Assembly (NCBI RefSeq): GCF_025666195.1
Contig: NZ_CP102592.1
Coordinates: forward strand, 3,844,001 to 3,908,000
Direction of reading: 5' to 3'
From: Xanthomonas sp. CFBP 8443
GTDB taxonomy: Bacteria > Pseudomonadota > Gammaproteobacteria > Xanthomonadales > Xanthomonadaceae
Length of the DNA stretch: 64,000 nucleotides
The notes beneath the pieces are model-generated. The model searched no databases and had not been told where the DNA came from. It saw only the letters and a list, made by a program, of their open reading frames with translations. The position numbers were made by a program, and so were the translations under genes. Below, one piece after another: positions 1-64,000 of this stretch. The first letter of the stretch is position 1, and every line of letters begins with the position of its first letter.

Positions 1-56
1 GCAAGAACGACATCGGCGTCTGGCGGCAGCGCTACCTGCAGGCGCTGGAACGCTGA
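1..56 (+). CDS. C-terminal end of an unidentified protein (partial)
   Basis: The frame beginning at base 3 is open to a TGA at 54-56 and encodes the last 17 residues of a protein, ending in RQRYLQALER. The composition (Trp, Tyr, Leu, Arg mix with GC-rich third positions) looks like real coding sequence. The body of the gene lies before the window, so no function can be assigned. Confidence 0.45.
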   Translation, partial: KNDIGVWRQRYLQALER

Positions 57-530
57 GGCCTGCGCCACGCTGCGCTGTACGCGGCTGCCGGCGGAGCGGC
101 GTGCGGTGCCGGACAGCGGCCGGCGCATCGGCTGCAAGTTTCCACGTTGGGCAACCGTCCCGCGAAGGGTAGCGCGCCCGCACTTGCGGACATGGGCGCC
201 GCAGCGCTTCGCAGCGCGAAAACTCCACGTACCGGCGCGCTTCGCGAACGCTGCACTGCCGGGTGACCCCAATCCCAGTCCGGCACCGGCGTCGGGATCG
301 CCCGCCGCACAGGACGGAAGGTTCCGCCTGCCGTCACGGTCCGATGACCTGCGGGCCTTAAAATTACGCCTACGCACCGCGCTTTTCTGCACCCTGGGAG
401 GGGTAGCGCGATGTTGCCGTTGTGCGCAGGACCACCGCCGATGCGGCCATGCCCTCGCCTGCTCCCTCCACGACCCGCCTCCGCCGCACCGCGACGCCTC
501 CGGGTCCCCGTCAGACGCTCCCCCATCCCC
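57..530. other. 474-bp intergenic region upstream of gcd
   Basis: I see no convincing gene here. Open frames on both strands have arginine/proline/alanine-rich translations typical of GC-rich noncoding DNA. An AT-richer patch at about 358-366 (TTAAAATTA) is the only promoter-like spot, and no clear -35 element accompanies it. No terminator with a T-run was recognised after the partial upstream gene. Confidence 0.4.
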
Positions 531-2999
531 ATGAACGATCACACCCCGAAACACGGACCCGGCCACTGGCTGTTCGCCGCCTATGCCGTGGTCATCGCCC
601 TAGTGGGCATCGCGCTCGCCTTCATGGGCGGGCAACTGGTCGCCGTCGGCGGCTCCTGGTACTACCTGCTGGCCGGGCTGGCGCTGGCCGTGTCCGGCGC
701 GCTGCTGGCGCTCGGCCGCCGCGCCGGGCTGTGGCTGTTCGGCGCGACGCTGGCGGCGACCATCGCCTGGGCGCTGGCCGAGGTCGGCCTGGACGGCTGG
801 GCGCTGATCCCGCGTCTGGCGATGATCTCGGTGCTCGGCCTGCTGCTGTTGCCGTTCTGGAAGGTGGCGCGCTGGCGCCTGGCGCCGCTGTCCGGCCTGG
901 GCTACGCACTGGTCACCGGCGTGCTGCCGGTGCTGGGCGCGCTGCTGGTGTTCGTGCCGCTGTTCTTCCCGCGCACCGTCGAACTGGCCGACCCGGCGCT
1001 GGCCGCGCAACGCCCGCAAGCCGCGTTCAGCCGCGCCGCGGTGAACAGCCCGGACGGCAACGTCGCCGCCAACCACGATGCCGGCAACTGGACCGCCTAT
1101 GCCGGTTCCAACCTGTCCAACCACTACAGCCCCGGCGCGCAGATCACCCCGGACAACGTCAAGGACCTGAAGATCGCCTGGGAATTCCATACCGGCGACC
1201 TCAAGCCGGAAGGCTCCAAGCTCGGCTATGCGTTCCAGAACACGCCGCTGAAGGTCGGCGACCTGGTCTACATCTGCACCCCCACGCAGAAGGTGATCGC
1301 GGTCGAGGCCACCACTGGCAAGGAGCGCTGGCGCTTCGATCCCAAGACCAATCCGAAGGCGATGGCCGGCGTCGCCGCCACCACCTGCCGCGGCGTGTCC
1401 TATTTCGAGGCCACCACGCCGGTCGCCGAATGCGCCAAGCGCATCTTCTGGCCGATGGTCGACGGCCGCCTGGGCGCGCTCGACGCCGTCACCGGCAAGC
1501 TGTGCGAGAGCTTCGGCGACCACGGCTACGTCGATCTGAACAAGGACACCGGCAACACCAAGCCCGGCTTCGTCGGCCCGACCTCGCCGCCGGTGGTGAT
1601 GCGCGGCGTGGTGATCCAGCCCACCGGCCAGGTCCGCGACGGCCAGGAACGCGATGCGCCGTCGGGCGTGGTACGCGCCTTCGACGCGGTCAGCGGCCAA
1701 CTGCGCTGGGCCTGGGACCTGGGCAACCCGGCGATCGACGCCGCGCCGCCGGCCGGCCAGACCTATACCCGCTCCACCCCCAACGTGTGGTCGCTGATGG
1801 CCGCCGACGACGAACTGGGCCTGGTCTACCTGCCCACCGGCAACGCCGCCGGCGACTTCTTCGGCAAGGGCCGCACGCCGCAGGAGGAGGAATACACCGC
1901 CTCGCTGGTCGCCGTGGACGCGGCCACCGGCAAGGAACGCTGGCACTTCCGCACCGTCAACCACGACCTGTGGGATTACGACATCGGCCCGCAGCCGAAC
2001 CTGGTCGATTTCCCGGTCCCCGGCGGCGGCACCCGCCCGGCGGTGATCCAGGCGACCAAGTCCGGCCAGGTGTTCGTGCTCGACCGCGAGACCGGCAAGC
2101 CAATCATGCCGGTGCAGCAGATCCCGGTGCCGCAGGGCACCGACCACGGCGACTGGACCGCCAAGACCCAGCCGGTGTCGCCGGGCATGCCCAACACGGT
2201 CGGTGCGCCCAGCAAGGACTACGAGACCATCGTCGAGTCCGACGCCTGGGGCATCACCCCGTTCGACCAGCTCGCCTGCCGCATCCAGTTCAAGCAGCTG
2301 CGCTACGAAGGCATGTTCACCCCGCCCAGCCTGGGCGGCTCGCTGTCGTTCACCGGCAACCACGGCGGCATCAACTGGGGTGGCGTGTCGGTCGACCTGC
2401 AGCGCGGCATCATGGTGATGAACAGCAACCGCCTGCCGTACACCGAGAACGTCTACCCGCGGCAGGAGATGAACGCGCTGGGCGTGGTCTCGGTGTTCAA
2501 CGGCAAGAGCAAGACGCCCGGCTACATGGCCCAGGAAGGCCTGGCCTACGGCGCGCGCAAGGAGCCGTGGATGTCGCCGCTGAACACGCCGTGCATCGCG
2601 CCGCCATGGGGCTACGTGTCCGGCGTGGACCTGCGCACCCAGCAGGTGATCTGGCGGCGGCCGCTGGGCACCGGCTACGACCAAGGACCGATGGGCATCC
2701 CGTCGAAGATGAAGTTCGAGCTGGGCACGCCCAACAACAGCGGCTCGCTGGCCACCGCCGGCGGCGTCACCTTCATCGGCGCGGCGCTGGACAACTTCCT
2801 GCGCGGCTACGACACCCAGACCGGCAAGCTGCTGTGGGAAGTGCGGGTGCCGGCCGGCCCGCAGGCCGCGCCGCTGAGCTACACGGTGGACGGCAAGCAG
2901 TACATCGTCGCCGCGATCGGCGGCCACGACCGCATGGAAACCAAGCCCGGCGACAGCGTGATCGCCTGGACCCTGCCGGACGCCGCCGCGACGAAATAG
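531..2999 (+). CDS. gcd: membrane-bound PQQ-dependent glucose dehydrogenase
   Basis: The 822-residue product oxidises aldoses such as glucose to the lactone on the periplasmic side and passes electrons to ubiquinone. Roughly residues 12-145 form five hydrophobic helices, the usual Gcd membrane anchor. The rest is an eight-bladed quinoprotein propeller with repeated elements such as TGKERWRF and TGKLLWE, and the tail [17 protein letters not shown] is typical of Gcd. E. coli Gcd is a little shorter (796 residues). The ATG at 531 is chosen because it directly precedes the first membrane helix; the frame is open upstream to 411, but that part is arginine/proline-rich. No clear ribosome binding site is visible. 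PQQ synthesis genes are not in the window, and a second PQQ enzyme is at 18.6-20.7 kb. Confidence 0.93.
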
Positions 3000-3025
3000 C
3001 CTGCGTCACCGCCCCGATCGACCCG

Positions 3026-3057
3026 ACCGGCCGTCGCAAGACGGCCGGTTGCGTTTT
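3026..3057 (+). terminator. rho-independent terminator of gcd
   Basis: A perfect 10-bp stem (ACCGGCCGTC at 3026-3035, complement at 3040-3049) closes a GCAA tetraloop and is followed by a short T-run at 3054-3057. It lies 26 bp after the gcd stop codon. Confidence 0.8.
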
Positions 3058-3226
3058 GGGCGCGGATGCGCCGCCAGCGGCAACAGCGGTGGTGGGCGAC
3101 AGCGGTGGCGCCACAGCAAGCGGCAGATGCCACGATTTATCGCGGTGCAGCAAAAAATGCAGCGTATTCAGCGACCTATTTCGCGCATTCAGGCGCCATG
3201 TTTCCGACGAGCGGCGTCCGCTGCGG

Positions 3227-3254
3227 TCAAGTCGGCGGAGGTGCCGGCCGATAC
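3227..3254 (+). promoter_or_regulatory. sigma-28 (FliA)-type promoter for the chemoreceptor gene
   Basis: TCAAGTCG at 3227-3234 and GCCGATAC at 3247-3254 are separated by 12 bp. This resembles the flagellar sigma-28 consensus TAAAGTTT-N11-GCCGATAA, matching seven of eight bases in the -10. It lies just upstream of a methyl-accepting chemotaxis protein, a class of gene commonly transcribed by FliA RNA polymerase. The assignment is by motif and context only. Confidence 0.55.
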
Positions 3255-3322
3255 TGAAAGACATTCACCATGAACCGCTGACGCGAATGGACTGCGCCAG
3301 CGCTTCCCAGCCGGTAGACGCC

Positions 3323-5179
3323 ATGACCTTGCCAGACGCCTCAGCCCTGCCGCCGACCGGCACCTCCCGCCTGCAGGCTCGCCCGCTCCTGCTCGCCCTG
3401 GCCTATGCGCTGGGGTTGCTGGCGATGGCGCTGTACGCGCTGCACGTCGGCCGCCAACTCGGACCGAACGGACCGGCGCTGGCGCGCCTGGCGCCGGCAC
3501 TGGCGATCGGCGCGCTGCTGGTGGCGGCGCTGTACTGGGCCGGCCTGCGGCTCGCGGCGCCGTCGCTGCAGCGCGCGGTGCAGGCCGTGCAGGCGCTGGG
3601 CGAGGGCCGTTTCGAGCAGCGCCTGCCCCCCGCCGGCAACGGCGCGGACGCCGCGCTGCTGCGTGCGCTGCAGGCCGCGCAGGCGCGGCTGGCCGCGCGC
3701 CAGGCCGAGACCGAGGCCGAACTGGGCCGCGGCCGCTTCGTGATCCAGGCGCTGGACGACCTGGACACCATGGTCCGCATCGCCGACGACGACGGCCGCG
3801 TGCACTTCGCCAACCGCAAGCTGCTGCAGATGCTGCGCGCGATCGAGCCGGACGTGCAGAGCTTCCGCCCCGACTTCCACGCTGAAGGGTTCGTCGGCGG
3901 CAGCATCGGCGACATCTATCCCGACAGCCAGGCCGCGATCGACCGCATGCGCGCGCTGACCGGCTCCAAGCGCGTGCGCGCGCCGTTCTTCGGCCGCCAG
4001 ATCGACTTCGTCTACAGCCCGATCAGCGGCGCCGACGGCGTGCGCCTGGGCACCATCGCGCAGTGGGAGGAGGTGACCGCGCAGGTCGCTGCCGAGCAGG
4101 CGCTGACCACGGTGATCGAGGCCGCCGCGCACGGCGATTTCAGCCGCCGCATCGATACCGCGGCGATGGACGGCGTGCTCAAGGCGCTGGCCGAGGGCGT
4201 CAACCGCATCTCCGATTCGGTGGAGAACAATCTGGCCGCGCTGGCCGCCGCGCTGGCCGCACTGGCCGAAGGCGACCTCACCCATCGCGTCGACGGCGAC
4301 GCGCAGGGCGTGTTCGCGCAACTGCGCGAAGACACCAACCGCACCGTGGCCAAGCTGACCGAGATCATCGTCGGCATCCAGGGCGCGGTCGAAGCGATCC
4401 GCCGCGCCTCGATGGAGATCGCCGCCGGCAACACCGACCTGTCCGACCGCACCGAGCAGCAGGCGGCGAGCCTGGAGGAAACCGCCAGCTCGATGGAAGA
4501 ACTGACCTCGGCGGTGAAACAGAACGCCGACAACGCGCAGCAGGCCAATGGCCTGGTGCAGAGCACCGGCGAAATCGCCCAGTCCGGCGGCAAGGTGATG
4601 GACGAGGTGGTCGCCACGATGAGCGCGATCAGCACTTCGTCGCGGCGCATCGGCGAGATCATCAGCGTCATCGACGGCATCGCCTTCCAGACCAACATCC
4701 TGGCGCTGAACGCGGCGGTGGAAGCCGCGCGCGCCGGCGAGCAGGGCCGCGGCTTCGCCGTGGTCGCCTCGGAAGTGCGCTCGCTGGCGCAGCGCTCGGC
4801 GGATGCGGCCAAGGAGATCAAGGGCCTGATCGAGGACTCCACGAACAAGGTGACGCTGGGCTCGGGGCTGGTGAACCGGGCCGGCGCGACCATGCACGAG
4901 ATCGTCGGCTCGGTGCAGCGCGTGACCGGGCTCATCGGCGAGATCAGCGCCGCCAGCGTCGAACAGTCCAGCGGCATCGAGCAGGTCAACCGCACGGTGA
5001 TGCAGCTGGACGAAGTGACCCAGCGCAACGCCGCGCTGGTCGAGGAAGCGACCGCCGCTGCCCGCAGCATGGAAGAACAGGCCGGCAGCCTGGCCACGGC
5101 GGTGGCGGTGTTCCGCATCGAACCCGACCGCGGCCACGCCGGCGGCAACGTCACTCCGCTGCTGCGTAGCGCGGGCTAG
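3323..5179 (+). CDS. methyl-accepting chemotaxis protein with PAS domain
   Basis: The 618-residue product is a membrane chemoreceptor that signals through CheW/CheA. Two hydrophobic helices lie near residues 23-41 and 52-72 with almost no periplasmic loop between them. HAMP-like sequence and a PAS-like domain (around residues 140-240, with [18 protein letters not shown]) follow. A second HAMP-like element and the conserved signalling hairpin come last ([20 protein letters not shown] near residue 450). The nearly absent periplasmic domain and the PAS suggest sensing of a cytoplasmic or redox signal. A start at ATG 3287 (630 residues) is also possible; 3323 is preferred for a weak GGTAG eight bases upstream. 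The same frame is open far upstream through gcd by chance. The sigma-28-like promoter fits this role. Confidence 0.88.
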
Positions 5180-5587
5180 GCGACGCGCAGCCGACGCGCG
5201 GGCGCGCTGCGTGTCGCGCCGACCGCGGCAGCTGCGCGGCGGCTCAACCATTTGGTCGCTCGGTCGCTGCATCGCCGGCGAATTGTGCTTTTGCGGGAGC
5301 GACTCCCACAACGCAGGATTGACCGACCGGCGCCAGTCTGGCCCGTGTGCCATATCGGAGCGATGTGTGGGGAGCGGACTCGGTGCCGAGAGCCATCGGT
5401 CGCGACGCGCCAAATAGTGGCAGCCTCGGCGGCGATCGTTCCGAACTCGGCTGCGGCACGACCGAGCCGGCGGCCAGCGCGTTGCCCCCAGTCGCATCCC
5501 CGCCTCACAGCGATTGCACGCGGCACCGCTGCAGGAATCGCATCACCTGAATCCGAGCGCCCGCAGGCGACCGCACCGCCGGCCGCG
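5180..5587. other. 408-bp intergenic region between convergent genes
   Basis: No gene is supported here. The translations of the open frames are low-complexity and lack recognisable motifs. A short degenerate relative of the palindromic repeat family (TGCGGGAGCGACTCCCACA, 5292-5310) is present and could form a hairpin between the two converging transcription units. Confidence 0.4.
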
Positions 5588-6004
5588 TCACTCCAGGAAG
5601 CGCGAACGCTGCTCCGGGTCGGGCAGGAAGCACTGCGCAGTGGTGCCGAACCACCGATAGCGGTTGCGCGCGAGCAGCCGGTACGCCGCGTCGCGCCAGC
5701 GCCGCGGCACTACGCGCAGTGCCGCCACGATGCGCCATGGGCCGCCGAGGCCGGCGATCACGCCGATCGCCGCATCCGAGTCGGTCCAGGCGCGCTCCGG
5801 GGTCAGCAGCAGGAACGAGAGCGGATCGTCCGGATCCAGCCCGTTGTCGCGCAGCAGCGTGCGCCCGCTGGCCGATTGCAGCGCGGCGAAGCGATAGCGG
5901 CCGCGGCGATCGAATCGCAGCAGGAAGCGTACCCAGCCGCTGCACAGCACGCACACCCCGTCGAACACGACGACGATCGCGCTGCCGGCGGCCGCGGCGG
6001 GCAC
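5588..6004 (-). CDS. DCC-family thiol-disulfide oxidoreductase-like protein
   Basis: This small protein (138 residues from the GTG at 6004) begins with the family signature FDGVCVLCSG. The D-x-x-C-x-x-C motif gives the DCC (DUF393) family its name. The helical remainder contains DDPLSFLLL, SDAAIGVIAGLGG and a C-terminal RWFG-x5-CFLP stretch, all typical of the family. A thiol-disulfide oxidoreductase function is proposed for the family but is poorly tested. The frame is open upstream to 6337, but that part overlaps the DUF4166 gene and looks like its shadow. The GTG lies 16 bp after that gene's stop, so the two are probably co-transcribed. Confidence 0.75.
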   Translation of the reverse strand: MPAAAAGSAIVVVFDGVCVLCSGWVRFLLRFDRRGRYRFAALQSASGRTLLRDNGLDPDDPLSFLLLTPERAWTDSDAAIGVIAGLGGPWRIVAALRVVPRRWRDAAYRLLARNRYRWFGTTAQCFLPDPEQRSRFLE

Positions 6005-6020
6005 TGCGCCGCGCGGGCGC

Positions 6021-6563
6021 TCAGGCCGGCGCAAGCCAACCCTCGTAGCGAATGAACGGGCCGATCCACGGCAGCGCCACCTCGACCAGGAACGCATAGC
6101 GGCCGTCGCGTTCGCTTTCGCGGCAATGCACGCCGGCCAGCCAGCGCCGCGGCAGCGGCAGCACGCCGAACGCCCAGGCGCGCGCGGCGCGCCAGACGAT
6201 GGCCGTGCCGTCCACGCGCAGCGCGAATTCGAATTCGACCGCGCCCAGGCGTTCGCGCAGCCGCCCGTCCTGCAGCCACAGCCGCGACGGCATCGCATGT
6301 GTACCGAAACGGCGTTCCCAGCGCTCGCCCTGCGCATCGGCGCTGAACGTCACCGCGACCGGCACCGCGGCGCCGGCCGGCGGCAACCGCGCCAGCCACG
6401 CGCACAGCGGCAGCAGCGGATGCCGGCCGCGGCGCACCTCGGCATGACCGGCGTAGCGCTGCCGCTGCGGCACCGAGTGCAGCGCGCGCAGCGCCGGCGG
6501 CAACTGCGCGAAATCGTCGCCGAGCAGTTGCGCGAACAGCGGCGCGCTCAGTCCGCGATCCAT
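6021..6563 (-). CDS. DUF4166-type protein
   Basis: The 180-residue product begins MDRGLSAPLFAQLLGDDFAQLPPALRALHS and contains FGTHAMPSRLWLQDGRLRERLG and LPRRWLAGVHCRE. These are features I associate with the DUF4166 family, which has no established biochemical role. The start ATG at 6563 overlaps the end of pgeF by 16 bp, indicating translational coupling. The downstream DCC-family gene follows after 16 bp. No signal peptide or membrane segment is visible, so it is probably cytosolic. DUF4166 domains are sometimes found next to or fused with DCC or NAD-binding domains, which fits the pairing here. Confidence 0.7.
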   Translation of the reverse strand: MDRGLSAPLFAQLLGDDFAQLPPALRALHSVPQRQRYAGHAEVRRGRHPLLPLCAWLARLPPAGAAVPVAVTFSADAQGERWERRFGTHAMPSRLWLQDGRLRERLGAVEFEFALRVDGTAIVWRAARAWAFGVLPLPRRWLAGVHCRESERDGRYAFLVEVALPWIGPFIRYEGWLAPA

Positions 6564-7330
6564 GCCAGCGTGGCCATGCGCCCGCTGCGGCGGTCGCGGC
6601 GATAGGAATAGAAGCGCTGCGGCGCGGAGATCGTGCACAGCCCGCCGCCGTACACCTGCGCAGGATCCAACCCGGCCGCGGCCAGGCGTTGCCGCGCCAG
6701 CGCATACAGATCCACGCGCCAATGGCCGGGGCGGGTCGCGACGAAGGCGCTGGCGGCGGCCGGATCGTGGCCCAGGAAGGCATCGCGCACGTTGGCGCCG
6801 ATCTCGTACGCCTGCGGCCCCGCCGCCGGCCCCAGCCAGGCCTGCAGCTGCGCCGGCGGCGTGCGCAGCGCGGCGACGGTGGCTTCCAGCATGCCGGCGG
6901 CCAGGCCCTGCCAGCCGGCATGCGCGGCGCCGACCTCGCTGCCGTCGCGGGCGGCGAACACCACCGGCAGGCAATCGGCGGTCAGGATCGCCAGAACCAC
7001 CCCGGGCACGGCGGTGACCGCGGCATCGGCGGTCGGTTCGGCGTCGATGCCGACCGCGGCGGGCGGCCGCTCGAAGCGCAGCACCTGCACCCCGTGCACC
7101 TGCCGCAGCCAATGCGGCGGCGACGGCAGCGCCAGGCGCTCGGCGAGTTCGTCGCGGTTGCGCTGCACCGTGGCCGGGTCGTCGCCGTCGGCGGCGCTGC
7201 GGTTGCCCAGGTTGAAGCGGTCGAACGGCGGCAACGAAGCGCCGGCGCCATATCGCAGCGTGGTCAGCGCGCGCGCCCGCGGCGGTGCCGGCCAATCGGC
7301 GGCCAGGGCGAAGTCGGTGAAGTCGGTCAT
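6548..7330 (-). CDS. pgeF: peptidoglycan editing factor PgeF / YfiH-family polyphenol oxidase
   Basis: This 260-residue protein belongs to the YfiH/LACC1 family. Members have purine nucleoside phosphorylase and adenosine deaminase activity. In E. coli the protein prevents misincorporation of serine for alanine in peptidoglycan precursors. The metal-site motifs are all present: HWLRQVHG near residue 80, ADCLPVVF near 124 and GAAHAGWQGL near 140. The ATG at 7330 gives the usual N-terminus (MTDFTDFALAADWPAP); a GTG seven codons upstream is possible. The gene follows rluD on the same strand, the order normally seen in proteobacteria. Confidence 0.9.
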   Translation of the reverse strand: MTDFTDFALAADWPAPPRARALTTLRYGAGASLPPFDRFNLGNRSAADGDDPATVQRNRDELAERLALPSPPHWLRQVHGVQVLRFERPPAAVGIDAEPTADAAVTAVPGVVLAILTADCLPVVFAARDGSEVGAAHAGWQGLAAGMLEATVAALRTPPAQLQAWLGPAAGPQAYEIGANVRDAFLGHDPAAASAFVATRPGHWRVDLYALARQRLAAAGLDPAQVYGGGLCTISAPQRFYSYRRDRRSGRMATLAWIAD

Positions 7331-7568
7331 GAGCACATGGCCCGGGACCACGCAATGCAGGCGAACGGCGCCAGCGGGCGCAGCGCCGCGCTACCGACGG
7401 CGACCGCCTGCGCTGCGACGGCCGCGTGGGCGTATCGGAAACCACCACGCCGGCCGCGCGTCCCCGCCGCCTGCACCGGCACGCCAAGCCGTGTCGCCCA
7501 TTCCCGGGCACGTCCGCTCGGGAATGAGCGAACGGCCCCAGGCCCACGCTCGCCCACCGGCGCCATCC

Positions 7569-8576
7569 TCAGCGCCGCGTCTGCTCGGCGGCCAGCCGCG
7601 AGTCCTCGCGCAGCGCCGCCAGCAGGCGCTGCAGGTCGGCCGGCACCGTGGCGGTGGCGCGCACCGGCTCGCCATGGACGGGATGCTTGAACTCCAGCGT
7701 CTCGGCATGTAGCGCCTGGCGCTTGAAGCCGCGCAATTCGGCGATCAGCGTCTCGGTGGCGCCCTTGGGCAGCTTCAGCGGGCCGCCGTACAGCGGGTCG
7801 CCGATGATCGGGTGCTTCAGGTGCGCCATGTGCACGCGGATCTGGTGGGTGCGCCCGGTCTCCAGGCGGCACTCCAGCGCGGTATGCGCGCGGAAGCGCT
7901 CGCGCAGCCGGTAGTGGGTGACCGCGTCGCGGCCGTCCTCGCGCACCGCCATGCGCAGGCGGTCGCGCGGGTGGCGGTCGATCGGCGCATCGGCGGTGCC
8001 GCCGGAAACCAGCGGCCCGCCCACCACCGCCAGGTACTGGCGGTGCACGTCGCGCGCCGACAGCTGCGCCACCAGCGAGGTGTGCGCCGGCAGCGTGCGC
8101 GCCACCACCATCGCGCCGCTGGTGTCCTTGTCCAGGCGGTGCACGATGCCCGCGCGCGGCAGCGCCGCCAGCGACGGGTCGCGGTACAGCAGGGCGTTGA
8201 CCAGGGTGCCGCTGGGGTTGCCGGCGCCCGGGTGCACGACCAGCCCGGCCGGCTTGTTCAGCACGATGACCTGGTCGTCCTCGTACAGCACCTCCAGCGG
8301 GATGTCCTCCGGCAGCGCGTGGGTCTGGGTCTCCAGCACCACGTGCAGGCTGGCGATCTCGCCGCCGCGCAGGGCGTCGCGTGGCCGTGCCGGGGCGCCG
8401 TCCAGCAGCGCGTCGCCGGACTTGATCCATTCGGCCAGGCGCGAGCGCGAGAATTCGGGAAACAGCTCGGCCAGCACCGCGTCGAAGCGGCGGCCGGCTG
8501 CATGGTCGGGCACGCGCGCCTGGCGCGGGCCGTCGGAGGCGGCGTCCTCGGGGGAGTCCGGGAGGGTATTGGGCAT
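7569..8576 (-). CDS. rluD: 23S rRNA pseudouridine(1911/1915/1917) synthase
   Basis: The 335-residue product modifies helix 69 of 23S rRNA. An N-terminal S4-like RNA-binding domain (about residues 20-90, with [18 protein letters not shown]) precedes the catalytic RluA domain. That domain carries the active-site motif [12 protein letters not shown], whose first Asp is the catalytic residue, and the later elements [12 protein letters not shown] and IIGDPLYGG. Length and domain order match RluD rather than the shorter RluA. It is divergent from bamD, a pairing conserved in many gammaproteobacteria, with about 115 bp between the two start codons. Confidence 0.94.
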
Positions 8577-8691
8577 GAAAAGGGCACGGCTACGTCGGAA
8601 AGGGAGGGTCGCGGCGGCCGTAGTCAGTCGCCGGACAGGCCACTAGGCTATCATCGCCCCTTCGTATTCCTGACGTGTCCTGCCCGAACCC

Positions 8692-9570
8692 ATGATCCGA
8701 CGCTCCGTCTCGCTCTCCGCGCACGTCCGTTTCATCGCCCTGATGCTGGTCATGGTCGTCGTGGCGACGGGTTGCCACCGCCAGAAGAACAAGAATCCCG
8801 AGGAAGGGATGCCGGTGGAGCAGCTCTACCAGAAGGCGCACTCGCAGATGCAGAGCGGCAACTGGGCCGGCGCCGAGGGCAGCTTCAAGCGCCTGATCGC
8901 GCAATATCCCTACGGCCAGTACACCGAGCAGGCGATGATCGAGACCGCCTACGCCCAGTTCAAGGCCGGCAAGCACGACGACGCGGTGTCCAGCATCGAC
9001 CGCTTCATCCGCACCTACCCGACCCACCGCAACATCGCCTACATGTACTACCTGCGCGCGCTGTCCAACGGCAATCGCGACACCGTGTTCCTGCGCCGGG
9101 TCTGGTCGCTGGATCCGAGCCGCCGCGATCTGTCCACGCCGCAGCAGGCCTACGCCGACTTCAACATCGTCGCCGAGCGCTATCCGAACAGCCGCTACGC
9201 CGCCGACGCGCGCCAGCGCATGATCGCGCTGCGTAACGTGTTCGCCCAGCAGGAGCTGGACAACGCGCTGTACTACCTGCGCCGCGACGCCTGGGTCTCG
9301 GCCGCCGGCCGCGCCACCTACCTGCTGGAAACCTATCCGCAGAGCGCCTACCAGTACGACGCGGTGGCGGTGCTGGCCGAGGCCTATACCCATCTGGGCA
9401 ACAAGCCGCTGGCCGACGACGCGCGCCGGGTGCTGGAACTCAACGATCCCAAGCATCCGTGGCTGACCGGCCACTGGCCGAAGTACCCGTGGATGATCCG
9501 CAAGCTCAACCCGTTCGCCGGCGAGAAGTCCGCTTCCACCGGCCAGTCCAACTCGGAAATGGCCCGCTGA
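8692..9570 (+). CDS. bamD: outer membrane assembly lipoprotein BamD
   Basis: This 292-residue lipoprotein is the essential TPR component of the BAM complex that inserts beta-barrel proteins into the outer membrane. A lipoprotein signal peptide ends in the lipobox VATGC near residue 24. TPR-type helices follow (PVEQLYQKAHSQMQSGNW, YTEQAMIETAYAQFKAG, TPQQAYADFNIVAERYPNS). The length is slightly above E. coli BamD because of a C-terminal extension. The region upstream has TATCAT at 8649-8654, a possible -10 element. A strong terminator follows the gene. Confidence 0.94.
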   Translation: MIRRSVSLSAHVRFIALMLVMVVVATGCHRQKNKNPEEGMPVEQLYQKAHSQMQSGNWAGAEGSFKRLIAQYPYGQYTEQAMIETAYAQFKAGKHDDAVSSIDRFIRTYPTHRNIAYMYYLRALSNGNRDTVFLRRVWSLDPSRRDLSTPQQAYADFNIVAERYPNSRYAADARQRMIALRNVFAQQELDNALYYLRRDAWVSAAGRATYLLETYPQSAYQYDAVAVLAEAYTHLGNKPLADDARRVLELNDPKHPWLTGHWPKYPWMIRKLNPFAGEKSASTGQSNSEMAR

Positions 9571-9595
9571 GCCAACCGCCGGACGCAACGACACA

Positions 9596-9615
9596 GGGGC
9601 CGCAAGGCCCCTTTT
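9596..9615 (+). terminator. rho-independent terminator of bamD
   Basis: The stem GGGGCC (9596-9601) pairs with GGCCCC (9606-9611) around a GCAA loop and is followed by TTTT. It lies 25 bp after the bamD stop. Confidence 0.8.
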
Positions 9616-9813
9616 CGTTTGCCGACGCAGGCAACGGCCGGCAAGCGGGCGTTTGCTAGAACCGGCCGCTGCTCCGCCCGAACAGACGCGATCTGCGTGT
9701 GGTCCGCGACCGCTGCAGCCAATGCGCCCGACCCCATCGAGCAGCTGTCGCCAACCGGGCAAGTCGTCCACGCGTTCGCGCGCCGACCGGCGCCGCCCGG
9801 CTATGCTGGCGGC

Positions 9814-10551
9814 ATGTTCGAACTGCATCAGGTCACCCGCCGCTACGGCGAGGCACTCGCGCTGGACCGGGTCGATCTGCGCATCGCCCCCGGCCGCACC
9901 ACCGCGCTGATCGGCCCCAGTGGCGCCGGCAAGTCCAGCGTGCTGCGCATGCTGCTCGGGCTGGAGTGGCCGGACGTCGGTGAGGTCCGCTTCCAGGGCG
10001 AGCCGCTGCGCCGCGCCACGTTGCTGGCGCAGCGCCGCCGCATCGGCTACGTGATCCAGGAGGGCGGTCTGTTCCCGCACCTGAGCGCGCGCGACAACGC
10101 CGCGCTGCTGGCGCAGACCCTGGGCTGGGCGCGGCCGCGCATCGACGCCCGCCTGCACGCGCTGGCCGCGCTGTGCCGCCTGCCGGATGCGCTGCTGGCG
10201 CGCTATCCGGCCGAACTGTCCGGCGGCCAGCGCCAGCGCGTCGGCCTGATCCGCGCGTTGCTGCTGGACCCGCCGGTGCTGCTGCTGGACGAACCGCTGG
10301 GCGCGCTCGACCCGATCGTGCGCCACGAGCTGCAGACGCAGATGCGCGAGCTGTTCGCGCTGCTCGGCAAGACCGTGGTGCTGGTGACCCACGATGTCGC
10401 CGAAGCCGCCTACCTGGGCGACACGCTGGTGCTGATGCGCGGCGGGCGCATCGTGCAGCAAGGCAGCCTGCGCGACCTGCTGGACACGCCGGCCGACCCG
10501 TTCGTCGGCCAGTTCCTGCACGCACAACGCACGCTGGAGGATGCGCGGTGA
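9814..10551 (+). CDS. osmoprotectant ABC transporter ATP-binding protein
   Basis: This 245-residue ATPase has Walker A GPSGAGKSS near residue 35, signature LSGGQRQR, Walker B LLLLDEPLGALDP and the switch motif VLVTHD. It resembles OpuCA/ProV/YehX-type ATPases for betaine, choline or carnitine uptake but lacks the C-terminal CBS domains of OpuCA. The next gene overlaps its stop codon through GTGA, so the two form an operon encoding a complete importer. The start ATG is at 9814 (MFELHQVTRRYGEAL). Upstream in-frame sequence is not protein-like. Confidence 0.88.
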   Translation: MFELHQVTRRYGEALALDRVDLRIAPGRTTALIGPSGAGKSSVLRMLLGLEWPDVGEVRFQGEPLRRATLLAQRRRIGYVIQEGGLFPHLSARDNAALLAQTLGWARPRIDARLHALAALCRLPDALLARYPAELSGGQRQRVGLIRALLLDPPVLLLDEPLGALDPIVRHELQTQMRELFALLGKTVVLVTHDVAEAAYLGDTLVLMRGGRIVQQGSLRDLLDTPADPFVGQFLHAQRTLEDAR

Positions 10552-12047
10552 CGGCGCCGATGCGGCGCCACGCGGCGGTGCTGCTCGTGCTCGCCGCGGC
10601 GCTCGCCCTGCTCGCCAGCAGCGCAGCGGCGGCGCCGGAGAAAGTCGTGGTCGGCTCGAAGAACTTCACCGAGGCGGTGGTGCTCGGCGAGATCGCCGCC
10701 GGCGCCGGACGCCAGGCCGGCGTGGAGGTCGAGCACCGGCGCCAGCTCGGCGGCACCCGCATCCTGTGGCGCGCGCTGGAGCAGGGTTCGATCGACGCCT
10801 ATGCCGAATACACCGGCACCCTGGCCGCGGAACTGCTGCAGTTGCCCGACGCCGACGATGCCGCGTTGCGCCGCGCCTTGGCGCAGCGCGGCCTGGCGAT
10901 GAGCGCACCGCTGGGCTTCGACAACACCTATGCGTTCGGCATGCGCCGGCAACGCGCGCAGGCGCTGGGCATCGTGCGCCTCTCCGACCTGGCCGCGCAT
11001 CCGTCGCTGAAGTTCGGGCTCAGCAACGAATTCGTATCGCGCGCCGACGGCTGGCCCGGGGTGCGCGACGCCTACCAGTTGCCGCAGACGCCGACCGGGC
11101 TGGACCACGACCTGGCCTATCGCGCCCTGGACAGCGGCGCGATCGACCTCACCGACCTGTACAGCACCGACGCCGAGATTCCCGCGCACGACCTGCTGGT
11201 ACTGCAGGACGACCGCCGCTACTTCCCGCGCTACGCCGCGGTGTTCCTGTATCGCAGCGACCTGGCGCAGCGCGCGCCGCGCTTCGTGCAGGCGCTGGAG
11301 GGCCTGGGCGGGCGCATCGACGCGGCGACGATGCAGCGGCTCAATGCCGAGGCGAAGCTGCACAAGCGCGCCGAAAGCGCGATCGCCGCGCAGTGGCTGG
11401 GCGTCGCCGCACCGGCGCAGGACAGCCGGCTGTCGCGCCTGCTGCAGCGCACCCGCGAACACCTGGCGCTGGTCGGCCTGTCGCTGGGCCTGGCCCTGCT
11501 GCTGGCGCTGCCGCTGGGCATCCTCGCCGCCAACCGGCCGCGGCTGGGCCAGGTGGTGCTGTCGCTGACCGGGGTGCTGCAGACGCTGCCGTCGCTGGCG
11601 GTGTTCGTGTTCATGATTCCGCTGTTCGGCATCGGCGCGAAACCCGCCATCGCCGCGCTGTTCCTGTACAGCCTGCTGCCGATCGTGCGCAACACCCATG
11701 CCGGCCTGACCGGCATCGCCCGCGACCTGCGCGAGACCGCCGCGGCGATCGGCCTGCCGCCGGGCACGCGGCTGTGGCGGATCGAACTGCCACTGGCCTT
11801 GCGCACCATCCTGGCCGGCATCAAGACCGCCGCGGTGATCAACGTCGGCACCGCCACCCTGGGCGCACTGATCGGCGCCGGCGGCTACGGCCAGCCGATC
11901 CTCACCGGCATCCGCCTGGACGACATCGGCCTGATCCTGGAAGGCGCGGTGCCGGCAGCGATGCTGGCGCTGCTGGCGCAGGCGCTGTTCGAAGGCCTGG
12001 AGCGCTGGCTGACCCCGCGCGGCCTGCGCCTGGCGGCGCGGCGCTGA
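10548..12047 (+). CDS. fused substrate-binding protein/permease of an osmoprotectant ABC transporter
   Basis: This 499-residue protein combines two normally separate subunits. After a hydrophobic N-terminal signal/anchor (AVLLVLAAALALLASS), residues of about 30-290 form an OpuAC/OsmF-type binding domain (VVVGSKNFTEAVVLGEIAA, LEQGSIDAYAEYTGTLAAE). From about residue 300 there is a BPD-type permease with five or six helices. Its EAA-like loop lies around RDLRETAAAIGLPPGTRLWR. The GTG start overlaps the ATPase stop and has GGAGG at 10536-10540; an ATG at 10560 is a weaker alternative. Because the binding domain precedes the permease, it must be tethered in the periplasm by the signal/anchor helix. 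The exact ligand cannot be read from the sequence. Confidence 0.87.
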   Translation: MTAPMRRHAAVLLVLAAALALLASSAAAAPEKVVVGSKNFTEAVVLGEIAAGAGRQAGVEVEHRRQLGGTRILWRALEQGSIDAYAEYTGTLAAELLQLPDADDAALRRALAQRGLAMSAPLGFDNTYAFGMRRQRAQALGIVRLSDLAAHPSLKFGLSNEFVSRADGWPGVRDAYQLPQTPTGLDHDLAYRALDSGAIDLTDLYSTDAEIPAHDLLVLQDDRRYFPRYAAVFLYRSDLAQRAPRFVQALEGLGGRIDAATMQRLNAEAKLHKRAESAIAAQWLGVAAPAQDSRLSRLLQRTREHLALVGLSLGLALLLALPLGILAANRPRLGQVVLSLTGVLQTLPSLAVFVFMIPLFGIGAKPAIAALFLYSLLPIVRNTHAGLTGIARDLRETAAAIGLPPGTRLWRIELPLALRTILAGIKTAAVINVGTATLGALIGAGGYGQPILTGIRLDDIGLILEGAVPAAMLALLAQALFEGLERWLTPRGLRLAARR

Positions 12048-12435
12048 GGCCGGCGCGCCTGCTTGTTGCGCATCGGAACGACAATGAAAGCATCCGCCGG
12101 CGCCCGGCCATCGATCGCACTGCGACAACGGCCAGCAACCGTCTTCGGAACCCGTCGGGACTGAAGTCCCTCCCACAGTGCACCCATCCGACTCGCCGCA
12201 AGCCCCTGTAGGAGCGGCTTCAGCCGCGACAAACGAAGCGGCAAGCCTCCAGCCCCGGTGAGAAGTCAGGGCTGAAGCTCCTCTACATGCACCCAGCAAG
12301 CCCACCGCAAGCCCCCCTGTGGGAGCGACTTCAGTCGCGACGAACGAAGCGGCACGCCCAGACTCCGATGACAGTCCGGGCTAAAAATCCAACGCAACCT
12401 CAGCCCTCCCGCACAAGAACGCTCCGAACGCGCAC
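12048..12435. repeat. intergenic cluster of palindromic (REP-like) repeats
   Basis: This gene-free stretch carries at least three copies of the window's short palindrome family: 12153-12180 (complement orientation), 12206-12230 and 12317-12341. A degenerate copy lies around 12268-12290. Each has an imperfect dyad around a GGAGCGG/CTTCAG/CCGC-type core. They lie between convergent genes and may act as transcription or mRNA-end structures. No protein-coding potential is supported. Confidence 0.75.
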
Positions 12436-13659
12436 TCACCCGTGCGCCACGGCAACCATCTCCCGCGCCAGCCCACGCATCGCCTCCGGCGTCAGCTGTA
12501 GGTACGGCGCGATGCGCAACGCGCCGTGGCGGTGGGTGCAGATCACCTGCGCGCTCTGCAGCCATGGCAGCAACGCCTGCAGCGCAGGCGCCGGCGGCCG
12601 CAGCGCGGACAGGTGCGGCGCATGCCCCGGCACGGTCCAGTCGCCACCGCCCTGCGCCCGCAGCTCATCCTCGAATGCCGCGCCGAGTTCGCCCAGCCGC
12701 GCCGCGATCCGCGCCGGCTGCCAGTGCCGCAGCTGCTGCAGCGCCGCGGTCGCCATCGCCAACCGCAGCGGTTCGGCGACGCCACCGGCATCGAAACGAC
12801 GCGTGCCGGCGCGGAACGGCGGCAGCGCGTCGGCCGGGAAGTTCCAGTCGGCGCCCGGATCGCGGGCTTGCCAATGGTGTTCGATCGGCACGCCGTGCGC
12901 GCGCCAGTGCGGCGAGGCCCAGAGCCAGGCCAGCCCCAGCGGCCCGAGCAGCCACTTGTGCCCGACCGCGACCACGAAATCCGGCCGCCACGCCGCCAGT
13001 CGCGCCGGCAGCACGCCCAGGCTCTGGCTCAGGTCCAGCACCAGCGCTGCGCCGGCCGCATGCACGCGCGCGGCGATGCGGTCCAGGTCCAGCAACGTGC
13101 CGTCGCGCCAGTAGGCATGCGGCAGCGTCGCGATCCGCACCCGCGGCTCGGCGTCCAGGGCCGCCAGCACCGCCTCGGTCCAGTCCTGCTGCGGTCCACG
13201 CCGCACCACCGCCAGCTGCGCCCCGGTCTCGGCGCAGCGCTGCTGCCACAGCAACAGGTTCGACGGAAACTGGCCGTCCAGCAGCAACACCGCCTCGCCC
13301 GCCGCCAGCGGCAATTGCCGCGCCGCGGTGGCCAGCCCATAGGCGGCCGACGGCACCATCGCCAGGCCGTCGACGTCGCCGTCGAACAGCGTCGCCGCGG
13401 CCAGGGCGCGCAGGTCTTCGATCTGCTCCCGCCAGGCCGCGAAGGACAGCGTCCACGGCGCGACCGAATCGGCCAGCGCCGCCTGCCCGGCGGCCAGCAC
13501 GCTGGCCAGCCGCGGCCCCTTGCTGGCGGTGTCCAGATAACGCACGCCGTCGGGCAGGACGAAGGCGTGCGGCGCCTGCGCGAGGTCGACCGGCGCCGGC
13601 ACCGCGGTACCGGTCGCAGGGGCCCACAGGGAGGCGTTGGACGGGATTGCTGTAGACAT
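12436..13659 (-). CDS. class V aminotransferase-fold PLP enzyme (possible EgtE-type C-S lyase)
   Basis: This 407-residue protein has the fold-type I PLP enzyme features of the aminotransferase class V family. A substrate/PLP region lies near residue 110 (MVPSAAYGLATAARQL), a Schiff-base aspartate in LVLDLSQSLG and the PLP lysine in AVGHKWLLGPLG near residue 236. It is divergent from the ergothioneine genes egtB-egtD, with 124 bp between the start codons. Mycobacterial EgtE, the C-S lyase completing ergothioneine synthesis, is also a class V PLP protein. A role as EgtE is therefore a reasonable inference, but a kynureninase-like or cysteine-desulfurase-like activity cannot be excluded. Confidence 0.8.
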   Translation of the reverse strand: MSTAIPSNASLWAPATGTAVPAPVDLAQAPHAFVLPDGVRYLDTASKGPRLASVLAAGQAALADSVAPWTLSFAAWREQIEDLRALAAATLFDGDVDGLAMVPSAAYGLATAARQLPLAAGEAVLLLDGQFPSNLLLWQQRCAETGAQLAVVRRGPQQDWTEAVLAALDAEPRVRIATLPHAYWRDGTLLDLDRIAARVHAAGAALVLDLSQSLGVLPARLAAWRPDFVVAVGHKWLLGPLGLAWLWASPHWRAHGVPIEHHWQARDPGADWNFPADALPPFRAGTRRFDAGGVAEPLRLAMATAALQQLRHWQPARIAARLGELGAAFEDELRAQGGGDWTVPGHAPHLSALRPPAPALQALLPWLQSAQVICTHRHGALRIAPYLQLTPEAMRGLAREMVAVAHG

Positions 13660-13783
13660 AGGAAATGAGGCCGTTTGACGCGACGGGGATCAGGCCCGCC
13701 AAGATCGCATTGACCGGGCTAGCGTAACGCGACGTTCCACCACGCATGACGGCATGTTCACGGTCTTCCCCTAAGCTTGGCGG

Positions 13784-15073
13784 ATGCACTCGACCTCTCA
13801 GGCGGCTTCCCCCACGCCCATGGCGTCCGGCGTACCGCTGTCGGCGCGTTTCCGCAGCGTGCGCCAGCGCACCCGCCAGCTCGCCGCGCCGCTGAGCGAG
13901 GAAGATGCGATGGTGCAGAGCATGGACGATACCAGTCCGGCGAAGTGGCACCTCGCACATACCACGTGGTTCTTCGAACGCTTCGTGCTCGGCGCCGACG
14001 ACGGCTACCGCGCGGTCGATCCGCAGTGGGACTACCTGTTCAACAGCTACTACCAGAGCGTCGGCCCGATGCATGCGCGGCCGCGCCGCGGCGTGCTGTC
14101 GCGCCCGTCCCTGGCGCAGGTGCTGGACTACCGCGCCGAGGTCGAGGCGCGGGTGCTGGCGCGGCTGCAGGCCGGCGACCTGTCGGCGCAGACGCTGCAG
14201 GTGCTGGAACTCGGCCTGCACCACGAGCAACAGCACCAGGAGCTGCTGCTGACCGACATCAAGCACGCGTTCTGGAGCAATCCGCTGGCTCTGGCGTATC
14301 GCCACGATCTGGCCGTGACCCAGGCACCGGCCACCGCGCTGCGCTGGATCCAGCGCGACGAGCAGCTGTGCGAGATCGGCGCGCCTGGCTGGCCGGCGCA
14401 TGCGGCCTTCGCCTACGACAATGAGTCGCCGCGGCACCGCGTGCTGGTGCCGGCGCATGCGCTGGCCAGCCGTCCGGTGAGCAATGCCGAATACGCGGAC
14501 TTCGTTGCCGACGGCGGCTACCGCAACGTGGCCCTGTGGCTCAGCGACGGCTGGGCGCGGCGCACCGCCGAGGACTGGCAGCGGCCGCTGTACTGGCATG
14601 CCGACGGCGCGCGCGAGTTCACCCTGGGCGGCTGGCGCGAACGCGATCCGCATGCGCCGGTCTGCCACATCAGCCTGTTCGAGGCCGACGCCTACGCGCG
14701 CTGGGCCGGCGCCCGGCTGCCGACCGAAGCCGAATGGGAACAGGCCGCCACCGGCGTGGCCATCGCCGGCAATTTCGTCGACGCCGATGCGCTGCATCCG
14801 CAATCGGCCGCGCACGGCGACGCCGGCCTGCAGCAGTTGTTCGGCGATGTCTGGGAATGGACCGGCAGCGCCTACCTGGCCTACCCCGGCTTCCGTCCAT
14901 GGTCGGGCGCGCTGGGCGAGTACAACGGCAAGTTCATGAACGCGCAGTGGGTGTTGCGCGGCGGCAGCTGCGCCACGCCGCACGACCACATCCGCGCCAG
15001 CTACCGCAACTTCTTTCCCTCCGATGCGCGATGGCAATTCGCCGGCGTGCGCCTGGCCAAGGATCCCGTATGA
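13784..15073 (+). CDS. egtB: ergothioneine biosynthesis sulfoxide synthase EgtB
   Basis: This 429-residue non-heme iron enzyme joins hercynine to a thiol donor (gamma-glutamylcysteine or cysteine) with O2 to form a sulfoxide. The N-terminal DinB-like domain has the first iron ligand in KWHLAHTTWFFERF near residue 55. The HX3HXE ligand motif lies within LHHEQQHQE near residue 147. The C-terminal FGE-sulfatase domain has LPTEAEWEQA, FGDVWEWTGS and VLRGGSCATP. It overlaps egtD through ATGA. EgtA and EgtC homologues are absent from the window, so the thiol donor is unknown. Confidence 0.93.
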   Translation: MHSTSQAASPTPMASGVPLSARFRSVRQRTRQLAAPLSEEDAMVQSMDDTSPAKWHLAHTTWFFERFVLGADDGYRAVDPQWDYLFNSYYQSVGPMHARPRRGVLSRPSLAQVLDYRAEVEARVLARLQAGDLSAQTLQVLELGLHHEQQHQELLLTDIKHAFWSNPLALAYRHDLAVTQAPATALRWIQRDEQLCEIGAPGWPAHAAFAYDNESPRHRVLVPAHALASRPVSNAEYADFVADGGYRNVALWLSDGWARRTAEDWQRPLYWHADGAREFTLGGWRERDPHAPVCHISLFEADAYARWAGARLPTEAEWEQAATGVAIAGNFVDADALHPQSAAHGDAGLQQLFGDVWEWTGSAYLAYPGFRPWSGALGEYNGKFMNAQWVLRGGSCATPHDHIRASYRNFFPSDARWQFAGVRLAKDPV

Positions 15074-16053
15074 ACGCCGCGACCGCCCGTGCCCTGACCG
15101 AAGCCGCGCTCACCGACCTGCATCCGCAACCGGACGACATCGCCGCCGATGCGATCGCCGGCCTGTCGCGCAGCCCCAAGCAATTGCCGTCCAAGTATTT
15201 CTACGACGCCGAAGGCTCGCGCCTGTTCGAGGCGATCACCCGCCAGCCCGAGTACTACCTGACCCGCACCGAGCTGGATCTGCTGGAAGCGCGGATGCCG
15301 TCGATCGCGCAGGCGGTGGGCAGCGGCGCGCACGTGGTGGAACTGGGCAGCGGCAGCGGGCGCAAGACCGAACTGCTGCTGGAAGGCCTACGCACGCCGG
15401 TGGCCTACACCCCGATCGAGATCTCGCGCGACATGCTGATGTCCAGCACCGCGCGCCTGGCCGAGCGCTTCCCGGGCATCCAGATGCTGCCGGTCTGCGC
15501 CGACTTCACCACCCCGGTGGCGCTGCCGGCGCCGCAGCGCAGCGCGCGCCGCACCCTGGTGTTCTTCCCCGGCTCCACGCTGGGCAACTTCACCCGCGAG
15601 GACGGCATCAAGCTGCTGGCGTCGATGCGCGCGACGATGCGCCAGGACGGCTGCGCGCTGATCGGCATCGACCTGGTCAAGGACGTGGCGGTGCTGGAGG
15701 CCGCCTACAACGATGCGGCCGGCGTCACCGCCGAGTTCACCGTGAACCTGCTGCGCCGGCTCAACCGCGAGATCGGCAGCGATTTCGACCTGGAGCAGTT
15801 CCGCCATCGCGCGGTGTATGCGCGCGAACGCGAGCGCATCGAGACCTTCCTGGTCAGCCAGCGCGCGCAGCAGGTCCGCGTGGGCGGACGCCGCTTCGAC
15901 TTCGCCGCCGGTGAGGCCATGCAGGTCGAATACAGCCACAAGTACACCGACCAGAGCTTCGGCGAGATGGCCGCCGCGGCAGGCCTGCGCGTCAGCCACG
16001 GCTGGAACGCGCAGGACGATGCGTTCGGGTTGCGGTTGCTGCAGGTGGTGTGA
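15070..16053 (+). CDS. egtD: L-histidine N(alpha)-methyltransferase EgtD
   Basis: The 327-residue SAM-dependent enzyme trimethylates histidine to hercynine, the first step of ergothioneine synthesis. The N-terminus carries the family motif LPSKYFYDAEGSRLFEAIT near residue 38. The SAM-binding glycine loop VVELGSGSGRKTELLL follows near residue 92, and the conserved FFPGSTLGNF is near residue 168. The start codon overlaps the egtB stop, giving translational coupling and a near 1:1 supply of the two enzymes. Confidence 0.94.
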   Translation: MNAATARALTEAALTDLHPQPDDIAADAIAGLSRSPKQLPSKYFYDAEGSRLFEAITRQPEYYLTRTELDLLEARMPSIAQAVGSGAHVVELGSGSGRKTELLLEGLRTPVAYTPIEISRDMLMSSTARLAERFPGIQMLPVCADFTTPVALPAPQRSARRTLVFFPGSTLGNFTREDGIKLLASMRATMRQDGCALIGIDLVKDVAVLEAAYNDAAGVTAEFTVNLLRRLNREIGSDFDLEQFRHRAVYARERERIETFLVSQRAQQVRVGGRRFDFAAGEAMQVEYSHKYTDQSFGEMAAAAGLRVSHGWNAQDDAFGLRLLQVV

Positions 16054-16133
16054 TTAAAGCCGGGACTCGGGACCGGGGACTCGGGACTCGGACAGCGGCG
16101 AATCCCGGATGCGGATGCTGTCGCGGTCCGCTC

Positions 16134-16158
16134 CTGTAGGAGCGGCTTCAGCCGCGAC
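16134..16158 (+). repeat. REP-like palindromic repeat
   Basis: This single copy of the family (CTGTAGGAGCGGCTTCAGCC followed by GCGAC) lies between the convergent egtD and nadE genes. Just before it, around 16062-16100, are short direct repeats of GGGACTCGG. It may form a bidirectional mRNA-end hairpin. Confidence 0.7.
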
Positions 16159-16222
16159 CGGCACTCACACCCATCCTGGGAACTGCCACGAAGGTCCGCG
16201 AGACCGCGGCGTTCTCTCCCGC

Positions 16223-17860
16223 CTACGCCTGATACCCGTTGGTGATCGGATAGCGCCGTTCGCGGCCGAACGCGCGCCGCGACACCTTCGGTCCCGGCGC
16301 GGCCTGGTGCCGTTTCCATTCGGTGATGCGCACCAGCCGCACCACGTGATCCACCACCTCCGCGGCGTAGCCGGCGGCGACGATCTCGTCGCGCGACTCC
16401 TCCTGGTCGACGTAGCGGTACAGGATGCCGTCGAGCACGTCGTAGGGCGGCAGCGAATCCTGGTCGGTCTGGTTGGCGCGCAGTTCCGCCGACGGCGGCC
16501 GCGCGATCACCGCCGGCGGGATCACCGGCGCGCCGCCGACCGTGTTGCGCCATTTCGCCAGGCCGAACACCTCGGTCTTGTACAGGTCCTTGAGCGGCGC
16601 ATAGCCACCGCACATGTCGCCGTAGATGGTGGCGTAGCCGACCGCATACTCGCTCTTGTTGCCGGTGGTCAGCAGCAGCCCGCCGAACTTGTTGGCCAGC
16701 GCCATCAGGATCACGCCGCGGCTGCGCGACTGCAGGTTCTCTTCGGTGACGTCGGCCTTGGTGCCTTCGAACATCGGGCCGAGCGCTTTCAACAAGCCTT
16801 CGAACGCCGGCTCGATCTCCACCGTCTCCAGCTTCACGCCCAGCGCGCGGCATTGTTCGTCGGCCAGGTCGTTGGACAGCCCAGCGGTGTAGCGCGACGG
16901 CAGCCGCACCGCGGTGACGTTGTCGGCGCCGAGCGCATCCACCGCCATCGCCAGCACCAGCGCCGAATCGATGCCGCCGGACAGGCCCAGCCACACCTTG
17001 GAAAACCGGTTCTTGCCGCAGTAGTCCTGCAACCCGCGCACCACCGCGCGCCAGGCCAGCGCGTCCATGCTCTCGTCGCCGTCGTCGATCCAGCGCAACG
17101 GGGTGAACGCGCGCGTCTGCGTCGCGTAGTCCACCACCAGCCATTGGTCGGTGAACGCGGCCGCGGCCGGATGCACGCTGCCGTCGCCGTCGGCGACCAC
17201 CGAGGCGCCGTCGAACACCAGCGCATCCTGGCCGCCGACGACGTTGAGATAGGCCAGCGCCACGCCGGTCTCGCGCACGCGCTCGGCCAGCAGCGCATCG
17301 CGCTGCGCGTGCTTGCCGCGCTCGAACGGCGAGGCATTGGGCACCAGCACCAATTCGGCGCCGTGGCGCGCGGTATCGGCCAGCGGCTCGGGAAACCACA
17401 GGTCCTCGCAGATCACCAGGCCGACCTGGGTGCCCTTGACCTCGAACACGCAGCTGCCGCCGTCCGGATCGGCGTCGAAATAGCGGCGCTCGTCGAACAC
17501 TGCGTAGTTGGGCAGTTCGCGCTTGCGGTAGGTGGTTTCGATGCGCCCGCCGCGCAGCACGCTGGCCGCGTTGTAGACCACGCTGCCGGCGCTCTGCGGC
17601 CAGCCGAGCACCGCGACGATGCCGTGCACGCGCACCGCGATGCGCTGCACCGCCAGTTCGCAATCGGCGAGGAAACCCGGGCGCAGCAGTAGGTCCTCCG
17701 GCGGATAGCCGCTGACCGCCAGTTCCGGAAACAACACGATGTCGGCGCCGTACTCGTCGCGCGCCTCGTCGATCATCGCGATGATCCGGTCGGTGTTCTG
17801 GGCCACGGCGCCGACCGGGAAATCGAACTGGGCCATGGCGATGCGAAGGGAAGAAGACAT
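16223..17860 (-). CDS. nadE: glutamine-dependent NAD+ synthetase
   Basis: This 545-residue enzyme amidates nicotinate adenine dinucleotide with ammonia released from glutamine. The N-terminal nitrilase-type glutaminase domain (residues 1-260) contains FPELAVSGYPPEDLL (catalytic Glu), TYRKRELPNY (Lys) and GLVICEDLWFPE (Cys). The C-terminal synthetase has the PP-loop LGLSGGIDSALVLAMA. The ATG at 17860 starts MSSSLRIAMAQFDF, the normal N-terminus. The frame is open to 17974, but the extra residues are basic and low-complexity. Confidence 0.94.
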   Translation of the reverse strand: MSSSLRIAMAQFDFPVGAVAQNTDRIIAMIDEARDEYGADIVLFPELAVSGYPPEDLLLRPGFLADCELAVQRIAVRVHGIVAVLGWPQSAGSVVYNAASVLRGGRIETTYRKRELPNYAVFDERRYFDADPDGGSCVFEVKGTQVGLVICEDLWFPEPLADTARHGAELVLVPNASPFERGKHAQRDALLAERVRETGVALAYLNVVGGQDALVFDGASVVADGDGSVHPAAAAFTDQWLVVDYATQTRAFTPLRWIDDGDESMDALAWRAVVRGLQDYCGKNRFSKVWLGLSGGIDSALVLAMAVDALGADNVTAVRLPSRYTAGLSNDLADEQCRALGVKLETVEIEPAFEGLLKALGPMFEGTKADVTEENLQSRSRGVILMALANKFGGLLLTTGNKSEYAVGYATIYGDMCGGYAPLKDLYKTEVFGLAKWRNTVGGAPVIPPAVIARPPSAELRANQTDQDSLPPYDVLDGILYRYVDQEESRDEIVAAGYAAEVVDHVVRLVRITEWKRHQAAPGPKVSRRAFGRERRYPITNGYQA

Positions 17861-18049
17861 GGACAACCTTGCAGAGGCAGAAGGGGGAAGCCGTGCCGCG
17901 GTCGCGGATGCGGCGACCGCGCGGCGGACGGGGATGGCATCCGCACGGCGGCGAAGCGCAGTGTAGCGCCGCACCGCGCCGCGGCCGACGACCCGGGTTC
18001 ACCTTTCCGCGCTGTGCCTCATCAGGGAGGACATGTTGCGGTTCGACTG
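17861..18049. other. upstream region of nadE before the repeat array
   Basis: GC-rich noncoding sequence with no recognisable gene. It should contain the nadE promoter, but no convincing -35/-10 pair stands out. The tandem repeat array begins right after it. Confidence 0.35.
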
Positions 18050-18535
18050 GCGTACCGTGGGAGGAACTTCAGTTCGACGGGTTCGGAAGCCGGTCGCTGA
18101 TGGACTGCGCGTCGCGACTAGAAGTCGCTCCCACAAGGAGCGACACCGGGTGCCGACTGGCTGCAATGTGGGAGGGGATTCAGTCCCGACAGGCTCCGAA
18201 GCCGATCGCCGGCCGACGGTGGGTCGCGGCTGAAGCCGCTCCTACAAGAGCGAAAATGCGGGGGTGCCGGCTGGGTGCACTGTGGGAGGGACTTCAGTCC
18301 CGACAGGCTCCGAAGCCGATCGCTGATGGACTCCGCGTCGCGACTGAAGTCGCTCCCACAAGGAGCGACCCGGGTGCCTGCTAGCTGCACTGTGGGAGGG
18401 ACTTCAGTCCCCAACGCATTCCCTAAGCTGGTCGCGGGCCGACGGCAGATCGCTGCTAAGCCACCTCCCACAAGAGCGAACATGCCGGGCGCTGATGGAC
18501 TCCATGTCGCGACTGAAGTCGCTCTCGCAACGAGC
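18050..18535. repeat. tandem array of alternating inverted REP-like elements (about 112-bp unit)
   Basis: Forward elements occur at 18056-18078, 18167-18190, 18281-18304 and 18391-18413. Complementary elements lie between them at 18111-18134, 18223-18245, 18338-18361, 18448-18472 (degenerate) and 18507-18530. Forward copies are spaced 110-114 bp apart, and the spacers also repeat (AGGCTCCGAAGCCGATCGC and AAGGAGCGAC blocks). The region is therefore a true tandem duplication of a composite REP pair rather than chance clustering. It lies between the divergently placed nadE start and the end of the PQQ dehydrogenase gene. Confidence 0.85.
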
Positions 18536-18554
18536 GGCAAGCCCGCGCATCGCC

Positions 18555-20657
18555 TCAGCCGTTGCCGCGACTGCCGGCCCGCGCGCGGCGGCGCCGGCGC
18601 CAGCGCCGCCACAGTGCCACCACGGCCGCGAGCAGCGCCAGCGCGACGACGCCCAGCGTCGCCATGCGCGCGGCCACGCCGTGCTGGAACACCACCTCCT
18701 TGCCCTGCCCATCGAGCGCATAGGCGATCACGTAGTCGCCCATCGGCCCCATGCCCTCGCGGCCGCCGGCGGCGATCACCAGGTATTGCTTGCCGCCGAC
18801 CGCATAGACCGATGGCGTGGCCTGGCCGCCGGCCGGCAGCTTGGCGTCCCACAGGGTCTTGCCGCTGGCGCTGTCGAGCGCGCGCAGGCGGGCGTCGGCG
18901 GCCGCGGCGATGAAGGTCAACCCGCTCGCGGTGGTCACCGCGCCGCCGAGCAGCGGCGTGCCCACCTCCAGCGGCAGCCACGGCAACTTCTCTTCCAATG
19001 TGCCGAGCGGGCGTTCCCAGGCGATCTTGCGCGTGCGCAGATCGACCGCCACCAGCCGTCCCCACGGTGGCTTGACGCAGGGAATGCCGCCGGACGAGGC
19101 CAGCATGCCGCGGCGCATGTAGTACGGCGTGCCTTGCATGTCGTTGAACTGCTGGTCGGGATGGCGCGCGTGGTCGGCCTCGCTGAAGCGTTCGCGCGGG
19201 ATCAGCGCCACCTGCATCGGCAGGTCCGATACCGGCATGATCGCCAGCTGGCGCTGCGGGTCCACCGCGATCCCACCCCAGTTCACCCCGCCGGCCCAGC
19301 CCGGCAGCGCGATCGTGCCGCGCACGCTGGGCGGGGTGAACAGGCCTTCCGAGCGCAGCCCGGCGATCAGCGCCTCGCACTCGCGGCGTGCGCCCGGCGT
19401 AGCTCCCCAGGCATCCGCGGCGGTCAACGGCGTGTGCCGCGCCAGGCGCAGCGCCGGCTCGGGCATCGGCTGGGTCGGCGAAACGCGCTCGTCAGGCACA
19501 TCCGTCGCCGGCACCGGCACCTCGCTGATCGGGAACACCGGGGCGCCGTCGCGACGGTCGAAGGCGAACAGGAAACCGGTCTTGGTCGCCTGCAGCACCG
19601 CCTCGCGCGGTCCCTGCGCGGTCTGCACCGTCGCCAGCACCGGCTGCGAGGCCAGGTCGTAGTCCCACAGGTCGTGATGCACCAGTTGCTGCGCCCACAC
19701 CCGGCGGCCGCTGTGCAGGTCGAGTGCCACCAGCGAATTGGCGTCGCGGTTGTCGCCGAGGCGCTCGCCGCCGTAGTAGTCGGGGCTGGCCGAGCCGGTC
19801 GGCACGTAGACCAGACCCAACGCCAGGTCCACCGCCAGCGGCGCCCAGGCATTGCCGCCGCCGACCGTCGCGGCCTGCTCCGGCTGCCAGCCGGCCGCCG
19901 CCGCGGCGTCGGGCCCACGCGGCACCGGATCCCAGCGCCACAGCTCGCGGCCGCTGCGCACGTCGTAGCCGCGCACCACGCCCTGCTCCAGCGCATGCCC
20001 GCGGTTGTCGCCGATCGAACTGCCGACCACCATCACCTCGCCGGCCACCACCGGCGGCGAAGTCACCGCATAGTTGGCCCAGGCATCGCTGGGCGCATCG
20101 TGCACATCGACACCGGCATGCAGATCGATGCTGCCAGCATTGCCGAACCCGGCGCAGGGCCGGCCGTCGGCGGCGTCCAGCGCGATCAGCCTTGCATCCA
20201 GGGTGCCGAACACGATCCGCTCGCGGCATGCGCCCGCCGCGGCCTGCGCGTCGCGCCAGAAACTCACCCCGCGCGAGGCCGGATCGCTGTAGTGCTTGCC
20301 GCGCGCGACCTTGGCGTCGAACGACCACAGCTCGCGGCCGCTGGCCGCATCCAGCGCGAAGGCGATGCCGGTGCCTGTGACCAGGTACATGCGCCCGTCC
20401 ACCACCAGCGGATTGGCCTCGAAGCGGCGCCGTTCCGGATCGGGCAGGCCCGCGCCGAGCTCGCCGGTGCGGAACGACCAGGCGATGCGCAGCCGCCCGA
20501 CGTTGTCCGGGGTGATCTGGGTCAGCGGCGAATGCTGCCCGCCGCCGAGCGCCCCGGCATAGCTGGACCAGTCGCCCGGCGCCGCCGCACAGATCCCTCC
20601 CACGCCGAGCGCCAGTCCCGCACCGCACACCGCTGCCCGCCATCCACTGATCGCCAT
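18555..20657 (-). CDS. PQQ-dependent dehydrogenase with C-terminal membrane helix
   Basis: The 700-residue product is a periplasmic quinoprotein of the glucose/quinate/sorbitol dehydrogenase type. An N-terminal signal peptide (VCGAGLALGVGGICAAA) replaces the five-helix anchor of Gcd. The propeller starts with WSSYAGALGGGQHSPLTQI and contains HHDLWDYDLASQPVL, VNWGGIAVDPQ and the Gcd-like tail AAGGREGMGPMGDYVIAYAL. A single helix near the C-terminus (LGVVALALLAAVVALWRRW) is followed by an arginine-rich cytoplasmic tail, so it is probably membrane-tethered. ATG 20657 is chosen for GGGAAG upstream and the signal peptide; ATG 20699 is an alternative. The substrate is unknown. It shares the family with gcd in this window but is clearly diverged. 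Confidence 0.87.
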   Translation of the reverse strand: MAISGWRAAVCGAGLALGVGGICAAAPGDWSSYAGALGGGQHSPLTQITPDNVGRLRIAWSFRTGELGAGLPDPERRRFEANPLVVDGRMYLVTGTGIAFALDAASGRELWSFDAKVARGKHYSDPASRGVSFWRDAQAAAGACRERIVFGTLDARLIALDAADGRPCAGFGNAGSIDLHAGVDVHDAPSDAWANYAVTSPPVVAGEVMVVGSSIGDNRGHALEQGVVRGYDVRSGRELWRWDPVPRGPDAAAAAGWQPEQAATVGGGNAWAPLAVDLALGLVYVPTGSASPDYYGGERLGDNRDANSLVALDLHSGRRVWAQQLVHHDLWDYDLASQPVLATVQTAQGPREAVLQATKTGFLFAFDRRDGAPVFPISEVPVPATDVPDERVSPTQPMPEPALRLARHTPLTAADAWGATPGARRECEALIAGLRSEGLFTPPSVRGTIALPGWAGGVNWGGIAVDPQRQLAIMPVSDLPMQVALIPRERFSEADHARHPDQQFNDMQGTPYYMRRGMLASSGGIPCVKPPWGRLVAVDLRTRKIAWERPLGTLEEKLPWLPLEVGTPLLGGAVTTASGLTFIAAAADARLRALDSASGKTLWDAKLPAGGQATPSVYAVGGKQYLVIAAGGREGMGPMGDYVIAYALDGQGKEVVFQHGVAARMATLGVVALALLAAVVALWRRWRRRRRARAGSRGNG

Positions 20658-20971
20658 TCCGCTTCCCGTCGCATCCGAATTGCCGAGCAGTATCGACAAC
20701 GCTTACTCGCTCGCAGCGGCCGAGGGAGCGCCGCGGTCGTCCCGGTGACCAGTGGTGGCCGGGCAGGGACGAATGGAAAGGCGGAAAGACTGGGCGCTCG
20801 GCTCATGCGCGTTCCGGCACGACCCGGCCGCTGCTCGCCAGCCTGGATCCGAGGCAGGGGTGACGGCGCCATTGCTTCGTCCACTGTCAGGATCGCGGCC
20901 GGGACGGCCCAAGGAACCCATTGCACGCCATCGTGCTATCGGTCCGATGCCAGGCCGCGCGCTAGCCACCT
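20658..20971. other. 314-bp intergenic region
   Basis: No gene, terminator with a T-run or repeat copy is recognised between the end of the acyltransferase gene and the start of the PQQ dehydrogenase gene. Open frames here have no protein-like features. A promoter for the PQQ dehydrogenase is expected near 20660-20720 but cannot be pinpointed. Confidence 0.35.
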
Positions 20972-22909
20972 TCAACGGGCGGACGGTTCCAGCGCGGCCT
21001 CCAGCGCTGGCGCCAGTTGCAGAACATAGTTCGCGTTGAGATGTTGTCCATCCCGATACAGCAGCAAACCGTTGCGCTCGGCAGAACAGCTCTGCCCTGG
21101 GCAGACCGCGTCCCCGAGATCGACCAATCGCACCGCCGGATGGCCTGCGACAGCGGACTGCAGCCGCGCGATGAGCGCGCTGGGCCGGACCTGCTGCAAC
21201 GGTACGCTGCAATCCCGTGCCAAGTGCCCGCTCTGCCCATAACGCGCCAGCGCGCACTGCGGGCCATCGAACGGTAAAAGCGGCGTCGGCGCGAGCAGCA
21301 CGATACGTTCCGAAGCTCCCTCGATCCGCGTCAGGAACCGGCGCGTCCCGTGCTCCCAATCCACCGGATCGATCGCATAGGCCGCCGAAGAGCCCAGCAC
21401 CAGCAACGACGGCGGCCGCTCGTGCAGATACGCCACCACGCGATCCCGCCAACGCTCGCATTCCACGTAGCGACGGTTGATCCGTGGATAGACAAATGGA
21501 TGATCGATCATCGGGCACGACGACTTGGTCAGAACCACGAGGTTCCAGCCACGGGCGCGGGCGATGCTCTCCAGCGCGGTCGACCATTGCGCCGCTACGC
21601 TGTCGCCCGCCAGCACCACGGTCGGAGCTGCTTCGGACGTGGCACGGACCAGGGTGCAAGGGACGAGGCGGTCGGCATGGAACCACTCATCGCAGCCGGG
21701 CTGCCGGTAGAGTGCCGGTGTGGCCAGGGTCGTCAGCAAAGCCTGGCTCCGCGCATCTGGAGGCTGGCCAGGAACGAAAGCCACCTGCTCCCACATCATC
21801 GCCGCATAGGCCAACAATGCCGATACGAGTAAGCCAGCCAGCACCCAGGTGGTTGCCTTGCCTCGTTTCATCGTACGAACGCGCTGTTCGACAAGTCTCC
21901 AACTGAGCCACGCGGGAACCAGCGACAGCGCCGCCGCCACGAGTCCGACCGCTGGAGTGCGGCCGGCCAATGAGAAACCCAGGACCAGAACGGGCCAATG
22001 CCAGAGATACCAGCTGTACGACAAGCGACCAAGGAATCGTAGCGGCATCACCTCCAGCCAAGCGTCCCGCCAGCCTTGCGGGCCGTTCAACAACAGCAAC
22101 GCAGCGGCAACCGTCGGTAACAGCGCCCATGCTCCCGGATACGAGATCCGATCCGGCGCCAGCCAGAGTGCCGCAACGACCAGTAGCAGAAAGCCGATGG
22201 CGCGAGCGGCATGGACCCACCGCAGCGAAAGGCGCGCCTGACCGACAGAGAGCTGGACTCCTGCACCCAACGCCAATTGCCAAAGGCGACACGGCATCTG
22301 GTAATAGGCATGCAACGGCTCCAGCGCGGTAGCCGCTATCGTCAATCCGAAACCCAGCGCCACCAGCGCCCAGACGAGCATCGTCGCGCCGCGCCGGCGT
22401 CCAAGCTTCCAGGCGAGGCCAATGAGCGCGGGCCAGATCAGGTAGAACTGCTCCTCGGCACTCAGCGACCAGGTATGCAGGTAGAGATTGGCTTCGGCTC
22501 CTTGGTCGAAATAGCCGGAATCGGAACCCGCGAAAAATATGTTCGACGCCCACAGCGCGGCCCAGCGCGCGGCTTCGGCCTGTGCGCCCCAACTGCTCCT
22601 GGGCAGCAACCAGAGCGCAAGCGCCGCACTCGCCAGAAGCATGACGCCGAATGCTGGAAGCAACCGCCTGATGCGGCGCGCGTAGAACTGCCGGACATCG
22701 ATACTGCCGGTCGCCTGCAATTCCTGCTGCAACAAGCCGGTGATGAGAAACCCGGAGATGACGAAGAAGACATCCACGCCCACGTAGCCGCCAGGCAGAA
22801 AGGGAAGCTTGGCGTGGGCCAGCACCACCATCAGCACCGCGATGCCGCGTAGACCTTCGATCTCGTTACGGAACCTCACCCCTGCCCGCCCCCTTTTGAC
22901 TCCGGACAT
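20972..22909 (-). CDS. membrane O-acyltransferase (acyltransferase_3 + SGNH domains)
   Basis: This 645-residue OafA/OatA-like protein transfers acyl (often acetyl) groups to cell-surface polysaccharide. About ten hydrophobic helices occupy residues 15-365, beginning with the signature RNEIEGLRGIAVLMVVLAHA and PGGYVGVDVFFVISGFLIT. A C-terminal SGNH-type esterase domain starts near residue 430 (PTVVLAGDSVAAQWSTALES). The ATG at 22909 lies immediately beside the sucCD terminator hairpin. A GTG at 22879 with AGGGGG upstream is a credible alternative start (VRFRNEIEGLRG). Base composition is less GC-rich than in neighbouring genes, suggesting acquisition or surface-diversity selection. Confidence 0.85.
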   Translation of the reverse strand: MSGVKRGRAGVRFRNEIEGLRGIAVLMVVLAHAKLPFLPGGYVGVDVFFVISGFLITGLLQQELQATGSIDVRQFYARRIRRLLPAFGVMLLASAALALWLLPRSSWGAQAEAARWAALWASNIFFAGSDSGYFDQGAEANLYLHTWSLSAEEQFYLIWPALIGLAWKLGRRRGATMLVWALVALGFGLTIAATALEPLHAYYQMPCRLWQLALGAGVQLSVGQARLSLRWVHAARAIGFLLLVVAALWLAPDRISYPGAWALLPTVAAALLLLNGPQGWRDAWLEVMPLRFLGRLSYSWYLWHWPVLVLGFSLAGRTPAVGLVAAALSLVPAWLSWRLVEQRVRTMKRGKATTWVLAGLLVSALLAYAAMMWEQVAFVPGQPPDARSQALLTTLATPALYRQPGCDEWFHADRLVPCTLVRATSEAAPTVVLAGDSVAAQWSTALESIARARGWNLVVLTKSSCPMIDHPFVYPRINRRYVECERWRDRVVAYLHERPPSLLVLGSSAAYAIDPVDWEHGTRRFLTRIEGASERIVLLAPTPLLPFDGPQCALARYGQSGHLARDCSVPLQQVRPSALIARLQSAVAGHPAVRLVDLGDAVCPGQSCSAERNGLLLYRDGQHLNANYVLQLAPALEAALEPSAR

Positions 22910-22910
22910 A

Positions 22911-22938
22911 AGAAGGCCCGCACGAGGGCGGGCCTTCT
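22911..22938 (-). terminator. rho-independent terminator of sucCD
   Basis: An 11-bp perfect stem (AGAAGGCCCGC at 22911-22921 with its complement at 22928-22938) encloses a six-base loop, 23 bp after the sucD stop. The T-run on the minus strand is short (TTCTTAT). It abuts the annotated ATG of the downstream acyltransferase. Confidence 0.7.
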
Positions 22939-22961
22939 GACTGCTACATCCACACTTGCAA

Positions 22962-23834
22962 TTACTTCACCAGCGAAGCGATCGCCGCACCCAGGTCGCC
23001 CGGCGAGCGGACGGTCTTGACGCCGGCCGCTTCCATCGCCGCGAACTTGCCGGCGGCGGTGCCCGAACCGCCCGAGGCGATCGCACCGGCGTGGCCCATG
23101 CGCTTGCCCGGAGGGGCCGAGGCGCCGGCGATGAAGCCGACCACCGGCTTCTTGACGTGGGCCTTGATGTACTCGGCGCCGGCTTCCTCGGCGTCGCCGC
23201 CGATCTCGCCGACCATGATGATGCCCAGGGTCTGCGGGTCTTCGTTGAACAGCTTGAGGCAGTCGACGAAGTTCAGGCCGTTGATCGGGTCGCCGCCGAT
23301 GCCGATGACGGTGGACTGGCCCAGGCCGGCCGCGGTGGTCTGCTTGACCGCTTCATAGGTCAGCGTGCCCGAACGCGACACGATGCCGATCTTGCCCGGC
23401 ATGTGGATGTGGCCCGGCATGATGCCGATCTTGCACTCGCCCGGGGTGATGACGCCGGGGCAGTTGGGACCGACCAGGGTCACGTCCGGGTGCGACTTCA
23501 GCACGTTCTTGACGCGCAGCATGTCCAGCACCGGGATGCCTTCGGTGATGCAGATGATGACCTTGATGCCGGCCGCGGCCGCTTCCAGGATCGCATCGGC
23601 CGCGAACGGCGGCGGCACGTAGATCACCGACGCATCGGCGCCGGTGGCCTCGACCGCTTCGCGCACGGTGTTGAACACCGGCAGATCGATGTGGGTGGTG
23701 CCACCCTTGCCCGGGGTCACGCCGCCGACGACCTGGGTGCCGTACTCGACCATCTGGGTCGCGTGGAAAGTACCCTGCTGGCCGGTGAAGCCCTGCACGA
23801 TGACTTTCGTGTTCTTGTTGATCAAAACAGACAT
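22962..23834 (-). CDS. sucD: succinyl-CoA synthetase alpha subunit
   Basis: This 290-residue subunit of the TCA-cycle ligase binds CoA and carries the phosphohistidine. Visible motifs are [15 protein letters not shown] at the N-terminus (CoA-binding Rossmann fold), [20 protein letters not shown] and [20 protein letters not shown], the last containing the catalytic His. Its length equals the bacterial norm. It follows sucC by 23 bp on the same strand. Confidence 0.97.
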
Positions 23835-23857
23835 GAATTCTTCCTAGTCTCGTGGGT

Positions 23858-25021
<1,164 letters not shown>

Positions 25022-25302
25022 GCGTCACCGTGGGAAGAGGAACGACCGTCCCGCAGCGCTCCGGGCCTTGATGGCGGCCGGAAGGGTACGGACGGGCCGC
25101 ATATTGTCGCCGACCCTGGGCGACGGCGCAAAAGCGCCGGTCCGGCCCCCGTGTGAAGCCGCCCGCGGCCCGGCCCGTGCCGCGTCCGGCCAGCCCCGGC
25201 CGGGCGGGCGCCACAGCCGCCGGCCCCGATTGCGCGCCTGCCATCGCATTCCCCGGCGCGACGCCTATACTCGCGCCGTCCGTCGCCTGGCTGGAGTCCG
25301 GC

Positions 25303-26916
25303 TTGCCCACAAGCGCTTCGCTCATCGACCGCATCGAGTCCATCCCCCGCCGCGAGCTGTATTTCTTCGCGCTGTACCGGGTGCTGGTGGCCGGGCTGAT
25401 CGCGGCCTTGGTGTTCAGCCCATTGAGCGTGCTGGTCGGCGCACCGCGGTTCCCGCAGTTGGCGGTCGGGCTGGCGGGCGCCTACCTGGCCGTGGCGCTG
25501 CTGCTGCTGCTGTGGGGCCGCAACGAGCGCCATCTGACCGCGATCGTGTTCTGCAGCGCGACCGCGGACATCGCCGCGGCCACCCTGGCCGCGCACGCAC
25601 TGCCGGCGGCCAGTGCCGGCATCGCGATGATGCTGCTGTTCAACGTCGCCGCCGCGGCGATGCTGCTGCGGCTGCGCTACGGCTTCGGCGTCGCCCTGAC
25701 CGCGGCGGCGGCCACGCTGCTGGAATACCTGTGGACCGCGCTGGACGGCGGCGAGAACACGCGCAGCCTGGCCGAACTGGCGATGTTCGCCACCAGCTAC
25801 CTGGCCGTGGCCTATATCTGCTACCAGATCGGGCAGCGCGCGCGCAGCAGCCAGACGCTGGCCGACCAGCGCGGCGCGGAAGTCGCCAATCTCTACGAAA
25901 TCAACGAGTTGATCATCCGCCGCATGCGCACCGGGGTGCTGGTGGTGGACGCGCAGAACCGCGTCACCCTGGCCAACGAGGCAGCCTCGGCCCTGCTCGG
26001 CGACGCCGACGGCAACAGCGGCAGCGGCCGCCTGGACCTGCTCAGCGCCGCGCCGGAGCTGGCGCGGCGCCTGCAGCGCTGGCGCAACGGCTGGAACCAG
26101 GAAGAGACGCCGCTGCAGCTGTCGCCGGACCAGCCGGAAGTGCAGCCGCGCTTCGCCCGGCTGCTGATGGAAGGCGACCTGACCCTGGTGTTCCTGGACG
26201 ATGCGACGGTGGTGTCGCGGCGCGCCGAATCGCTGACCCTATCGGCGCTGGGCCGGTTCTCGGCCAGCCTGGCGCACGAGATCCGCAACCCGCTGGCCGC
26301 GATCAGCTACGCCTCGCAGCTGCTGGAGGAGTCGCCGGCGATCGGCGATGCCGACCGCCGCCTGCTGCAGATCATCCACATGCAGTGCCAGCGCACCAAC
26401 GGCATCGTCGAGAGCGTGCTGGGACTGGCCCGGCGCGAGCGCTCCAATCCGGAGAACCTGGACCTGGGCGTGTTCGTGCGCCGCTTCGTGCTGGAGTACC
26501 AGCAGACCATGTCGATCGAGACCGACAGCCTGGAGGCCATCGCCGCGCCGAAGGCGGTGCACGCGCTGGTCGATCCCAAGCACCTGCACCAGATCCTCAG
26601 CGCGCTGGTGCACAACGCGCTCAAGTACGGACGGGTGATGGAGGAGCCAGCGCGGGTGCGGCTGCGCGTGGCGGTGCAGGAGCGCAACGCGATCGTCGAT
26701 GTGATGGACCGCGGCCCCGGCATCCCCGAGGCGGTGGCCGCACAGTTGTTCCGTCCGTTCTTCACCACCTCCGAGCACGGCACCGGGCTGGGCCTGTACA
26801 TCGCCCGCGAGCTGTGCCGGGCCAACCAGGCGCGGCTGGAGTACGTGCCGGTGCCGGCCGGCGGCGCCTGCTTCCGCGTGGTCCTGCCCGGCCCGCACAC
26901 CATGCTCGCGAACTGA
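25303..26916 (+). CDS. pilS: two-component sensor kinase PilS
   Basis: The 537-residue membrane kinase controls type IV pilin transcription through PilR. About six hydrophobic helices fill residues 20-185. A PAS-like linker ([21 protein letters not shown]), the phosphorylation site [20 protein letters not shown] and an ATPase domain ([31 protein letters not shown]) follow. The TTG at 25303 (protein start [19 protein letters not shown]) is chosen because GGAG lies six bases upstream. The open frame extends to 25153 but is proline/alanine-rich there. TATACT at 25266-25271 is a possible -10 element. Confidence 0.9.
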
Positions 26917-26989
26917 GCGCCACACCGGCAACCCCCGTGGCGTCGAAAAATTGGCGCTGGACCCTGGACCTGGGCTATCTTTTCCCCAC

Positions 26990-28378
26990 ATGAACGAAAC
27001 CCGAAGCGCCCTTGTCGTCGACGACGAACGCGACATCCGCGAACTGCTGGTACTGACCCTGGGCAGGATGGGGCTGCGCATCAGCACCGCCGCCAACCTC
27101 GCCGAAGCCCGCGAACTGCTGGCCAGCAACCCCTACGACCTGTGCATCACCGACATGCGCCTGCCCGATGGCAACGGCATCGAGCTGGTCAGCGAGATCG
27201 CCCGCCACTATCCGCGCACGCCGGTGGCGATGATCACCGCGTTCGGCAGCATGGACCTAGCGGTGGAAGCGCTGAAGGCCGGCGCCTTCGACTTCGTCAG
27301 CAAGCCGGTGGACATCCACGTGCTGCGCGGCCTGGTCAAGCACGCACTGGAACTCAACAACACCGAGCGCGCCGCGCCGCCGGCGCCGCCGCCGGAGCAG
27401 GCCAGCCGCCTGCTCGGCGCCTCGACCGCGATGGACGCGCTGCGCGCCACCATCGCCAAGGTCGCGCGCAGCCAGGCGCCGGTGTACATCCTCGGCGAGT
27501 CCGGCGTCGGCAAGGAACTGGTCGCGCGCACCATCCACGAACAGGGCGCGCGCGCGGCCGGGCCGTTCGTGCCGGTCAACTGCGGCGCGATCCCGGCCGA
27601 ACTGATGGAAAGCGAGTTCTTCGGCCACAAGAAGGGCAGCTTCACCGGTGCCCACGCCGACCAGGCCGGCCTGTTCCAGGCCGCGCAGGGCGGCACCCTG
27701 TTCCTGGACGAAGTGGCCGAGCTGCCGCTGCCGATGCAGGTCAAGCTGCTGCGCGCGATCCAGGAGAAGTCGGTGCGCCCGGTCGGCGCCGCCACCGAGG
27801 TGCCGACCGACGTGCGCATCCTGTCGGCCACCCACAAGGACCTGGCCGACCTGGTCGCCGACGGCCGCTTCCGCCACGACCTGTACTACCGCATCAACGT
27901 GATCGAACTGCGCGTGCCGCCGCTGCGCGAGCGCGGCGGCGACCTGCCGCAACTGGCTGCGGCGATCCTGGCACGGCTGGCCAAGGGCCATGGCCGGATC
28001 ACCCCGCTGCTGTCGCCATCGGCGCTGGACGCCCTGAACCGCTACGCCTTCCCCGGCAACGTGCGCGAACTGGAGAACATCCTCGAGCGCGCCCTGGCGA
28101 TGGCCGAGGACGACCAGATCAGCGCCGCCGACCTGCACCTGCCGCAGCCCGGCAACAGCGCCCGCGCCGCGGCCGAAGCCGCCCCCGCCCTGCCGCCCGG
28201 CGTGGTCGATATCGACCCGACCTCCTCCGCCCTGCCCTCCTACATCGAGCAGCTCGAACGCGCCGCGATCCAGAAGGCGCTGGAGGAAAACCGCTGGAAC
28301 AAGACCCGCACCGCCGCCCAGCTCGGCATCACCTTCCGCGCGCTGCGCTACAAGCTCAAGAAGTTGGGGATGGAGTAG
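26990..28378 (+). CDS. pilR: sigma-54-dependent response regulator PilR
   Basis: This 462-residue NtrC-family activator turns on pilA transcription with RpoN polymerase. The receiver domain (residues 1-120) has VVDDERD, the phospho-acceptor Asp in [10 protein letters not shown] and the Lys in FVSKPVD. The AAA+ domain has Walker A GESGVGKE, the sigma-54 contact loop GSFTGA and Walker [11 protein letters not shown] Fis-type helix-turn-helix ends the protein ([20 protein letters not shown]). The start ATG 26990 gives [15 protein letters not shown]. It follows pilS by 73 bp. Its likely target, a -24/-12 promoter, is at 40729-40746. Confidence 0.94.
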
Positions 28379-28399
28379 AAGAGCTGGGATTGGGGAATT

Positions 28400-28525
28400 G
28401 GGATTGGGGATTCGTAAAAGCACGCTTCCCCTGCCCTGCACCTATATTCGGCCCAGGCAGAAAAAGCAGGATCAACGCCCCCAGATGAAGCGCCGCTGCG
28501 CTGGCATTTACGAATCCCCAATCCC
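28400..28525. repeat. 19-bp perfect inverted repeats flanking an 88-bp spacer between pilR and pilB
   Basis: GGGATTGGGGATTCGTAAA at 28400-28418 is exactly complementary to 28507-28525. The arms are extended by related GGGATTGGGG / CCGAATCCCGG units on each side. The pair lies between convergent pilR and pilB, so it could fold into a large mRNA-end hairpin in either transcript. Alternatively it marks a small mobile or palindromic element. The 88-bp spacer shows no gene. Confidence 0.7.
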
Positions 28526-28546
28526 GAATGCCGAATCCCGGCCCCA

Positions 28547-30283
28547 TCAGTCCTTGGTGACGCGATTGATCTCGGCCAAGCTGGTGATGCCGTTGCGGGC
28601 CTTGAGCAGCGCCGACTGGCGCAGGTCCTTGACCCCGATCTTCTGCGCCGCCTCGGCGATGTCCATCGCGTTGCCGCCCTGCAGCACGATCGCCGCGATC
28701 TCGTCGTTCATCGGCATCACCTGGTAGATGCCGGTACGCCCCTTGTAGCCTTCGGTGCACTCGTCGCAGCCGACGGCCTCGAACAGCTGGATGCCGGCGG
28801 CGATTTCCGCCGCGCTGAATCCCTCGGCCAGCAGCGCATTCTCCGGAAGCTGGCTGGGGCGCTTGCAGTTGTTGCACAGGCGCCGCGCCAGGCGCTGCGC
28901 GATCACCAGCGTTACCGAACTGGTGATGTTGTACGGCGCGATGCCCATGTTCATCAGGCGCGCGATGGTCTGCGGCGCATCGTTGGTATGCAGCGTGGAC
29001 AGCACCATGTGGCCGGTCTGCGCCGCCTTGATCGCGATCTCGGCGGTCTCCAGGTCGCGGATTTCGCCGACCATGATGATGTCCGGATCCTGGCGCAGGA
29101 ACGAACGCAGCGCCACGGCGAAGGTCATGCCGCGCTTGTTGTTCTGCTGCACCTGGTTCACGCCGGGCAGGCGGATTTCCACCGGATCCTCGGCGGTGGA
29201 GATGTTGCGGGTATCGTCGTTGAGGATGCCCAGCGCGGTATACAGCGACACCGTCTTGCCCGAACCGGTCGGGCCGGTCACCAGCACCATGCCGTAGGGC
29301 TTGTGGATCGCGTCCAAGAACAGCTTCTGCTGTTCCGGCTCGTAGCCGAGCTTGTCGATGCCCAGCTTGGCCGCGCTGCCGTCGAGGATACGCAGCACGA
29401 TCTTCTCGCCGAACAGCGTCGGCAAGGTGCTGACACGGAAGTCGATCTGCTTGCTCTTGGACAGGTTGAGCTTGATGCGCCCGTCCTGCGGCACCCGCTT
29501 CTCGGCGATGTCCAGCTGCGACATCACCTTCAGCCGCGCCGCGATGCGCTGGTTGAGCTTGACCGGCGCCTTGGCCACGCTCTTGAGCAGGCCATCGATG
29601 CGCAGCCGCACCCGGTAGTCGTCCTCGTACGGCTCGAAATGGATGTCCGAGGCGCCGCGGCGGATTGCATCGACCAGCATCTTGTTCACGAACTTGACCA
29701 CGGGCGTGTCGTCGCCCTTGGCATCGACGCCGGTATCGCCGCCGCTGCCCATGTCCTCGTCGCCGGCCCCGACCTCGAGGTTGTCCATGCCCTCCTCGTC
29801 ATCGCCCAGCGCATTGCCGATCGCATCGCTGCGCGCCTGCCACTGCTCCAGCGTGCGCCGGATCTGGTCCTCGTCGACCAGGATCGGCTCGACCGTCAGA
29901 TTGGTATGGAACTTGATGTCGTCCAGCGCCCGGGTCTGGGTCGGATTGCTGATCCCGACGAACAGCCGCGTACCGCGCTTGAACAGCGGCAGCACCTGGT
30001 GCTTCTGCAGCAACTCCTCGCTGACCAGCTTGATCGCGCTCTGGTTGGCATCGAACACCGACACATCCAGCAGCGGCATCCCGAACTCCACCGCGTTGGC
30101 GGCAGCCAGCTGCGCCGCGGTGGCCAGCTTCTTCTCCGAGAACCACTGCGGCAGCGGGATCTTGGCCTCGGCGGCATGCGCCATCGCGGTCCGCGCGACC
30201 GCCTCCTCCACCGCGCCATCCTGAACCAGGCGGCGCGCGATGCCGGTGATGCCAACTAGGTTGGCCGAGACAGCTGCATTCAT
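28547..30283 (-). CDS. pilB: type IV pilus assembly ATPase PilB
   Basis: The 578-residue motor ATPase drives pilus extension. An N-terminal MshEN-like region (residues 1-150) precedes an acidic, glycine-rich linker. The ATPase domain holds Walker A GPTGSGKTVSLY, the Asp and His boxes (RQDPDIIMVGEIRD, GHMVLSTLHTNDA) and a zinc tetracysteine site (CNNC and CDEC). ATG 30283 gives the usual N-terminus MNAAVSANLVGITG. It faces the glycosyltransferase block and is separated from pilA/pilC by about 10 kb, whereas these genes are normally close together. Confidence 0.95.
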   Translation of the reverse strand: MNAAVSANLVGITGIARRLVQDGAVEEAVARTAMAHAAEAKIPLPQWFSEKKLATAAQLAAANAVEFGMPLLDVSVFDANQSAIKLVSEELLQKHQVLPLFKRGTRLFVGISNPTQTRALDDIKFHTNLTVEPILVDEDQIRRTLEQWQARSDAIGNALGDDEEGMDNLEVGAGDEDMGSGGDTGVDAKGDDTPVVKFVNKMLVDAIRRGASDIHFEPYEDDYRVRLRIDGLLKSVAKAPVKLNQRIAARLKVMSQLDIAEKRVPQDGRIKLNLSKSKQIDFRVSTLPTLFGEKIVLRILDGSAAKLGIDKLGYEPEQQKLFLDAIHKPYGMVLVTGPTGSGKTVSLYTALGILNDDTRNISTAEDPVEIRLPGVNQVQQNNKRGMTFAVALRSFLRQDPDIIMVGEIRDLETAEIAIKAAQTGHMVLSTLHTNDAPQTIARLMNMGIAPYNITSSVTLVIAQRLARRLCNNCKRPSQLPENALLAEGFSAAEIAAGIQLFEAVGCDECTEGYKGRTGIYQVMPMNDEIAAIVLQGGNAMDIAEAAQKIGVKDLRQSALLKARNGITSLAEINRVTKD

Positions 30284-30434
30284 GGAAAAGCCCCCGTTCT
30301 TGCGGACCAAAGATACTGCAAATTCCGTGCAGCCGCCTCCGGCACAGCAGCAAACGCCGGGCGGCATCGCTGCGCGCCACGAATCCGGCCGCGACTGGGA
30401 TTACCATAGCCGACGGGGAACTAGGGGTCGACCT

Positions 30435-31292
30435 TTGGACAAGATCAGCATCATTCTGCCAGCCAAGAACGAGGTGGCCGGTCTGTCGCGCACGCTGCCG
30501 CGGCTGCGCGAGGAAATGCCGGATGCCGAGATCATCGTGGTCGACGACGGCTCGACCGATGCGACCGCGCAGGTCGCGCGCGACCATGGCGCCCGGGTCA
30601 TCGGCAGTCCCTACTCGATGGGCAACGGTGCGGCGATCAAGCGCGGCGCACGGGCCGCGGGCGGCGACATCCTGGTGTTCATGGATGCGGACGGACAGCA
30701 CGATCCAGGCGACATCCACAAACTGCTGGCCAAGCTCGGCCAAGGCTATGACATGGTCGTAGGCGCCCGCGACAGCAGCGGACAGGCGAGCGTGCACCGC
30801 GGCCTCGCCAACCGCTTCTACAACTGGCTGGCCAGCCGCATGACCGGCTTCGAGGTGAAAGACCTCACCTCCGGCTTCCGCGCCGTCCGCGCGGACAGGT
30901 TCCGCGAATTCCTGCACCTGCTCCCGAACGGGTTCAGCTACCCCACCACCAGCACCATGGCCTTCTTCCGCAGCGCCTACCCGGTCGCCTACGTGCCGAT
31001 CCCCGTCGCCAAGCGGGTCGGCAACGGCAGCCACATCCGCCCCATGAAGGACGGCATCCGCTTCCTGTTGATCATCTTCAAGATCGCCACGTTGTATTCG
31101 CCGCTTAAGCTATTCGTCCCGGTCTCGATGGCATTCTTCGCCCTCGGACTCGCCTACTACGGCTATACCTTTGCGACGATGCACCGCTTCACCAACATGA
31201 GCACGTTGTTGTTCAGTGCCGCAGTGATCATTTTTCTGATCGGGCTGATTTCCGAGCAGATCACCAATCTGACGTATCGGCGCGACGCCTGA
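30435..31292 (+). CDS. family 2 glycosyltransferase (DPM1/DolP-mannose synthase-like)
   Basis: The 285-residue product has the GT-A signature of polyprenyl-phosphate sugar transferases: ISIILPAKNE at the N-terminus, IIVVDDGSTD and the metal-binding VFMDADGQHDPGD. Two C-terminal helices (KLFVPVSMAFFALGLAYYG and LLFSAAVIIFLIGLIS) anchor it. Such enzymes load a sugar onto undecaprenyl phosphate for later use by periplasmic GT-C transferases, which fits the GT-C gene at 37.8-39.7 kb. The TTG start at 30435 is supported by AGGGG at 30423-30427. The open frame continues upstream to 30240 but overlaps pilB. Confidence 0.86.
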   Translation: MDKISIILPAKNEVAGLSRTLPRLREEMPDAEIIVVDDGSTDATAQVARDHGARVIGSPYSMGNGAAIKRGARAAGGDILVFMDADGQHDPGDIHKLLAKLGQGYDMVVGARDSSGQASVHRGLANRFYNWLASRMTGFEVKDLTSGFRAVRADRFREFLHLLPNGFSYPTTSTMAFFRSAYPVAYVPIPVAKRVGNGSHIRPMKDGIRFLLIIFKIATLYSPLKLFVPVSMAFFALGLAYYGYTFATMHRFTNMSTLLFSAAVIIFLIGLISEQITNLTYRRDA

Positions 31293-31315
31293 ATGCACGC
31301 GGTGCGAGCCGAAAC

Positions 31316-32518
31316 ATGACCAAGCCGACACTCTTGGTGCTGGCCTCCACCTATCCTCGCTGGCGCGACGACCCAGAGCCTGGCTTCGTCCATGAGCTTG
31401 CCAGGCGCTTGACCGACCGCTTTCGGGTCGTGGTGCTGTGCCCCCACGCGAATGGGGCGCTTGAGTACGAAACGATGGATTCAGTTGAAATCCATCGTTA
31501 TCGATATGCCCCACAGCGCTGGGAAACGCTCGTGAACGACGGCGGCATGGTTTCCAACGTGCAACACAGTCCTTGGAAGGCGCTCCTGCTGCCTGGATTC
31601 TTCATCGGCCAGTTGTTCGCTGCCTACCGTGCCGTCCGCAGGTATCGCCCGACCGTCGTTCATGCGCACTGGCTGATACCGCAGGGCATCGTTGCCACAG
31701 CACTAAGCCTTGCCGGTTCTTCCTCGCCCTTTCTGGTCACATCCCATGGCGGAGATCTGTACGCGCTGAAGTCGTGGCCTTTTCGCTGGATCAAGCGCGC
31801 TGTGATACGGCGATCGGCGCGACTGGCCGTCGTCAGCGAAGGCATGCTGCAGCAGGTCGCCGCTCTGGGTGCAGACATGTCCAAGGTGGTGGTGGAGCCG
31901 ATGGGGGCCGATCTTTCCGGCAGGTTCGTTCCCGACCCCACCGTGCCACGGTCGCGCACGGAGATACTGTTCGTCGGCCGGCTCGTGGAAAAAAAAGGCC
32001 TTCGTTTCCTGATCGCTGCGATGCACGCGATCCGGGCTGCCGTACCCGGTGCCACTTTGACAGTTGCCGGGTTCGGACCCGAACTGGAGATGCGTAAGGA
32101 ACAGGTCCGCGACCTGGAACTGCAGGACGCCGTCCGCTTTCTGGGTGCGGTTCCCCAGTCGGAGCTTCCCTCCCTCTACCGCCGCGCCGCCTTGTTCGTC
32201 GCTCCTTTTGTCGAGGCAACAAGTGGCGACCAAGACGGCCTCGGACTCGTATTGATAGAAGCACTGGGCTGCGGTTGCCCGGTCTTGGTCTCGGCCATCC
32301 CTGCAGTCCGGCGCTTGGCCGAGACATGCAATGGAGTGCATACGGTGCCGCCGGGTAGCACAGCAGCATTAGCCGACGCCATTTCGCGCCTGGTCCGCTC
32401 GCCGCAGCCGGTCGATCCAAACGAGGTGCAAGGCTTTGATTGGCATGTGCGTGCCGGAGCATACGCCGCATTGTTGGATACCGTGATGCGACGATGCGAA
32501 GTCGCTTCTCCACGATGA
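31316..32518 (+). CDS. family 4 glycosyltransferase
   Basis: This 400-residue GT-B enzyme begins MTKPTLLVLASTYPRWRDDPEPGFVHELA. Its C-terminal nucleotide-sugar domain has ILFVGRLVEKKG near residue 220 and the E-x7-E-like region EATSGDQDGLGLVLIEALGCG near residue 300. It probably adds a sugar to a lipid-linked glycan in the cytoplasm. It starts 23 bp after the family 2 transferase gene, and its stop overlaps the flippase start (ATGA), so the three form an operon. Codon use is noticeably less GC-biased than in the pil genes. Confidence 0.85.
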   Translation: MTKPTLLVLASTYPRWRDDPEPGFVHELARRLTDRFRVVVLCPHANGALEYETMDSVEIHRYRYAPQRWETLVNDGGMVSNVQHSPWKALLLPGFFIGQLFAAYRAVRRYRPTVVHAHWLIPQGIVATALSLAGSSSPFLVTSHGGDLYALKSWPFRWIKRAVIRRSARLAVVSEGMLQQVAALGADMSKVVVEPMGADLSGRFVPDPTVPRSRTEILFVGRLVEKKGLRFLIAAMHAIRAAVPGATLTVAGFGPELEMRKEQVRDLELQDAVRFLGAVPQSELPSLYRRAALFVAPFVEATSGDQDGLGLVLIEALGCGCPVLVSAIPAVRRLAETCNGVHTVPPGSTAALADAISRLVRSPQPVDPNEVQGFDWHVRAGAYAALLDTVMRRCEVASPR

Positions 32519-33765
32519 ACGCCAAGTTCCGCATGCCAAAACTGGGCTGGCTCGCACGCAACACTCTGGGCACGACGCTCTGGCACGCTTTGCGAGTAGG
32601 CAGCCAACTCGTCTGGGTACTGCTGTTGGCGCGTGTACTCGGGGCATCCGGATACGGAAACTACTCCGGCGTTGCCGGCCTAGCCGTTGCGCTGGGAGGC
32701 TTCGCCGGCTTCGGGCTTGGTTTGCGCATGTACCAAGATACTGCACGCGACCAGACCTTGTTCCCCATGAGATGGCAGCAGGCAGGGCGCGCGTTGGCAT
32801 GGAGTACACCGCTGCTTCTGCTCGCGTACGTAGTGCTTGGGAGCGCCATGTTCCACCAGCCGGGCGGCTGGATACTGCTCGGCATCGGGCTATCGGAAAT
32901 TCTGTTCGCACCGATCATCGCGCAGGTCGCTTCCGCATACGCTGCCCATACACTGGTGCTGCAGGCAGCGGCTGTACCCGTTGCAGGGTCCTTGGCAAGG
33001 GTCGCCGCGGTCGCCGCCTTCATGCAGTTCCAATCTGGCCAAGGGCTTTCCCTGTACGTCTGGCTGCATCTGACAGCGCTGGCCGCTTGCGCCATCTTGT
33101 TGCGGCACGGCTGCACAAGGCGGCTACTGGCAAACTCGCCAAACCACTCACTTGCCTGGATCGACTTGCGAGCCGGCATCGGGCTTTCCGGCATCTGGGC
33201 CAGCACGATGGCCTGGACCTCCGTAGACAAGACGTTCGCATTGCGCTGGGGAGGCGAAGCGGTCGCAGGGAACTTCACCGCAGCTCAGCGGTTCACAGGG
33301 CTGGCGACACTCCCGATCGAAGGACTCATCGGTGCGGCGCTGCCTCGCATGTTTCGGCAGGGAGCGGGCATGAACGAGCACCCATTCATGATGCGGGCGC
33401 TGCTCGCATGCACCTTTGCCTATGGGTTGGCCGCCGCCCTGCTTCTTTACTTCGCATCGGGCGCCATCGTCGCGATATTGGGCAGCGACTTCACATCCGC
33501 CGCGGCCGTCGTAAAGCTGCTCGCCTGGTGCGCGCCCGTCAGTTGCATGCGGATCCTGTTGGCGCACTGGCTCCTGGCGAGAAGCGACATCCGGGCCAGG
33601 GTATTGCTGGAGACGATCGGCCTTTGCGCCCTGGCGTGCGCAATGTTCGCCCTCACCCCTACGCGAGGAGCATTAGGCTCCGCCTGGGCCATGATCGCAG
33701 GCGAATGCACCTTGGTGTTTCTGTTCTCCATCCGCCTGATCACGCATCGGGCGAGCGCGACCTGA
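32515..33765 (+). CDS. polysaccharide flippase (Wzx/MOP superfamily)
   Basis: The 416-residue membrane protein has about twelve hydrophobic helices and starts in family style (WLARNTLGTTLWHALRVGSQLVWVLLLARVLGASGYGNYSGV). It would flip lipid-linked sugars across the inner membrane. Start ATG 32515 overlaps the preceding glycosyltransferase stop. An upstream in-frame ATG at 32494 is less likely. Its last 26 bp overlap the end of the converging glycosyltransferase gene. Confidence 0.83.
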   Translation: MNAKFRMPKLGWLARNTLGTTLWHALRVGSQLVWVLLLARVLGASGYGNYSGVAGLAVALGGFAGFGLGLRMYQDTARDQTLFPMRWQQAGRALAWSTPLLLLAYVVLGSAMFHQPGGWILLGIGLSEILFAPIIAQVASAYAAHTLVLQAAAVPVAGSLARVAAVAAFMQFQSGQGLSLYVWLHLTALAACAILLRHGCTRRLLANSPNHSLAWIDLRAGIGLSGIWASTMAWTSVDKTFALRWGGEAVAGNFTAAQRFTGLATLPIEGLIGAALPRMFRQGAGMNEHPFMMRALLACTFAYGLAAALLLYFASGAIVAILGSDFTSAAAVVKLLAWCAPVSCMRILLAHWLLARSDIRARVLLETIGLCALACAMFALTPTRGALGSAWAMIAGECTLVFLFSIRLITHRASAT

Positions 33766-34900
33766 CGCGAATTCGCGGCCGAAGTCCCGCGACAAGCTCT
33801 TCATAAGCATCGATTGATTTTTGCACGCCAAACTCTGCCGCCCGTCGCCTCAACACGTCAGGCTCGACCCGGCACCTACCGTCGATGACACGGATCAACG
33901 CTTCGGCCAGCGCATCGTGATCGCCACAGCGGACAAGCTGCCCCAGCCGCCCATCCTCCAGGATTTCGCGCGGTCCGTCGGGACAATCCGTCGAAACCAC
34001 CTGGGTCCCGCACGCCATCGCCTCCACGAGAACATTGCCGAAGCCCTCGTAGTCTGAGCACAGGACCAGGACGTCGGCCTGGCGAATATAGGGCAAGGGG
34101 TTGGCGACATAGCCAAGCCGCTCGCAAGTTGCACCCAATCCCGCCTCATTCATCCATTGCGACACTCGGGACTCCAGAGGCCCGGTTCCAATCAGCAGCA
34201 GCCGCGCGGGCTTTTGAGTGAGGACGCGAGAAAATGCGCGAAGCAGGAGATCAAGACGCTTCTCCGGCGAAAATCGGCCGACGAAGACGACGGTGGGAAC
34301 GCTCCGGTCCGGCCACGGCCAGTCCACCTGTTGCAAAGAGCGCAATTCGCAGTCAGGCGCCACCACCGGATTGTGGATCACGCTGACCTTGTCCGGCGAC
34401 AGCCCCAACTCAGAGCGCATATCGCTAGCCACCGCTTCGGACACGGCGACACACGAATCGGCACGGGGGAAAAGCAGCCGCATCGCGCGCATGAGCAATT
34501 CGAGCTTCACCCGCCTGGCACCGCGACTTGCAATCCTTGGACCCGATACCGACAGGTGCTGGGTAACCACCACCCGTACTGGTTTCCGGTAAAGCAACTT
34601 CAAGAGCAGGACAAGACAAGCCACGTCGTTGGACGTCGTGAAAATTACATCTGGTGCCTGCCGCCGCCACCCGCGCAGGAAACCTGATAAAAAATGAAAA
34701 GGCCCACTTGGCGCGATTTCAAGAACCGGAACGTTCGCCGTAAGCCCATCAGGATGCACAAGCACCTGCCCCGCAACAAGCTTGACGTGGTGACCTCGAA
34801 GGCAAAGCCCATTGGCCAGCGCAACCTGCACACGCTCCAGACCTCCATGACCGAATCGGCTCAGGAGAAGCCAAATATTGGCTGGCTCAGAATCCGTCAT
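33740..34900 (-). CDS. family 4 glycosyltransferase
   Basis: The 386-residue GT-B enzyme has an N-terminal acceptor domain (LLLSRFGHGGLERVQVALANGL) and a C-terminal donor domain. The donor domain contains VVFVGRFSPEKRLDLLLRAF, LLLIGTGPLE and the retaining-enzyme motif DYEGFGNVLVEAMACGTQVV. Its family places it among UDP- or GDP-sugar transferases, but donor and acceptor are unknown. It is the last gene of a three-gene minus-strand unit, following the FkbM methyltransferase with a one-base gap. Confidence 0.87.
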   Translation of the reverse strand: MTDSEPANIWLLLSRFGHGGLERVQVALANGLCLRGHHVKLVAGQVLVHPDGLTANVPVLEIAPSGPFHFLSGFLRGWRRQAPDVIFTTSNDVACLVLLLKLLYRKPVRVVVTQHLSVSGPRIASRGARRVKLELLMRAMRLLFPRADSCVAVSEAVASDMRSELGLSPDKVSVIHNPVVAPDCELRSLQQVDWPWPDRSVPTVVFVGRFSPEKRLDLLLRAFSRVLTQKPARLLLIGTGPLESRVSQWMNEAGLGATCERLGYVANPLPYIRQADVLVLCSDYEGFGNVLVEAMACGTQVVSTDCPDGPREILEDGRLGQLVRCGDHDALAEALIRVIDGRCRVEPDVLRRRAAEFGVQKSIDAYEELVAGLRPRIRVRSRSPDA

Positions 34901-34901
34901 T

Positions 34902-35771
34902 CTATCCGGCGACGGTACAAAGCACGTTCTGGTAAGGCCCGAGAGAGGAACGGTCGACTTTCCTTAACGTCCCATCGGACCGGATGACCTGGAACCTATA
35001 TCCGAGCTCCTGCAGGTAGTCCAATATCTCGCCCGGATCGTACCCCGCCTTCAACGAGGATTCCTGCTGGACCTCCACGATCAACGAGGGCTTGTACTTC
35101 CCCAGCGTGAGCCTGGCGCCCTGCAGACAGGCCAGCTCGGCACCTTCGATATCGACCTTGATGATGTCGACCCTGCGGAGTGGATTTGCATCGAGATAAG
35201 CGTCCAGCGTCGTTATTTCGATATCCTGAAGTGCGCGATCGTGCGAAGGTGTCCCAAACAGGCTGCCCAGCCCATGATGCTCGTCTCCAAGCTCTCCTTG
35301 CCCGCAGGAAGCGAAGATCGGTACATGGTCATGTCGATTCGACAACCCTTGGCGTACCACCGTGACGTTGCGGAGATCGTTTCGCAGCACATGGCTGCAC
35401 AACGTGTCGGCGAGGCTGTCGACAGGTTCAAACGAAACGACCCTTCCTGCCTGACCCACGCGCTTCGCCGCCACCAGTGTGATTTCACCGATATTGGCGC
35501 CAACATCGATGACGCTCATGCCGGGCGCCAGGATGCGGTCCAACAAGGCCACGATGCCCTGGCTGTAGTACCCCATCCAGAAGATGCGCCGCTGCATGTG
35601 TTCCGTCAAAGACAGGTCCATCGCCATGTCGCCGTCAAAATCTCCGATGCTGACCACGGCCCTGTGATGCCGGAAGAGCCGCCTCATGATGGATTGAGGA
35701 GCATTGAACCGGCCGCCAAATGAGAACGCTCTGGCAGAGGCACGGAGACCGAGCAAGGTATTGGCCTTCAC
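34902..35771 (-). CDS. FkbM-family methyltransferase
   Basis: This 289-residue SAM-dependent O-methyltransferase contains the SAM loop GMSVIDVGANIGEITLVAAK near residue 85. The FkbM motifs are RVDIIKVDIEGAELACLQGA and PSLIVEVQQES. FkbM proteins often methylate sugar hydroxyls in surface glycans. GTG at 35771 overlaps the stop of the upstream methyltransferase (GTGA) and has a G-rich Shine-Dalgarno sequence a few bases upstream. The open frame extends to 35828 within the neighbouring gene. Confidence 0.84.
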   Translation of the reverse strand: MKANTLLGLRASARAFSFGGRFNAPQSIMRRLFRHHRAVVSIGDFDGDMAMDLSLTEHMQRRIFWMGYYSQGIVALLDRILAPGMSVIDVGANIGEITLVAAKRVGQAGRVVSFEPVDSLADTLCSHVLRNDLRNVTVVRQGLSNRHDHVPIFASCGQGELGDEHHGLGSLFGTPSHDRALQDIEITTLDAYLDANPLRRVDIIKVDIEGAELACLQGARLTLGKYKPSLIVEVQQESSLKAGYDPGEILDYLQELGYRFQVIRSDGTLRKVDRSSLGPYQNVLCTVAG

Positions 35772-36580
35772 CTGTCCCCCCCCTTGTCCGGCGCGTGATT
35801 CAGCTTGCGCAGGACATAGATGTGGCACGACGAGCCCAGCAAAAACGAGAGACTCTGCCTCCGCGAGATCGACAACTTATGCGCAAATGAATTGCACATC
35901 GTGTAGAAGATACCGGTCGACTGTGTCGTGACGGCCTCAAAGCCCCCCTTTTGGAACGTTCCCGACCACCACGAGCGGGAAAAATAGAATGTCTCCGTCA
36001 ACACGTTGCCTCTTTCTCCGTGCCTCGAAGGAAACAGCGTCTTCCGCCATTCATCGAAGCCCGATGGGGTCTTTGGGATTGCAAGGGAATTCTCGCCCTC
36101 AACTGGCGCTTTCGTGGAGGTGGAAACCCGTTGCAGCACCCGGCGCGCCAGCCAGAGATAGTGGCCAGGGATGCTCCAGAGACGGCAAGAGCTACTGGGC
36201 AGCACGTGCACAGCGTGACCATCGCGCTTGAGCACGCGCCTCGTCTCATCCAGGATGCGGTCGATGTCCGCGACATGCTCAAGAACGTTCGAGGAAAAAA
36301 CGACATCGAACGCGCCATCGGCAAATGGCAGCGTGCGTCCATCGTAGTCCTCGACTTCGAAGACCCGTGCATCATGGTAGTGGCTGCTTGGCAAATCGAC
36401 CGCGCTCACCTCATAACCAGCGTCCCTCAGCATCAAGGCCTGCTGACCAGTCCCCGCCCCGAGCTCCAGGACGGTTACCGTCCGGCCAGGCGCAGGAACT
36501 GGAAAGAACGCAAGGGCCTGCCGCAACTCGTATGCCCGAATCGCCTGCAAGCTCTTGAGATGATGTTCGCTGGCGGACAT
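35768..36580 (-). CDS. class I SAM-dependent methyltransferase
   Basis: The 270-residue product has a methyltransf_11-type fold: VTVLELGAGTGQQALMLRDAG near residue 35, then LPFADGAFDVVFSSNVLEHV and the following LDETRRVLKRDGHAVHVLP. The C-terminal half (SRSWWSGTFQKGGFEAVTTQ) is typical of enzymes in polysaccharide clusters. The substrate is unknown, probably a sugar or lipid-linked sugar. It is the first gene of the minus-strand trio and diverges from the glycosyltransferase at 36693. Confidence 0.82.
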   Translation of the reverse strand: MSASEHHLKSLQAIRAYELRQALAFFPVPAPGRTVTVLELGAGTGQQALMLRDAGYEVSAVDLPSSHYHDARVFEVEDYDGRTLPFADGAFDVVFSSNVLEHVADIDRILDETRRVLKRDGHAVHVLPSSSCRLWSIPGHYLWLARRVLQRVSTSTKAPVEGENSLAIPKTPSGFDEWRKTLFPSRHGERGNVLTETFYFSRSWWSGTFQKGGFEAVTTQSTGIFYTMCNSFAHKLSISRRQSLSFLLGSSCHIYVLRKLNHAPDKGGDR

Positions 36581-36692
36581 TGACGACTCTGGAGTGCGAG
36601 ATCTGGCTGCGGTTAATCTAACGCCTGCACGGTAAGCTTGCCAGACCGCCGCGCGCGCGGCGCTTCAGCGCCGATCGACAGGAAATGCCCGA

Positions 36693-37808
36693 GTGAAGAT
36701 ATTGGTGGTATGCAAGCGGCAGTACTCGGACAAGGATCTCCTTGAAGACCGCTTCGGGCGACTGTACGAGCTTCCTCGCGAACTGGCCCGGCAGGGCCAC
36801 TCGGTGCGCGTCTGTGCGCTCAGCTATCGCCGGCGCCCGGAAGACGCTACTCCCAAGCCAGACGATCTCGGCGTCCAGTGGCATTCGATCAACGCACTGC
36901 CACAGGGCCTTCTTCGCCATTTCCAGTGGCTCGACACAGCGACCTCCCGCTGGCGTCCAGATGTCGTGTGGGCCAGTTCAGACATGCTCCAGGCGGTGCT
37001 TGCCGCCAAATGGGCGATCAAACGAGACGTTCCCTACGTCATCGATCTCTATGACAACTATGAGAGCTTCGGGCTCTCGCGGCTACCCGGCCTGTCTGGC
37101 GCATTTCGATCGGCTTGCCGCCGCGCGTATGCATTGACAACGGTCAGCCACGCCCTTGCGGAGTATGTCCGTGGGGACTACCGCGTAGCCGGTCCTGTCC
37201 ATGTCGTGGTGAATGGCGTGAACACGGAGATCTTTCACCCCCTCGACAAGCACTCCTCCAGAACCGCGTTGGGACTGCCAGTCGATGCGCGCCTGATCGG
37301 TACAGCAGGGGCGCTGACTTCGAGTCGGGGCATCAGCGATCTTTTTGACGCTTTCATCCAACTGGCCCAAGGCATGCAAGACCTTTGGCTGGTTCATGCC
37401 GGGCCAACCGATCGGACAGTTCGCCGCTATCGGCACCCTCGCATCATCGACTTGGGGAGACTTCCGCAGACCGAGGTACCCCGTGTTCTGGCGTCGTTGG
37501 ACGTCGGGGTCGTGTGCAATCGAAGTTCAGCGTTCGGACGCTACTGCTTTCCGCTGAAACTACATGAAATGTTGGCGATGCGCATTCCGTTGGTGGCCAC
37601 AGCACTGGGGGACGTTGCACAGGTACTGGACAACCATGCGCCCTGTCTTTACGAGCCAGGCAATGTGGAGATGCTGGCGTACCGCATTTCTACGCAGTTG
37701 GCACATCCCTCAGTTCGCGCAATCCGCATACCGACTTGGCGCGATTGCGCAATCATGCTCGATTCGGCACTTCGGGCTACAACCGCCGGCGCGTCGACGC
37801 AGACGTGA
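36693..37808 (+). CDS. glycosyltransferase (GT-B, family 4-like)
   Basis: This 371-residue enzyme starts at GTG (MKILVVCKRQYSDKDLLEDRFG). It contains YVIDLYDNYESF, TTVSHALAEYVRGDY, VVVNGVNTEIFHPLD and KLHEMLAMRIPLVAT. Together these indicate a GT-B fold with a simplified donor domain. It stands alone between two minus-strand units. A four-copy GACGC tandem repeat spans its stop codon (37807-37826), so slippage there could extend or change the tail. Donor and acceptor are unknown. Confidence 0.82.
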   Translation: MKILVVCKRQYSDKDLLEDRFGRLYELPRELARQGHSVRVCALSYRRRPEDATPKPDDLGVQWHSINALPQGLLRHFQWLDTATSRWRPDVVWASSDMLQAVLAAKWAIKRDVPYVIDLYDNYESFGLSRLPGLSGAFRSACRRAYALTTVSHALAEYVRGDYRVAGPVHVVVNGVNTEIFHPLDKHSSRTALGLPVDARLIGTAGALTSSRGISDLFDAFIQLAQGMQDLWLVHAGPTDRTVRRYRHPRIIDLGRLPQTEVPRVLASLDVGVVCNRSSAFGRYCFPLKLHEMLAMRIPLVATALGDVAQVLDNHAPCLYEPGNVEMLAYRISTQLAHPSVRAIRIPTWRDCAIMLDSALRATTAGASTQT

Positions 37809-37826
37809 CGCGACGCGACGCGACGC
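37807..37826. repeat. GACGC pentanucleotide tandem repeat (4 copies)
   Basis: Four perfect copies of GACGC begin inside the TGA of the preceding glycosyltransferase and end 15 bp before the stop codon of the converging GT-C gene. Five-base repeats can change reading frame by slippage, but here the repeat is outside both main coding regions. Confidence 0.8.
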
Positions 37827-37840
37827 GTGGAGTCCCACAC

Positions 37841-39700
37841 CTATTTCAGCATGCCGAGTTCTTTGGCCCTTTCATGCGCGACAGACGCCTGCTCTTGATG
37901 CCCTTCCTGAAGCAGCGTGGAAATCATCTTGGCGGCAAACGCAGTGTCCGATCTGCCCGCCTCCACTGCTCTAGTGAACATCAGGTTGGCAAACGTGGCG
38001 TCATGCAGGTAGGTCAGGCCATAGTCGCCGAATTGGGCATACATGAAAGCAGGGACGCCGTCCCGATTGGCCAGCGCGACGCATGCCTCCTTTAGCTTCC
38101 CGTCGTCGATCGCCACACCGCGCTTTCGCCGTTGAATCAGGTCAGAGATGGATGATACGACATCCGCCGAAAGCGGCTTTGTTTTCAGCTTCGAGATCAA
38201 GCCTGACCACCACTCGTTCTTGACCGGCTTGCCATAGGCCAGCGCCATCAGAATGAGCCCCTGCTCGGGCAGCGTCGATGCGCTTGGCAGAGCGGCAGCA
38301 GCCTCGAACTGTTGCTCGGCCAAGCTATACAAGGGCGAATCGCCGTCTCCATTGGCGCGTTCAACGAGCGCAATGGCAAGACCGGTTCTCGCCCGTGCGG
38401 ACTGTGGATTCACGTCCACCAGCTCATTGAAGAAAAGGAACCCATTGCCCCACGTTGCCGAACGAATGGCGCAAAGGCCAACCATGAAGACGACTACAGC
38501 GGCAACACCGACATACTTGATTGCAGGACCATCCCTCAACGGGATGATGCGCACCAATTCGGCAAGCACAAGGAGTACTCCGAGCAACGAGAAATAGTTC
38601 CTGTGCTCAAAAACAAGCTCAAGATCTATCGCGTTGCTCGTCAACAGGTGCCCCGCAAAAAACCAGAAAACCCCGAGCGACAGCAATGGCATCGCTCGCC
38701 GCGCAAACCAGCCCACACAAAGTAGAGCGACGATAAAGAGCCAAGAAAAAAGTGTCGTTACCGGCGAGAGCAGCCCGACAGACTTCGGATAGGAATCGTA
38801 ATAAAAAATCAAACTTTTCGGCAACGGCAGGGCGATCTGCTGAAGGTAAAGAACCAATACCCTCCCCTGGGTAAGCAAGCGCTCATAGAGCGTGAAATCC
38901 CGCCCTTGGAAGGCACCAGGCCGAAGCGCCCGCGGCAAGATCCACCCGAAGAATATCGCGCTCGCGACCAACCCGAACGCCAAGTACAAGGCGATCAGCA
39001 GTCGCCTATCTCGTCGCTTATTCGCAGCGAAGCGGAACAGGCAAACTTCCAGCGAGAAGGCATACGCGCCGAAAAGCGCAGCGGATTCCTTGGACAACAG
39101 CCCAACCAAGGCGAGCGCCCCGGAAAAGCAGAGCCATCCCCACCCGGAACCGCCTTCTATCTGCCGTTGTCTTCCATGCAGGTAGACAATGAGCGCCAGC
39201 AACACGAACGTCAGCGACAGCGACTCCATTCGCTGAACTACATACAGTACCGTAGACACCTGCAGGGGATGCACAGCCCACAGCAAGGCAACGACCAGGC
39301 AATAGCCGATCCCACGCCGAACAGACGTCGTGGCGGCACCGCGTGTCATCTTCAACAACAGGGCAAACACCAGCCAAGCGTTGACGACGTGGACTACCAC
39401 CCCGGTCAACTTATAGCTCCAAGCATTTTCGCCCGAGAAGTACCAGTTCAGAGCAAAACTCAAGGTAGCCAACGGCCTGCCAACGGAGCCCGGCTCGTAG
39501 CCCATGGCCGAGCTCTTCAAGTTCTGGAAGTTTAATTCAGCAAGATGGATCTTCGCGTTGTCGACGATATTCGGGTAATCGTCGAACAAGAATGGCCCCG
39601 TCAGCCCAGGCCAATATACGGCCAGAACGACGATCGCCAATACGACAACTCCAAGCCACGGGGAGGCAACCAACGCACGCAAGGTTGGCGGATTCGCCAT
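37841..39700 (-). CDS. GT-C-type membrane glycosyltransferase with TPR-like tail (TfpW-like pilin glycosyltransferase candidate)
   Basis: The 619-residue protein has about eleven hydrophobic helices (residues 10-410). The first periplasmic loop carries an acidic pair in GPFLFDDYPNIVDN, the hallmark of lipid-phosphosugar-dependent GT-C enzymes such as TMTC and Wzy/PglL relatives. The C-terminal 190 residues are helical and TPR-like (ARARTGLAIALVERA, LAEQQFEAAAALP). It starts 40 bp after the second pilin gene on the same strand, where Pseudomonas group IV strains carry tfpW, the pilin arabinosyltransferase. A role in O-glycosylating the adjacent pilins is inferred. ATG 39700 with GGGGAT upstream is preferred to GTG 39703. 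Confidence 0.8.
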   Translation of the reverse strand: MANPPTLRALVASPWLGVVVLAIVVLAVYWPGLTGPFLFDDYPNIVDNAKIHLAELNFQNLKSSAMGYEPGSVGRPLATLSFALNWYFSGENAWSYKLTGVVVHVVNAWLVFALLLKMTRGAATTSVRRGIGYCLVVALLWAVHPLQVSTVLYVVQRMESLSLTFVLLALIVYLHGRQRQIEGGSGWGWLCFSGALALVGLLSKESAALFGAYAFSLEVCLFRFAANKRRDRRLLIALYLAFGLVASAIFFGWILPRALRPGAFQGRDFTLYERLLTQGRVLVLYLQQIALPLPKSLIFYYDSYPKSVGLLSPVTTLFSWLFIVALLCVGWFARRAMPLLSLGVFWFFAGHLLTSNAIDLELVFEHRNYFSLLGVLLVLAELVRIIPLRDGPAIKYVGVAAVVVFMVGLCAIRSATWGNGFLFFNELVDVNPQSARARTGLAIALVERANGDGDSPLYSLAEQQFEAAAALPSASTLPEQGLILMALAYGKPVKNEWWSGLISKLKTKPLSADVVSSISDLIQRRKRGVAIDDGKLKEACVALANRDGVPAFMYAQFGDYGLTYLHDATFANLMFTRAVEAGRSDTAFAAKMISTLLQEGHQEQASVAHERAKELGMLK

Positions 39701-39740
39701 CACAAGATCCCCGGACCGTAATCGCTACTCAGAAAATCAA

Positions 39741-40151
39741 TCATCCACATCCTTCAGGCCGATACTTCTCGGGTACATCACTGCCATCGCAACTCCACAC
39801 GCCGGACATGCTCCGGCGCAGCGACAGCGTCGTTCCAGTGACCATGTCGTTGCCGGCCAGAACGCAGCTGATGCCGCCAACTCCGGTTGCAGCGTCAACC
39901 GAAGCAGTTATCTCGGGACATCGCGCGGATGATGATAGGCCTATGTAGGAGGCACTGACATCACTGCCCCTGCCGTCATTGAATGCCGCCTCGAGGCCAG
40001 TCTGCCCGCCCCGAATTTCGCTCAACGCCGCCACGACCTGTGAACGCGAGACATAATTGATGTAGCCCTGAAGTGCGATCGCAGAAAGAATTGCCACTAT
40101 AGCGATCACCATCATCAGCTCGATCAAGCTGAAACCCTTCTGATCGCGCAT
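39741..40151 (-). CDS. pilA: type IV pilin PilA (second, promoter-distal copy)
   Basis: The 136-residue prepilin has a class III leader cleaved after Gly6 (MRDQKG, then FSLIELMMVIAIVAILSAIA), with the conserved Glu5 of the mature protein. The head domain has Cys pairs in SSARCPEI/GGISC and in WSCDGSD/PEGC. Roughly half of its residues match the upstream pilin by eye, including the KYRP tail. Its Shine-Dalgarno region (GGGGAG) directly abuts the terminator of the first pilin gene, and no separate promoter is evident. Expression therefore probably depends on read-through. It could be a minor or alternative pilin, or an additional glycosylation substrate. Confidence 0.9.
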   Translation of the reverse strand: MRDQKGFSLIELMMVIAIVAILSAIALQGYINYVSRSQVVAALSEIRGGQTGLEAAFNDGRGSDVSASYIGLSSSARCPEITASVDAATGVGGISCVLAGNDMVTGTTLSLRRSMSGVWSCDGSDVPEKYRPEGCG

Positions 40152-40164
40152 GCCTTTGCTCCCC

Positions 40165-40199
40165 CCAAAAAAGAAGACCCCACTGCGTGGGGTCTTCTT
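40165..40199 (-). terminator. rho-independent terminator between the two pilin genes
   Basis: A perfect 12-bp stem (40171-40182 with 40188-40199) with a CTGCG loop is followed on the minus strand by TTTTTT. It lies 20 bp after the stop of the first pilin gene and only 14-20 bp before the start of the second. This should give high first-pilin and low second-pilin expression. Confidence 0.88.
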
Positions 40200-40218
40200 C
40201 AAGCAAGACAAGAAATTA

Positions 40219-40626
40219 TTACAGCGCCGTGGTGCAGGTGCTCGGACGGTACTTTGCGGTAGCATCGGTCGAGCAGGCCCAGTTGCCGGACGCATTACGA
40301 GTCCACCGAATCGACTTCCCTTGGACGCCATCGCCACCGATCATGACGCAGTTGATATTGCCGGTATCACCCGCGGTCGGGGTGATGGCACTGCAACGGC
40401 TCGTGGCAGAAGTCAGACCAATATCGCTAGCGCTAGCGATGCTCTTGCCTTCATTGGTCAGCACTTCGAACTGCGTCTTGCCCGGGGTGATGTCGGACAG
40501 GGCCGCGGTGACCTGCGACTTGCGCACGTAGTTCTGGTAGGCCGGCAGCGCGATGGCGGCCAGGATGGCGATGATCGCGACGACGATCATCAGTTCGATC
40601 AGGGTAAAGCCCTGCTGCTTCTTCAT
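40219..40626 (-). CDS. pilA: type IV major pilin PilA
   Basis: The 135-residue prepilin starts MKKQQG, then [20 protein letters not shown], with cleavage after Gly6 and Glu5 present; PilD at 42.3 kb is its processing enzyme. The mature head has Cys residues at SRCSAI/NINC and WACSTD/STCTTAL. Many Ser and Thr residues ([34 protein letters not shown]) offer O-glycosylation sites. ATG 40626 has AGGGGA six bases upstream. A sigma-54 promoter lies about 105 bp upstream. It is divergent from pilC. Confidence 0.95.
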
Positions 40627-40728
40627 GGTGAATCCCCTAGAGATGGTGTGTAAGTTGGCAGACACTCCGCCCGCGGAGCTTGCTACCCCTCGAGCGCCGC
40701 GCGGCAGAGCGCCACGTGCGGGTGATGC

Positions 40729-40746
40729 AAGCAGGCCGCGTGCCAA
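40729..40746 (-). promoter_or_regulatory. sigma-54 (-24/-12) promoter of pilA
   Basis: On the minus strand the sequence reads TTGGCACG-N4-CTGCTT. It matches the RpoN consensus TGGCACG-N4-TTGCW, with the invariant GG and GC exactly ten bases apart. Transcription would start near 40719 and give a leader of about 90 bases. Activation by PilR (26990-28378) is the expected mechanism. Confidence 0.85.
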
Positions 40747-41009
40747 CTTCCCCACGCGCACCCTATGCTCCCCAGGGCGCATGATGCCCCATCGAATGCC
40801 GCCCGACACGGGCAAAGAAACGATTTGCGACGGGCTTTCCCCTCTGCCAGGATATGTCACATAGTGACGCAAAACGTCACCTCGTCGGGATTTTGGCTCC
40901 TCGCGCCTCGGAGCTTGCCGCGACCATTGCCGCTGATGCCAGACGCCACGGAAACCGATACCATGCCGGTCATGTCCGCCTGGGGATGGCTGGACGGGGA
41001 GCACACCTG
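40747..41009. other. divergent pilA-pilC intergenic region
   Basis: Sequence between the pilA promoter and the pilC start holds no recognisable gene. It should contain PilR enhancer sites upstream of the -24/-12 promoter and the pilC promoter. An AT-richer patch with GTCACATAGTGACGCAAAACG at about 40855-40875, including the dyad GTCAC/GTGAC, is a candidate regulator site. Confidence 0.4.
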
Positions 41010-42269
41010 ATGTCCGCAACTCGTAGCGCAGTACCCAAAGAGCCCGTCGCGCGCAATACCAGCCAGCAGCTGCCGTTCGTCTGGGAAGGGACGGATAAGC
41101 GCGGCGTCAAGATGAAGGGCGAGCAGACCGCCAAGAACGCCAACCTGCTGCGCGCCGAACTGCGCCGCCAGGGCATCACGCCGTCGGTGGTCAAACCCAA
41201 GCCCAAGCCGCTGTTCGGCTCTGCCGGCAGCAAGATCAGCGCGAAGGACATCGCCTTTTTCAGCCGCCAGATGGCGACGATGATGAAGTCGGGCGTCCCC
41301 ATCGTGGGGTCGCTGGAGATCATCGGCAGCGGGCACAAGAACCCGCGCATGAAGAAGATGGTGGATCAGGTCCGCACCGACATCGAGGGCGGTTCGTCGC
41401 TCTACGAGGCGATCAGCAAGCATCCGATCCAGTTCGACGAGCTCTATCGCAACCTGGTCAAGGCCGGCGAAGGCGCAGGCGTGCTGGAGACCGTGCTGGA
41501 GACGGTCGCGACCTACAAGGAAAACATCGAAGCGCTGAAGGGCAAGATCAAGAAGGCCTTGTTCTACCCGGCCATGGTCATGGCGGTCGCCCTGCTGGTC
41601 AGTTCGATCCTGCTGGTGTGGGTGGTGCCGCAGTTCGAGGATGTGTTCAAGGGCTTTGGTGCGGAGCTGCCGGCGTTTACCCAGATGATCGTAGCTGCAT
41701 CGCGCTTCATGGTTGCCTATTGGTGGATGCTGCTGATCGTCTTGGTCGGCACCATCGTCGGCTTCATCTTCGCCTACAAACGCTCGCCGTCGATGCAGCA
41801 CGGCATGGACCGGCTGATTCTGAAGGTACCGATCATCGGCCAGATCATGCACAACAGCTCGGTGGCACGCTTCTCGCGGACGCTGGGCGTGACCTTCCGC
41901 GCCGGCGTGCCCCTGGTGGAGGCGCTGGACATCGTCGCCGGCGCCACCGGCAATAGCGTGTACGAAAAAGCGGTGCTGCGCATGCGCGACGACGTGTCGG
42001 TCGGCTACCCGGTCAACGTGGCGATGAAGCAGACCAACCTGTTTCCGCATATGGTCATCCAGATGACCGCCATCGGCGAAGAGGCCGGTGCGCTGGATGC
42101 GATGCTGTTCAAGGTGGCCGAGTACTTCGAGCAGGAAGTGAACAATGCGGTGGATGCGCTGAGCAGCCTGATCGAGCCGTTGATCATGGTGTTCATCGGC
42201 ACCATCGTCGGCGGCATGGTCATCGGCATGTACCTGCCCATCTTTAAGCTGGCCTCCGTCGTTGGATAA
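41010..42269 (+). CDS. pilC: type IV pilus inner-membrane platform protein PilC
   Basis: This 419-residue protein has two T2SSF domains (about residues 85-210 and 288-410) and three membrane helices. One helix group follows [26 protein letters not shown] and the last is [21 protein letters not shown]. Family motifs include [20 protein letters not shown] and [19 protein letters not shown]. It couples PilB to pilus assembly. ATG 41010 with GGGGAG at 40997-41002 gives the normal N-terminus [12 protein letters not shown]. An upstream start at 40854 would add an arginine-rich stretch. Confidence 0.95.
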
Positions 42270-42275
42270 GCATTA

Positions 42276-43139
42276 ATGGCATTTCTCGATCAACACCCCG
42301 GCCTCGGCTTTCCCGCCGCGGCGGGGTTGGGCTTGCTGGTAGGCAGTTTCCTCAACGTGGTGATCCTGCGCCTGCCCAAGCGCATGGAGTGGCAGTGGAA
42401 GCGGGATTCGCGCGAGATCCTGGAGCTGCCGGACATCTACGATCCGCCGCCGCCCGGGATCGTGGTCGAGCCCTCGCACTGCCCGCACTGCAAGCACAAG
42501 CTGTCCTGGTACGAGAACATTCCGCTGTTCAGCTGGCTGGCGCTGCGCGGCAAGTGCCGGCATTGCCATGCGCCGATCTCGATCCAGTACCCGCTGGTGG
42601 AGATGCTGACCAGCCTGCTGGTGGTCGCCAGCGTCTGGCGCTTCGGCTTCGGTTGGCAGGGGTTCGGGGCGATCGTATTCAGTTGTTTCCTGGTCGCGAT
42701 GTCGGGGATCGATCTGCGCACTCGCCTGTTGCCGGACCAGCTGACCTTGCCGCTGATGTGGCTGGGCCTGGTCGGCAGCATGGACAATCTGTACATGCCG
42801 GCCAAGCCGGCGTTGCTCGGCGCGGCAGTCGGCTATGTGTCGCTGTGGTCGGTGTGGTGGCTGTTCAAGCAGATCACCGGCAAGGAAGGCATGGGCCATG
42901 GCGACTTCAAGCTGCTGGCGGCGATCGGCGCCTGGTGCGGACTGAAGGGCATCCTGCCGACCATCCTGATCTCTTCGCTGGTCGGCGCGATCCTCGGTTC
43001 GATCTGGCTGGCGGCCAAGGGCCGCGACCGGGCCACGCCCATTCCGTTCGGTCCCTACCTGGCCATCGCCGGCTGGATCACGTTCTTCTGGGGCACGGAA
43101 ATCATCGACACCTACATGCGCTGGTCCGGGCTGCGCTGA
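42276..43139 (+). CDS. pilD: type IV prepilin peptidase/N-methyltransferase PilD
   Basis: The 287-residue inner-membrane aspartic protease cleaves prepilin leaders and methylates the new N-terminus. It has the zinc tetracysteine CPHCKHK and CRHCHAP in the cytoplasmic loop near residues 72-100. The catalytic aspartates lie in MSGIDLRTRLLPDQLTLP and GMGHGDFKLLAA. It follows pilC by six bases, an operon arrangement. It probably also serves the type II secretion pseudopilins encoded elsewhere. Confidence 0.96.
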   Translation: MAFLDQHPGLGFPAAAGLGLLVGSFLNVVILRLPKRMEWQWKRDSREILELPDIYDPPPPGIVVEPSHCPHCKHKLSWYENIPLFSWLALRGKCRHCHAPISIQYPLVEMLTSLLVVASVWRFGFGWQGFGAIVFSCFLVAMSGIDLRTRLLPDQLTLPLMWLGLVGSMDNLYMPAKPALLGAAVGYVSLWSVWWLFKQITGKEGMGHGDFKLLAAIGAWCGLKGILPTILISSLVGAILGSIWLAAKGRDRATPIPFGPYLAIAGWITFFWGTEIIDTYMRWSGLR

Positions 43140-43152
43140 GCGAGGCGGTGCC

Positions 43153-43773
43153 TTGAGCGATTTCATCGTCGGCCTGACTGGCGGCGTGGCCTCCGGCAAG
43201 AGCGAACTGAGCCGGCGCTTCGAGGCCAAGGGCATCGTCGTCGCCGATGCCGACGTTGCCGCGCGCGCGGTGGTCGCGCCCGGGCATCCGGCGCTCGGGC
43301 AGATCGTGGCCCGTTTCGGAGCGCAGATCCTGCGCGAGGACGGCAGCCTCGACCGCGCCGCGCTGCGCCAGCAAATCTTCGAAGACCCGGTGGCGCGCCG
43401 CGACCTGGAGGCGATCACCCATCCCGCCATTCGTACGCTGATGCAGCAGGCGTGCCGCGAGGCCGCCAGTCCCTATGCGGTTGCGGCGATCCCGCTGCTG
43501 ACCGAAGTCGGCGCGCGCACGGCCTATCCGTGGCTGGATCGGATCGTGGTGGTCGATGCTCCGGAAGCGACGCAGCATGCGCGCCTGATGCAGCGCGACG
43601 GCATTACCGCCGAACTGGCGCAGCGGATGATCGCGGCGCAGGCCACGCGCACGGCGCGGTTGGCGATTGCCGACGATGTCGTGGTCAACGATGGCGATGC
43701 GTCGCGACTGCAGGACGCGGCCGATGCGCTGGATCGGCAGTACCGCGCATTGGCGGCGGCGAAGATCGCGTAA
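43153..43773 (+). CDS. coaE: dephospho-CoA kinase
   Basis: The 206-residue kinase performs the last step of CoA synthesis. It has the P-loop GLTGGVASGKSE at the N-terminus, DADVAARAVV, ITHPAIRTLM and the lid region MQRDGITAELAQRMIAAQ. The TTG start at 43153 lies 13 bases after the pilD stop, with GAGGCGG upstream. The pilD-coaE pairing is conserved across gammaproteobacteria. Confidence 0.94.
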   Translation: MSDFIVGLTGGVASGKSELSRRFEAKGIVVADADVAARAVVAPGHPALGQIVARFGAQILREDGSLDRAALRQQIFEDPVARRDLEAITHPAIRTLMQQACREAASPYAVAAIPLLTEVGARTAYPWLDRIVVVDAPEATQHARLMQRDGITAELAQRMIAAQATRTARLAIADDVVVNDGDASRLQDAADALDRQYRALAAAKIA

Positions 43774-43799
43774 CAGTCCAATTCGGCGACGCGCGCTTT

Positions 43800-43867
43800 T
43801 GCAGGAGCGGCTTCAGCCGCGACTGGATCCATCAGGAAACCTGTCGCGGCTGCAGCCGCTCCTACAG
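43800..43867. repeat. inverted pair of REP-like elements between coaE and the sensor kinase gene
   Basis: A forward copy (43800-43823) and a complementary copy (43843-43867) face each other across 19 bp. They can form a long hairpin between the converging coaE and kinase transcripts, probably acting as a shared mRNA-end structure. Confidence 0.8.
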
Positions 43868-43890
43868 GAAGCCGGCCCGTCCAGTCTCTG

Positions 43891-45225
43891 TCACGCCGCC
43901 CTGAACCACAGCGTCGCCACCACGCCCTTGGTCGCGCCCGGGCGCACGTTGACCTGCCAGCCGTACAGCTCGCACAGGCGGCTGACGATCGACAGGCCGA
44001 TGCCGCCGCCCTGCGAGTGCCCGGCGTGGGTGCCGCGGTAGCCGCGCTGGAACAGCTTGGCGGCGTCTTCCTCGCTGAGGCCGGGGCCGGAGTCGATCAC
44101 CTGCACCGCATCGCTCAGCACCCGCACCACCACCTGGCCTTCGTGGGTGTACTTGACCGCGTTGCCGATCAGGTTGCCCAACGCCACCGACAATGCCGCC
44201 TCCGGCGCGTCGATGCTCAGGTTGCGTTCGCCCTCCAGCAACAGCTGCAGCGGCTTGCCGCCCAGTTGCGCGCGGTGCGATTCGATCAGTTGCTCGGCGA
44301 CCTTGGCCACGTTGCTGTTGCCCTGCCCGCGCTCGTTGCGCGACAGCAGCAGCAACGAGCCGATCAGATCGCTGCACTGCTGTTCGGCGCGCTGGATGCG
44401 TTGCAGGCGCTGCAGCACCTTGTCGTCGAGATTGGGGCGGGTCAGCAGCAGTTCGGTGGCGCCGCGGATCACCGCCAACGGCGTGCGCAGTTCGTGGCTG
44501 ACGTCGGCGTTGAACTCGCGGTCGCGCTGCACCACTTCGGTGAGCCTGGCCGAATAGTCGTCCAGCGCCTCGGCCAGCTGCCCGACTTCGTCGTCGGGGA
44601 AATGCGGCGCCAGCGGCTTGGGATCGCTGCTGCCACGATAGGCGCGCAGGCGCGCCGCCAGATCGGAGACCGGGCGCATCACCCGCGACGCCGACCACCA
44701 GCCGATCACCAGCGACAACGCACTGAACACCAGCACCGACAGGATCAGGGTGCGGTTGAGCTGCACCTCGCCCTGGATGGTCTGGGTCATGTCGTAGGCG
44801 AGGAAGAACCACACGTCCGGCGTCTTGCGCACCGCGACCTTGTAGGAGAACGGCTTGCCCGATTCGTCGCGCCCGGAGACGGTGTGGATGCCGTCGGAGA
44901 AGTTGTACCACTCCGGCTGCTCGCGCTTGAGCGCTTCGAAGCGATCGCTCTTGACCACCCGGCCGACCATCTGCTGCACCGGCAGGTCGGGGTTCTTCGA
45001 CGGCGCGGAAAAGAACCGGCGCGCGTACTCGTCGATATTGCGATTCATCACCGCTTCGACCAGTTGGTTCTCCACCCGCGCGCGCGCCCAGTTGGTGGCG
45101 AACGCGAACAGTGCCGTCAGGCCGAAGCCCAACAGCACGAAGGAGAGGATGATGCGGCTGCGCAGGCGGCGGCGGTAGCGCCCGCGCCGCCGCACCGCGC
45201 GCGGCAACTCCCCAGCTTCAGGCAT
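43891..45225 (-). CDS. two-component sensor histidine kinase
   Basis: This 444-residue kinase has an arginine-rich N-terminus, a first helix (IILSFVLLGFGLTALFAFA) and a roughly 120-residue periplasmic sensor. The second helix (LILSVLVFSALSLVIGWW) is followed by HAMP, the HisKA site FNADVSHELRTPLAVIRGA and a HATPase with LGNLIGNAVKYT and GGGIGLSIVSRLCELYGW. It overlaps its regulator gene by eight bases. Size and order resemble PhoQ/RaxH-type kinases of xanthomonads, but the signal cannot be inferred from sequence. Confidence 0.9.
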   Translation of the reverse strand: MPEAGELPRAVRRRGRYRRRLRSRIILSFVLLGFGLTALFAFATNWARARVENQLVEAVMNRNIDEYARRFFSAPSKNPDLPVQQMVGRVVKSDRFEALKREQPEWYNFSDGIHTVSGRDESGKPFSYKVAVRKTPDVWFFLAYDMTQTIQGEVQLNRTLILSVLVFSALSLVIGWWSASRVMRPVSDLAARLRAYRGSSDPKPLAPHFPDDEVGQLAEALDDYSARLTEVVQRDREFNADVSHELRTPLAVIRGATELLLTRPNLDDKVLQRLQRIQRAEQQCSDLIGSLLLLSRNERGQGNSNVAKVAEQLIESHRAQLGGKPLQLLLEGERNLSIDAPEAALSVALGNLIGNAVKYTHEGQVVVRVLSDAVQVIDSGPGLSEEDAAKLFQRGYRGTHAGHSQGGGIGLSIVSRLCELYGWQVNVRPGATKGVVATLWFRAA

Positions 45226-45901
45226 CGGGCGCGGCGATGCGGTAGCCGATGCCGTGGCGGGTCTGGATCATCGGCACGTCGAAGGGCTTGTCGACCACCG
45301 CGCGCAGGCCGTGGATGTGCACGCGCAGCGAGTCCGAATCCGGCAGTTCCTCGCCCCAGACGCGGGTTTCCAGCTCCTGCCGGGTCACCACCGCGGGCGA
45401 GGCTTCCATCAGCGCCTGCAGGATCTTCAGCGCGGTCGGGTTGAGCTGCAGCAGCTTGCCCTGGCGCCGCACTTCCAGCGTGTCCAGGTTGTATTCCAGG
45501 TCGCCGGTCTCCAGCACCCGGGTGTGCACGCCCTTGCCGCGGCGCGACAGCGCGTTGAGCCGCACTTCCACTTCCTGCAGCGCGAACGGCTTGATCAGGT
45601 AGTCGTCGGCGCCGGAATCGAAACCTGCCAGCTTGTTGTCCAGCGAGTCGCGCGCGGTGAGCATCAGCACCGGGGTCTGCTTGCGCGCTTCGTTGCGCAG
45701 CTTGCGGCACACTTCGATGCCGTCCATGCCCGGCAGGTTGAGGTCGAGCACGATCGCGTCGAATTCGTGCACCACCGCCAGGTGCAGGCCGGTGACGCCA
45801 TCGGCGGCGAAATCCACCGTATGCCCGCGGTCCTCGAGGTAGTCGCCCAGGTTGGCAGCGATATCGCTGTTGTCTTCGATCACTAGAATTCGCACCAACA
45901 T
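45218..45901 (-). CDS. OmpR/PhoP-family response regulator
   Basis: The 227-residue regulator has a receiver domain (ILVIEDNSDIAANLGDYL, the phosphorylated Asp in AIVLDLNLPGMDG, Lys in DDYLIKPFAL). A winged-helix DNA-binding domain follows (LNPTALKILQALMEASPAVV, SDSLRVHIHGLRAVV, IQTRHGIGYRIA). The downstream kinase gene overlaps its 3' end, and the small periplasmic protein gene lies just eight bases upstream, so all three are probably one operon. It resembles PhoP/RaxR-type regulators, though the exact orthologue was not determined. Confidence 0.92.
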   Translation of the reverse strand: MLVRILVIEDNSDIAANLGDYLEDRGHTVDFAADGVTGLHLAVVHEFDAIVLDLNLPGMDGIEVCRKLRNEARKQTPVLMLTARDSLDNKLAGFDSGADDYLIKPFALQEVEVRLNALSRRGKGVHTRVLETGDLEYNLDTLEVRRQGKLLQLNPTALKILQALMEASPAVVTRQELETRVWGEELPDSDSLRVHIHGLRAVVDKPFDVPMIQTRHGIGYRIAAPDA

Positions 45902-45909
45902 TTACCCCG

Positions 45910-46368
45910 TCAGTCGTACTTGCCAGTTGGATTGCGCCGCATCAGTTCCTGCGCATCCTCGTTGTCGCGGCGGCGTTCCGCCACGGTCTTGCATTGCGTC
46001 GTGGTACGCAGCGATCCGGTGACCGCTTCGCGCCTGCAGATCAGCCGGCTGTCCGCCGATGCCTTGGTCAGCAGCGCGTTGACCGTTTCCTGATCGTTGA
46101 ACAACACGACCTTTTCTTCCTCGCGCAGCGTGTCGACGTCGGGATGGGCGTTGAGCACCGTCGCCATGCGCGACAGTGCCGCTTCCACCTTGCCGCGATC
46201 TTCTGTGCCGAGTTCGGAATAGGTCTTGCCGTCGTCCAACTGCTGGCGAATTGTACTGAGTTGCTGCGCGAACGATTTCTTCACGTTCATGGGCGCCTCA
46301 CCTTTCGGCGCAGCGACCGCGGTGCACGCGAGCGCCATCCCCAGCATCAAACCGATCACGCTTTTCAT
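45910..46368 (-). CDS. small secreted protein in a two-component operon
   Basis: The 152-residue product has a clear Sec signal peptide (MKSVIGLMLGMALACTAVAA) and a charged, helical mature part. That part includes FAQQLSTIRQQLDDGKTYSEL and VEAALSRMATVLNAHPD, with two cysteines (LICRREA and TTQCKTV) that may form a disulfide. I do not recognise a characterised family. Its position eight bases before the response regulator gene suggests a periplasmic accessory role for the adjacent kinase, or a reporter of the same regulon. Confidence 0.8.
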   Translation of the reverse strand: MKSVIGLMLGMALACTAVAAPKGEAPMNVKKSFAQQLSTIRQQLDDGKTYSELGTEDRGKVEAALSRMATVLNAHPDVDTLREEEKVVLFNDQETVNALLTKASADSRLICRREAVTGSLRTTTQCKTVAERRRDNEDAQELMRRNPTGKYD

Positions 46369-46485
46369 CCCTGTCCCCTAGGCGATTGGTGGTGTGAATC
46401 ACAAATGTAGCCCCCCTGCGAACGGCGCCGCAAGCTGCACGCAATACTGGTGCGCTTGGCCACCGAAAAACCGGCCCGCGGGAAC

Positions 46486-46517
46486 AAAAAGGCCCAAGCG
46501 GCAAGGCCGCTTGGGCC
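46486..46517 (-). terminator. rho-independent terminator of rimK
   Basis: A perfect 12-bp stem (GGCCCAAGCGGC at 46491-46502 with its complement at 46506-46517) has a three-base loop. On the minus strand it is followed by TTTTTG. It lies about 115 bp after the rimK stop. Confidence 0.8.
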
Positions 46518-46633
46518 GAAAGGTATATCCCGATTACCGTTCCTGCTGAGGAGGGCAGAGCTGCGGTCCGACGAAGCATACGCAGGCGCGAATTAAACCC
46601 GTGTTAAGCCAGAATGGCCGGACGGATATCGCC

Positions 46634-47527
46634 TTAAGTTGCTGATTTCTTTCGGATCAAGCTCGCCTCGAGGTGCTCGATGACCTTGCCGGCGATGTCC
46701 AACCCGCAGACCGCCTCGATCCCCTCCAGGCCCGGGGTGGAGTTGACCTCCAGCACCAGCGGACCGCGCCGCGAGCGGATCAGATCGACTCCGGCCACGC
46801 CCAGGCCCAGGGCCTTGGCCGAGCGCACTGCCACCTCCTGTTCGCCGCGGCTGGCGATCGCCAGCTGCGCGCTGCCGCCGACATGCAGGTTGGAGCGGAA
46901 GTCGCCTTCCGGCGCCTGCCGGCGCATCGCCGCGACCACCTGGTTGCCGACCACGAAGCAGCGCAGGTCGGCGCCCTCGGCCTCGCCGATGAACTCCTGC
47001 ACCAGGAAATTGGCGTACAGCCCACGCAGCGCCTCGACCACGCCGCGCGAGGCGCTAGTCTTCTCGGTGAGGATCACGCCGGTGCCCTGGGTGCCTTCGT
47101 TCAACTTCACCACGTGCGGCGGCGGCCCCAGCATCGACAGCAGGTCGCCGGTGTCGTCGGGGTTGTCGCCGAACACGGTCATCGGCATGTCGATGCCCTT
47201 GGCCGCCAGCAACTGGTGGGCGCGCAGCTTGTCGCGCGCGCGCAGGATCGCGTCGGACGGATTGGGCGTGCGCACGCCCATCATCTCCAGCTGACGCAGC
47301 ACCGCGGTGCCGTAGCGGGTGACGGAATTGCCGATGCGCGGCAGCACCGCGTCGTAGCCGGTGATCGGCTTGCCCTTGTAATGCATGGTGAAGGAGCCGG
47401 CGGCGATGCGCATGTAGCAGCGCAACGGGTCGAGCACGCGCACCGTATGCCCGCGTTCGCGACCGGCCTCGACCAGGCGGCGCGTCGAATACAGCTTGGT
47501 GTTGCGGGACAGGATGGCGAGCTTCAT
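46634..47527 (-). CDS. rimK: ATP-grasp ligase RimK (ribosomal protein S6--L-glutamate ligase)
   Basis: The 297-residue enzyme adds glutamates to the C-terminus of S6 and makes poly-glutamate in some species. ATP-grasp features are visible: [50 protein letters not shown], and the metal site in [16 protein letters not shown] near the C-terminus. The length matches E. coli RimK (300 residues). It has its own downstream terminator and appears monocistronic. Confidence 0.93.
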
Positions 47528-47825
47528 CGAGGCGCGACGGCGGTGGCTGGCCCGGCATCATACGTTGCGCCGTCGGCACTGCGGCATCGGCACGGTGCCG
47601 GCGCTGACCGGCGGCTGGCGCATGTACACGGCAGCGCGTAATACGCGGCCTGCCCGGGTGCGAGCTCGACCGCCGCCGCCGGGCTGTCCCACAGCCGACA
47701 CGGGACCGCCCCGAAACCTTCACAAAACGGTTGCATGGTGGCGGGCGGGCCACACCGGCCGTGTGCTGGCTGTCACGCATCACGCGGCGGGTCCCCACGC
47801 CTCCCCACCTTTTATTGGAATTTCG

Positions 47826-50135
47826 ATGATCCCCACCTCCAGACCCTTGCGCCTGCATGCGCTGGTGCTCGCCGTCGCGTCCGCGCTGCCGGCCTTCGCC
47901 GCGCTGGCCGAGACCGCGCCGGTTGCCGACGGCGCCAGCGCCGATGCGGCGAGCGCCACCAGCGGCAGCGATGCGACGATGCTCGACGCGATCACCGTGG
48001 TGTCCACCGGCACCACCCGCCAGGTGCAGCGCATCACCCGCGAGGACATCGGCACCGCCGCCCCCGGCACCAGCGCGCTGAAGGTGCTGGACAAGCTGCC
48101 CGGCGTGCAGTTCCAGTCGGCCGATGCGTGGGGCGCCTACGAGTGGTCGACCGCGATCACCCTGCACGGCTTCGACCAGAGCCGCCTCGGCTTCACCCTG
48201 GACGGCATCCCGCTGGGCACCATGAACTACGGCGTCAGCGACGGCCTGCAGGTGACCCGCGCGATCATCTCCGAGAACGTGGGCTCGGTGGAGTTGGCGC
48301 AGGGCGCTGGCGCGCTGGGCACCGCCTCGAGCAGCAACCTCGGCGGCACCGTGCGCTACTACTCCGACGACCCGGATGCCGAGCCGGGCATCCGCTTCAG
48401 CCAGACCTTCGGCTCCGATTCCGCGCGCCGCACCTACCTGCGCGGCGACATCGGCGACCTCAACGGGTTCTCGATGTACACCGCGCTGGTGCACGGCGAA
48501 ACCGACAAGTGGAAGGGCTACGGCAACAACGAGTACAGCCAGGCCAACGTCAAGGCGCTGTACCAGTGGGGCGACGGCAACCGGGTCAGCCTGTTCCTGG
48601 ACAGCTCCAAGCGCAAGGAATACGACATCATGGACCTGTCGCTGACCTCGCAGAAGGCGCTGGGCTGGGACTGGGACTACCTGATGCCGGACTGGAACAG
48701 CGCGGTGCAGATCGCCAACGCGCTCAACGGCAACGGCAGCTATCCGGCGTCGTTGAACGCCCTGCCCGCCGACTACGGCAAGGCCGACGCGTCGTACTAC
48801 TCCGGCGCCGGCCTGCGCGACGACAACCTGGCCGCGCTCAGCGGCGCCTTCAACCTCGGCGGCACGGCCACGCTGAACCTGGCCGGCTACTACCACGACA
48901 ACACCGGCGAAGGGCAGTGGACCACGCCGTACGTGCCCTCCTCGGCCACGGTGCCGCTGTCGATGCGCACCACCGACTACCGGCTCAACCGGCATGGCGT
49001 CACCGCGTCGCTGAACTTCACCGTCGCCGGCAACGAGATCGAGATCGGCGGCTGGTACCAGAACGCCAAGACCGTGCAGGAGCGCAACTACTTCCTGCTC
49101 GATGGCGCGTTCACCGATCTGTTCTACTTCAACAAGGCCGGCACCCGGTTCGAGCGCGGTTTCTCCCAGCACTACGAAACCGACACGCGCATGTTCTATG
49201 CGCAGGACACGCTGCGCCTGCTCGACGAACGCCTGACCGTGAACTTCGGCGCCAAGAAGCTGCAGGTGGACACCACCTCGCAGTCGCTGGTGCCGACCAC
49301 GTCCTACGCGGTCGGCGAAATCAAGGCCGATTCGGACCTGCTGCCGCAGGTGGGCGTGAACTACAAGCTCGACGAGCATCAGGAAATCTACGCGTCCTAC
49401 AACAAGAACATGGCCGGCTTCGGCTTCACGCCGTTCCAGGAATCGCAGGCGGCGTTCGACGCGATCAAGAGCTCGCTGGAGCCGGAGACCGCGCAGACCT
49501 ACGAACTGGGCTACCGCGTGCGCGGCGACGGCATCGAGGCGTCGCTGGCGCTGTACCACACCACCTTCGACGACCGCCTGCTGGTGACCTCGCCGTGCAC
49601 CGCGATCCAGACCTGCGCAGCCACGCTCAACAATGTCGGCTCGGTGCGTAGCCAGGGCGCCGACCTGGCGGTGATGTGGCGCCCGATCGCGCAGCTGCGC
49701 TGGTTGAACTCGCTGTCCTACAACGACGCCACCTACCAGGACGATTACCTCAGCGGCGGCGTGGTCGCCACCGCCGGCAAGCGCGTGGTCGGCATCCCGG
49801 AGTGGATGTTCTCCAGCAGCCTGGCCTACGAAAACGCCGGCTGGCACGCAGCGCTGGATGGCAAGTACACCGGCCGCCGCTACATCAGCTACCTCAACGA
49901 CTCGTCGGTGCCGAGCTACTGGCGCTTCGACCTGAGCGCGGGCTACGACTTCGGCCAGGTCGGCATGTTCCAGAACCTGGGCCTGAGCGCCAACGTCACC
50001 AACCTGCTGGACAAGCGCTACTTCGCCACGGTCGGCACCAATGGTTACGTGGTCTCCGATCCAAATGGCTACAACCAGACGCTGATGGCCGGCGCGCCGC
50101 GGCAGTTCTTCGTCACCTTCAGCGGCAAGTTCTAG
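47826..50135 (+). CDS. TonB-dependent outer-membrane receptor
   Basis: This 769-residue receptor has a signal peptide (HALVLAVASALPAFAALAE). A TonB-box-like stretch (LDAITVVSTG) near residue 55 precedes the plug domain (SALKVLDKLPGVQFQSADAW, GSVELAQGAGALGTASSSNLGG). The 22-strand barrel ends in the typical aromatic tail FFVTFSGKF. The ligand is unknown: no siderophore genes flank it, and xanthomonads use many such receptors for plant carbohydrates. The ATG at 47826 is chosen for the signal peptide; upstream in-frame sequence is not coding-like. The 298 bp between rimK and this gene contain its promoter, not identified. Confidence 0.92.
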   Translation: MIPTSRPLRLHALVLAVASALPAFAALAETAPVADGASADAASATSGSDATMLDAITVVSTGTTRQVQRITREDIGTAAPGTSALKVLDKLPGVQFQSADAWGAYEWSTAITLHGFDQSRLGFTLDGIPLGTMNYGVSDGLQVTRAIISENVGSVELAQGAGALGTASSSNLGGTVRYYSDDPDAEPGIRFSQTFGSDSARRTYLRGDIGDLNGFSMYTALVHGETDKWKGYGNNEYSQANVKALYQWGDGNRVSLFLDSSKRKEYDIMDLSLTSQKALGWDWDYLMPDWNSAVQIANALNGNGSYPASLNALPADYGKADASYYSGAGLRDDNLAALSGAFNLGGTATLNLAGYYHDNTGEGQWTTPYVPSSATVPLSMRTTDYRLNRHGVTASLNFTVAGNEIEIGGWYQNAKTVQERNYFLLDGAFTDLFYFNKAGTRFERGFSQHYETDTRMFYAQDTLRLLDERLTVNFGAKKLQVDTTSQSLVPTTSYAVGEIKADSDLLPQVGVNYKLDEHQEIYASYNKNMAGFGFTPFQESQAAFDAIKSSLEPETAQTYELGYRVRGDGIEASLALYHTTFDDRLLVTSPCTAIQTCAATLNNVGSVRSQGADLAVMWRPIAQLRWLNSLSYNDATYQDDYLSGGVVATAGKRVVGIPEWMFSSSLAYENAGWHAALDGKYTGRRYISYLNDSSVPSYWRFDLSAGYDFGQVGMFQNLGLSANVTNLLDKRYFATVGTNGYVVSDPNGYNQTLMAGAPRQFFVTFSGKF

Positions 50136-50212
50136 GCGAGATCGCCAGGGAAGGCGATGCGCCGCCGTTGCATTGGGTAACGGCGGCGGTTGCATCGGAA
50201 TGCCGCATACGA

Positions 50213-50243
50213 AAGAAGCCGCCATTGGGCGGCTTCTTTTTTT
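50213..50243 (+). terminator. rho-independent terminator of the TonB-dependent receptor gene
   Basis: A perfect 11-bp stem (AAGAAGCCGCC at 50213-50223 with its complement at 50228-50238) and an ATTG loop are followed by TTTTT. It lies about 78 bp after the receptor stop codon. Confidence 0.88.
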
Positions 50244-50270
50244 GTGCGTATGTTGCATGCCAGGTGATCT

Positions 50271-50347
50271 GTCGCGGCTGAAGCCGCTCCTACAGGGGCG
50301 TGGCGTGCGCCCTACCAGGCTTTTGTAGGAGCGGCTTCAGCCGCGAC
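50271..50347. repeat. inverted pair of REP-like elements
   Basis: A complementary copy (50271-50295) and a forward copy (50324-50347) flank 28 bp between the receptor terminator and the phospholipase stop codon. Together they could fold into a long hairpin. Both are near-identical to the copies at 12206, 16134 and 43800. Confidence 0.8.
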
Positions 50348-50382
50348 ACACAGCCAAGGCCACCTGAACCCCGCCGCCGCAG

Positions 50383-52470
50383 CTAACCTGCAACGACGCG
50401 ACCGATCGCCGGGTCGCTCATGCTCGGGCGGCCGGTCTCGATATGCCCGGCCAGGCGCCGCCGCCACTGCGGCATGGCCTCGCTCGCGATCTCCAGGTCG
50501 TACCAGTGGTGCTGGGCCTGCAGCGGGAAGCGCAGCACCTGGTGCGCGCCGGCGGCCAGTTCCTGCATCTGTTCCGCTCCGCCACGGTAGCTGTCGCGGA
50601 TGCGCAGCCGGCACGCCTGTGTGCCGGCATTGCGCAGCTCCAGCAGCAGGCATTGCGTGGTCGCCTCGTAGTCGGCCTCGGCCTGCAGTCCGGCGTCGGC
50701 TACGCCATCGCCGTGGAATTCACGCAGGAAGCCGTTGGGGCCATGCACGCGCAAGGCATAGCCAGCATCGGCCGCGGCGCCGCGCCATGCGCGCGCATCC
50801 TGCAATTCGCTGCACGCCGCCACCGTGTAGAACCACGGGCCGGCACCACCGCCATCGGCGTAGGCATTCAGGGCGACGCCGACGGCGCCGCGATTGACCA
50901 TCCGCAACGCCGTGCCCTGCGCTCCGGGCTGCAGGCGCACGTCGAAATCGTAGGGTAGCGCGCGCGCCGGGCGCTGTCCGGGCTCCTGCACCGGCAGCGC
51001 CTGCTGCGCGGGCCGTTGCGGCAGCGGCAAGGCCGCGGTCGCGTCGACACGGGCGATGAAATCGCGCGTGTCCGGCAGGGCGACGCGGGCGTCGTCGTGG
51101 CCGGCGAAATCCAGCGCCGAGGTTAGGTCGCCGGCGATCGCGCGGCGCCACGGGCCGATGTTGGGTTCGGCGACGCCGAAGCGGCGCTCCAGGAAACGGA
51201 TCACCGAGGTGTGGTCGAACACCTGCGAATCGACCCAGCCGCCGCGGCTCCACGGCGACACCACCAGCATCGGCACGCGCGGACCGAGGCCGACCGGAAC
51301 GCCGTGGTAGTTCTCGCCGCGCAGATCCACGTTGCTGGCGCCGATGGCCGGATCGGTCGCCGGCAGCGCCGGCGGCACGTGGTCGAAGAAGCCGTCGTTC
51401 TCGTCGTAGTTGATCAGGAACACGGTCTTGGACCAGACCTCCGGCGAGGCCGCCAGCGTCTCCAGCAGGCGCGCGCTCAGCGATTCGCCATACGCCGGCG
51501 TGCCCTGCGGATGCTCGCTGAGCAGGTACGGCGCCACGATCCACGACACCTGCGGCAGCTTGCCGCTGCGCACGTCGCGTTCGAACGCAGCGACCAGATG
51601 CTCGCCGCGCGAGGCCTTGGCGTTGTCGGCGGTGGAACCCGGCACGATCGCGCGACCGCGCTGGTAGAGGGGCGAGCTGCGGTCGAGATTGCGGAAATTG
51701 GCGAAGTACGGGTGGCTGTTGTCGCCGTAGTTGTCGAATTCCTGGTAGACCTGCCAGCTGACCCCGGCCTGCTGCAGGCGCTCGGAATAGGTGGTCCACG
51801 TGTAGCCGGGGAACGCCTGATTGTCGCGCGCCATGTCGCCGGTCCAGTTGCCGTCGTCGCGGTTGTTCACCGCCTGCTCGCCGTCGTTGCCCACGTCCAG
51901 GCCGCTGGTGCCGGTGAACATGTACATGCGGTTGGGATTGGTCGGGCCGAACAGCGAGGCGTGGTAGCCGTCGCAGATGGTGAAGGCGTCGGCCAGCGCG
52001 TAGTAGAACGGCAGGTCCTCGCGCTGGAAGTGGCCCATGGTCATCGCCGTCTTCTGCGCGATCCACGCGTCGTGGTGTTTCCAGGTCTCGTGCGAGCCCT
52101 TCCAGTGGTGGTCCAGGCCCTCCATCGACTGCGCGCTGCTGGTCTGGCCGTTCAGGCGGAACGGCAACACGTAGCGATCGCCGGCGCCGGCCTCGGGCTG
52201 GTACCAGACCGGGCGGCCGCTGGGCAGGCGCAAAGGCCTTGGATCGCCGAAGCCGCGCACGCCGCGCAGGCACCCGAAGTAATGATCGAACGAGCGGTTC
52301 TCCTGCATCAGGATCACCACGTGCTGCACGTCCTGCACGGTGCCGGTGACCCGCGCCGGCGGCACCGCCAGCGCGCTGCGGATCGCGCCGGGCAACAGCG
52401 GCATGACCGCCCCCGCGCCGAGGGCCAGGGATGCACTGGCGAGGAAACGGCGACGACTGTGTTCGACCAT
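50383..52470 (-). CDS. Tat-exported phospholipase C (phosphocholine-preferring type)
   Basis: The 695-residue enzyme hydrolyses phospholipid headgroups outside the cell. A twin-arginine signal (HSRRRFLASASLALGAGAVM) starts the protein. The phosphoesterase domain has HVVILMQENRSFDHYFGCLRG with the nucleophile region, the following FGPTNPNRMYMFTGTSG, FLINYDENDGFFDHV and DHTSVIRFLERRFG. Two C-terminal DUF756-type beta domains (around residues 480-690) complete the PlcN/PlcH layout. ATG 52470 is chosen because it precedes the Tat motif; ATG 52503 is an alternative. The lipid preference is inferred from the family. Confidence 0.9.
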   Translation of the reverse strand: MVEHSRRRFLASASLALGAGAVMPLLPGAIRSALAVPPARVTGTVQDVQHVVILMQENRSFDHYFGCLRGVRGFGDPRPLRLPSGRPVWYQPEAGAGDRYVLPFRLNGQTSSAQSMEGLDHHWKGSHETWKHHDAWIAQKTAMTMGHFQREDLPFYYALADAFTICDGYHASLFGPTNPNRMYMFTGTSGLDVGNDGEQAVNNRDDGNWTGDMARDNQAFPGYTWTTYSERLQQAGVSWQVYQEFDNYGDNSHPYFANFRNLDRSSPLYQRGRAIVPGSTADNAKASRGEHLVAAFERDVRSGKLPQVSWIVAPYLLSEHPQGTPAYGESLSARLLETLAASPEVWSKTVFLINYDENDGFFDHVPPALPATDPAIGASNVDLRGENYHGVPVGLGPRVPMLVVSPWSRGGWVDSQVFDHTSVIRFLERRFGVAEPNIGPWRRAIAGDLTSALDFAGHDDARVALPDTRDFIARVDATAALPLPQRPAQQALPVQEPGQRPARALPYDFDVRLQPGAQGTALRMVNRGAVGVALNAYADGGGAGPWFYTVAACSELQDARAWRGAAADAGYALRVHGPNGFLREFHGDGVADAGLQAEADYEATTQCLLLELRNAGTQACRLRIRDSYRGGAEQMQELAAGAHQVLRFPLQAQHHWYDLEIASEAMPQWRRRLAGHIETGRPSMSDPAIGRVVAG

Positions 52471-52813
52471 GGGGGGAGAGACCGGCAACGAGCATGCGCT
52501 CATGAGCCTGCCAGCGTAGCCGCGGCGGATGAAGCGGGTTTGACAGCACGCCTCGCGGATCAGACGAGCAGGTCCGACCAACTGCGTGAGCGAGCGTGGC
52601 GAATACATGCTTCCATTCGTCGTGGCGCCCTGACGACCATCTTCGCTACGGCAGGACGGCGGTCTCGGCAAGGCGGTGCGGGCACGCCAGTGCATTCCCC
52701 CTTCTGATCGCTACCGCGTGGCGGCCGATCGAAAATCGAATCAGCGGCCACGCGTGGGTACCGCTGCATGCGACAGGAGCGGAGCGGGTGCCCCGCTCCT
52801 GCGCAAGCCCGCC
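52471..52813. other. 343-bp intergenic region
   Basis: No gene, repeat-family copy or T-run terminator is recognised between the hydrolase stop and the phospholipase start. The open frames through here are extensions or shadows of neighbours. Confidence 0.35.
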
Positions 52814-53644
52814 TCAGCCCTGGATGAAGGCCAGCAGGTCGGGGTTGATCACATCGGCGTGGGTCGTGCACATGCCGTGCGGATAGCCCGGGTAGACCTT
52901 CAGCGAGCCGTTCTTCAGCAGCTTGGCCGAGAGCAGGCCGGAGTCGGCGATCGGCACCACCTGATCGTCGTCGCCGTGCATCACCAGGGTGGGCACGTCC
53001 ATTGCTTTCAGGTCTTCGGTGAAGTCGGTTTCCGAGAACGCCTTGATCCCTTCGTAGTGCGGCTTGGCGCCGCCGAGCATGCCCTGCCGCCACCAGTTCT
53101 GGATCGCGCCCTGCGAGACCTGGGCGCCCGGACGGTTGAAGCCATAGAACGGGCCGCTGGCGAAGTCGAGATAGAACTGCGCGCGGTTGGCGGCGAGCCC
53201 GCCACGGATGCCGTCGAACACCTCCATCGGCAGTCCGCCCGGGTTGGCCGCGGTCTTGAGCATGATCGGCGGCACGGAACTGATCAGCACCGCCTTGGCC
53301 ACGCGGCCCTTGCCATGCGCGACGACATAGCGCGCCACTTCGCCGCCGCCGGTCGAATGGCCGATGTGCACCGCATTGCGCAGGTCCAGATGTTCGACGA
53401 CGGCGGCCACGTCGGCGGCGTAATGCTCCATGTCGTGGCCGTCGCTGACCTGGCTGGAACGGCCGTGGCCTCGCCGGTCGTGCGCGACGACGCGGAAGCC
53501 CTTGCCGAGGAAGTACAGCATTTGCGCATCCCAGTCGTCGCTCGACAGCGGCCAGCCATGGTGGAAATAGATCGGCTGGGCCGTCTTGGGGCCCCAATCC
53601 TTGAAGAAGATCTCGACGCCGTCGTTGGTGGTGATCGTGCTCAT
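52814..53644 (-). CDS. alpha/beta hydrolase (non-heme chloroperoxidase/esterase-like)
   Basis: The 276-residue protein has the catalytic nucleophile elbow [15 protein letters not shown], with serine in G-x-S-x-G-like GHSTG. The oxyanion-hole [11 protein letters not shown], the acid in [11 protein letters not shown] and the late histidine in [17 protein letters not shown] are also present. It matches the cofactor-free haloperoxidase/esterase group. The real substrate is unknown; such enzymes often hydrolyse esters or peroxyacids under stress. ATG 53644 gives [19 protein letters not shown] conserved 23-bp site shared with dps lies about 85 bp upstream. Confidence 0.9.
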
Positions 53645-53727
53645 CGGTTTGCCTTTGTTGGGTGAGGGGTGAAGTGCAGACACAGACTAGGGATTCGGGC
53701 GGCACGCGGAAATCCTACGCTCGGCTT

Positions 53728-53750
53728 GCCGCCTCATACGAAGGTGTGGG
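53728..53750 (-). promoter_or_regulatory. conserved operator-like site upstream of the alpha/beta hydrolase gene
   Basis: On the minus strand this reads CCCACACC-N3-GTATGAGGCGGC, identical outside the three central bases to the site at 57080-57102 before dps. Both copies point toward their target gene. The sequence after them (GAT-x-TCCG...CGCCCG...CCTA) is also partly conserved. A FixJ-type regulator encoded between the two sites is the likely binder. Confidence 0.65.
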
Positions 53751-53756
53751 TCGCGG

Positions 53757-54140
53757 CTATGACGCGCCGTTGCCGGCGAGCGCGCTGGCCAGGCAATGGG
53801 CGATGCGGTCGCCATCGACCGGCTTGTCGAGGAACGCGCAGGCGCCGCGCGCCATGACCCGGGTGCGGACCGTCTCGGCGGGGAACGCGGTCATGAAGAT
53901 CATCGGGAAGCTGCGGCCGCGCGCGAGCAATTCGGCCTGCAGTTGCTCGCCGCTCATCCGCGGCATCTGCATGTCGGCGATCAGGCAATCCGGATCGGCG
54001 CGCTCCCGCTCGTCCAGGAACTCGGTGGCCGAGCCGTAGCTTCGGATCGCGTAGCCGAACGAGCGCAACAGACTGGACAAGGAGGCCCTCACCCCTTCGT
54101 CGTCGTCGATGATCGCGATTACGGCAGCCTGGCTATCCAC
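53757..54140 (-). CDS. single-domain response regulator
   Basis: The 127-residue product is a stand-alone receiver domain: VIAIIDDDEGVRASLSSLL, the phospho-acceptor Asp in CLIADMQMPRMSG, a Thr switch in IFMTAFP and Lys in FLDKPVDGD. There is no output domain. GTG 54140, preceded by AAGGAC, gives a compact receiver; an upstream ATG would add about 26 non-domain residues. It lies directly downstream of the FixJ-type regulator and PAS kinase and may act as a phosphate sink or relay for that kinase. Confidence 0.82.
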   Translation of the reverse strand: MDSQAAVIAIIDDDEGVRASLSSLLRSFGYAIRSYGSATEFLDERERADPDCLIADMQMPRMSGEQLQAELLARGRSFPMIFMTAFPAETVRTRVMARGACAFLDKPVDGDRIAHCLASALAGNGAS

Positions 54141-54253
54141 GGGGGTCCTTCGCACCGCGTGTCGCACGTCAAGTGCGTCCGGTGCGCGGCCGATGCCCCT
54201 TTGTCCCATTTCGCCGGTGCGGCGAAAATCATACACAGGTTTGCCCGTGACCC

Positions 54254-54901
54254 TCAGGGTCGGGAAACCCCAAGCGTTTCGGCGCTGCGCACCAGGTCGG
54301 CGAGCGAGCGCACGCCCATCTTGCGCATGACGTTGCCGCGATGGATCTTCACCGTGATCTCGCTCAGGCCCAGCTCGCCGGCGACCTGCTTGTTCATCAG
54401 CCCGGACACCACCAACGCCAGCACCTCGCGCTCGCGCGGCGTCAGCGTGGCGTACCTGGCGTGCAGCGCCTGCACCGCGCAGCTGGCCACGCGCCGCTGC
54501 CGGTCGCGCTCGATCGCCGCGCTGACCGCATCCAGCATGTCCTGGTCGCGGAACGGCTTGGACAGGAAATCGACCGCGCCGGCCTTCATCGCCCGCACCG
54601 TCATCGGGATGTCGCCATGGCCGGTCATGAACACGATCGGCAGGTGGATGCCGTTGCGCGCGAGCTGGTCCTGGAAGTCCAGGCCGCTGATGCCAGGCAG
54701 CCGCACGTCGAGCACGATGCATCCGCACACGTCCGCCAGCGCCGCCTGCAGCAGCTCCGCCGGGGAGGCGAAGATCCGCGTGCGCAGGCCGATCGAGCGC
54801 AACAGGCTGTCGAGCGAATCGCGCACCGCCGCATCGTCGTCCACGACCACCACCACGGGCGGGCCGGGCGCGGCGGCGTGCGTCGGCGCTTGCCCGCTCA
54901 T
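54254..54901 (-). CDS. FixJ-family response regulator
   Basis: The 215-residue regulator has a receiver (VVVVVDDDAAVRDSLDSLL, Asp in CIVLDVRLPGISG, VDFLSKPFRDQ). A LuxR-type helix-turn-helix follows (LTPREREVLALVVSGLMNK, then QVAGELGLSEITVKIHRGNV). Its start codon overlaps the kinase stop (ATGA), so the pair is translationally coupled. It is the best candidate to bind the 23-bp sites flanking this regulatory block. Confidence 0.9.
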   Translation of the reverse strand: MSGQAPTHAAAPGPPVVVVVDDDAAVRDSLDSLLRSIGLRTRIFASPAELLQAALADVCGCIVLDVRLPGISGLDFQDQLARNGIHLPIVFMTGHGDIPMTVRAMKAGAVDFLSKPFRDQDMLDAVSAAIERDRQRRVASCAVQALHARYATLTPREREVLALVVSGLMNKQVAGELGLSEITVKIHRGNVMRKMGVRSLADLVRSAETLGVSRP

Positions 54902-56859
54902 GCCTGCGGAGCGCCGAGCATTGCCGCCAACAGCAGCCGGAAGGTCGCGCCCTGGCCGGGCGCGCTTTCCACCGACAAGTGCCCGCCATGCGCTTCGGCG
55001 GTGGTCCTGCAGATCGCCAGGCCCATGCCCATGCCCTGCTGTTTGGTGGTGAAGAACGGATCGAACAGGCGCTGCAGATGCTCCGCGGCGATACCCGGGC
55101 CGGTGTCGGCGACCGTGATTGCGAGCGTGTCGTGCGCGTCGCGCATCGCGCGAATGCGCAACACGCGCGGCGCGGACTGGCCGGCCATCGCCTGACTGGC
55201 GTTGACCATCAGATTGACCAGCACCTGCTGCAGCTGGATACGGTCGCCGACCACGGCCGGTAGATCCGGCTGCAGGTCCACCTGCAACGCCACCTGGCCG
55301 CGCGCGAACTCGTGCTCCACCAGGCGCACCGCATCCTCGACCAGCGCGGCGGCGCTCAGCGCGTCGCGCTTCATCGGCGCCTTGCTCAGAAAATCGCGGA
55401 CGCCCCTGACGATCTCGCTGGCGCGGCGCCCTTCGGCAATGATGCGGCCGAGGGCGGCATCCACTTCGTACAGGTCGGGCACGTCGCGATGCAGCCAGCG
55501 CATCGCCGCCTCGCCGTTGGTCACCACCGCCATCAGCGGTTGGTTGACCTCGTGCGCGATCGACGCGGTCAGTTCGCCCAGCGTCGCCACCCGCGCGGCA
55601 TGCGCCAGTTCCACCTGCGCCGTCAGCAGCGCGCGTTGCGCCTGCTTGCGTTCCGAATGGTCCACCACGAACACCAGCACGCAACCGTCGTCGTCCGGGC
55701 CGGGGAAGGTGATGGTGAAAAGCACCGGAATGCGGCGTCCATCGGCGCGGACGATCTCGGTCTCGCCCTCGTGGAAGGCATCGCCCGCGACGAACGCGGC
55801 CAGGGCCGCGGCGAAGCTGCGTTCGCCTTCGCCCAGCAGGTCGTCGAGCGAGCTGCGCGCATGCAGCGCGGCGTCGCCGCCGACCATGGACAGGAACGCC
55901 GGGTTCAGCCCGTCGATCCTGGTCAGCCGGCGCGCGCGTTCGACGAAGTCCGGGTGATCGGCAAGATAGGCGTTCAGCGCCGCGGTGTCGTGCAGCCCAA
56001 GCGCGGCCAGCTCGGCCCGCAGCGCGGTCCAGTCCTGCTGCGCGACACCGATGCGGCTGGCATCGAACATCCGCCGGTAGCGGCGCTCGCTCTGCACCAG
56101 CGCCGCATAGGCGGCCTTGCGCTCGGTGACGTCGGTATGCGTCTCCAGCACGCCCATCGGCGCTTCGTGGGGATCGCGCTGCAGCACCCAGCGGCTCTCC
56201 ACGACCAGCGTGGCGCCGGCCCTGGTGCGCTGCTCGAGCACGCCGTTCCAGGCGCCTGCGTCCAGCAGCATGGCCTCGATCGCCTGCCGCTGGATCGGAT
56301 AGCGGGTATCGAGCAGGTCGTCCGCGACCCGGCCGAGCGCCTGCTGCGCCGACCAGCCATACACCTCCTCGGCGGTGCGGTTCCAGAAGGTGATCACGCC
56401 GAAGCGATCGCGCACGAAGATCATGTCGTGCGACAGGTCCAGCAAGGTGGCCTGGGCGCACAGCGCCTTCATCGCCTTCTGGTTCTGCAGCAGCAGCACC
56501 GCGGTGGTCGCGATCGCCGCCAGGCTGACGATGGCGCGCAAGGTCTGCGAGCCGACCTGCGCGACGCCGTGCGTGTCCACATAGGTGGCGATGGTGAGGG
56601 CGGCACCGCTCAGCGCGGTCACCACCATGTCGCTGCGCCGCGCGGTGCGCGCCACCAGCAGCAGGGCGACGACGTACAGCACCGCGATGGCGCCTTCGAG
56701 CGCGGTGAAGGTATCGACCACGAAGATGGCGCACATCAGCAGCCCCGCCACCAGCCGCAACGCCAGCCGGCGCCGGCCGGCGCCCGCGCAGGCCCACGTC
56801 GCGGCGTCCCATCGCAATGGCGAAAGCGCGAAGCGCTGCTTGCGAGAGGGGGTGAACAA
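54898..56859 (-). CDS. FixL/DctB-type PAS sensor histidine kinase
   Basis: The 653-residue kinase has four or so N-terminal helices (residues 32-125). A PAS domain follows (LDLSHDMIFVRDRFGVITFW, TAEEVYGWS), then a second PAS-like region (around residues 255-400), the phospho-site LGELTASIAHEVNQPLMAVV and a HATPase (VLVNLMVNASQAM, DTGPGIAAEHLQRLFDPFFT, GMGLAICRTTAEAHGG). No heme-binding histidine context is obvious, so an oxygen sensor is not certain. It pairs with the overlapping FixJ-type regulator. It diverges from dps. Confidence 0.9.
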   Translation of the reverse strand: MFTPSRKQRFALSPLRWDAATWACAGAGRRRLALRLVAGLLMCAIFVVDTFTALEGAIAVLYVVALLLVARTARRSDMVVTALSGAALTIATYVDTHGVAQVGSQTLRAIVSLAAIATTAVLLLQNQKAMKALCAQATLLDLSHDMIFVRDRFGVITFWNRTAEEVYGWSAQQALGRVADDLLDTRYPIQRQAIEAMLLDAGAWNGVLEQRTRAGATLVVESRWVLQRDPHEAPMGVLETHTDVTERKAAYAALVQSERRYRRMFDASRIGVAQQDWTALRAELAALGLHDTAALNAYLADHPDFVERARRLTRIDGLNPAFLSMVGGDAALHARSSLDDLLGEGERSFAAALAAFVAGDAFHEGETEIVRADGRRIPVLFTITFPGPDDDGCVLVFVVDHSERKQAQRALLTAQVELAHAARVATLGELTASIAHEVNQPLMAVVTNGEAAMRWLHRDVPDLYEVDAALGRIIAEGRRASEIVRGVRDFLSKAPMKRDALSAAALVEDAVRLVEHEFARGQVALQVDLQPDLPAVVGDRIQLQQVLVNLMVNASQAMAGQSAPRVLRIRAMRDAHDTLAITVADTGPGIAAEHLQRLFDPFFTTKQQGMGMGLAICRTTAEAHGGHLSVESAPGQGATFRLLLAAMLGAPQA

Positions 56860-57242
56860 GGAGTGCCTCCGGGGATGGGAACGCGCGCGCGACCGCGCAG
56901 GCGACCACGGCCAAGCGCCCTGGCCAACGCGGTACCTGCGGCAACAGGCACGGTAGGACCTGCTTCGCGCGGCGTCTTGGATGCCGTTGCCTTATCTGCG
57001 GACCAGCGGCCGCCTGGCTGCGAGGCGCCAGCCGCGCACGACGCCGGGGCGGCACCCGGCGTCGCCGTCGCGGCCGGCCCCACACCAAGGTATGAGGCGG
57101 CGAAACGATCCGCCGATGTCCGTGTCCTCGCCCGCCGCCTAACCTCTGCCTCGTCGAGTGGAGCGGCATCGCGGCACCACTCGCCCACGGACCGCCGCGG
57201 CACCGCCCCGGCAGCAGGCAGGCCCTTCAACAGGAGACACCC
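56860..57242. other. divergent kinase-dps intergenic region
   Basis: This 383-bp stretch holds no gene. It contains the conserved operator-like site at 57080-57102 and the dps Shine-Dalgarno sequence AGGAGA at 57232-57237. Promoters for both the kinase and dps must lie here. Confidence 0.5.
57080..57102 (+). promoter_or_regulatory. conserved operator-like site upstream of dps
   Basis: CCCACACC-N3-GTATGAGGCGGC lies 140 bp before the dps start and matches 20 of 23 positions of the site upstream of the alpha/beta hydrolase gene, with identical orientation relative to the gene. The three differences are the central bases (AAG here, TTC there). Confidence 0.65.
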
Positions 57243-57761
57243 ATGGATACCGTTTCGATCAAGTCGCGCCAGAGCAGCGCGCTGCACACGCCGACCGATC
57301 TCGGCGCCCAGGCCACCACCGATATCGGCGCGGCGCTGAACGTCCTGCTGGCGGACACGTTCGCGCTCTACCTGAAGACCAAGAACTTCCACTGGCACCT
57401 GTCGGGGCCGCATTTCCGCGACTACCACCTGCTGCTCGACGAACAGGGCGACCAGATCTTCGCCACCACCGACGCGATCGCCGAGCGCGCGCGCAAGGTC
57501 GGCGCGACTACGCTGCGCTCGATCGGCCATATCCACCGCTTGCAGCGGCTGCTCGACAACGACGCCGACTACGTGACGCCGCAGGACATGCTGGCCGAAC
57601 TCGCCGAGGACAATCGCCGGCTCACCGGCTTCCTGCGCGCGACCCATGCGGTGTGCGACGAGCACCACGACGTCGCCACCACCAGCCTGATCGAAGTGTG
57701 GATCGACGAGGCCGAACGCCGCGCCTGGTTCCTCTACGAAAGCTCCCGCGCCGCGCGCTGA
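57243..57761 (+). CDS. dps: Dps-family ferritin-like DNA-protection protein
   Basis: This 172-residue protein oxidises and stores iron and shields DNA during oxidative stress. The ferroxidase-site residues lie in TKNFHWHLSGPHFRDYHLLLDEQGDQIF (given by position: residues 47-74, His, His, Asp and Glu ligands). The remaining four-helix bundle includes VCDEHHDVATTSLIEVWIDE. The N-terminus is short and carries Lys/Arg for DNA contact. Strong Shine-Dalgarno AGGAGA. It is probably the first gene of a cluster continuing through 59480. Confidence 0.93.
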   Translation: MDTVSIKSRQSSALHTPTDLGAQATTDIGAALNVLLADTFALYLKTKNFHWHLSGPHFRDYHLLLDEQGDQIFATTDAIAERARKVGATTLRSIGHIHRLQRLLDNDADYVTPQDMLAELAEDNRRLTGFLRATHAVCDEHHDVATTSLIEVWIDEAERRAWFLYESSRAAR

Positions 57762-57800
57762 ACCCGTGCGCGGATGCGCGCAGCGACAAGGAACCGAACC

Positions 57801-58319
57801 ATGCACACCAAGATGCCGCTGCCCGCACTGCTCGCCGTGCTACTTGCCGCCAGCCCGGCGCCCGGTCATGCGGCCGCCTCGCCGGCCACGGCCGGCGCCA
57901 TCGGCCATGCCGACATCCAGCGCTGGGCCGAGGCCTGGAACAGCCACGACATCGACACGGTCATGACCCTGTTCACGCCCGACGTGGTGATCCACCAGCC
58001 CAGCAATCCCAAGCCGCTCGACGCGGCCGGGACGCGCGCGTTCTTCGCGATGATCTTCAAGACCTACCCCGACTTCCACGTGACCCTGACCGACGCGCTG
58101 GTCGACGGCATGCAGGGCGTGTCGGTCGAACGGGTCACCGGCACCTGGAGCGGCCCCTACGTGGACCCGGCGACCGGCAAGACCACGCCCGGCAACGGCC
58201 GCCGCTTCGATCACCCCGGGGTCATGCTGCTCCACTACCGCGCCGACCACCGGATCGACGAGGTCACGATCTACTGGGACCGGCTGACCGTCGACCAGCA
58301 ACTCGGCATCGCGCCGTAA
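57801..58319 (+). CDS. secreted SnoaL/NTF2-like protein
   Basis: The 172-residue product has a signal peptide (KMPLPALLAVLLAASPAPGHAA). An NTF2-like cone domain follows (IQRWAEAWNSHDIDTVMTLF, TPDVVIHQP, YRADHRIDEVTIYWDRLTVD). SnoaL-like proteins may be polyketide cyclases or carriers of small ligands; here the function is unknown. ATG 57801 with AAGGA upstream is chosen over ATG 57774. It follows dps by 39 bp and is probably co-transcribed. Confidence 0.83.
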   Translation: MHTKMPLPALLAVLLAASPAPGHAAASPATAGAIGHADIQRWAEAWNSHDIDTVMTLFTPDVVIHQPSNPKPLDAAGTRAFFAMIFKTYPDFHVTLTDALVDGMQGVSVERVTGTWSGPYVDPATGKTTPGNGRRFDHPGVMLLHYRADHRIDEVTIYWDRLTVDQQLGIAP

Positions 58320-58339
58320 CCCCACCCCTGGAGCGCATC

Positions 58340-58966
58340 ATGAGCGATCTTCCCTTGCTGACCCCCGACGCGTGCGCGCTGGTGCTGGTCGACGAACAGG
58401 CAGGCCTGGCGTTCGCCGCCGGCTCCGCCGACCGCCAATCCCTGCGCAGCAATGCCGTGGCGCTCGCGCGCAGCGCCGTCGCCTTCGCCGTGCCGGTGGT
58501 GGTCAGCACCTCAGCGTCGAAGGTCTACAGCGGCCCGCTGATGCCGCCGCTGCGCGCGGCGCTGCCGGACATCGTGCCGATCGAACGGCGCAACATGAAC
58601 CTGTGGGAAGACGAGGCGGCCAAGGCGGCCGTCGTCGCCACCGGCCGCAAGACCCTGGTCTTCGCCGGGCTGCTGACCGAAGCCTGCGTCAGCTTCCCGG
58701 TGCTGTCGGCGCTGGCCGACGGCTACAAAGTGCATGTGGTGGCCGATGCCTGCGGCGGCCTGACCGCCGCCAGCCACGATGCCGCATTGCGACGCATGGA
58801 ACAGGCAGGCGCAGTCATGACCTCGTGGCTGCAGTTCCTGCTCGAACTGCAGCGCGACTGGACCCGGCACGCCACCTACGAGGCTGCACGCAGCATCGTC
58901 GTCGACCACGGCGGCGGCTATGGCATCGGCCTCGACTACGCCCGCGACATGATCAAGCCCGCCTGA
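58340..58966 (+). CDS. isochorismatase-like cysteine hydrolase
   Basis: This 208-residue enzyme shows the family triad: Asp in ALVLVDEQAGL near residue 18, Lys in the ERRNMNLWEDEAAKAAV region or nearby, and Cys in FAGLLTEACVSFPVLSAL. It resembles YcaC-type hydrolases of unknown substrate rather than true isochorismatases. It starts 20 bp after the SnoaL-like gene, with TGGAGCG upstream. The C-terminus (VVDHGGGYGIGLDYARDMIK) is an extension of this subgroup. Confidence 0.88.
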   Translation: MSDLPLLTPDACALVLVDEQAGLAFAAGSADRQSLRSNAVALARSAVAFAVPVVVSTSASKVYSGPLMPPLRAALPDIVPIERRNMNLWEDEAAKAAVVATGRKTLVFAGLLTEACVSFPVLSALADGYKVHVVADACGGLTAASHDAALRRMEQAGAVMTSWLQFLLELQRDWTRHATYEAARSIVVDHGGGYGIGLDYARDMIKPA

Positions 58967-59054
58967 GGCAGCGCGTGGCGCCGCGGCGCCACGCGCGAAG
59001 CGTGCACCCCATGGATGCGCCGCAATGCCCGCAACAGCCCAAGGAACAACGCCG

Positions 59055-59480
59055 ATGAGCGACCTGCCACCGCCTCCACCGCCCGTCATCACCCAGGAGT
59101 TGCGCATCGTCGATGCGCAGGGCCGCCCGCGGATGCTGCTGTCGGCGCTGAACGGCGTGCCTGAGATCGTGCTGCTGCGCGAGGACGGCAGCACCGGCAC
59201 GCGCGTCGCGCTCGACGCCGACGGACGCCCGGCGCTGACGCTGCTCAACCCGCTCGCCGCCGGCCCGCAGGCCACCGTCGAAATCGACGACAAGGGCGCG
59301 CACCTGCTGCTGGAACGCCCAGGCGGCGCCTCGTCATACCTGTTCCTCAACAATGCCGGCGGCTCGGGCGTGGTGCTGATCGCGGCGGACGGCCAGCGCC
59401 GCCTCAGCGCCACCCTCGCCGCCGATGGCAGCAGCAGGATCGAGCGCGCGGAAGACTCACACGCATCGGCAAGCAAGTAG
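59055..59480 (+). CDS. conserved hypothetical protein, proline-rich N-terminus
   Basis: The 141-residue product begins MSDLPPPPPPVITQELRIVD. It continues as a repetitive beta-rich protein with alternating short strands (GRPRMLLSALNGVPEIVLL, ATVEIDDKGAHLLLE, YLFLNNAGGSGVVLIAADG). No signal peptide or helix is seen. I do not recognise the family, although the repeating pattern resembles small beta-solenoid or fibre-tip-like proteins. AAGGAA at 59041-59046 supports the ATG at 59055. It is the last gene in the dps cluster. Confidence 0.72.
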   Translation: MSDLPPPPPPVITQELRIVDAQGRPRMLLSALNGVPEIVLLREDGSTGTRVALDADGRPALTLLNPLAAGPQATVEIDDKGAHLLLERPGGASSYLFLNNAGGSGVVLIAADGQRRLSATLAADGSSRIERAEDSHASASK

Positions 59481-59969
59481 GCAAGAACGAACAGCCAGGC
59501 AATCGGCGAAGCCCGGCGAATACGGATCGCCGGCCCGCGACCGCGCGTGCTGCGATGTCCTAGCGGATCGCCTTGCTCGCCAGCTCGACCGGATCGGCGC
59601 GCGCGCACTGCTCAACCACACCGCTGGCATCGACCAACACGTCGTTCGGCGCCAGCACCGGGAACTCCCCTCGCCATGGCGCCAGGCAGTATCGCGGCGT
59701 GTCGATCGGCGTGCATGTACGGATGAAACGGCCTGGCGCGCCGTACTCGCGACCACCGGTTCCCGTTCGACCGAACGCCCTGCGCCGTGGCGACACGTGG
59801 AAACCGCAACCGTGCGATCGCCTGCAACTGATACAGTCGATGCGCCCGAATCGGCGCGGACGCGGCCTTTGCTCCTCGCCGCCACGGCGCGATCGTGGCC
59901 ACGGCCGTCAGTGTCGGCCAAGCCAGACGCATCGCATTCCGGCGCCGCACCCATTCTGGAGACATTGCC
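59481..59969. other. 489-bp intergenic region before the serine hydrolase gene
   Basis: The stretch carries no long convincing gene on the plus strand. On the minus strand a short open frame (59560-59796, listed separately) has a protein-like C-terminal half. No repeat-family copy or T-run terminator is seen. Confidence 0.4.
59560..59796 (-). CDS. possible small protein or gene remnant
   Basis: The 78-codon frame ends in a sequence that looks like real protein: PRYCLAPWRGEFPVLAPNDV followed by LVDASGVVEQCARADPVELASKAIR to the stop (residues 35-78). The first 30 residues are basic and less convincing. I know no family for it. It may be a short gene, the remnant of a longer decayed one, or chance. 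Confidence 0.3.
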   Translation of the reverse strand: MSPRRRAFGRTGTGGREYGAPGRFIRTCTPIDTPRYCLAPWRGEFPVLAPNDVLVDASGVVEQCARADPVELASKAIR

Positions 59970-61061
59970 ATGCCCGATTCGCCCGTTGCGCCCTCGATGT
60001 CGCGGCGATCGCTGCTGGCCGCCTCCGGCGCGGCGCTGTTGCTGGCCGCACTGCCTCGCCCCGCATCGGCGGCCGCGAAGGAGGCGCCAAGCATCATCGA
60101 CGCGTGGGCGAAGGCGAACGGCTTCCAGGGCGTGGTCCTGCTCGCCCGCGACGGCAAGGTCGCCTATGCGCAGCCCTTCGGCATCGTGGACGTGGAAGCG
60201 CAGCGGCCGGCGCAGCTCGACGACGTCTACGGCATCGCTTCGATTTCCAAATGGCTCACGACGCTGGCGGTGCTGCGCCTGGTCGAACGGCGCAAGCTCG
60301 ACCTCGACCGGCCGATCACCGCCTGGCTGCCGGACTATCGCGCCGACACCGGCGCCCGCATCAACCTACGCCGCCTGCTGTCCAACAGCAGCGGCCTGAC
60401 CGAGCAGTACGGCCCGGCCGCCAAGGCCGACCCATCGCTGATGACGCTGGAGCTGCCGGCTTCCGAGGCCGTGCGCCGGTTCGCCAGCGCCGACCTCGCG
60501 TTCGAGCCGGGCGCAAAATTCGACTACATCTTCGCCAACTGGATCGTCGTCTACGCCATCGTCGAAGCGGTCGCCGGCATGCCCTTTGTGGACGCCGTGC
60601 GCAGCCTGGTCCTGGACCCGCTGGAGCTGCGCCACACCGGCACCGGCCCGGCGATCGCGACCGCGCCGACCACGGTGCCCTCCTACCGGACGCTGTCGCC
60701 GCCCGAGCGCCGTACCTACGACAGGCCGGGCTTCATCGCCGCGGCCGGCGGCTATTTCAGCAACGCCCAGGACCTGATGCAGGCCGCACACCGCGTCTAC
60801 GACAAGGGCTTTCTGTCGGCAGCCTCGCTGCGCCAGCTCAACACGGTGGAAATGCCGGAGGAATATGCGCTCGGCGGCCGCGTGAAGACACTGACGCTGC
60901 AGGGCAAGCGCCGCACCTACGCCTGGGAAACCGGCAACACCGCCGGCTACCGCTCGCTGCTCGCGCACCGCCTGGACACGCGCGAGACGATCGTGATCCT
61001 CAACAACAGCAGCATGTCGCAGCGCCAACTCGACGAGTTCGCGATCGCCACGCAGTCCTGA
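59970..61061 (+). CDS. serine hydrolase of the beta-lactamase/penicillin-binding family
   Basis: This 363-residue protein has an N-terminal export signal with a Tat-like twin arginine (SMSRRSLLAASGAALLLAALP). The S-x-x-K catalytic motif is in GIASISKWLTTLAVL near residue 95. The second motif appears as FDYIFANWIVVYAIVE, where the usual Y-x-N is altered or shifted. Family elements INLRRLLSNSSGL and AAGGYFSNAQDLMQA are also present. It is probably a periplasmic esterase or peptidase of class C fold, not necessarily a beta-lactamase. GGAGA upstream supports ATG 59970. Confidence 0.87.
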   Translation: MPDSPVAPSMSRRSLLAASGAALLLAALPRPASAAAKEAPSIIDAWAKANGFQGVVLLARDGKVAYAQPFGIVDVEAQRPAQLDDVYGIASISKWLTTLAVLRLVERRKLDLDRPITAWLPDYRADTGARINLRRLLSNSSGLTEQYGPAAKADPSLMTLELPASEAVRRFASADLAFEPGAKFDYIFANWIVVYAIVEAVAGMPFVDAVRSLVLDPLELRHTGTGPAIATAPTTVPSYRTLSPPERRTYDRPGFIAAAGGYFSNAQDLMQAAHRVYDKGFLSAASLRQLNTVEMPEEYALGGRVKTLTLQGKRRTYAWETGNTAGYRSLLAHRLDTRETIVILNNSSMSQRQLDEFAIATQS

Positions 61062-61243
61062 GCGCGCGCGCTCGCCGGTTGCGATGCGCATCCCCGGGCA
61101 CGCCGGTGGCAGCCATTGCGCAACGCAGGCTGGCTTGCGGGCTATCGAAAAAAAAAGGAGGTTTCAAGGCCGCGCCGGGCAGTGAATTGCGGAGCGGACT
61201 GGAGAGTGCGGAGCGCGCCGACGCGCATGCACCTTGCAACGAC

Positions 61244-61317
61244 TGGAGCGGGCGATGGGAATCGAACCCACGTCAGTAGCTTGGGAAGCTACAGCTCTAC
61301 CATTGAGCTACGCCCGC
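61244..61317 (-). tRNA. tRNA-Gly (anticodon CCC)
   Basis: On the minus strand a complete cloverleaf is readable. The acceptor stem GCGGGCG/CGCCCGC encloses a D arm GCTC-AATGGTA-GAGC. The anticodon arm GTAGC-TTCCCAA-GCTAC has anticodon CCC, the T arm is GTGGG-TTCGATT-CCCAT, and the end is T-CCA encoded in the DNA. It is read opposite to the serine hydrolase gene. Confidence 0.96.
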
Positions 61318-61437
61318 GTCGCCGGTGCAGTCTATGCGGTGGGCCGGCGGTTGCGCAAGAAATCGGTGCGACAAACTGCGGCGATGGCGCGCCGGCACCC
61401 ACGCGATCGCGATGCCGGTACTTGCAAGGTGGGATTC

Positions 61438-61503
61438 TTGTGGGAGGGGCTTCAGCCCCGACGCCTTGTCGACAAGGCGTCGGGGCTGAAGCCCCTCCCA
61501 CAA
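61438..61503. repeat. 66-bp perfect palindrome of the REP-like family
   Basis: The sequence is perfectly self-complementary around 61470/61471 for 33 bases on each side. Each arm carries the repeat-family core (GGGAGGGGCTTCAGCCCC) extended by GACGCCTTGTC. It lies between tRNA-Gly and the esterase gene. Confidence 0.9.
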
Positions 61504-61505
61504 CG

Positions 61506-61564
61506 TGACCTTGCGATGTCGCAAGGTCATGCGCCGCCCATCGTACCCGGCAGGCCGGGCACGA
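61506..61564. terminator. two further hairpins downstream of the esterase gene
   Basis: An 11-bp perfect stem occupies 61506-61516 and 61519-61529 (two-base loop). An 11-bp stem with one G-T pair lies at 61541-61551 and 61554-61564. The second begins 22 bp after the esterase stop on the minus strand. No clear T-run follows either, so termination may be Rho-assisted or the hairpins may protect mRNA ends. Confidence 0.55.
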
Positions 61565-61585
61565 TGGACAGCCGCGACGCAGCGT

Positions 61586-63406
61586 TTAGAAGCTGCCGCC
61601 GAAGTTCACGAACAGCGAGGTGTCGCGCGCGCGGCTCTGGCCGGTGGTGGCGGCGATGCCGACATTGCTCTCCAGGCCCCACACCTTGGTCCGCGCGCCC
61701 AGCACCACCGAGGCGTAGTTGCGGTCCATGGCCAGGCCCGGCACCGCGTAGGCGCCCAGCTCGGGCATGGTCTGCAGCCACGCGGTGGCCTGCTCGCCCT
61801 TCTTGAACTCGTGGTCGTAGGTCGCCTGCACGTACGGCTTCACCATGCCGGCGTCGACGCTGGCCTTCCAGCCGAGGCGGCCGACCAGCGACTCGACGTC
61901 CTGGTCGTAGTAGCCCAGCGCGCTGGAGTTCGGGTTGCTCTCGGTGTAGCCGTCGAGCTTGACCTTCTGCCAGATCGCCGCGGCCACCGGGCCGTGCTTG
62001 AACGCGCCCTCGCCGAACTCGTAGCCGCCCTGCAGCGCTGCGGTCAGGTTGCTGCCGTCCGGCGAGCCGTTGTGCTCGATGGTGGCCGCCGCCAGGTTGA
62101 CCTTGCGCTTGACGTCGTAGCTCAGCCAGCTGTAGCTGACCTGCGCGTTGACCCACGCGCGCTCGCCGTACCAGCCGGCGAAGCCGCCCAGGGTGCTGTC
62201 GTCCTGGGTGTAGTCGCCGCCGCGGTTGCCGAAGTCGGCGTCCACGCGGCCGAAGCCGCCGAAGCCGCCGAACACCCACTCGCCGCGCGACCAGTCCACG
62301 CCGAACAGGCCGGCCGGGGCCAGGCCGTCGTACAGGTCGCCGTGCGAATAGCGCTGCATGTCGCCGCGCAGGTTGCCCCACCAGCGCATGCCGTCCGCGT
62401 CCGGGCGGCCGTCGACGTGCCAGGCGACCTGGTCGGCGCGCGCGCGGCCGGTGACCTCGGCCGAGTGGCTCAGCACCTGCTGCAGGCGCGGGCCTTCCAG
62501 GATCGACAGCGCGTACTGCGCCAGCAGTTCGTGGGTGCGGCCGGTGGGATGGATGCCGTCGGCGAACACGTAGCTGTCGGCGGCGTCGGCACTGACGTAG
62601 CTGGTCGGGTTGCAGGTCAGCGACTGCGCGGTGATCTGCGGCTGGCAGGCGGTGCCGGTGGCGTTGCTGAAACCGTAGGTGGACGGGCTGGCGATCACTT
62701 CCTGCAGCAGATGGAAGGTATCCACCGGGATCACCTGCAGCCCGGCGCTCTTGAGCCCGGCGAACAGCGCGCTGTTGTAGCTGCCGGCCAGCGCGGTGCC
62801 CTGCGCCATCGTCGTGGCGCCGCCGGCGCGGAAGCGCGGGGTGAGGCCGACGTCGGGGATGGTGGTGACCATGACGTAGCGCGCGCCGGCGTTCTGCAGG
62901 CCGGCGACGATGCCCACCTGCGCGGTCACCGAGTTGCCGATCGTGACCTGCGCCGGTGCGCCGGCGGCGACCGCCAGCAGGTCGTTGGCGCCGCCCCACA
63001 CGCTGTACAGCGCGTTCGGGTCGGCCTTGCCGCCGTTGGCGGCCAGGTAGTTGCTGGTCTGCGTCGCCAGCGACGGCGCCACGCCCAGCGCGCTCGGGTT
63101 GGCCACGCCCACGCGGGCGTTGCCGGCGGCGTAGTTGTCGCCGATCTGGCCGTTGCCGTTGGCGTGGCCGTCGGTGTGGTAGTAGTCGGCGATGTACTGC
63201 GCCCAGACCCAGTCCGGATTGGTCGTGAACTGGCCGGTCACCGCCTGCGCCGAGGCCGGCAGCAGCGGCCGGTAGTAGCCGGCGTCGGTCAGGCTGTCGC
63301 CGAAGAACACGGTGCGGCTATAGGTCTGCTGCGCGAACGCGGGCGCGGCGGCGAGCACGATCGCGGCGGCCAGCAGCGAGCGGAGTGGACGGATGGACGA
63401 AGTCAT
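61586..63406 (-). CDS. GDSL autotransporter esterase (EstA-like)
   Basis: The 606-residue protein has a signal peptide (IRPLRSLLAAAIVLAAAPAFA). An SGNH/GDSL esterase passenger follows, with the nucleophile in VFFGDSLTDAGYY, GANDLLAV and the catalytic His in FADGIHPTGRTHELLA near residue 320. From about residue 340 an autotransporter beta-barrel ends in the outer-membrane signature LFVNFGGSF. It hydrolyses esters or lipids at the cell surface. ATG 63406 has GGGAGGGC upstream; the longer open frame is not signal-peptide-like. Confidence 0.93.
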   Translation of the reverse strand: MTSSIRPLRSLLAAAIVLAAAPAFAQQTYSRTVFFGDSLTDAGYYRPLLPASAQAVTGQFTTNPDWVWAQYIADYYHTDGHANGNGQIGDNYAAGNARVGVANPSALGVAPSLATQTSNYLAANGGKADPNALYSVWGGANDLLAVAAGAPAQVTIGNSVTAQVGIVAGLQNAGARYVMVTTIPDVGLTPRFRAGGATTMAQGTALAGSYNSALFAGLKSAGLQVIPVDTFHLLQEVIASPSTYGFSNATGTACQPQITAQSLTCNPTSYVSADAADSYVFADGIHPTGRTHELLAQYALSILEGPRLQQVLSHSAEVTGRARADQVAWHVDGRPDADGMRWWGNLRGDMQRYSHGDLYDGLAPAGLFGVDWSRGEWVFGGFGGFGRVDADFGNRGGDYTQDDSTLGGFAGWYGERAWVNAQVSYSWLSYDVKRKVNLAAATIEHNGSPDGSNLTAALQGGYEFGEGAFKHGPVAAAIWQKVKLDGYTESNPNSSALGYYDQDVESLVGRLGWKASVDAGMVKPYVQATYDHEFKKGEQATAWLQTMPELGAYAVPGLAMDRNYASVVLGARTKVWGLESNVGIAATTGQSRARDTSLFVNFGGSF

Positions 63407-63560
63407 GGATGCCCTCCCGGGCGATAATGAAGGTGACTCGGGGCACGGCCAGAACATACGCAGCCGCATGGCAGGCATGATTTCACCTCTGCCCTGCGCG
63501 CTCACGTTGCACTGCCGCAATACATCGCGCGCCTGACGGCACGCACTGCACAATGATGAC

Positions 63561-63761
63561 ATGAACATCGAATTGAACGGCCAGCTCCGCCCTTTGCAGC
63601 CCCACACCACCGTCGCCGTCCTGCTGATCGAGGAAGGCCTGGCGCAACGCCGCGTCGCGGTCGAGGTCAACGGCGCGATCGTGCCGCGCGGCGCGCACGC
63701 CGAGCACGCGCTGCGCGACGGCGACCGGGTGGAGATCGTGCACGCGCTGGGCGGCGGCTGA
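63561..63761 (+). CDS. thiS: thiamine biosynthesis sulfur carrier ThiS
   Basis: This 66-residue ubiquitin-fold protein begins MNIELNGQLRPL and ends in the characteristic C-terminal GGG, which is adenylated and thiocarboxylated to donate sulfur for thiazole synthesis. It lies 54 bp before thiG. No TPP riboswitch is recognised in the 154 bp upstream. Confidence 0.93.
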   Translation: MNIELNGQLRPLQPHTTVAVLLIEEGLAQRRVAVEVNGAIVPRGAHAEHALRDGDRVEIVHALGGG

Positions 63762-63815
63762 ATCCCGCGCGGCGCCGGCTCGGCAGCGTCGGGTGCGATG
63801 GGCGATAATCCGGCG

Positions 63816-64000
63816 ATGAACGCTCACGCCCCCCACGATGCGCTGGTGATCGCCGGCAAGCCCTACCGTTCGCGCCTGCTCACCGGCACCGGCAAGTTCG
63901 CCGATCTCGAACAGACCCGGCAGGCTACCGAGGCCGCCGCCGCGGAAATCGTCACCGTCGCGATCCGCCGCTCCAACATCGGCCAGAACCCCGGCGAGCC
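63816..64000 (+). CDS. thiG: thiazole synthase ThiG (partial, runs off the window)
   Basis: The first 61 codons are present: [20 protein letters not shown], then [20 protein letters not shown] and the beginning of the VTVAIRR segment of the TIM barrel. The conserved GTGK(F/Y) is the family hallmark. ThiG condenses deoxyxylulose 5-phosphate, dehydroglycine and ThiS-thiocarboxylate into the thiamine thiazole. The catalytic lysine lies beyond the window. Confidence 0.93.

Follow-up and report, generated by a model that had tools for sequence, protein, structure and literature searches.

Does the cluster of glycan-related genes lodged between pilB and pilC of Xanthomonas sp. CFBP 8443 serve the pilus and, if so, which pilin would receive its product? 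We analyzed it within a 64,000-nt window (NZ_CP102592.1, positions 3,844,001–3,908,000 of the forward strand), whose numbering is used for the locus throughout. The left border is pilB, coding for the pilus extension ATPase (28547..30283, minus strand; TIGR02538, 878.8 bits against a cut-off of 675.65), and the right border is pilC (41010..42269, plus strand, start uncertain; PilC/GspF models below cut-off), an orthologue of which occurs in 20/20 genomes of the genus. Between them lie, in order, genes for a GT2, a GT4, a flippase candidate, a second GT4, an FkbM-family methyltransferase, a further methyltransferase, a third GT4, and a GT-C enzyme, followed by pilA2 and pilA1. Every listed reading frame is intact, and Pfam and NCBIfam assignments, supplemented for the GT-C by its relatives and model, recover the gene content claimed in a first-pass annotation of this DNA, with the flippase match falling below its cut-off. 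The lower GC content claimed there is equally evident, declining from 65.3% in pilB to 60.9% in the middle genes and 56.6% in the GT-C gene (whole window, 67.6%); pilC is likewise low (61.6%). A comparable interval, with a hypothetical protein, pilin-like 2, EamA, two gtf genes, and another hypothetical protein, has been described between pilB and pilC in X. vesicatoria BNM 214/216; it shares the glycosyltransferase genes and a transporter with our locus and is presented, in the available part of that report, as gene content without a proposed system or function (PMC10333488). We found no published description of such a system in the literature searched, which did not extend to subscription papers and preprints.

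The GT2 (30435..31292, plus strand; PF00535, 114 bits), transcribed divergently from pilB, resembles polyprenyl-phosphate sugar synthases of the ArnC/DPM1/GtrB class. It is related to solved polyprenyl-phosphate glycosyltransferases, matching ArnC (58.9 bits), dolichol-phosphate-mannose synthase (56.7 bits), and sll0501 (47.3 bits), which we take to be GtrB, and its C-terminus shows, as judged by eye, two hydrophobic segments. Its score against the AglJ equivalog model TIGR04182 (124.8 bits) does not reach the curated cut-off of 325. Three GT-B glycosyltransferases follow, viz., GT4a (31316..32518, plus strand; PF13692/PF00534), GT4b (33740..34900, minus strand; PF13692, 124.9 bits), and GT4c (36693..37808, plus strand; PF13439/PF13692), interspersed with the FkbM-family methyltransferase (34902..35828, minus strand, start uncertain; PF05050, 88.3 bits, and TIGR01444 above cut-off), a SAM methyltransferase of the Methyltransf_11 family (35768..36580, minus strand; PF08241, 67.4 bits), and the MATE/Wzx-like flippase candidate (32515..33765, plus strand). 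The latter scores 25.5 bits against PF01943 (cut-off 28.2) and had no match in a sequence search of the PDB; it falls in the profile class of clearer members from other loci.

The GT-C gene (37841..39703, minus strand; likely start ATG 39700) codes for a protein that, used alone as a query, matches nothing in Pfam, NCBIfam, or the PDB. Among 60 relatives, Pfam recovers PMT_2 in 8 and TPR_19 in 7, and an Asp pair, D40 D41, which we take to be catalytic, is invariant across the 60 aligned rows. The predicted model (pLDDT 92) has the fold of the protein glycosyltransferases STT3 and PMT, with the multi-helix membrane core of the GT-C superfamily, an acidic residue, predicted to be catalytic, in the first periplasmic loop, and a TPR-like C-terminal tail. 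A profile of the family retrieves 47 PDB sequences, chiefly designed and natural TPR proteins, with no GT-C enzyme among them; 74 pattern matches in viral contigs included no true relative. TMTC-type O-mannosyltransferases likewise combine a GT-C core with C-terminal TPR repeats, whereas the present family is bacterial and pilin-linked, and the eight Pfam families detected at E 0.001 in its 60 relatives do not include PF08409, presumably the TMTC-specific domain. Nor did Pfam detect a Wzy_C/WaaL-like domain in the GT-C protein or in these relatives. In this it differs from the pilin-linked O-OTases TfpO, TfpM, and PglS, whose genes also adjoin those of their pilins and which, in the available part of a 2025 review, have Wzy_C/WaaL-type domains (PMC12645811).

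Comparative genomics points to the pilus as the target. Relatives of the GT-C occur in 76/149 genomes of the family; 104 of 109 matches share a contig with pilB, every one at most 23 kb away, and 73 of 79 named loci have a pilin no more than 1.5 kb from the GT-C array. The GT2 and GT-C co-occur in 72/149 genomes, a nearly perfect association despite the variable middle genes, and the GT2 adjoins pilB divergently in 72/72 genomes in which the two genes share a contig. Across the genus, a comparison much like that proposed in the first-pass annotation separates 9 of 20 genomes, with a GT-C and a pilB-pilC interval of 7–12 kb, from the other 11, with an interval of 1–3 kb. Our Fisher and hypergeometric P values assume independent genomes; relatedness is taken into account solely in the independent-pairs test, which interval length (>6 kb) did not pass (median P 0.125) and whose underlying tree was built rapidly and flagged for long branches (L068 with L069). 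Polysaccharide loci commonly include GT4, flippase, and methyltransferase families, and many NCBIfam models for exopolysaccharide and LPS genes score on the cluster below cut-off, such that it might be an LPS or exopolysaccharide cluster placed here by chance or co-regulation. We regard this as very improbable, given that the GT-C-pilin linkage is beyond chance and that the interval has no match to Wzy_C/O-antigen ligases, the two Wzy_C matches of the genome being situated outside the window (3.84–3.91 Mb), at 4.15 and 4.56 Mb. Instead, linkage, co-occurrence, co-variation, and fold together support the initial idea of a pilin-modification locus, with synthase, glycan builders, flippase, and GT-C, that goes beyond a lone TfpW; it is probably devoted to glycosylating pilins by means of a polyprenyl-phosphate sugar synthase, a flippase, and a GT-C.

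We infer the lipid carrier, sugar identities, order of the steps, acceptor residue, role of the TPR tail, and biological role in the following scheme. The GT2 would load the first sugar onto undecaprenyl phosphate, GT4a–c would lengthen the lipid-linked glycan on the cytoplasmic side to roughly four sugars at most, and methyl groups would be added by the two methyltransferases. The MATE protein would then flip the glycan on its lipid carrier, and the GT-C would transfer it in the periplasm to Ser/Thr of the adjacent pilins, with its TPR tail as the likely pilin-recognition surface. The outcome might be an altered pilus surface, perhaps acting against phage.

The three components, GT2 synthase, flippase candidate, and GT-C, recur together, with a flippase candidate of some kind in 50 of 52 valid loci. 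An earlier set of 54 included L072 and L132, both with a wrong interval owing to a pilC match inside it. Among the 52, we found a hitherto unreported division of the flippase candidates into MATE (18 loci) and LPG_synthase_TM (31 loci) classes, with no locus having both. All of six MATE members match PF01943 or PF13440 in Pfam, that of the window below cut-off. The LPG class is defined by iterated profiles: before iteration, 7 of 11 members match PF03706, two of them above cut-off, and 4 of 11 have no match (threshold 0.001 or 0.01). Of six loci first scored as lacking a flippase, L072 and L132 among them, L111 has an LPG_synthase_TM protein, L069 an ABC transporter, and L070 an unassigned 7-segment protein; no candidate was found in locus L067. 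MATE loci are richer in GT4 genes (1–3 each): 7–9 of 9 independent pairs have more GT4 with MATE and none the opposite, as expected if glycan size matters. L111, with two GT4 genes, runs against the trend; the independent-pairs model counts one of them, and GT4 genes may be undercounted elsewhere. This pattern bears on a simpler scheme, in which the GT-C transfers a single lipid-linked sugar made by the GT2, the middle genes altering that sugar or building something else, and no oligosaccharide is attached. The constancy of the GT2-GT-C pair amidst variable middle genes would suit it, as would L126, with the GT2, one methyltransferase, one flippase candidate (by profile only, without a Pfam match), and no GT4 found, and L144, in which the GT-C, GT2, and two pilins adjoin. 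It is nonetheless improbable in light of the excess of GT4 genes with MATE, the retention of a flippase candidate, and the scoring of GT4 genes in 48 of 54 loci, a count that treats L057 as GT4-less though it encodes an LPG-GT4 fusion in a 690-aa ORF.

Transfer of an assembled glycan to a pilin thus being our preferred reading, the question becomes which pilin. The putative major pilin gene pilA1 (40219..40626) and the second pilin gene pilA2 (39741..40151), both on the minus strand with PF00114 and PF07963, are separated by a terminator or attenuator (40167..40199, minus strand) comprised of a perfect 13-bp hairpin followed by a U run (folding z −4.27; 0/200 shuffles). A generic terminator scan overlooked this hairpin, which was detected by folding. 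The GT-C had been described as following the pilins on the same strand; it does lie directly behind pilA2, together with which it is downstream of the hairpin, but pilA2 and the hairpin part it from pilA1. Similar sites follow the first pilin in 8 of 9 GT-C-positive loci of the genus (the ninth being L035, where a filter missed pilA1), in 36 of 70 examined among 78 other named loci, and equally in 10/10 examined GT-C-negative loci of the genus (11 exist). Not being specific to GT-C loci, the terminator is uninformative on glycosylation, and we rejected it as evidence. The Ser/Thr content of PilA1, slightly higher in GT-C-positive species (8 versus 10 sequences, P 0.016, kinship uncorrected), is too weak to be used.

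Co-variation separates the two pilins. Our Mantel tests started from 108 loci, 41 of them with exactly one GT-C, pilB, and GT2 and two pilins, and 33 remained once eight near-duplicates or loci with incomplete values had been removed; tandem-GT-C loci fall outside these tests because exactly one GT-C was required. In partial correlations, GT-C co-varies with pilA2 once pilA1 and pilB are controlled (r 0.50, P 0.001) and hardly with pilA1 once pilA2 and pilB are controlled (0.16, P 0.07); for the globular parts the values are 0.47 and 0.03. By this measure, the closest partner of the GT-C is PilA2, and the acceptor, named simply as PilA in the first-pass annotation, is supported as a pilin by the linkage but may be PilA2 rather than PilA1. 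Taken further, the GT-C might act on PilA2 alone, probably a minor pilin, with the glycan on few subunits or PilA2 as an adaptor and PilA1 unmodified; the shared position of pilA2 and GT-C behind the terminator and the presence, by homology, of two pilins in 9/9 GT-C-positive versus 2/11 GT-C-negative genus loci are consistent with this. However, pilA2 touches the GT-C gene, so linkage alone predicts the same ranking, and the pilin-linked TfpO and TfpW act on their associated major pilins (PMC12645811, PMC11841053); we deem restriction to PilA2 less likely than not.

Modification of the adjacent pilins, our favored reading, sets the locus apart from its nearest analogs. The Citrobacter three-component system comprises a polyprenyl-phosphate-ribose synthase, a MATE flippase, and a GT136 GT-C; like our locus, it and the Gtr systems encode a lipid-phosphosugar synthase, flippase, and GT-C together. 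In the available account, however, the Citrobacter acceptor is O-antigen, with a carbohydrate-binding module instead of a pilin link and TPR-like tail, whereas our locus has GT4 and methyltransferase genes placed between those of the synthase and the GT-C (PMC11127046). TfpW of Pseudomonas aeruginosa group IV, which adds D-arabinofuranose, a non-O-antigen glycan, to pilin, is comparable in gene context: its gene, too, is near the pilin gene, behind a terminator following pilA. Here, in contrast, pilA2 intervenes before the GT-C, and the stretch separating pilB from the pilins is occupied by a GT2 donor synthase and a multi-enzyme glycan locus (PMC11841053). The O-OTase table of the 2025 review, in the part available, has no GT-C-based class of pilin glycosylation (PMC12645811), which the present locus would add. 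Type IV pili being phage receptors (PMC11841053), the glycan may affect phage sensitivity.

Finally, the initial view of the locus as an inserted island is misleading: the GT2 end, divergent beside pilB throughout, co-diverges with it across genera (Mantel 0.69) and looks inherited together with it, which argues against a simple insertion and suggests that the locus is old and has undergone losses and exchange within it. On the pilB tree, GT-C presence implies at least four changes in 20 genomes, somewhat clustered (13/500 shuffles as low), for which gain is indistinguishable from loss. Two further observations are new here: the pilins and GT-C seem to evolve as a unit, mainly via pilA2, while the GT2 goes with pilB; and the donor genes between them appear to be exchanged separately, the window and genome G111, for instance, having related middle cassettes next to differing pilin and GT-C blocks. 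The locus would hence appear to have three evolutionary blocks, viz., the GT2, which descends with pilB, a middle of glycan-building genes open to exchange, and a likewise exchangeable block of pilins and GT-C. A bolder reading, to which we give slightly less than even chances, is a combinatorial pilus-antigen locus occurring widely in Lysobacterales and beyond, in which the synthase is fixed and glycan and pilin-GT-C cassettes recombine independently between pilB and pilC, such that strains reassort pilin and glycan types as in O-antigen loci. Here, the GT-C would be PilA2-matched and glycan-tolerant, and LPG_synthase_TM proteins would be short-glycan flippases replacing Wzx/MATE, chiefly where a locus has no more than one GT4. 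Cassette swapping of this kind, involving both glycan and pilin genes, could account for some of the variability described for the pilA region of Xanthomonas (PMC4235730, PMC4584326).

The GT-C gene (37841-39703, minus strand), coding for a periplasmic-type membrane glycosyltransferase with a C-terminal TPR-like domain, belongs to a pilus-linked family. Relatives occur in 76 of the 149 genomes of the source's taxonomic family, where 104 of the 109 matches share pilB's contig, all 0.6-22.7 kb from it and 102 of them on its strand (the remaining 5 of 109 lie on other contigs). In Xanthomonas, 9 of 20 genomes have GT-C, always within the pilB-pilC interval, which by coordinates spans 7.1-12.0 kb in these and 0.97-2.9 kb in the 11 of 20 genomes without it. 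A separate collection of named loci comprised the 79 best among more than 561 relatives found; in 73 of these 79, an ORF carrying a prepilin motif is no farther than 1.5 kb from the GT-C array. Such ORFs number 132 across the 230 kb near the array and 0 across 584 kb at distances above 5 kb. The six loci with no such ORF within 1.5 kb are L087, L125, L128, L132, and L143, all on contigs shorter than 10 kb, and the exception, L120. Across the class, a relative is present in 111 of 369 genomes, and a pilin lies within 1.5 kb in 17 of the 28 best-scoring loci from outside the family. Tandem GT-C pairs beside two pilins are frequent in Dyella, Rhodanobacter, and Luteibacter loci (among L095-L152), and a contig recorded as a Rhizobium MAG (L092), probably a misbinning, carries a Lysobacterales-like pilB-pilC-GT-C locus.

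The source genome is a single 5.24-Mb contig, and the closest named relatives of its GT-C are from Xanthomonas (X. bonasiae FX4, 95%; also X. translucens and X. cerealis). From pilB (28547-30283, minus strand), the left border, to pilC (41010-42269, plus strand), the right border, the gene order is GT2, GT4a, a MATE/Wzx-like gene, GT4b, an FkbM methyltransferase, a Methyltransf_11 (MT11) methyltransferase, GT4c, GT-C, pilA2 (second pilin), and pilA1 (putative major pilin). The pilA1 gene is followed by a perfect 13-bp hairpin and a U run, which place pilA2 and GT-C behind an attenuator-like site, an arrangement reported for pilin accessory genes in the available text of one study (PMC11841053). 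The most likely pathway runs from GT2 via GT4a-c, the methyltransferases, and MATE to GT-C: GT2 would load undecaprenyl phosphate, GT4a-c would extend the glycan, the two methyltransferases would decorate it, the MATE protein would flip it, and GT-C would transfer it onto pilin in the periplasm. As far as the available portion of its description goes, the three-component pathway of Citrobacter (synthase, MATE flippase, and GT-C) is the closest worked-out analogue (PMC11127046). TfpW provides a precedent for a lipid-linked glycan being placed on pilin by a dedicated, pilin-adjacent enzyme.

On the donor side, GT2 (E 1e-60) and GT-C (E 0.001) occur together in 72 of the 149 family genomes, with GT-C only in 4, GT2 only in 1, and neither in 72; wherever GT2 and pilB share a contig (72 of 72 genomes), the two are divergently oriented. 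Among solved proteins, GT2 is most closely related to ArnC, dolichol-P-mannose synthase, and sll0501, which we take to be GtrB. A Roseateles locus (L144) with a row of two pilins, GT-C, and GT2, and with no pilB match found within its 21.7 kb, is a compact form of the system.

Distances were compared across 33 of 108 loci, namely those with exactly one GT-C, pilB, and GT2 and two pilins (41), minus 8 near-duplicate or missing-value cases. GT-C distances track pilA2 (0.74) and pilA1 (0.64) given pilB (each P 0.001), and do not track GT2 (0.00, P 0.49) or pilB (-0.05); GT2 distances track pilB (0.69). With pilA1 and pilB controlled, GT-C still tracks pilA2 (0.50, P 0.001), and with pilA2 and pilB controlled it hardly tracks pilA1 (0.16, P 0.07), pointing to PilA2 as the putative modified pilin. 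Since adjacent genes also co-travel mechanically, this co-variation backs physical matching without proving it. Against one Xanthomonas genome (G111), gene-by-gene identities of the window are GT2 98% and, in the glycan-building middle, GT4a 81%, flippase 77%, FkbM 71%, GT4b 62%, and GT4c 61% (no match to MT11), versus GT-C 37%, pilA2 43%, and pilA1 58%. Against another (G159), identities are pilC 100%, GT2 98%, pilA1 79%, pilA2 60%, and GT-C 52%, with none of the six middle genes matched (E 1e-8, half coverage). These patterns indicate that the middle and the pilin-GT-C block were exchanged separately.

The pilB-to-GT-C interval was annotated in 64 loci (54 non-redundant) with profiles seeded from Pfam-tested members, scoring GT4 in 48 and a methyltransferase in 50 of the 54. 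Initial scoring gave a MATE flippase candidate in 18, an LPG_synthase_TM (LPG) candidate in 30, and both in 0 of 54 (hypergeometric 1.4e-9); a Pfam check of six other loci yielded MATE 18, LPG 31, and ABC transporter 1 among 52 valid loci. By profiles, MATE loci have 1-3 GT4 genes and LPG loci 0-1, the sole exception found being L111 of Lysobacter prati (16324-17352 and 14554-15741), with LPG_synthase_TM and two GT4 genes. The GT-C tree requires a minimum of 12 switches of flippase type, of which supported branches force 9 (46-49 of 500 shuffles gave as few), and among 9 independent pairs GT4 genes are more numerous with MATE in 7-9 and the opposite in 0 (P 0.004-0.016). We read the two types as grades of one pathway, the Wzx-type flipping longer glycans and the LPG-type short ones. 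A 690-aa ORF (L057:8361-10430) fusing LPG_synthase_TM and GT4 domains supports a joint role for flippase and transferase; L078 has an ORF matching it in size and score. In a distant GT-C locus (L069:4320-6182 and 9017-10354), the usual flippase gives way to an ABC transporter (ABC_membrane + ABC_tran) together with a CDP-glycerol glycerophosphotransferase, which suggests a glycan different from those of other loci.

A 2023 paper on X. vesicatoria reported that the pilB-pilC interval contains a transporter gene along with two for glycosyltransferases, with no function proposed in its available text (PMC10333488), and exchange and variability of the Xanthomonas pilA region are already known from the accessible parts of earlier reports (PMC4235730, PMC4584326). 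Our literature search found no published account of this GT-C, of its pairing with GT2, or of the cassette structure. What is new is the architecture; for the kind of system, TfpW is a precedent. Elsewhere in the source genome, a GT2 is flanked on one strand by two GT-C-type genes (L155:2929-7676; G000:C1 ~1.400-1.405 Mb), one PMT_2-type (615 aa) and one weakly matching GT-C-like (620 aa; GT87/PMT_2 below cut-off), forming a second GT2/GT-C set. A further region (L153:1749-8288; G000:C1 ~4.562-4.568 Mb) has a Wzy_C O-antigen-ligase-like gene (705 aa) adjoining a PMT/PMT_2 GT-C (712 aa), a CDP-glycerol transferase-like gene, and rsmB- and fmt-like neighbors, and is possibly another surface or protein glycosylation locus.
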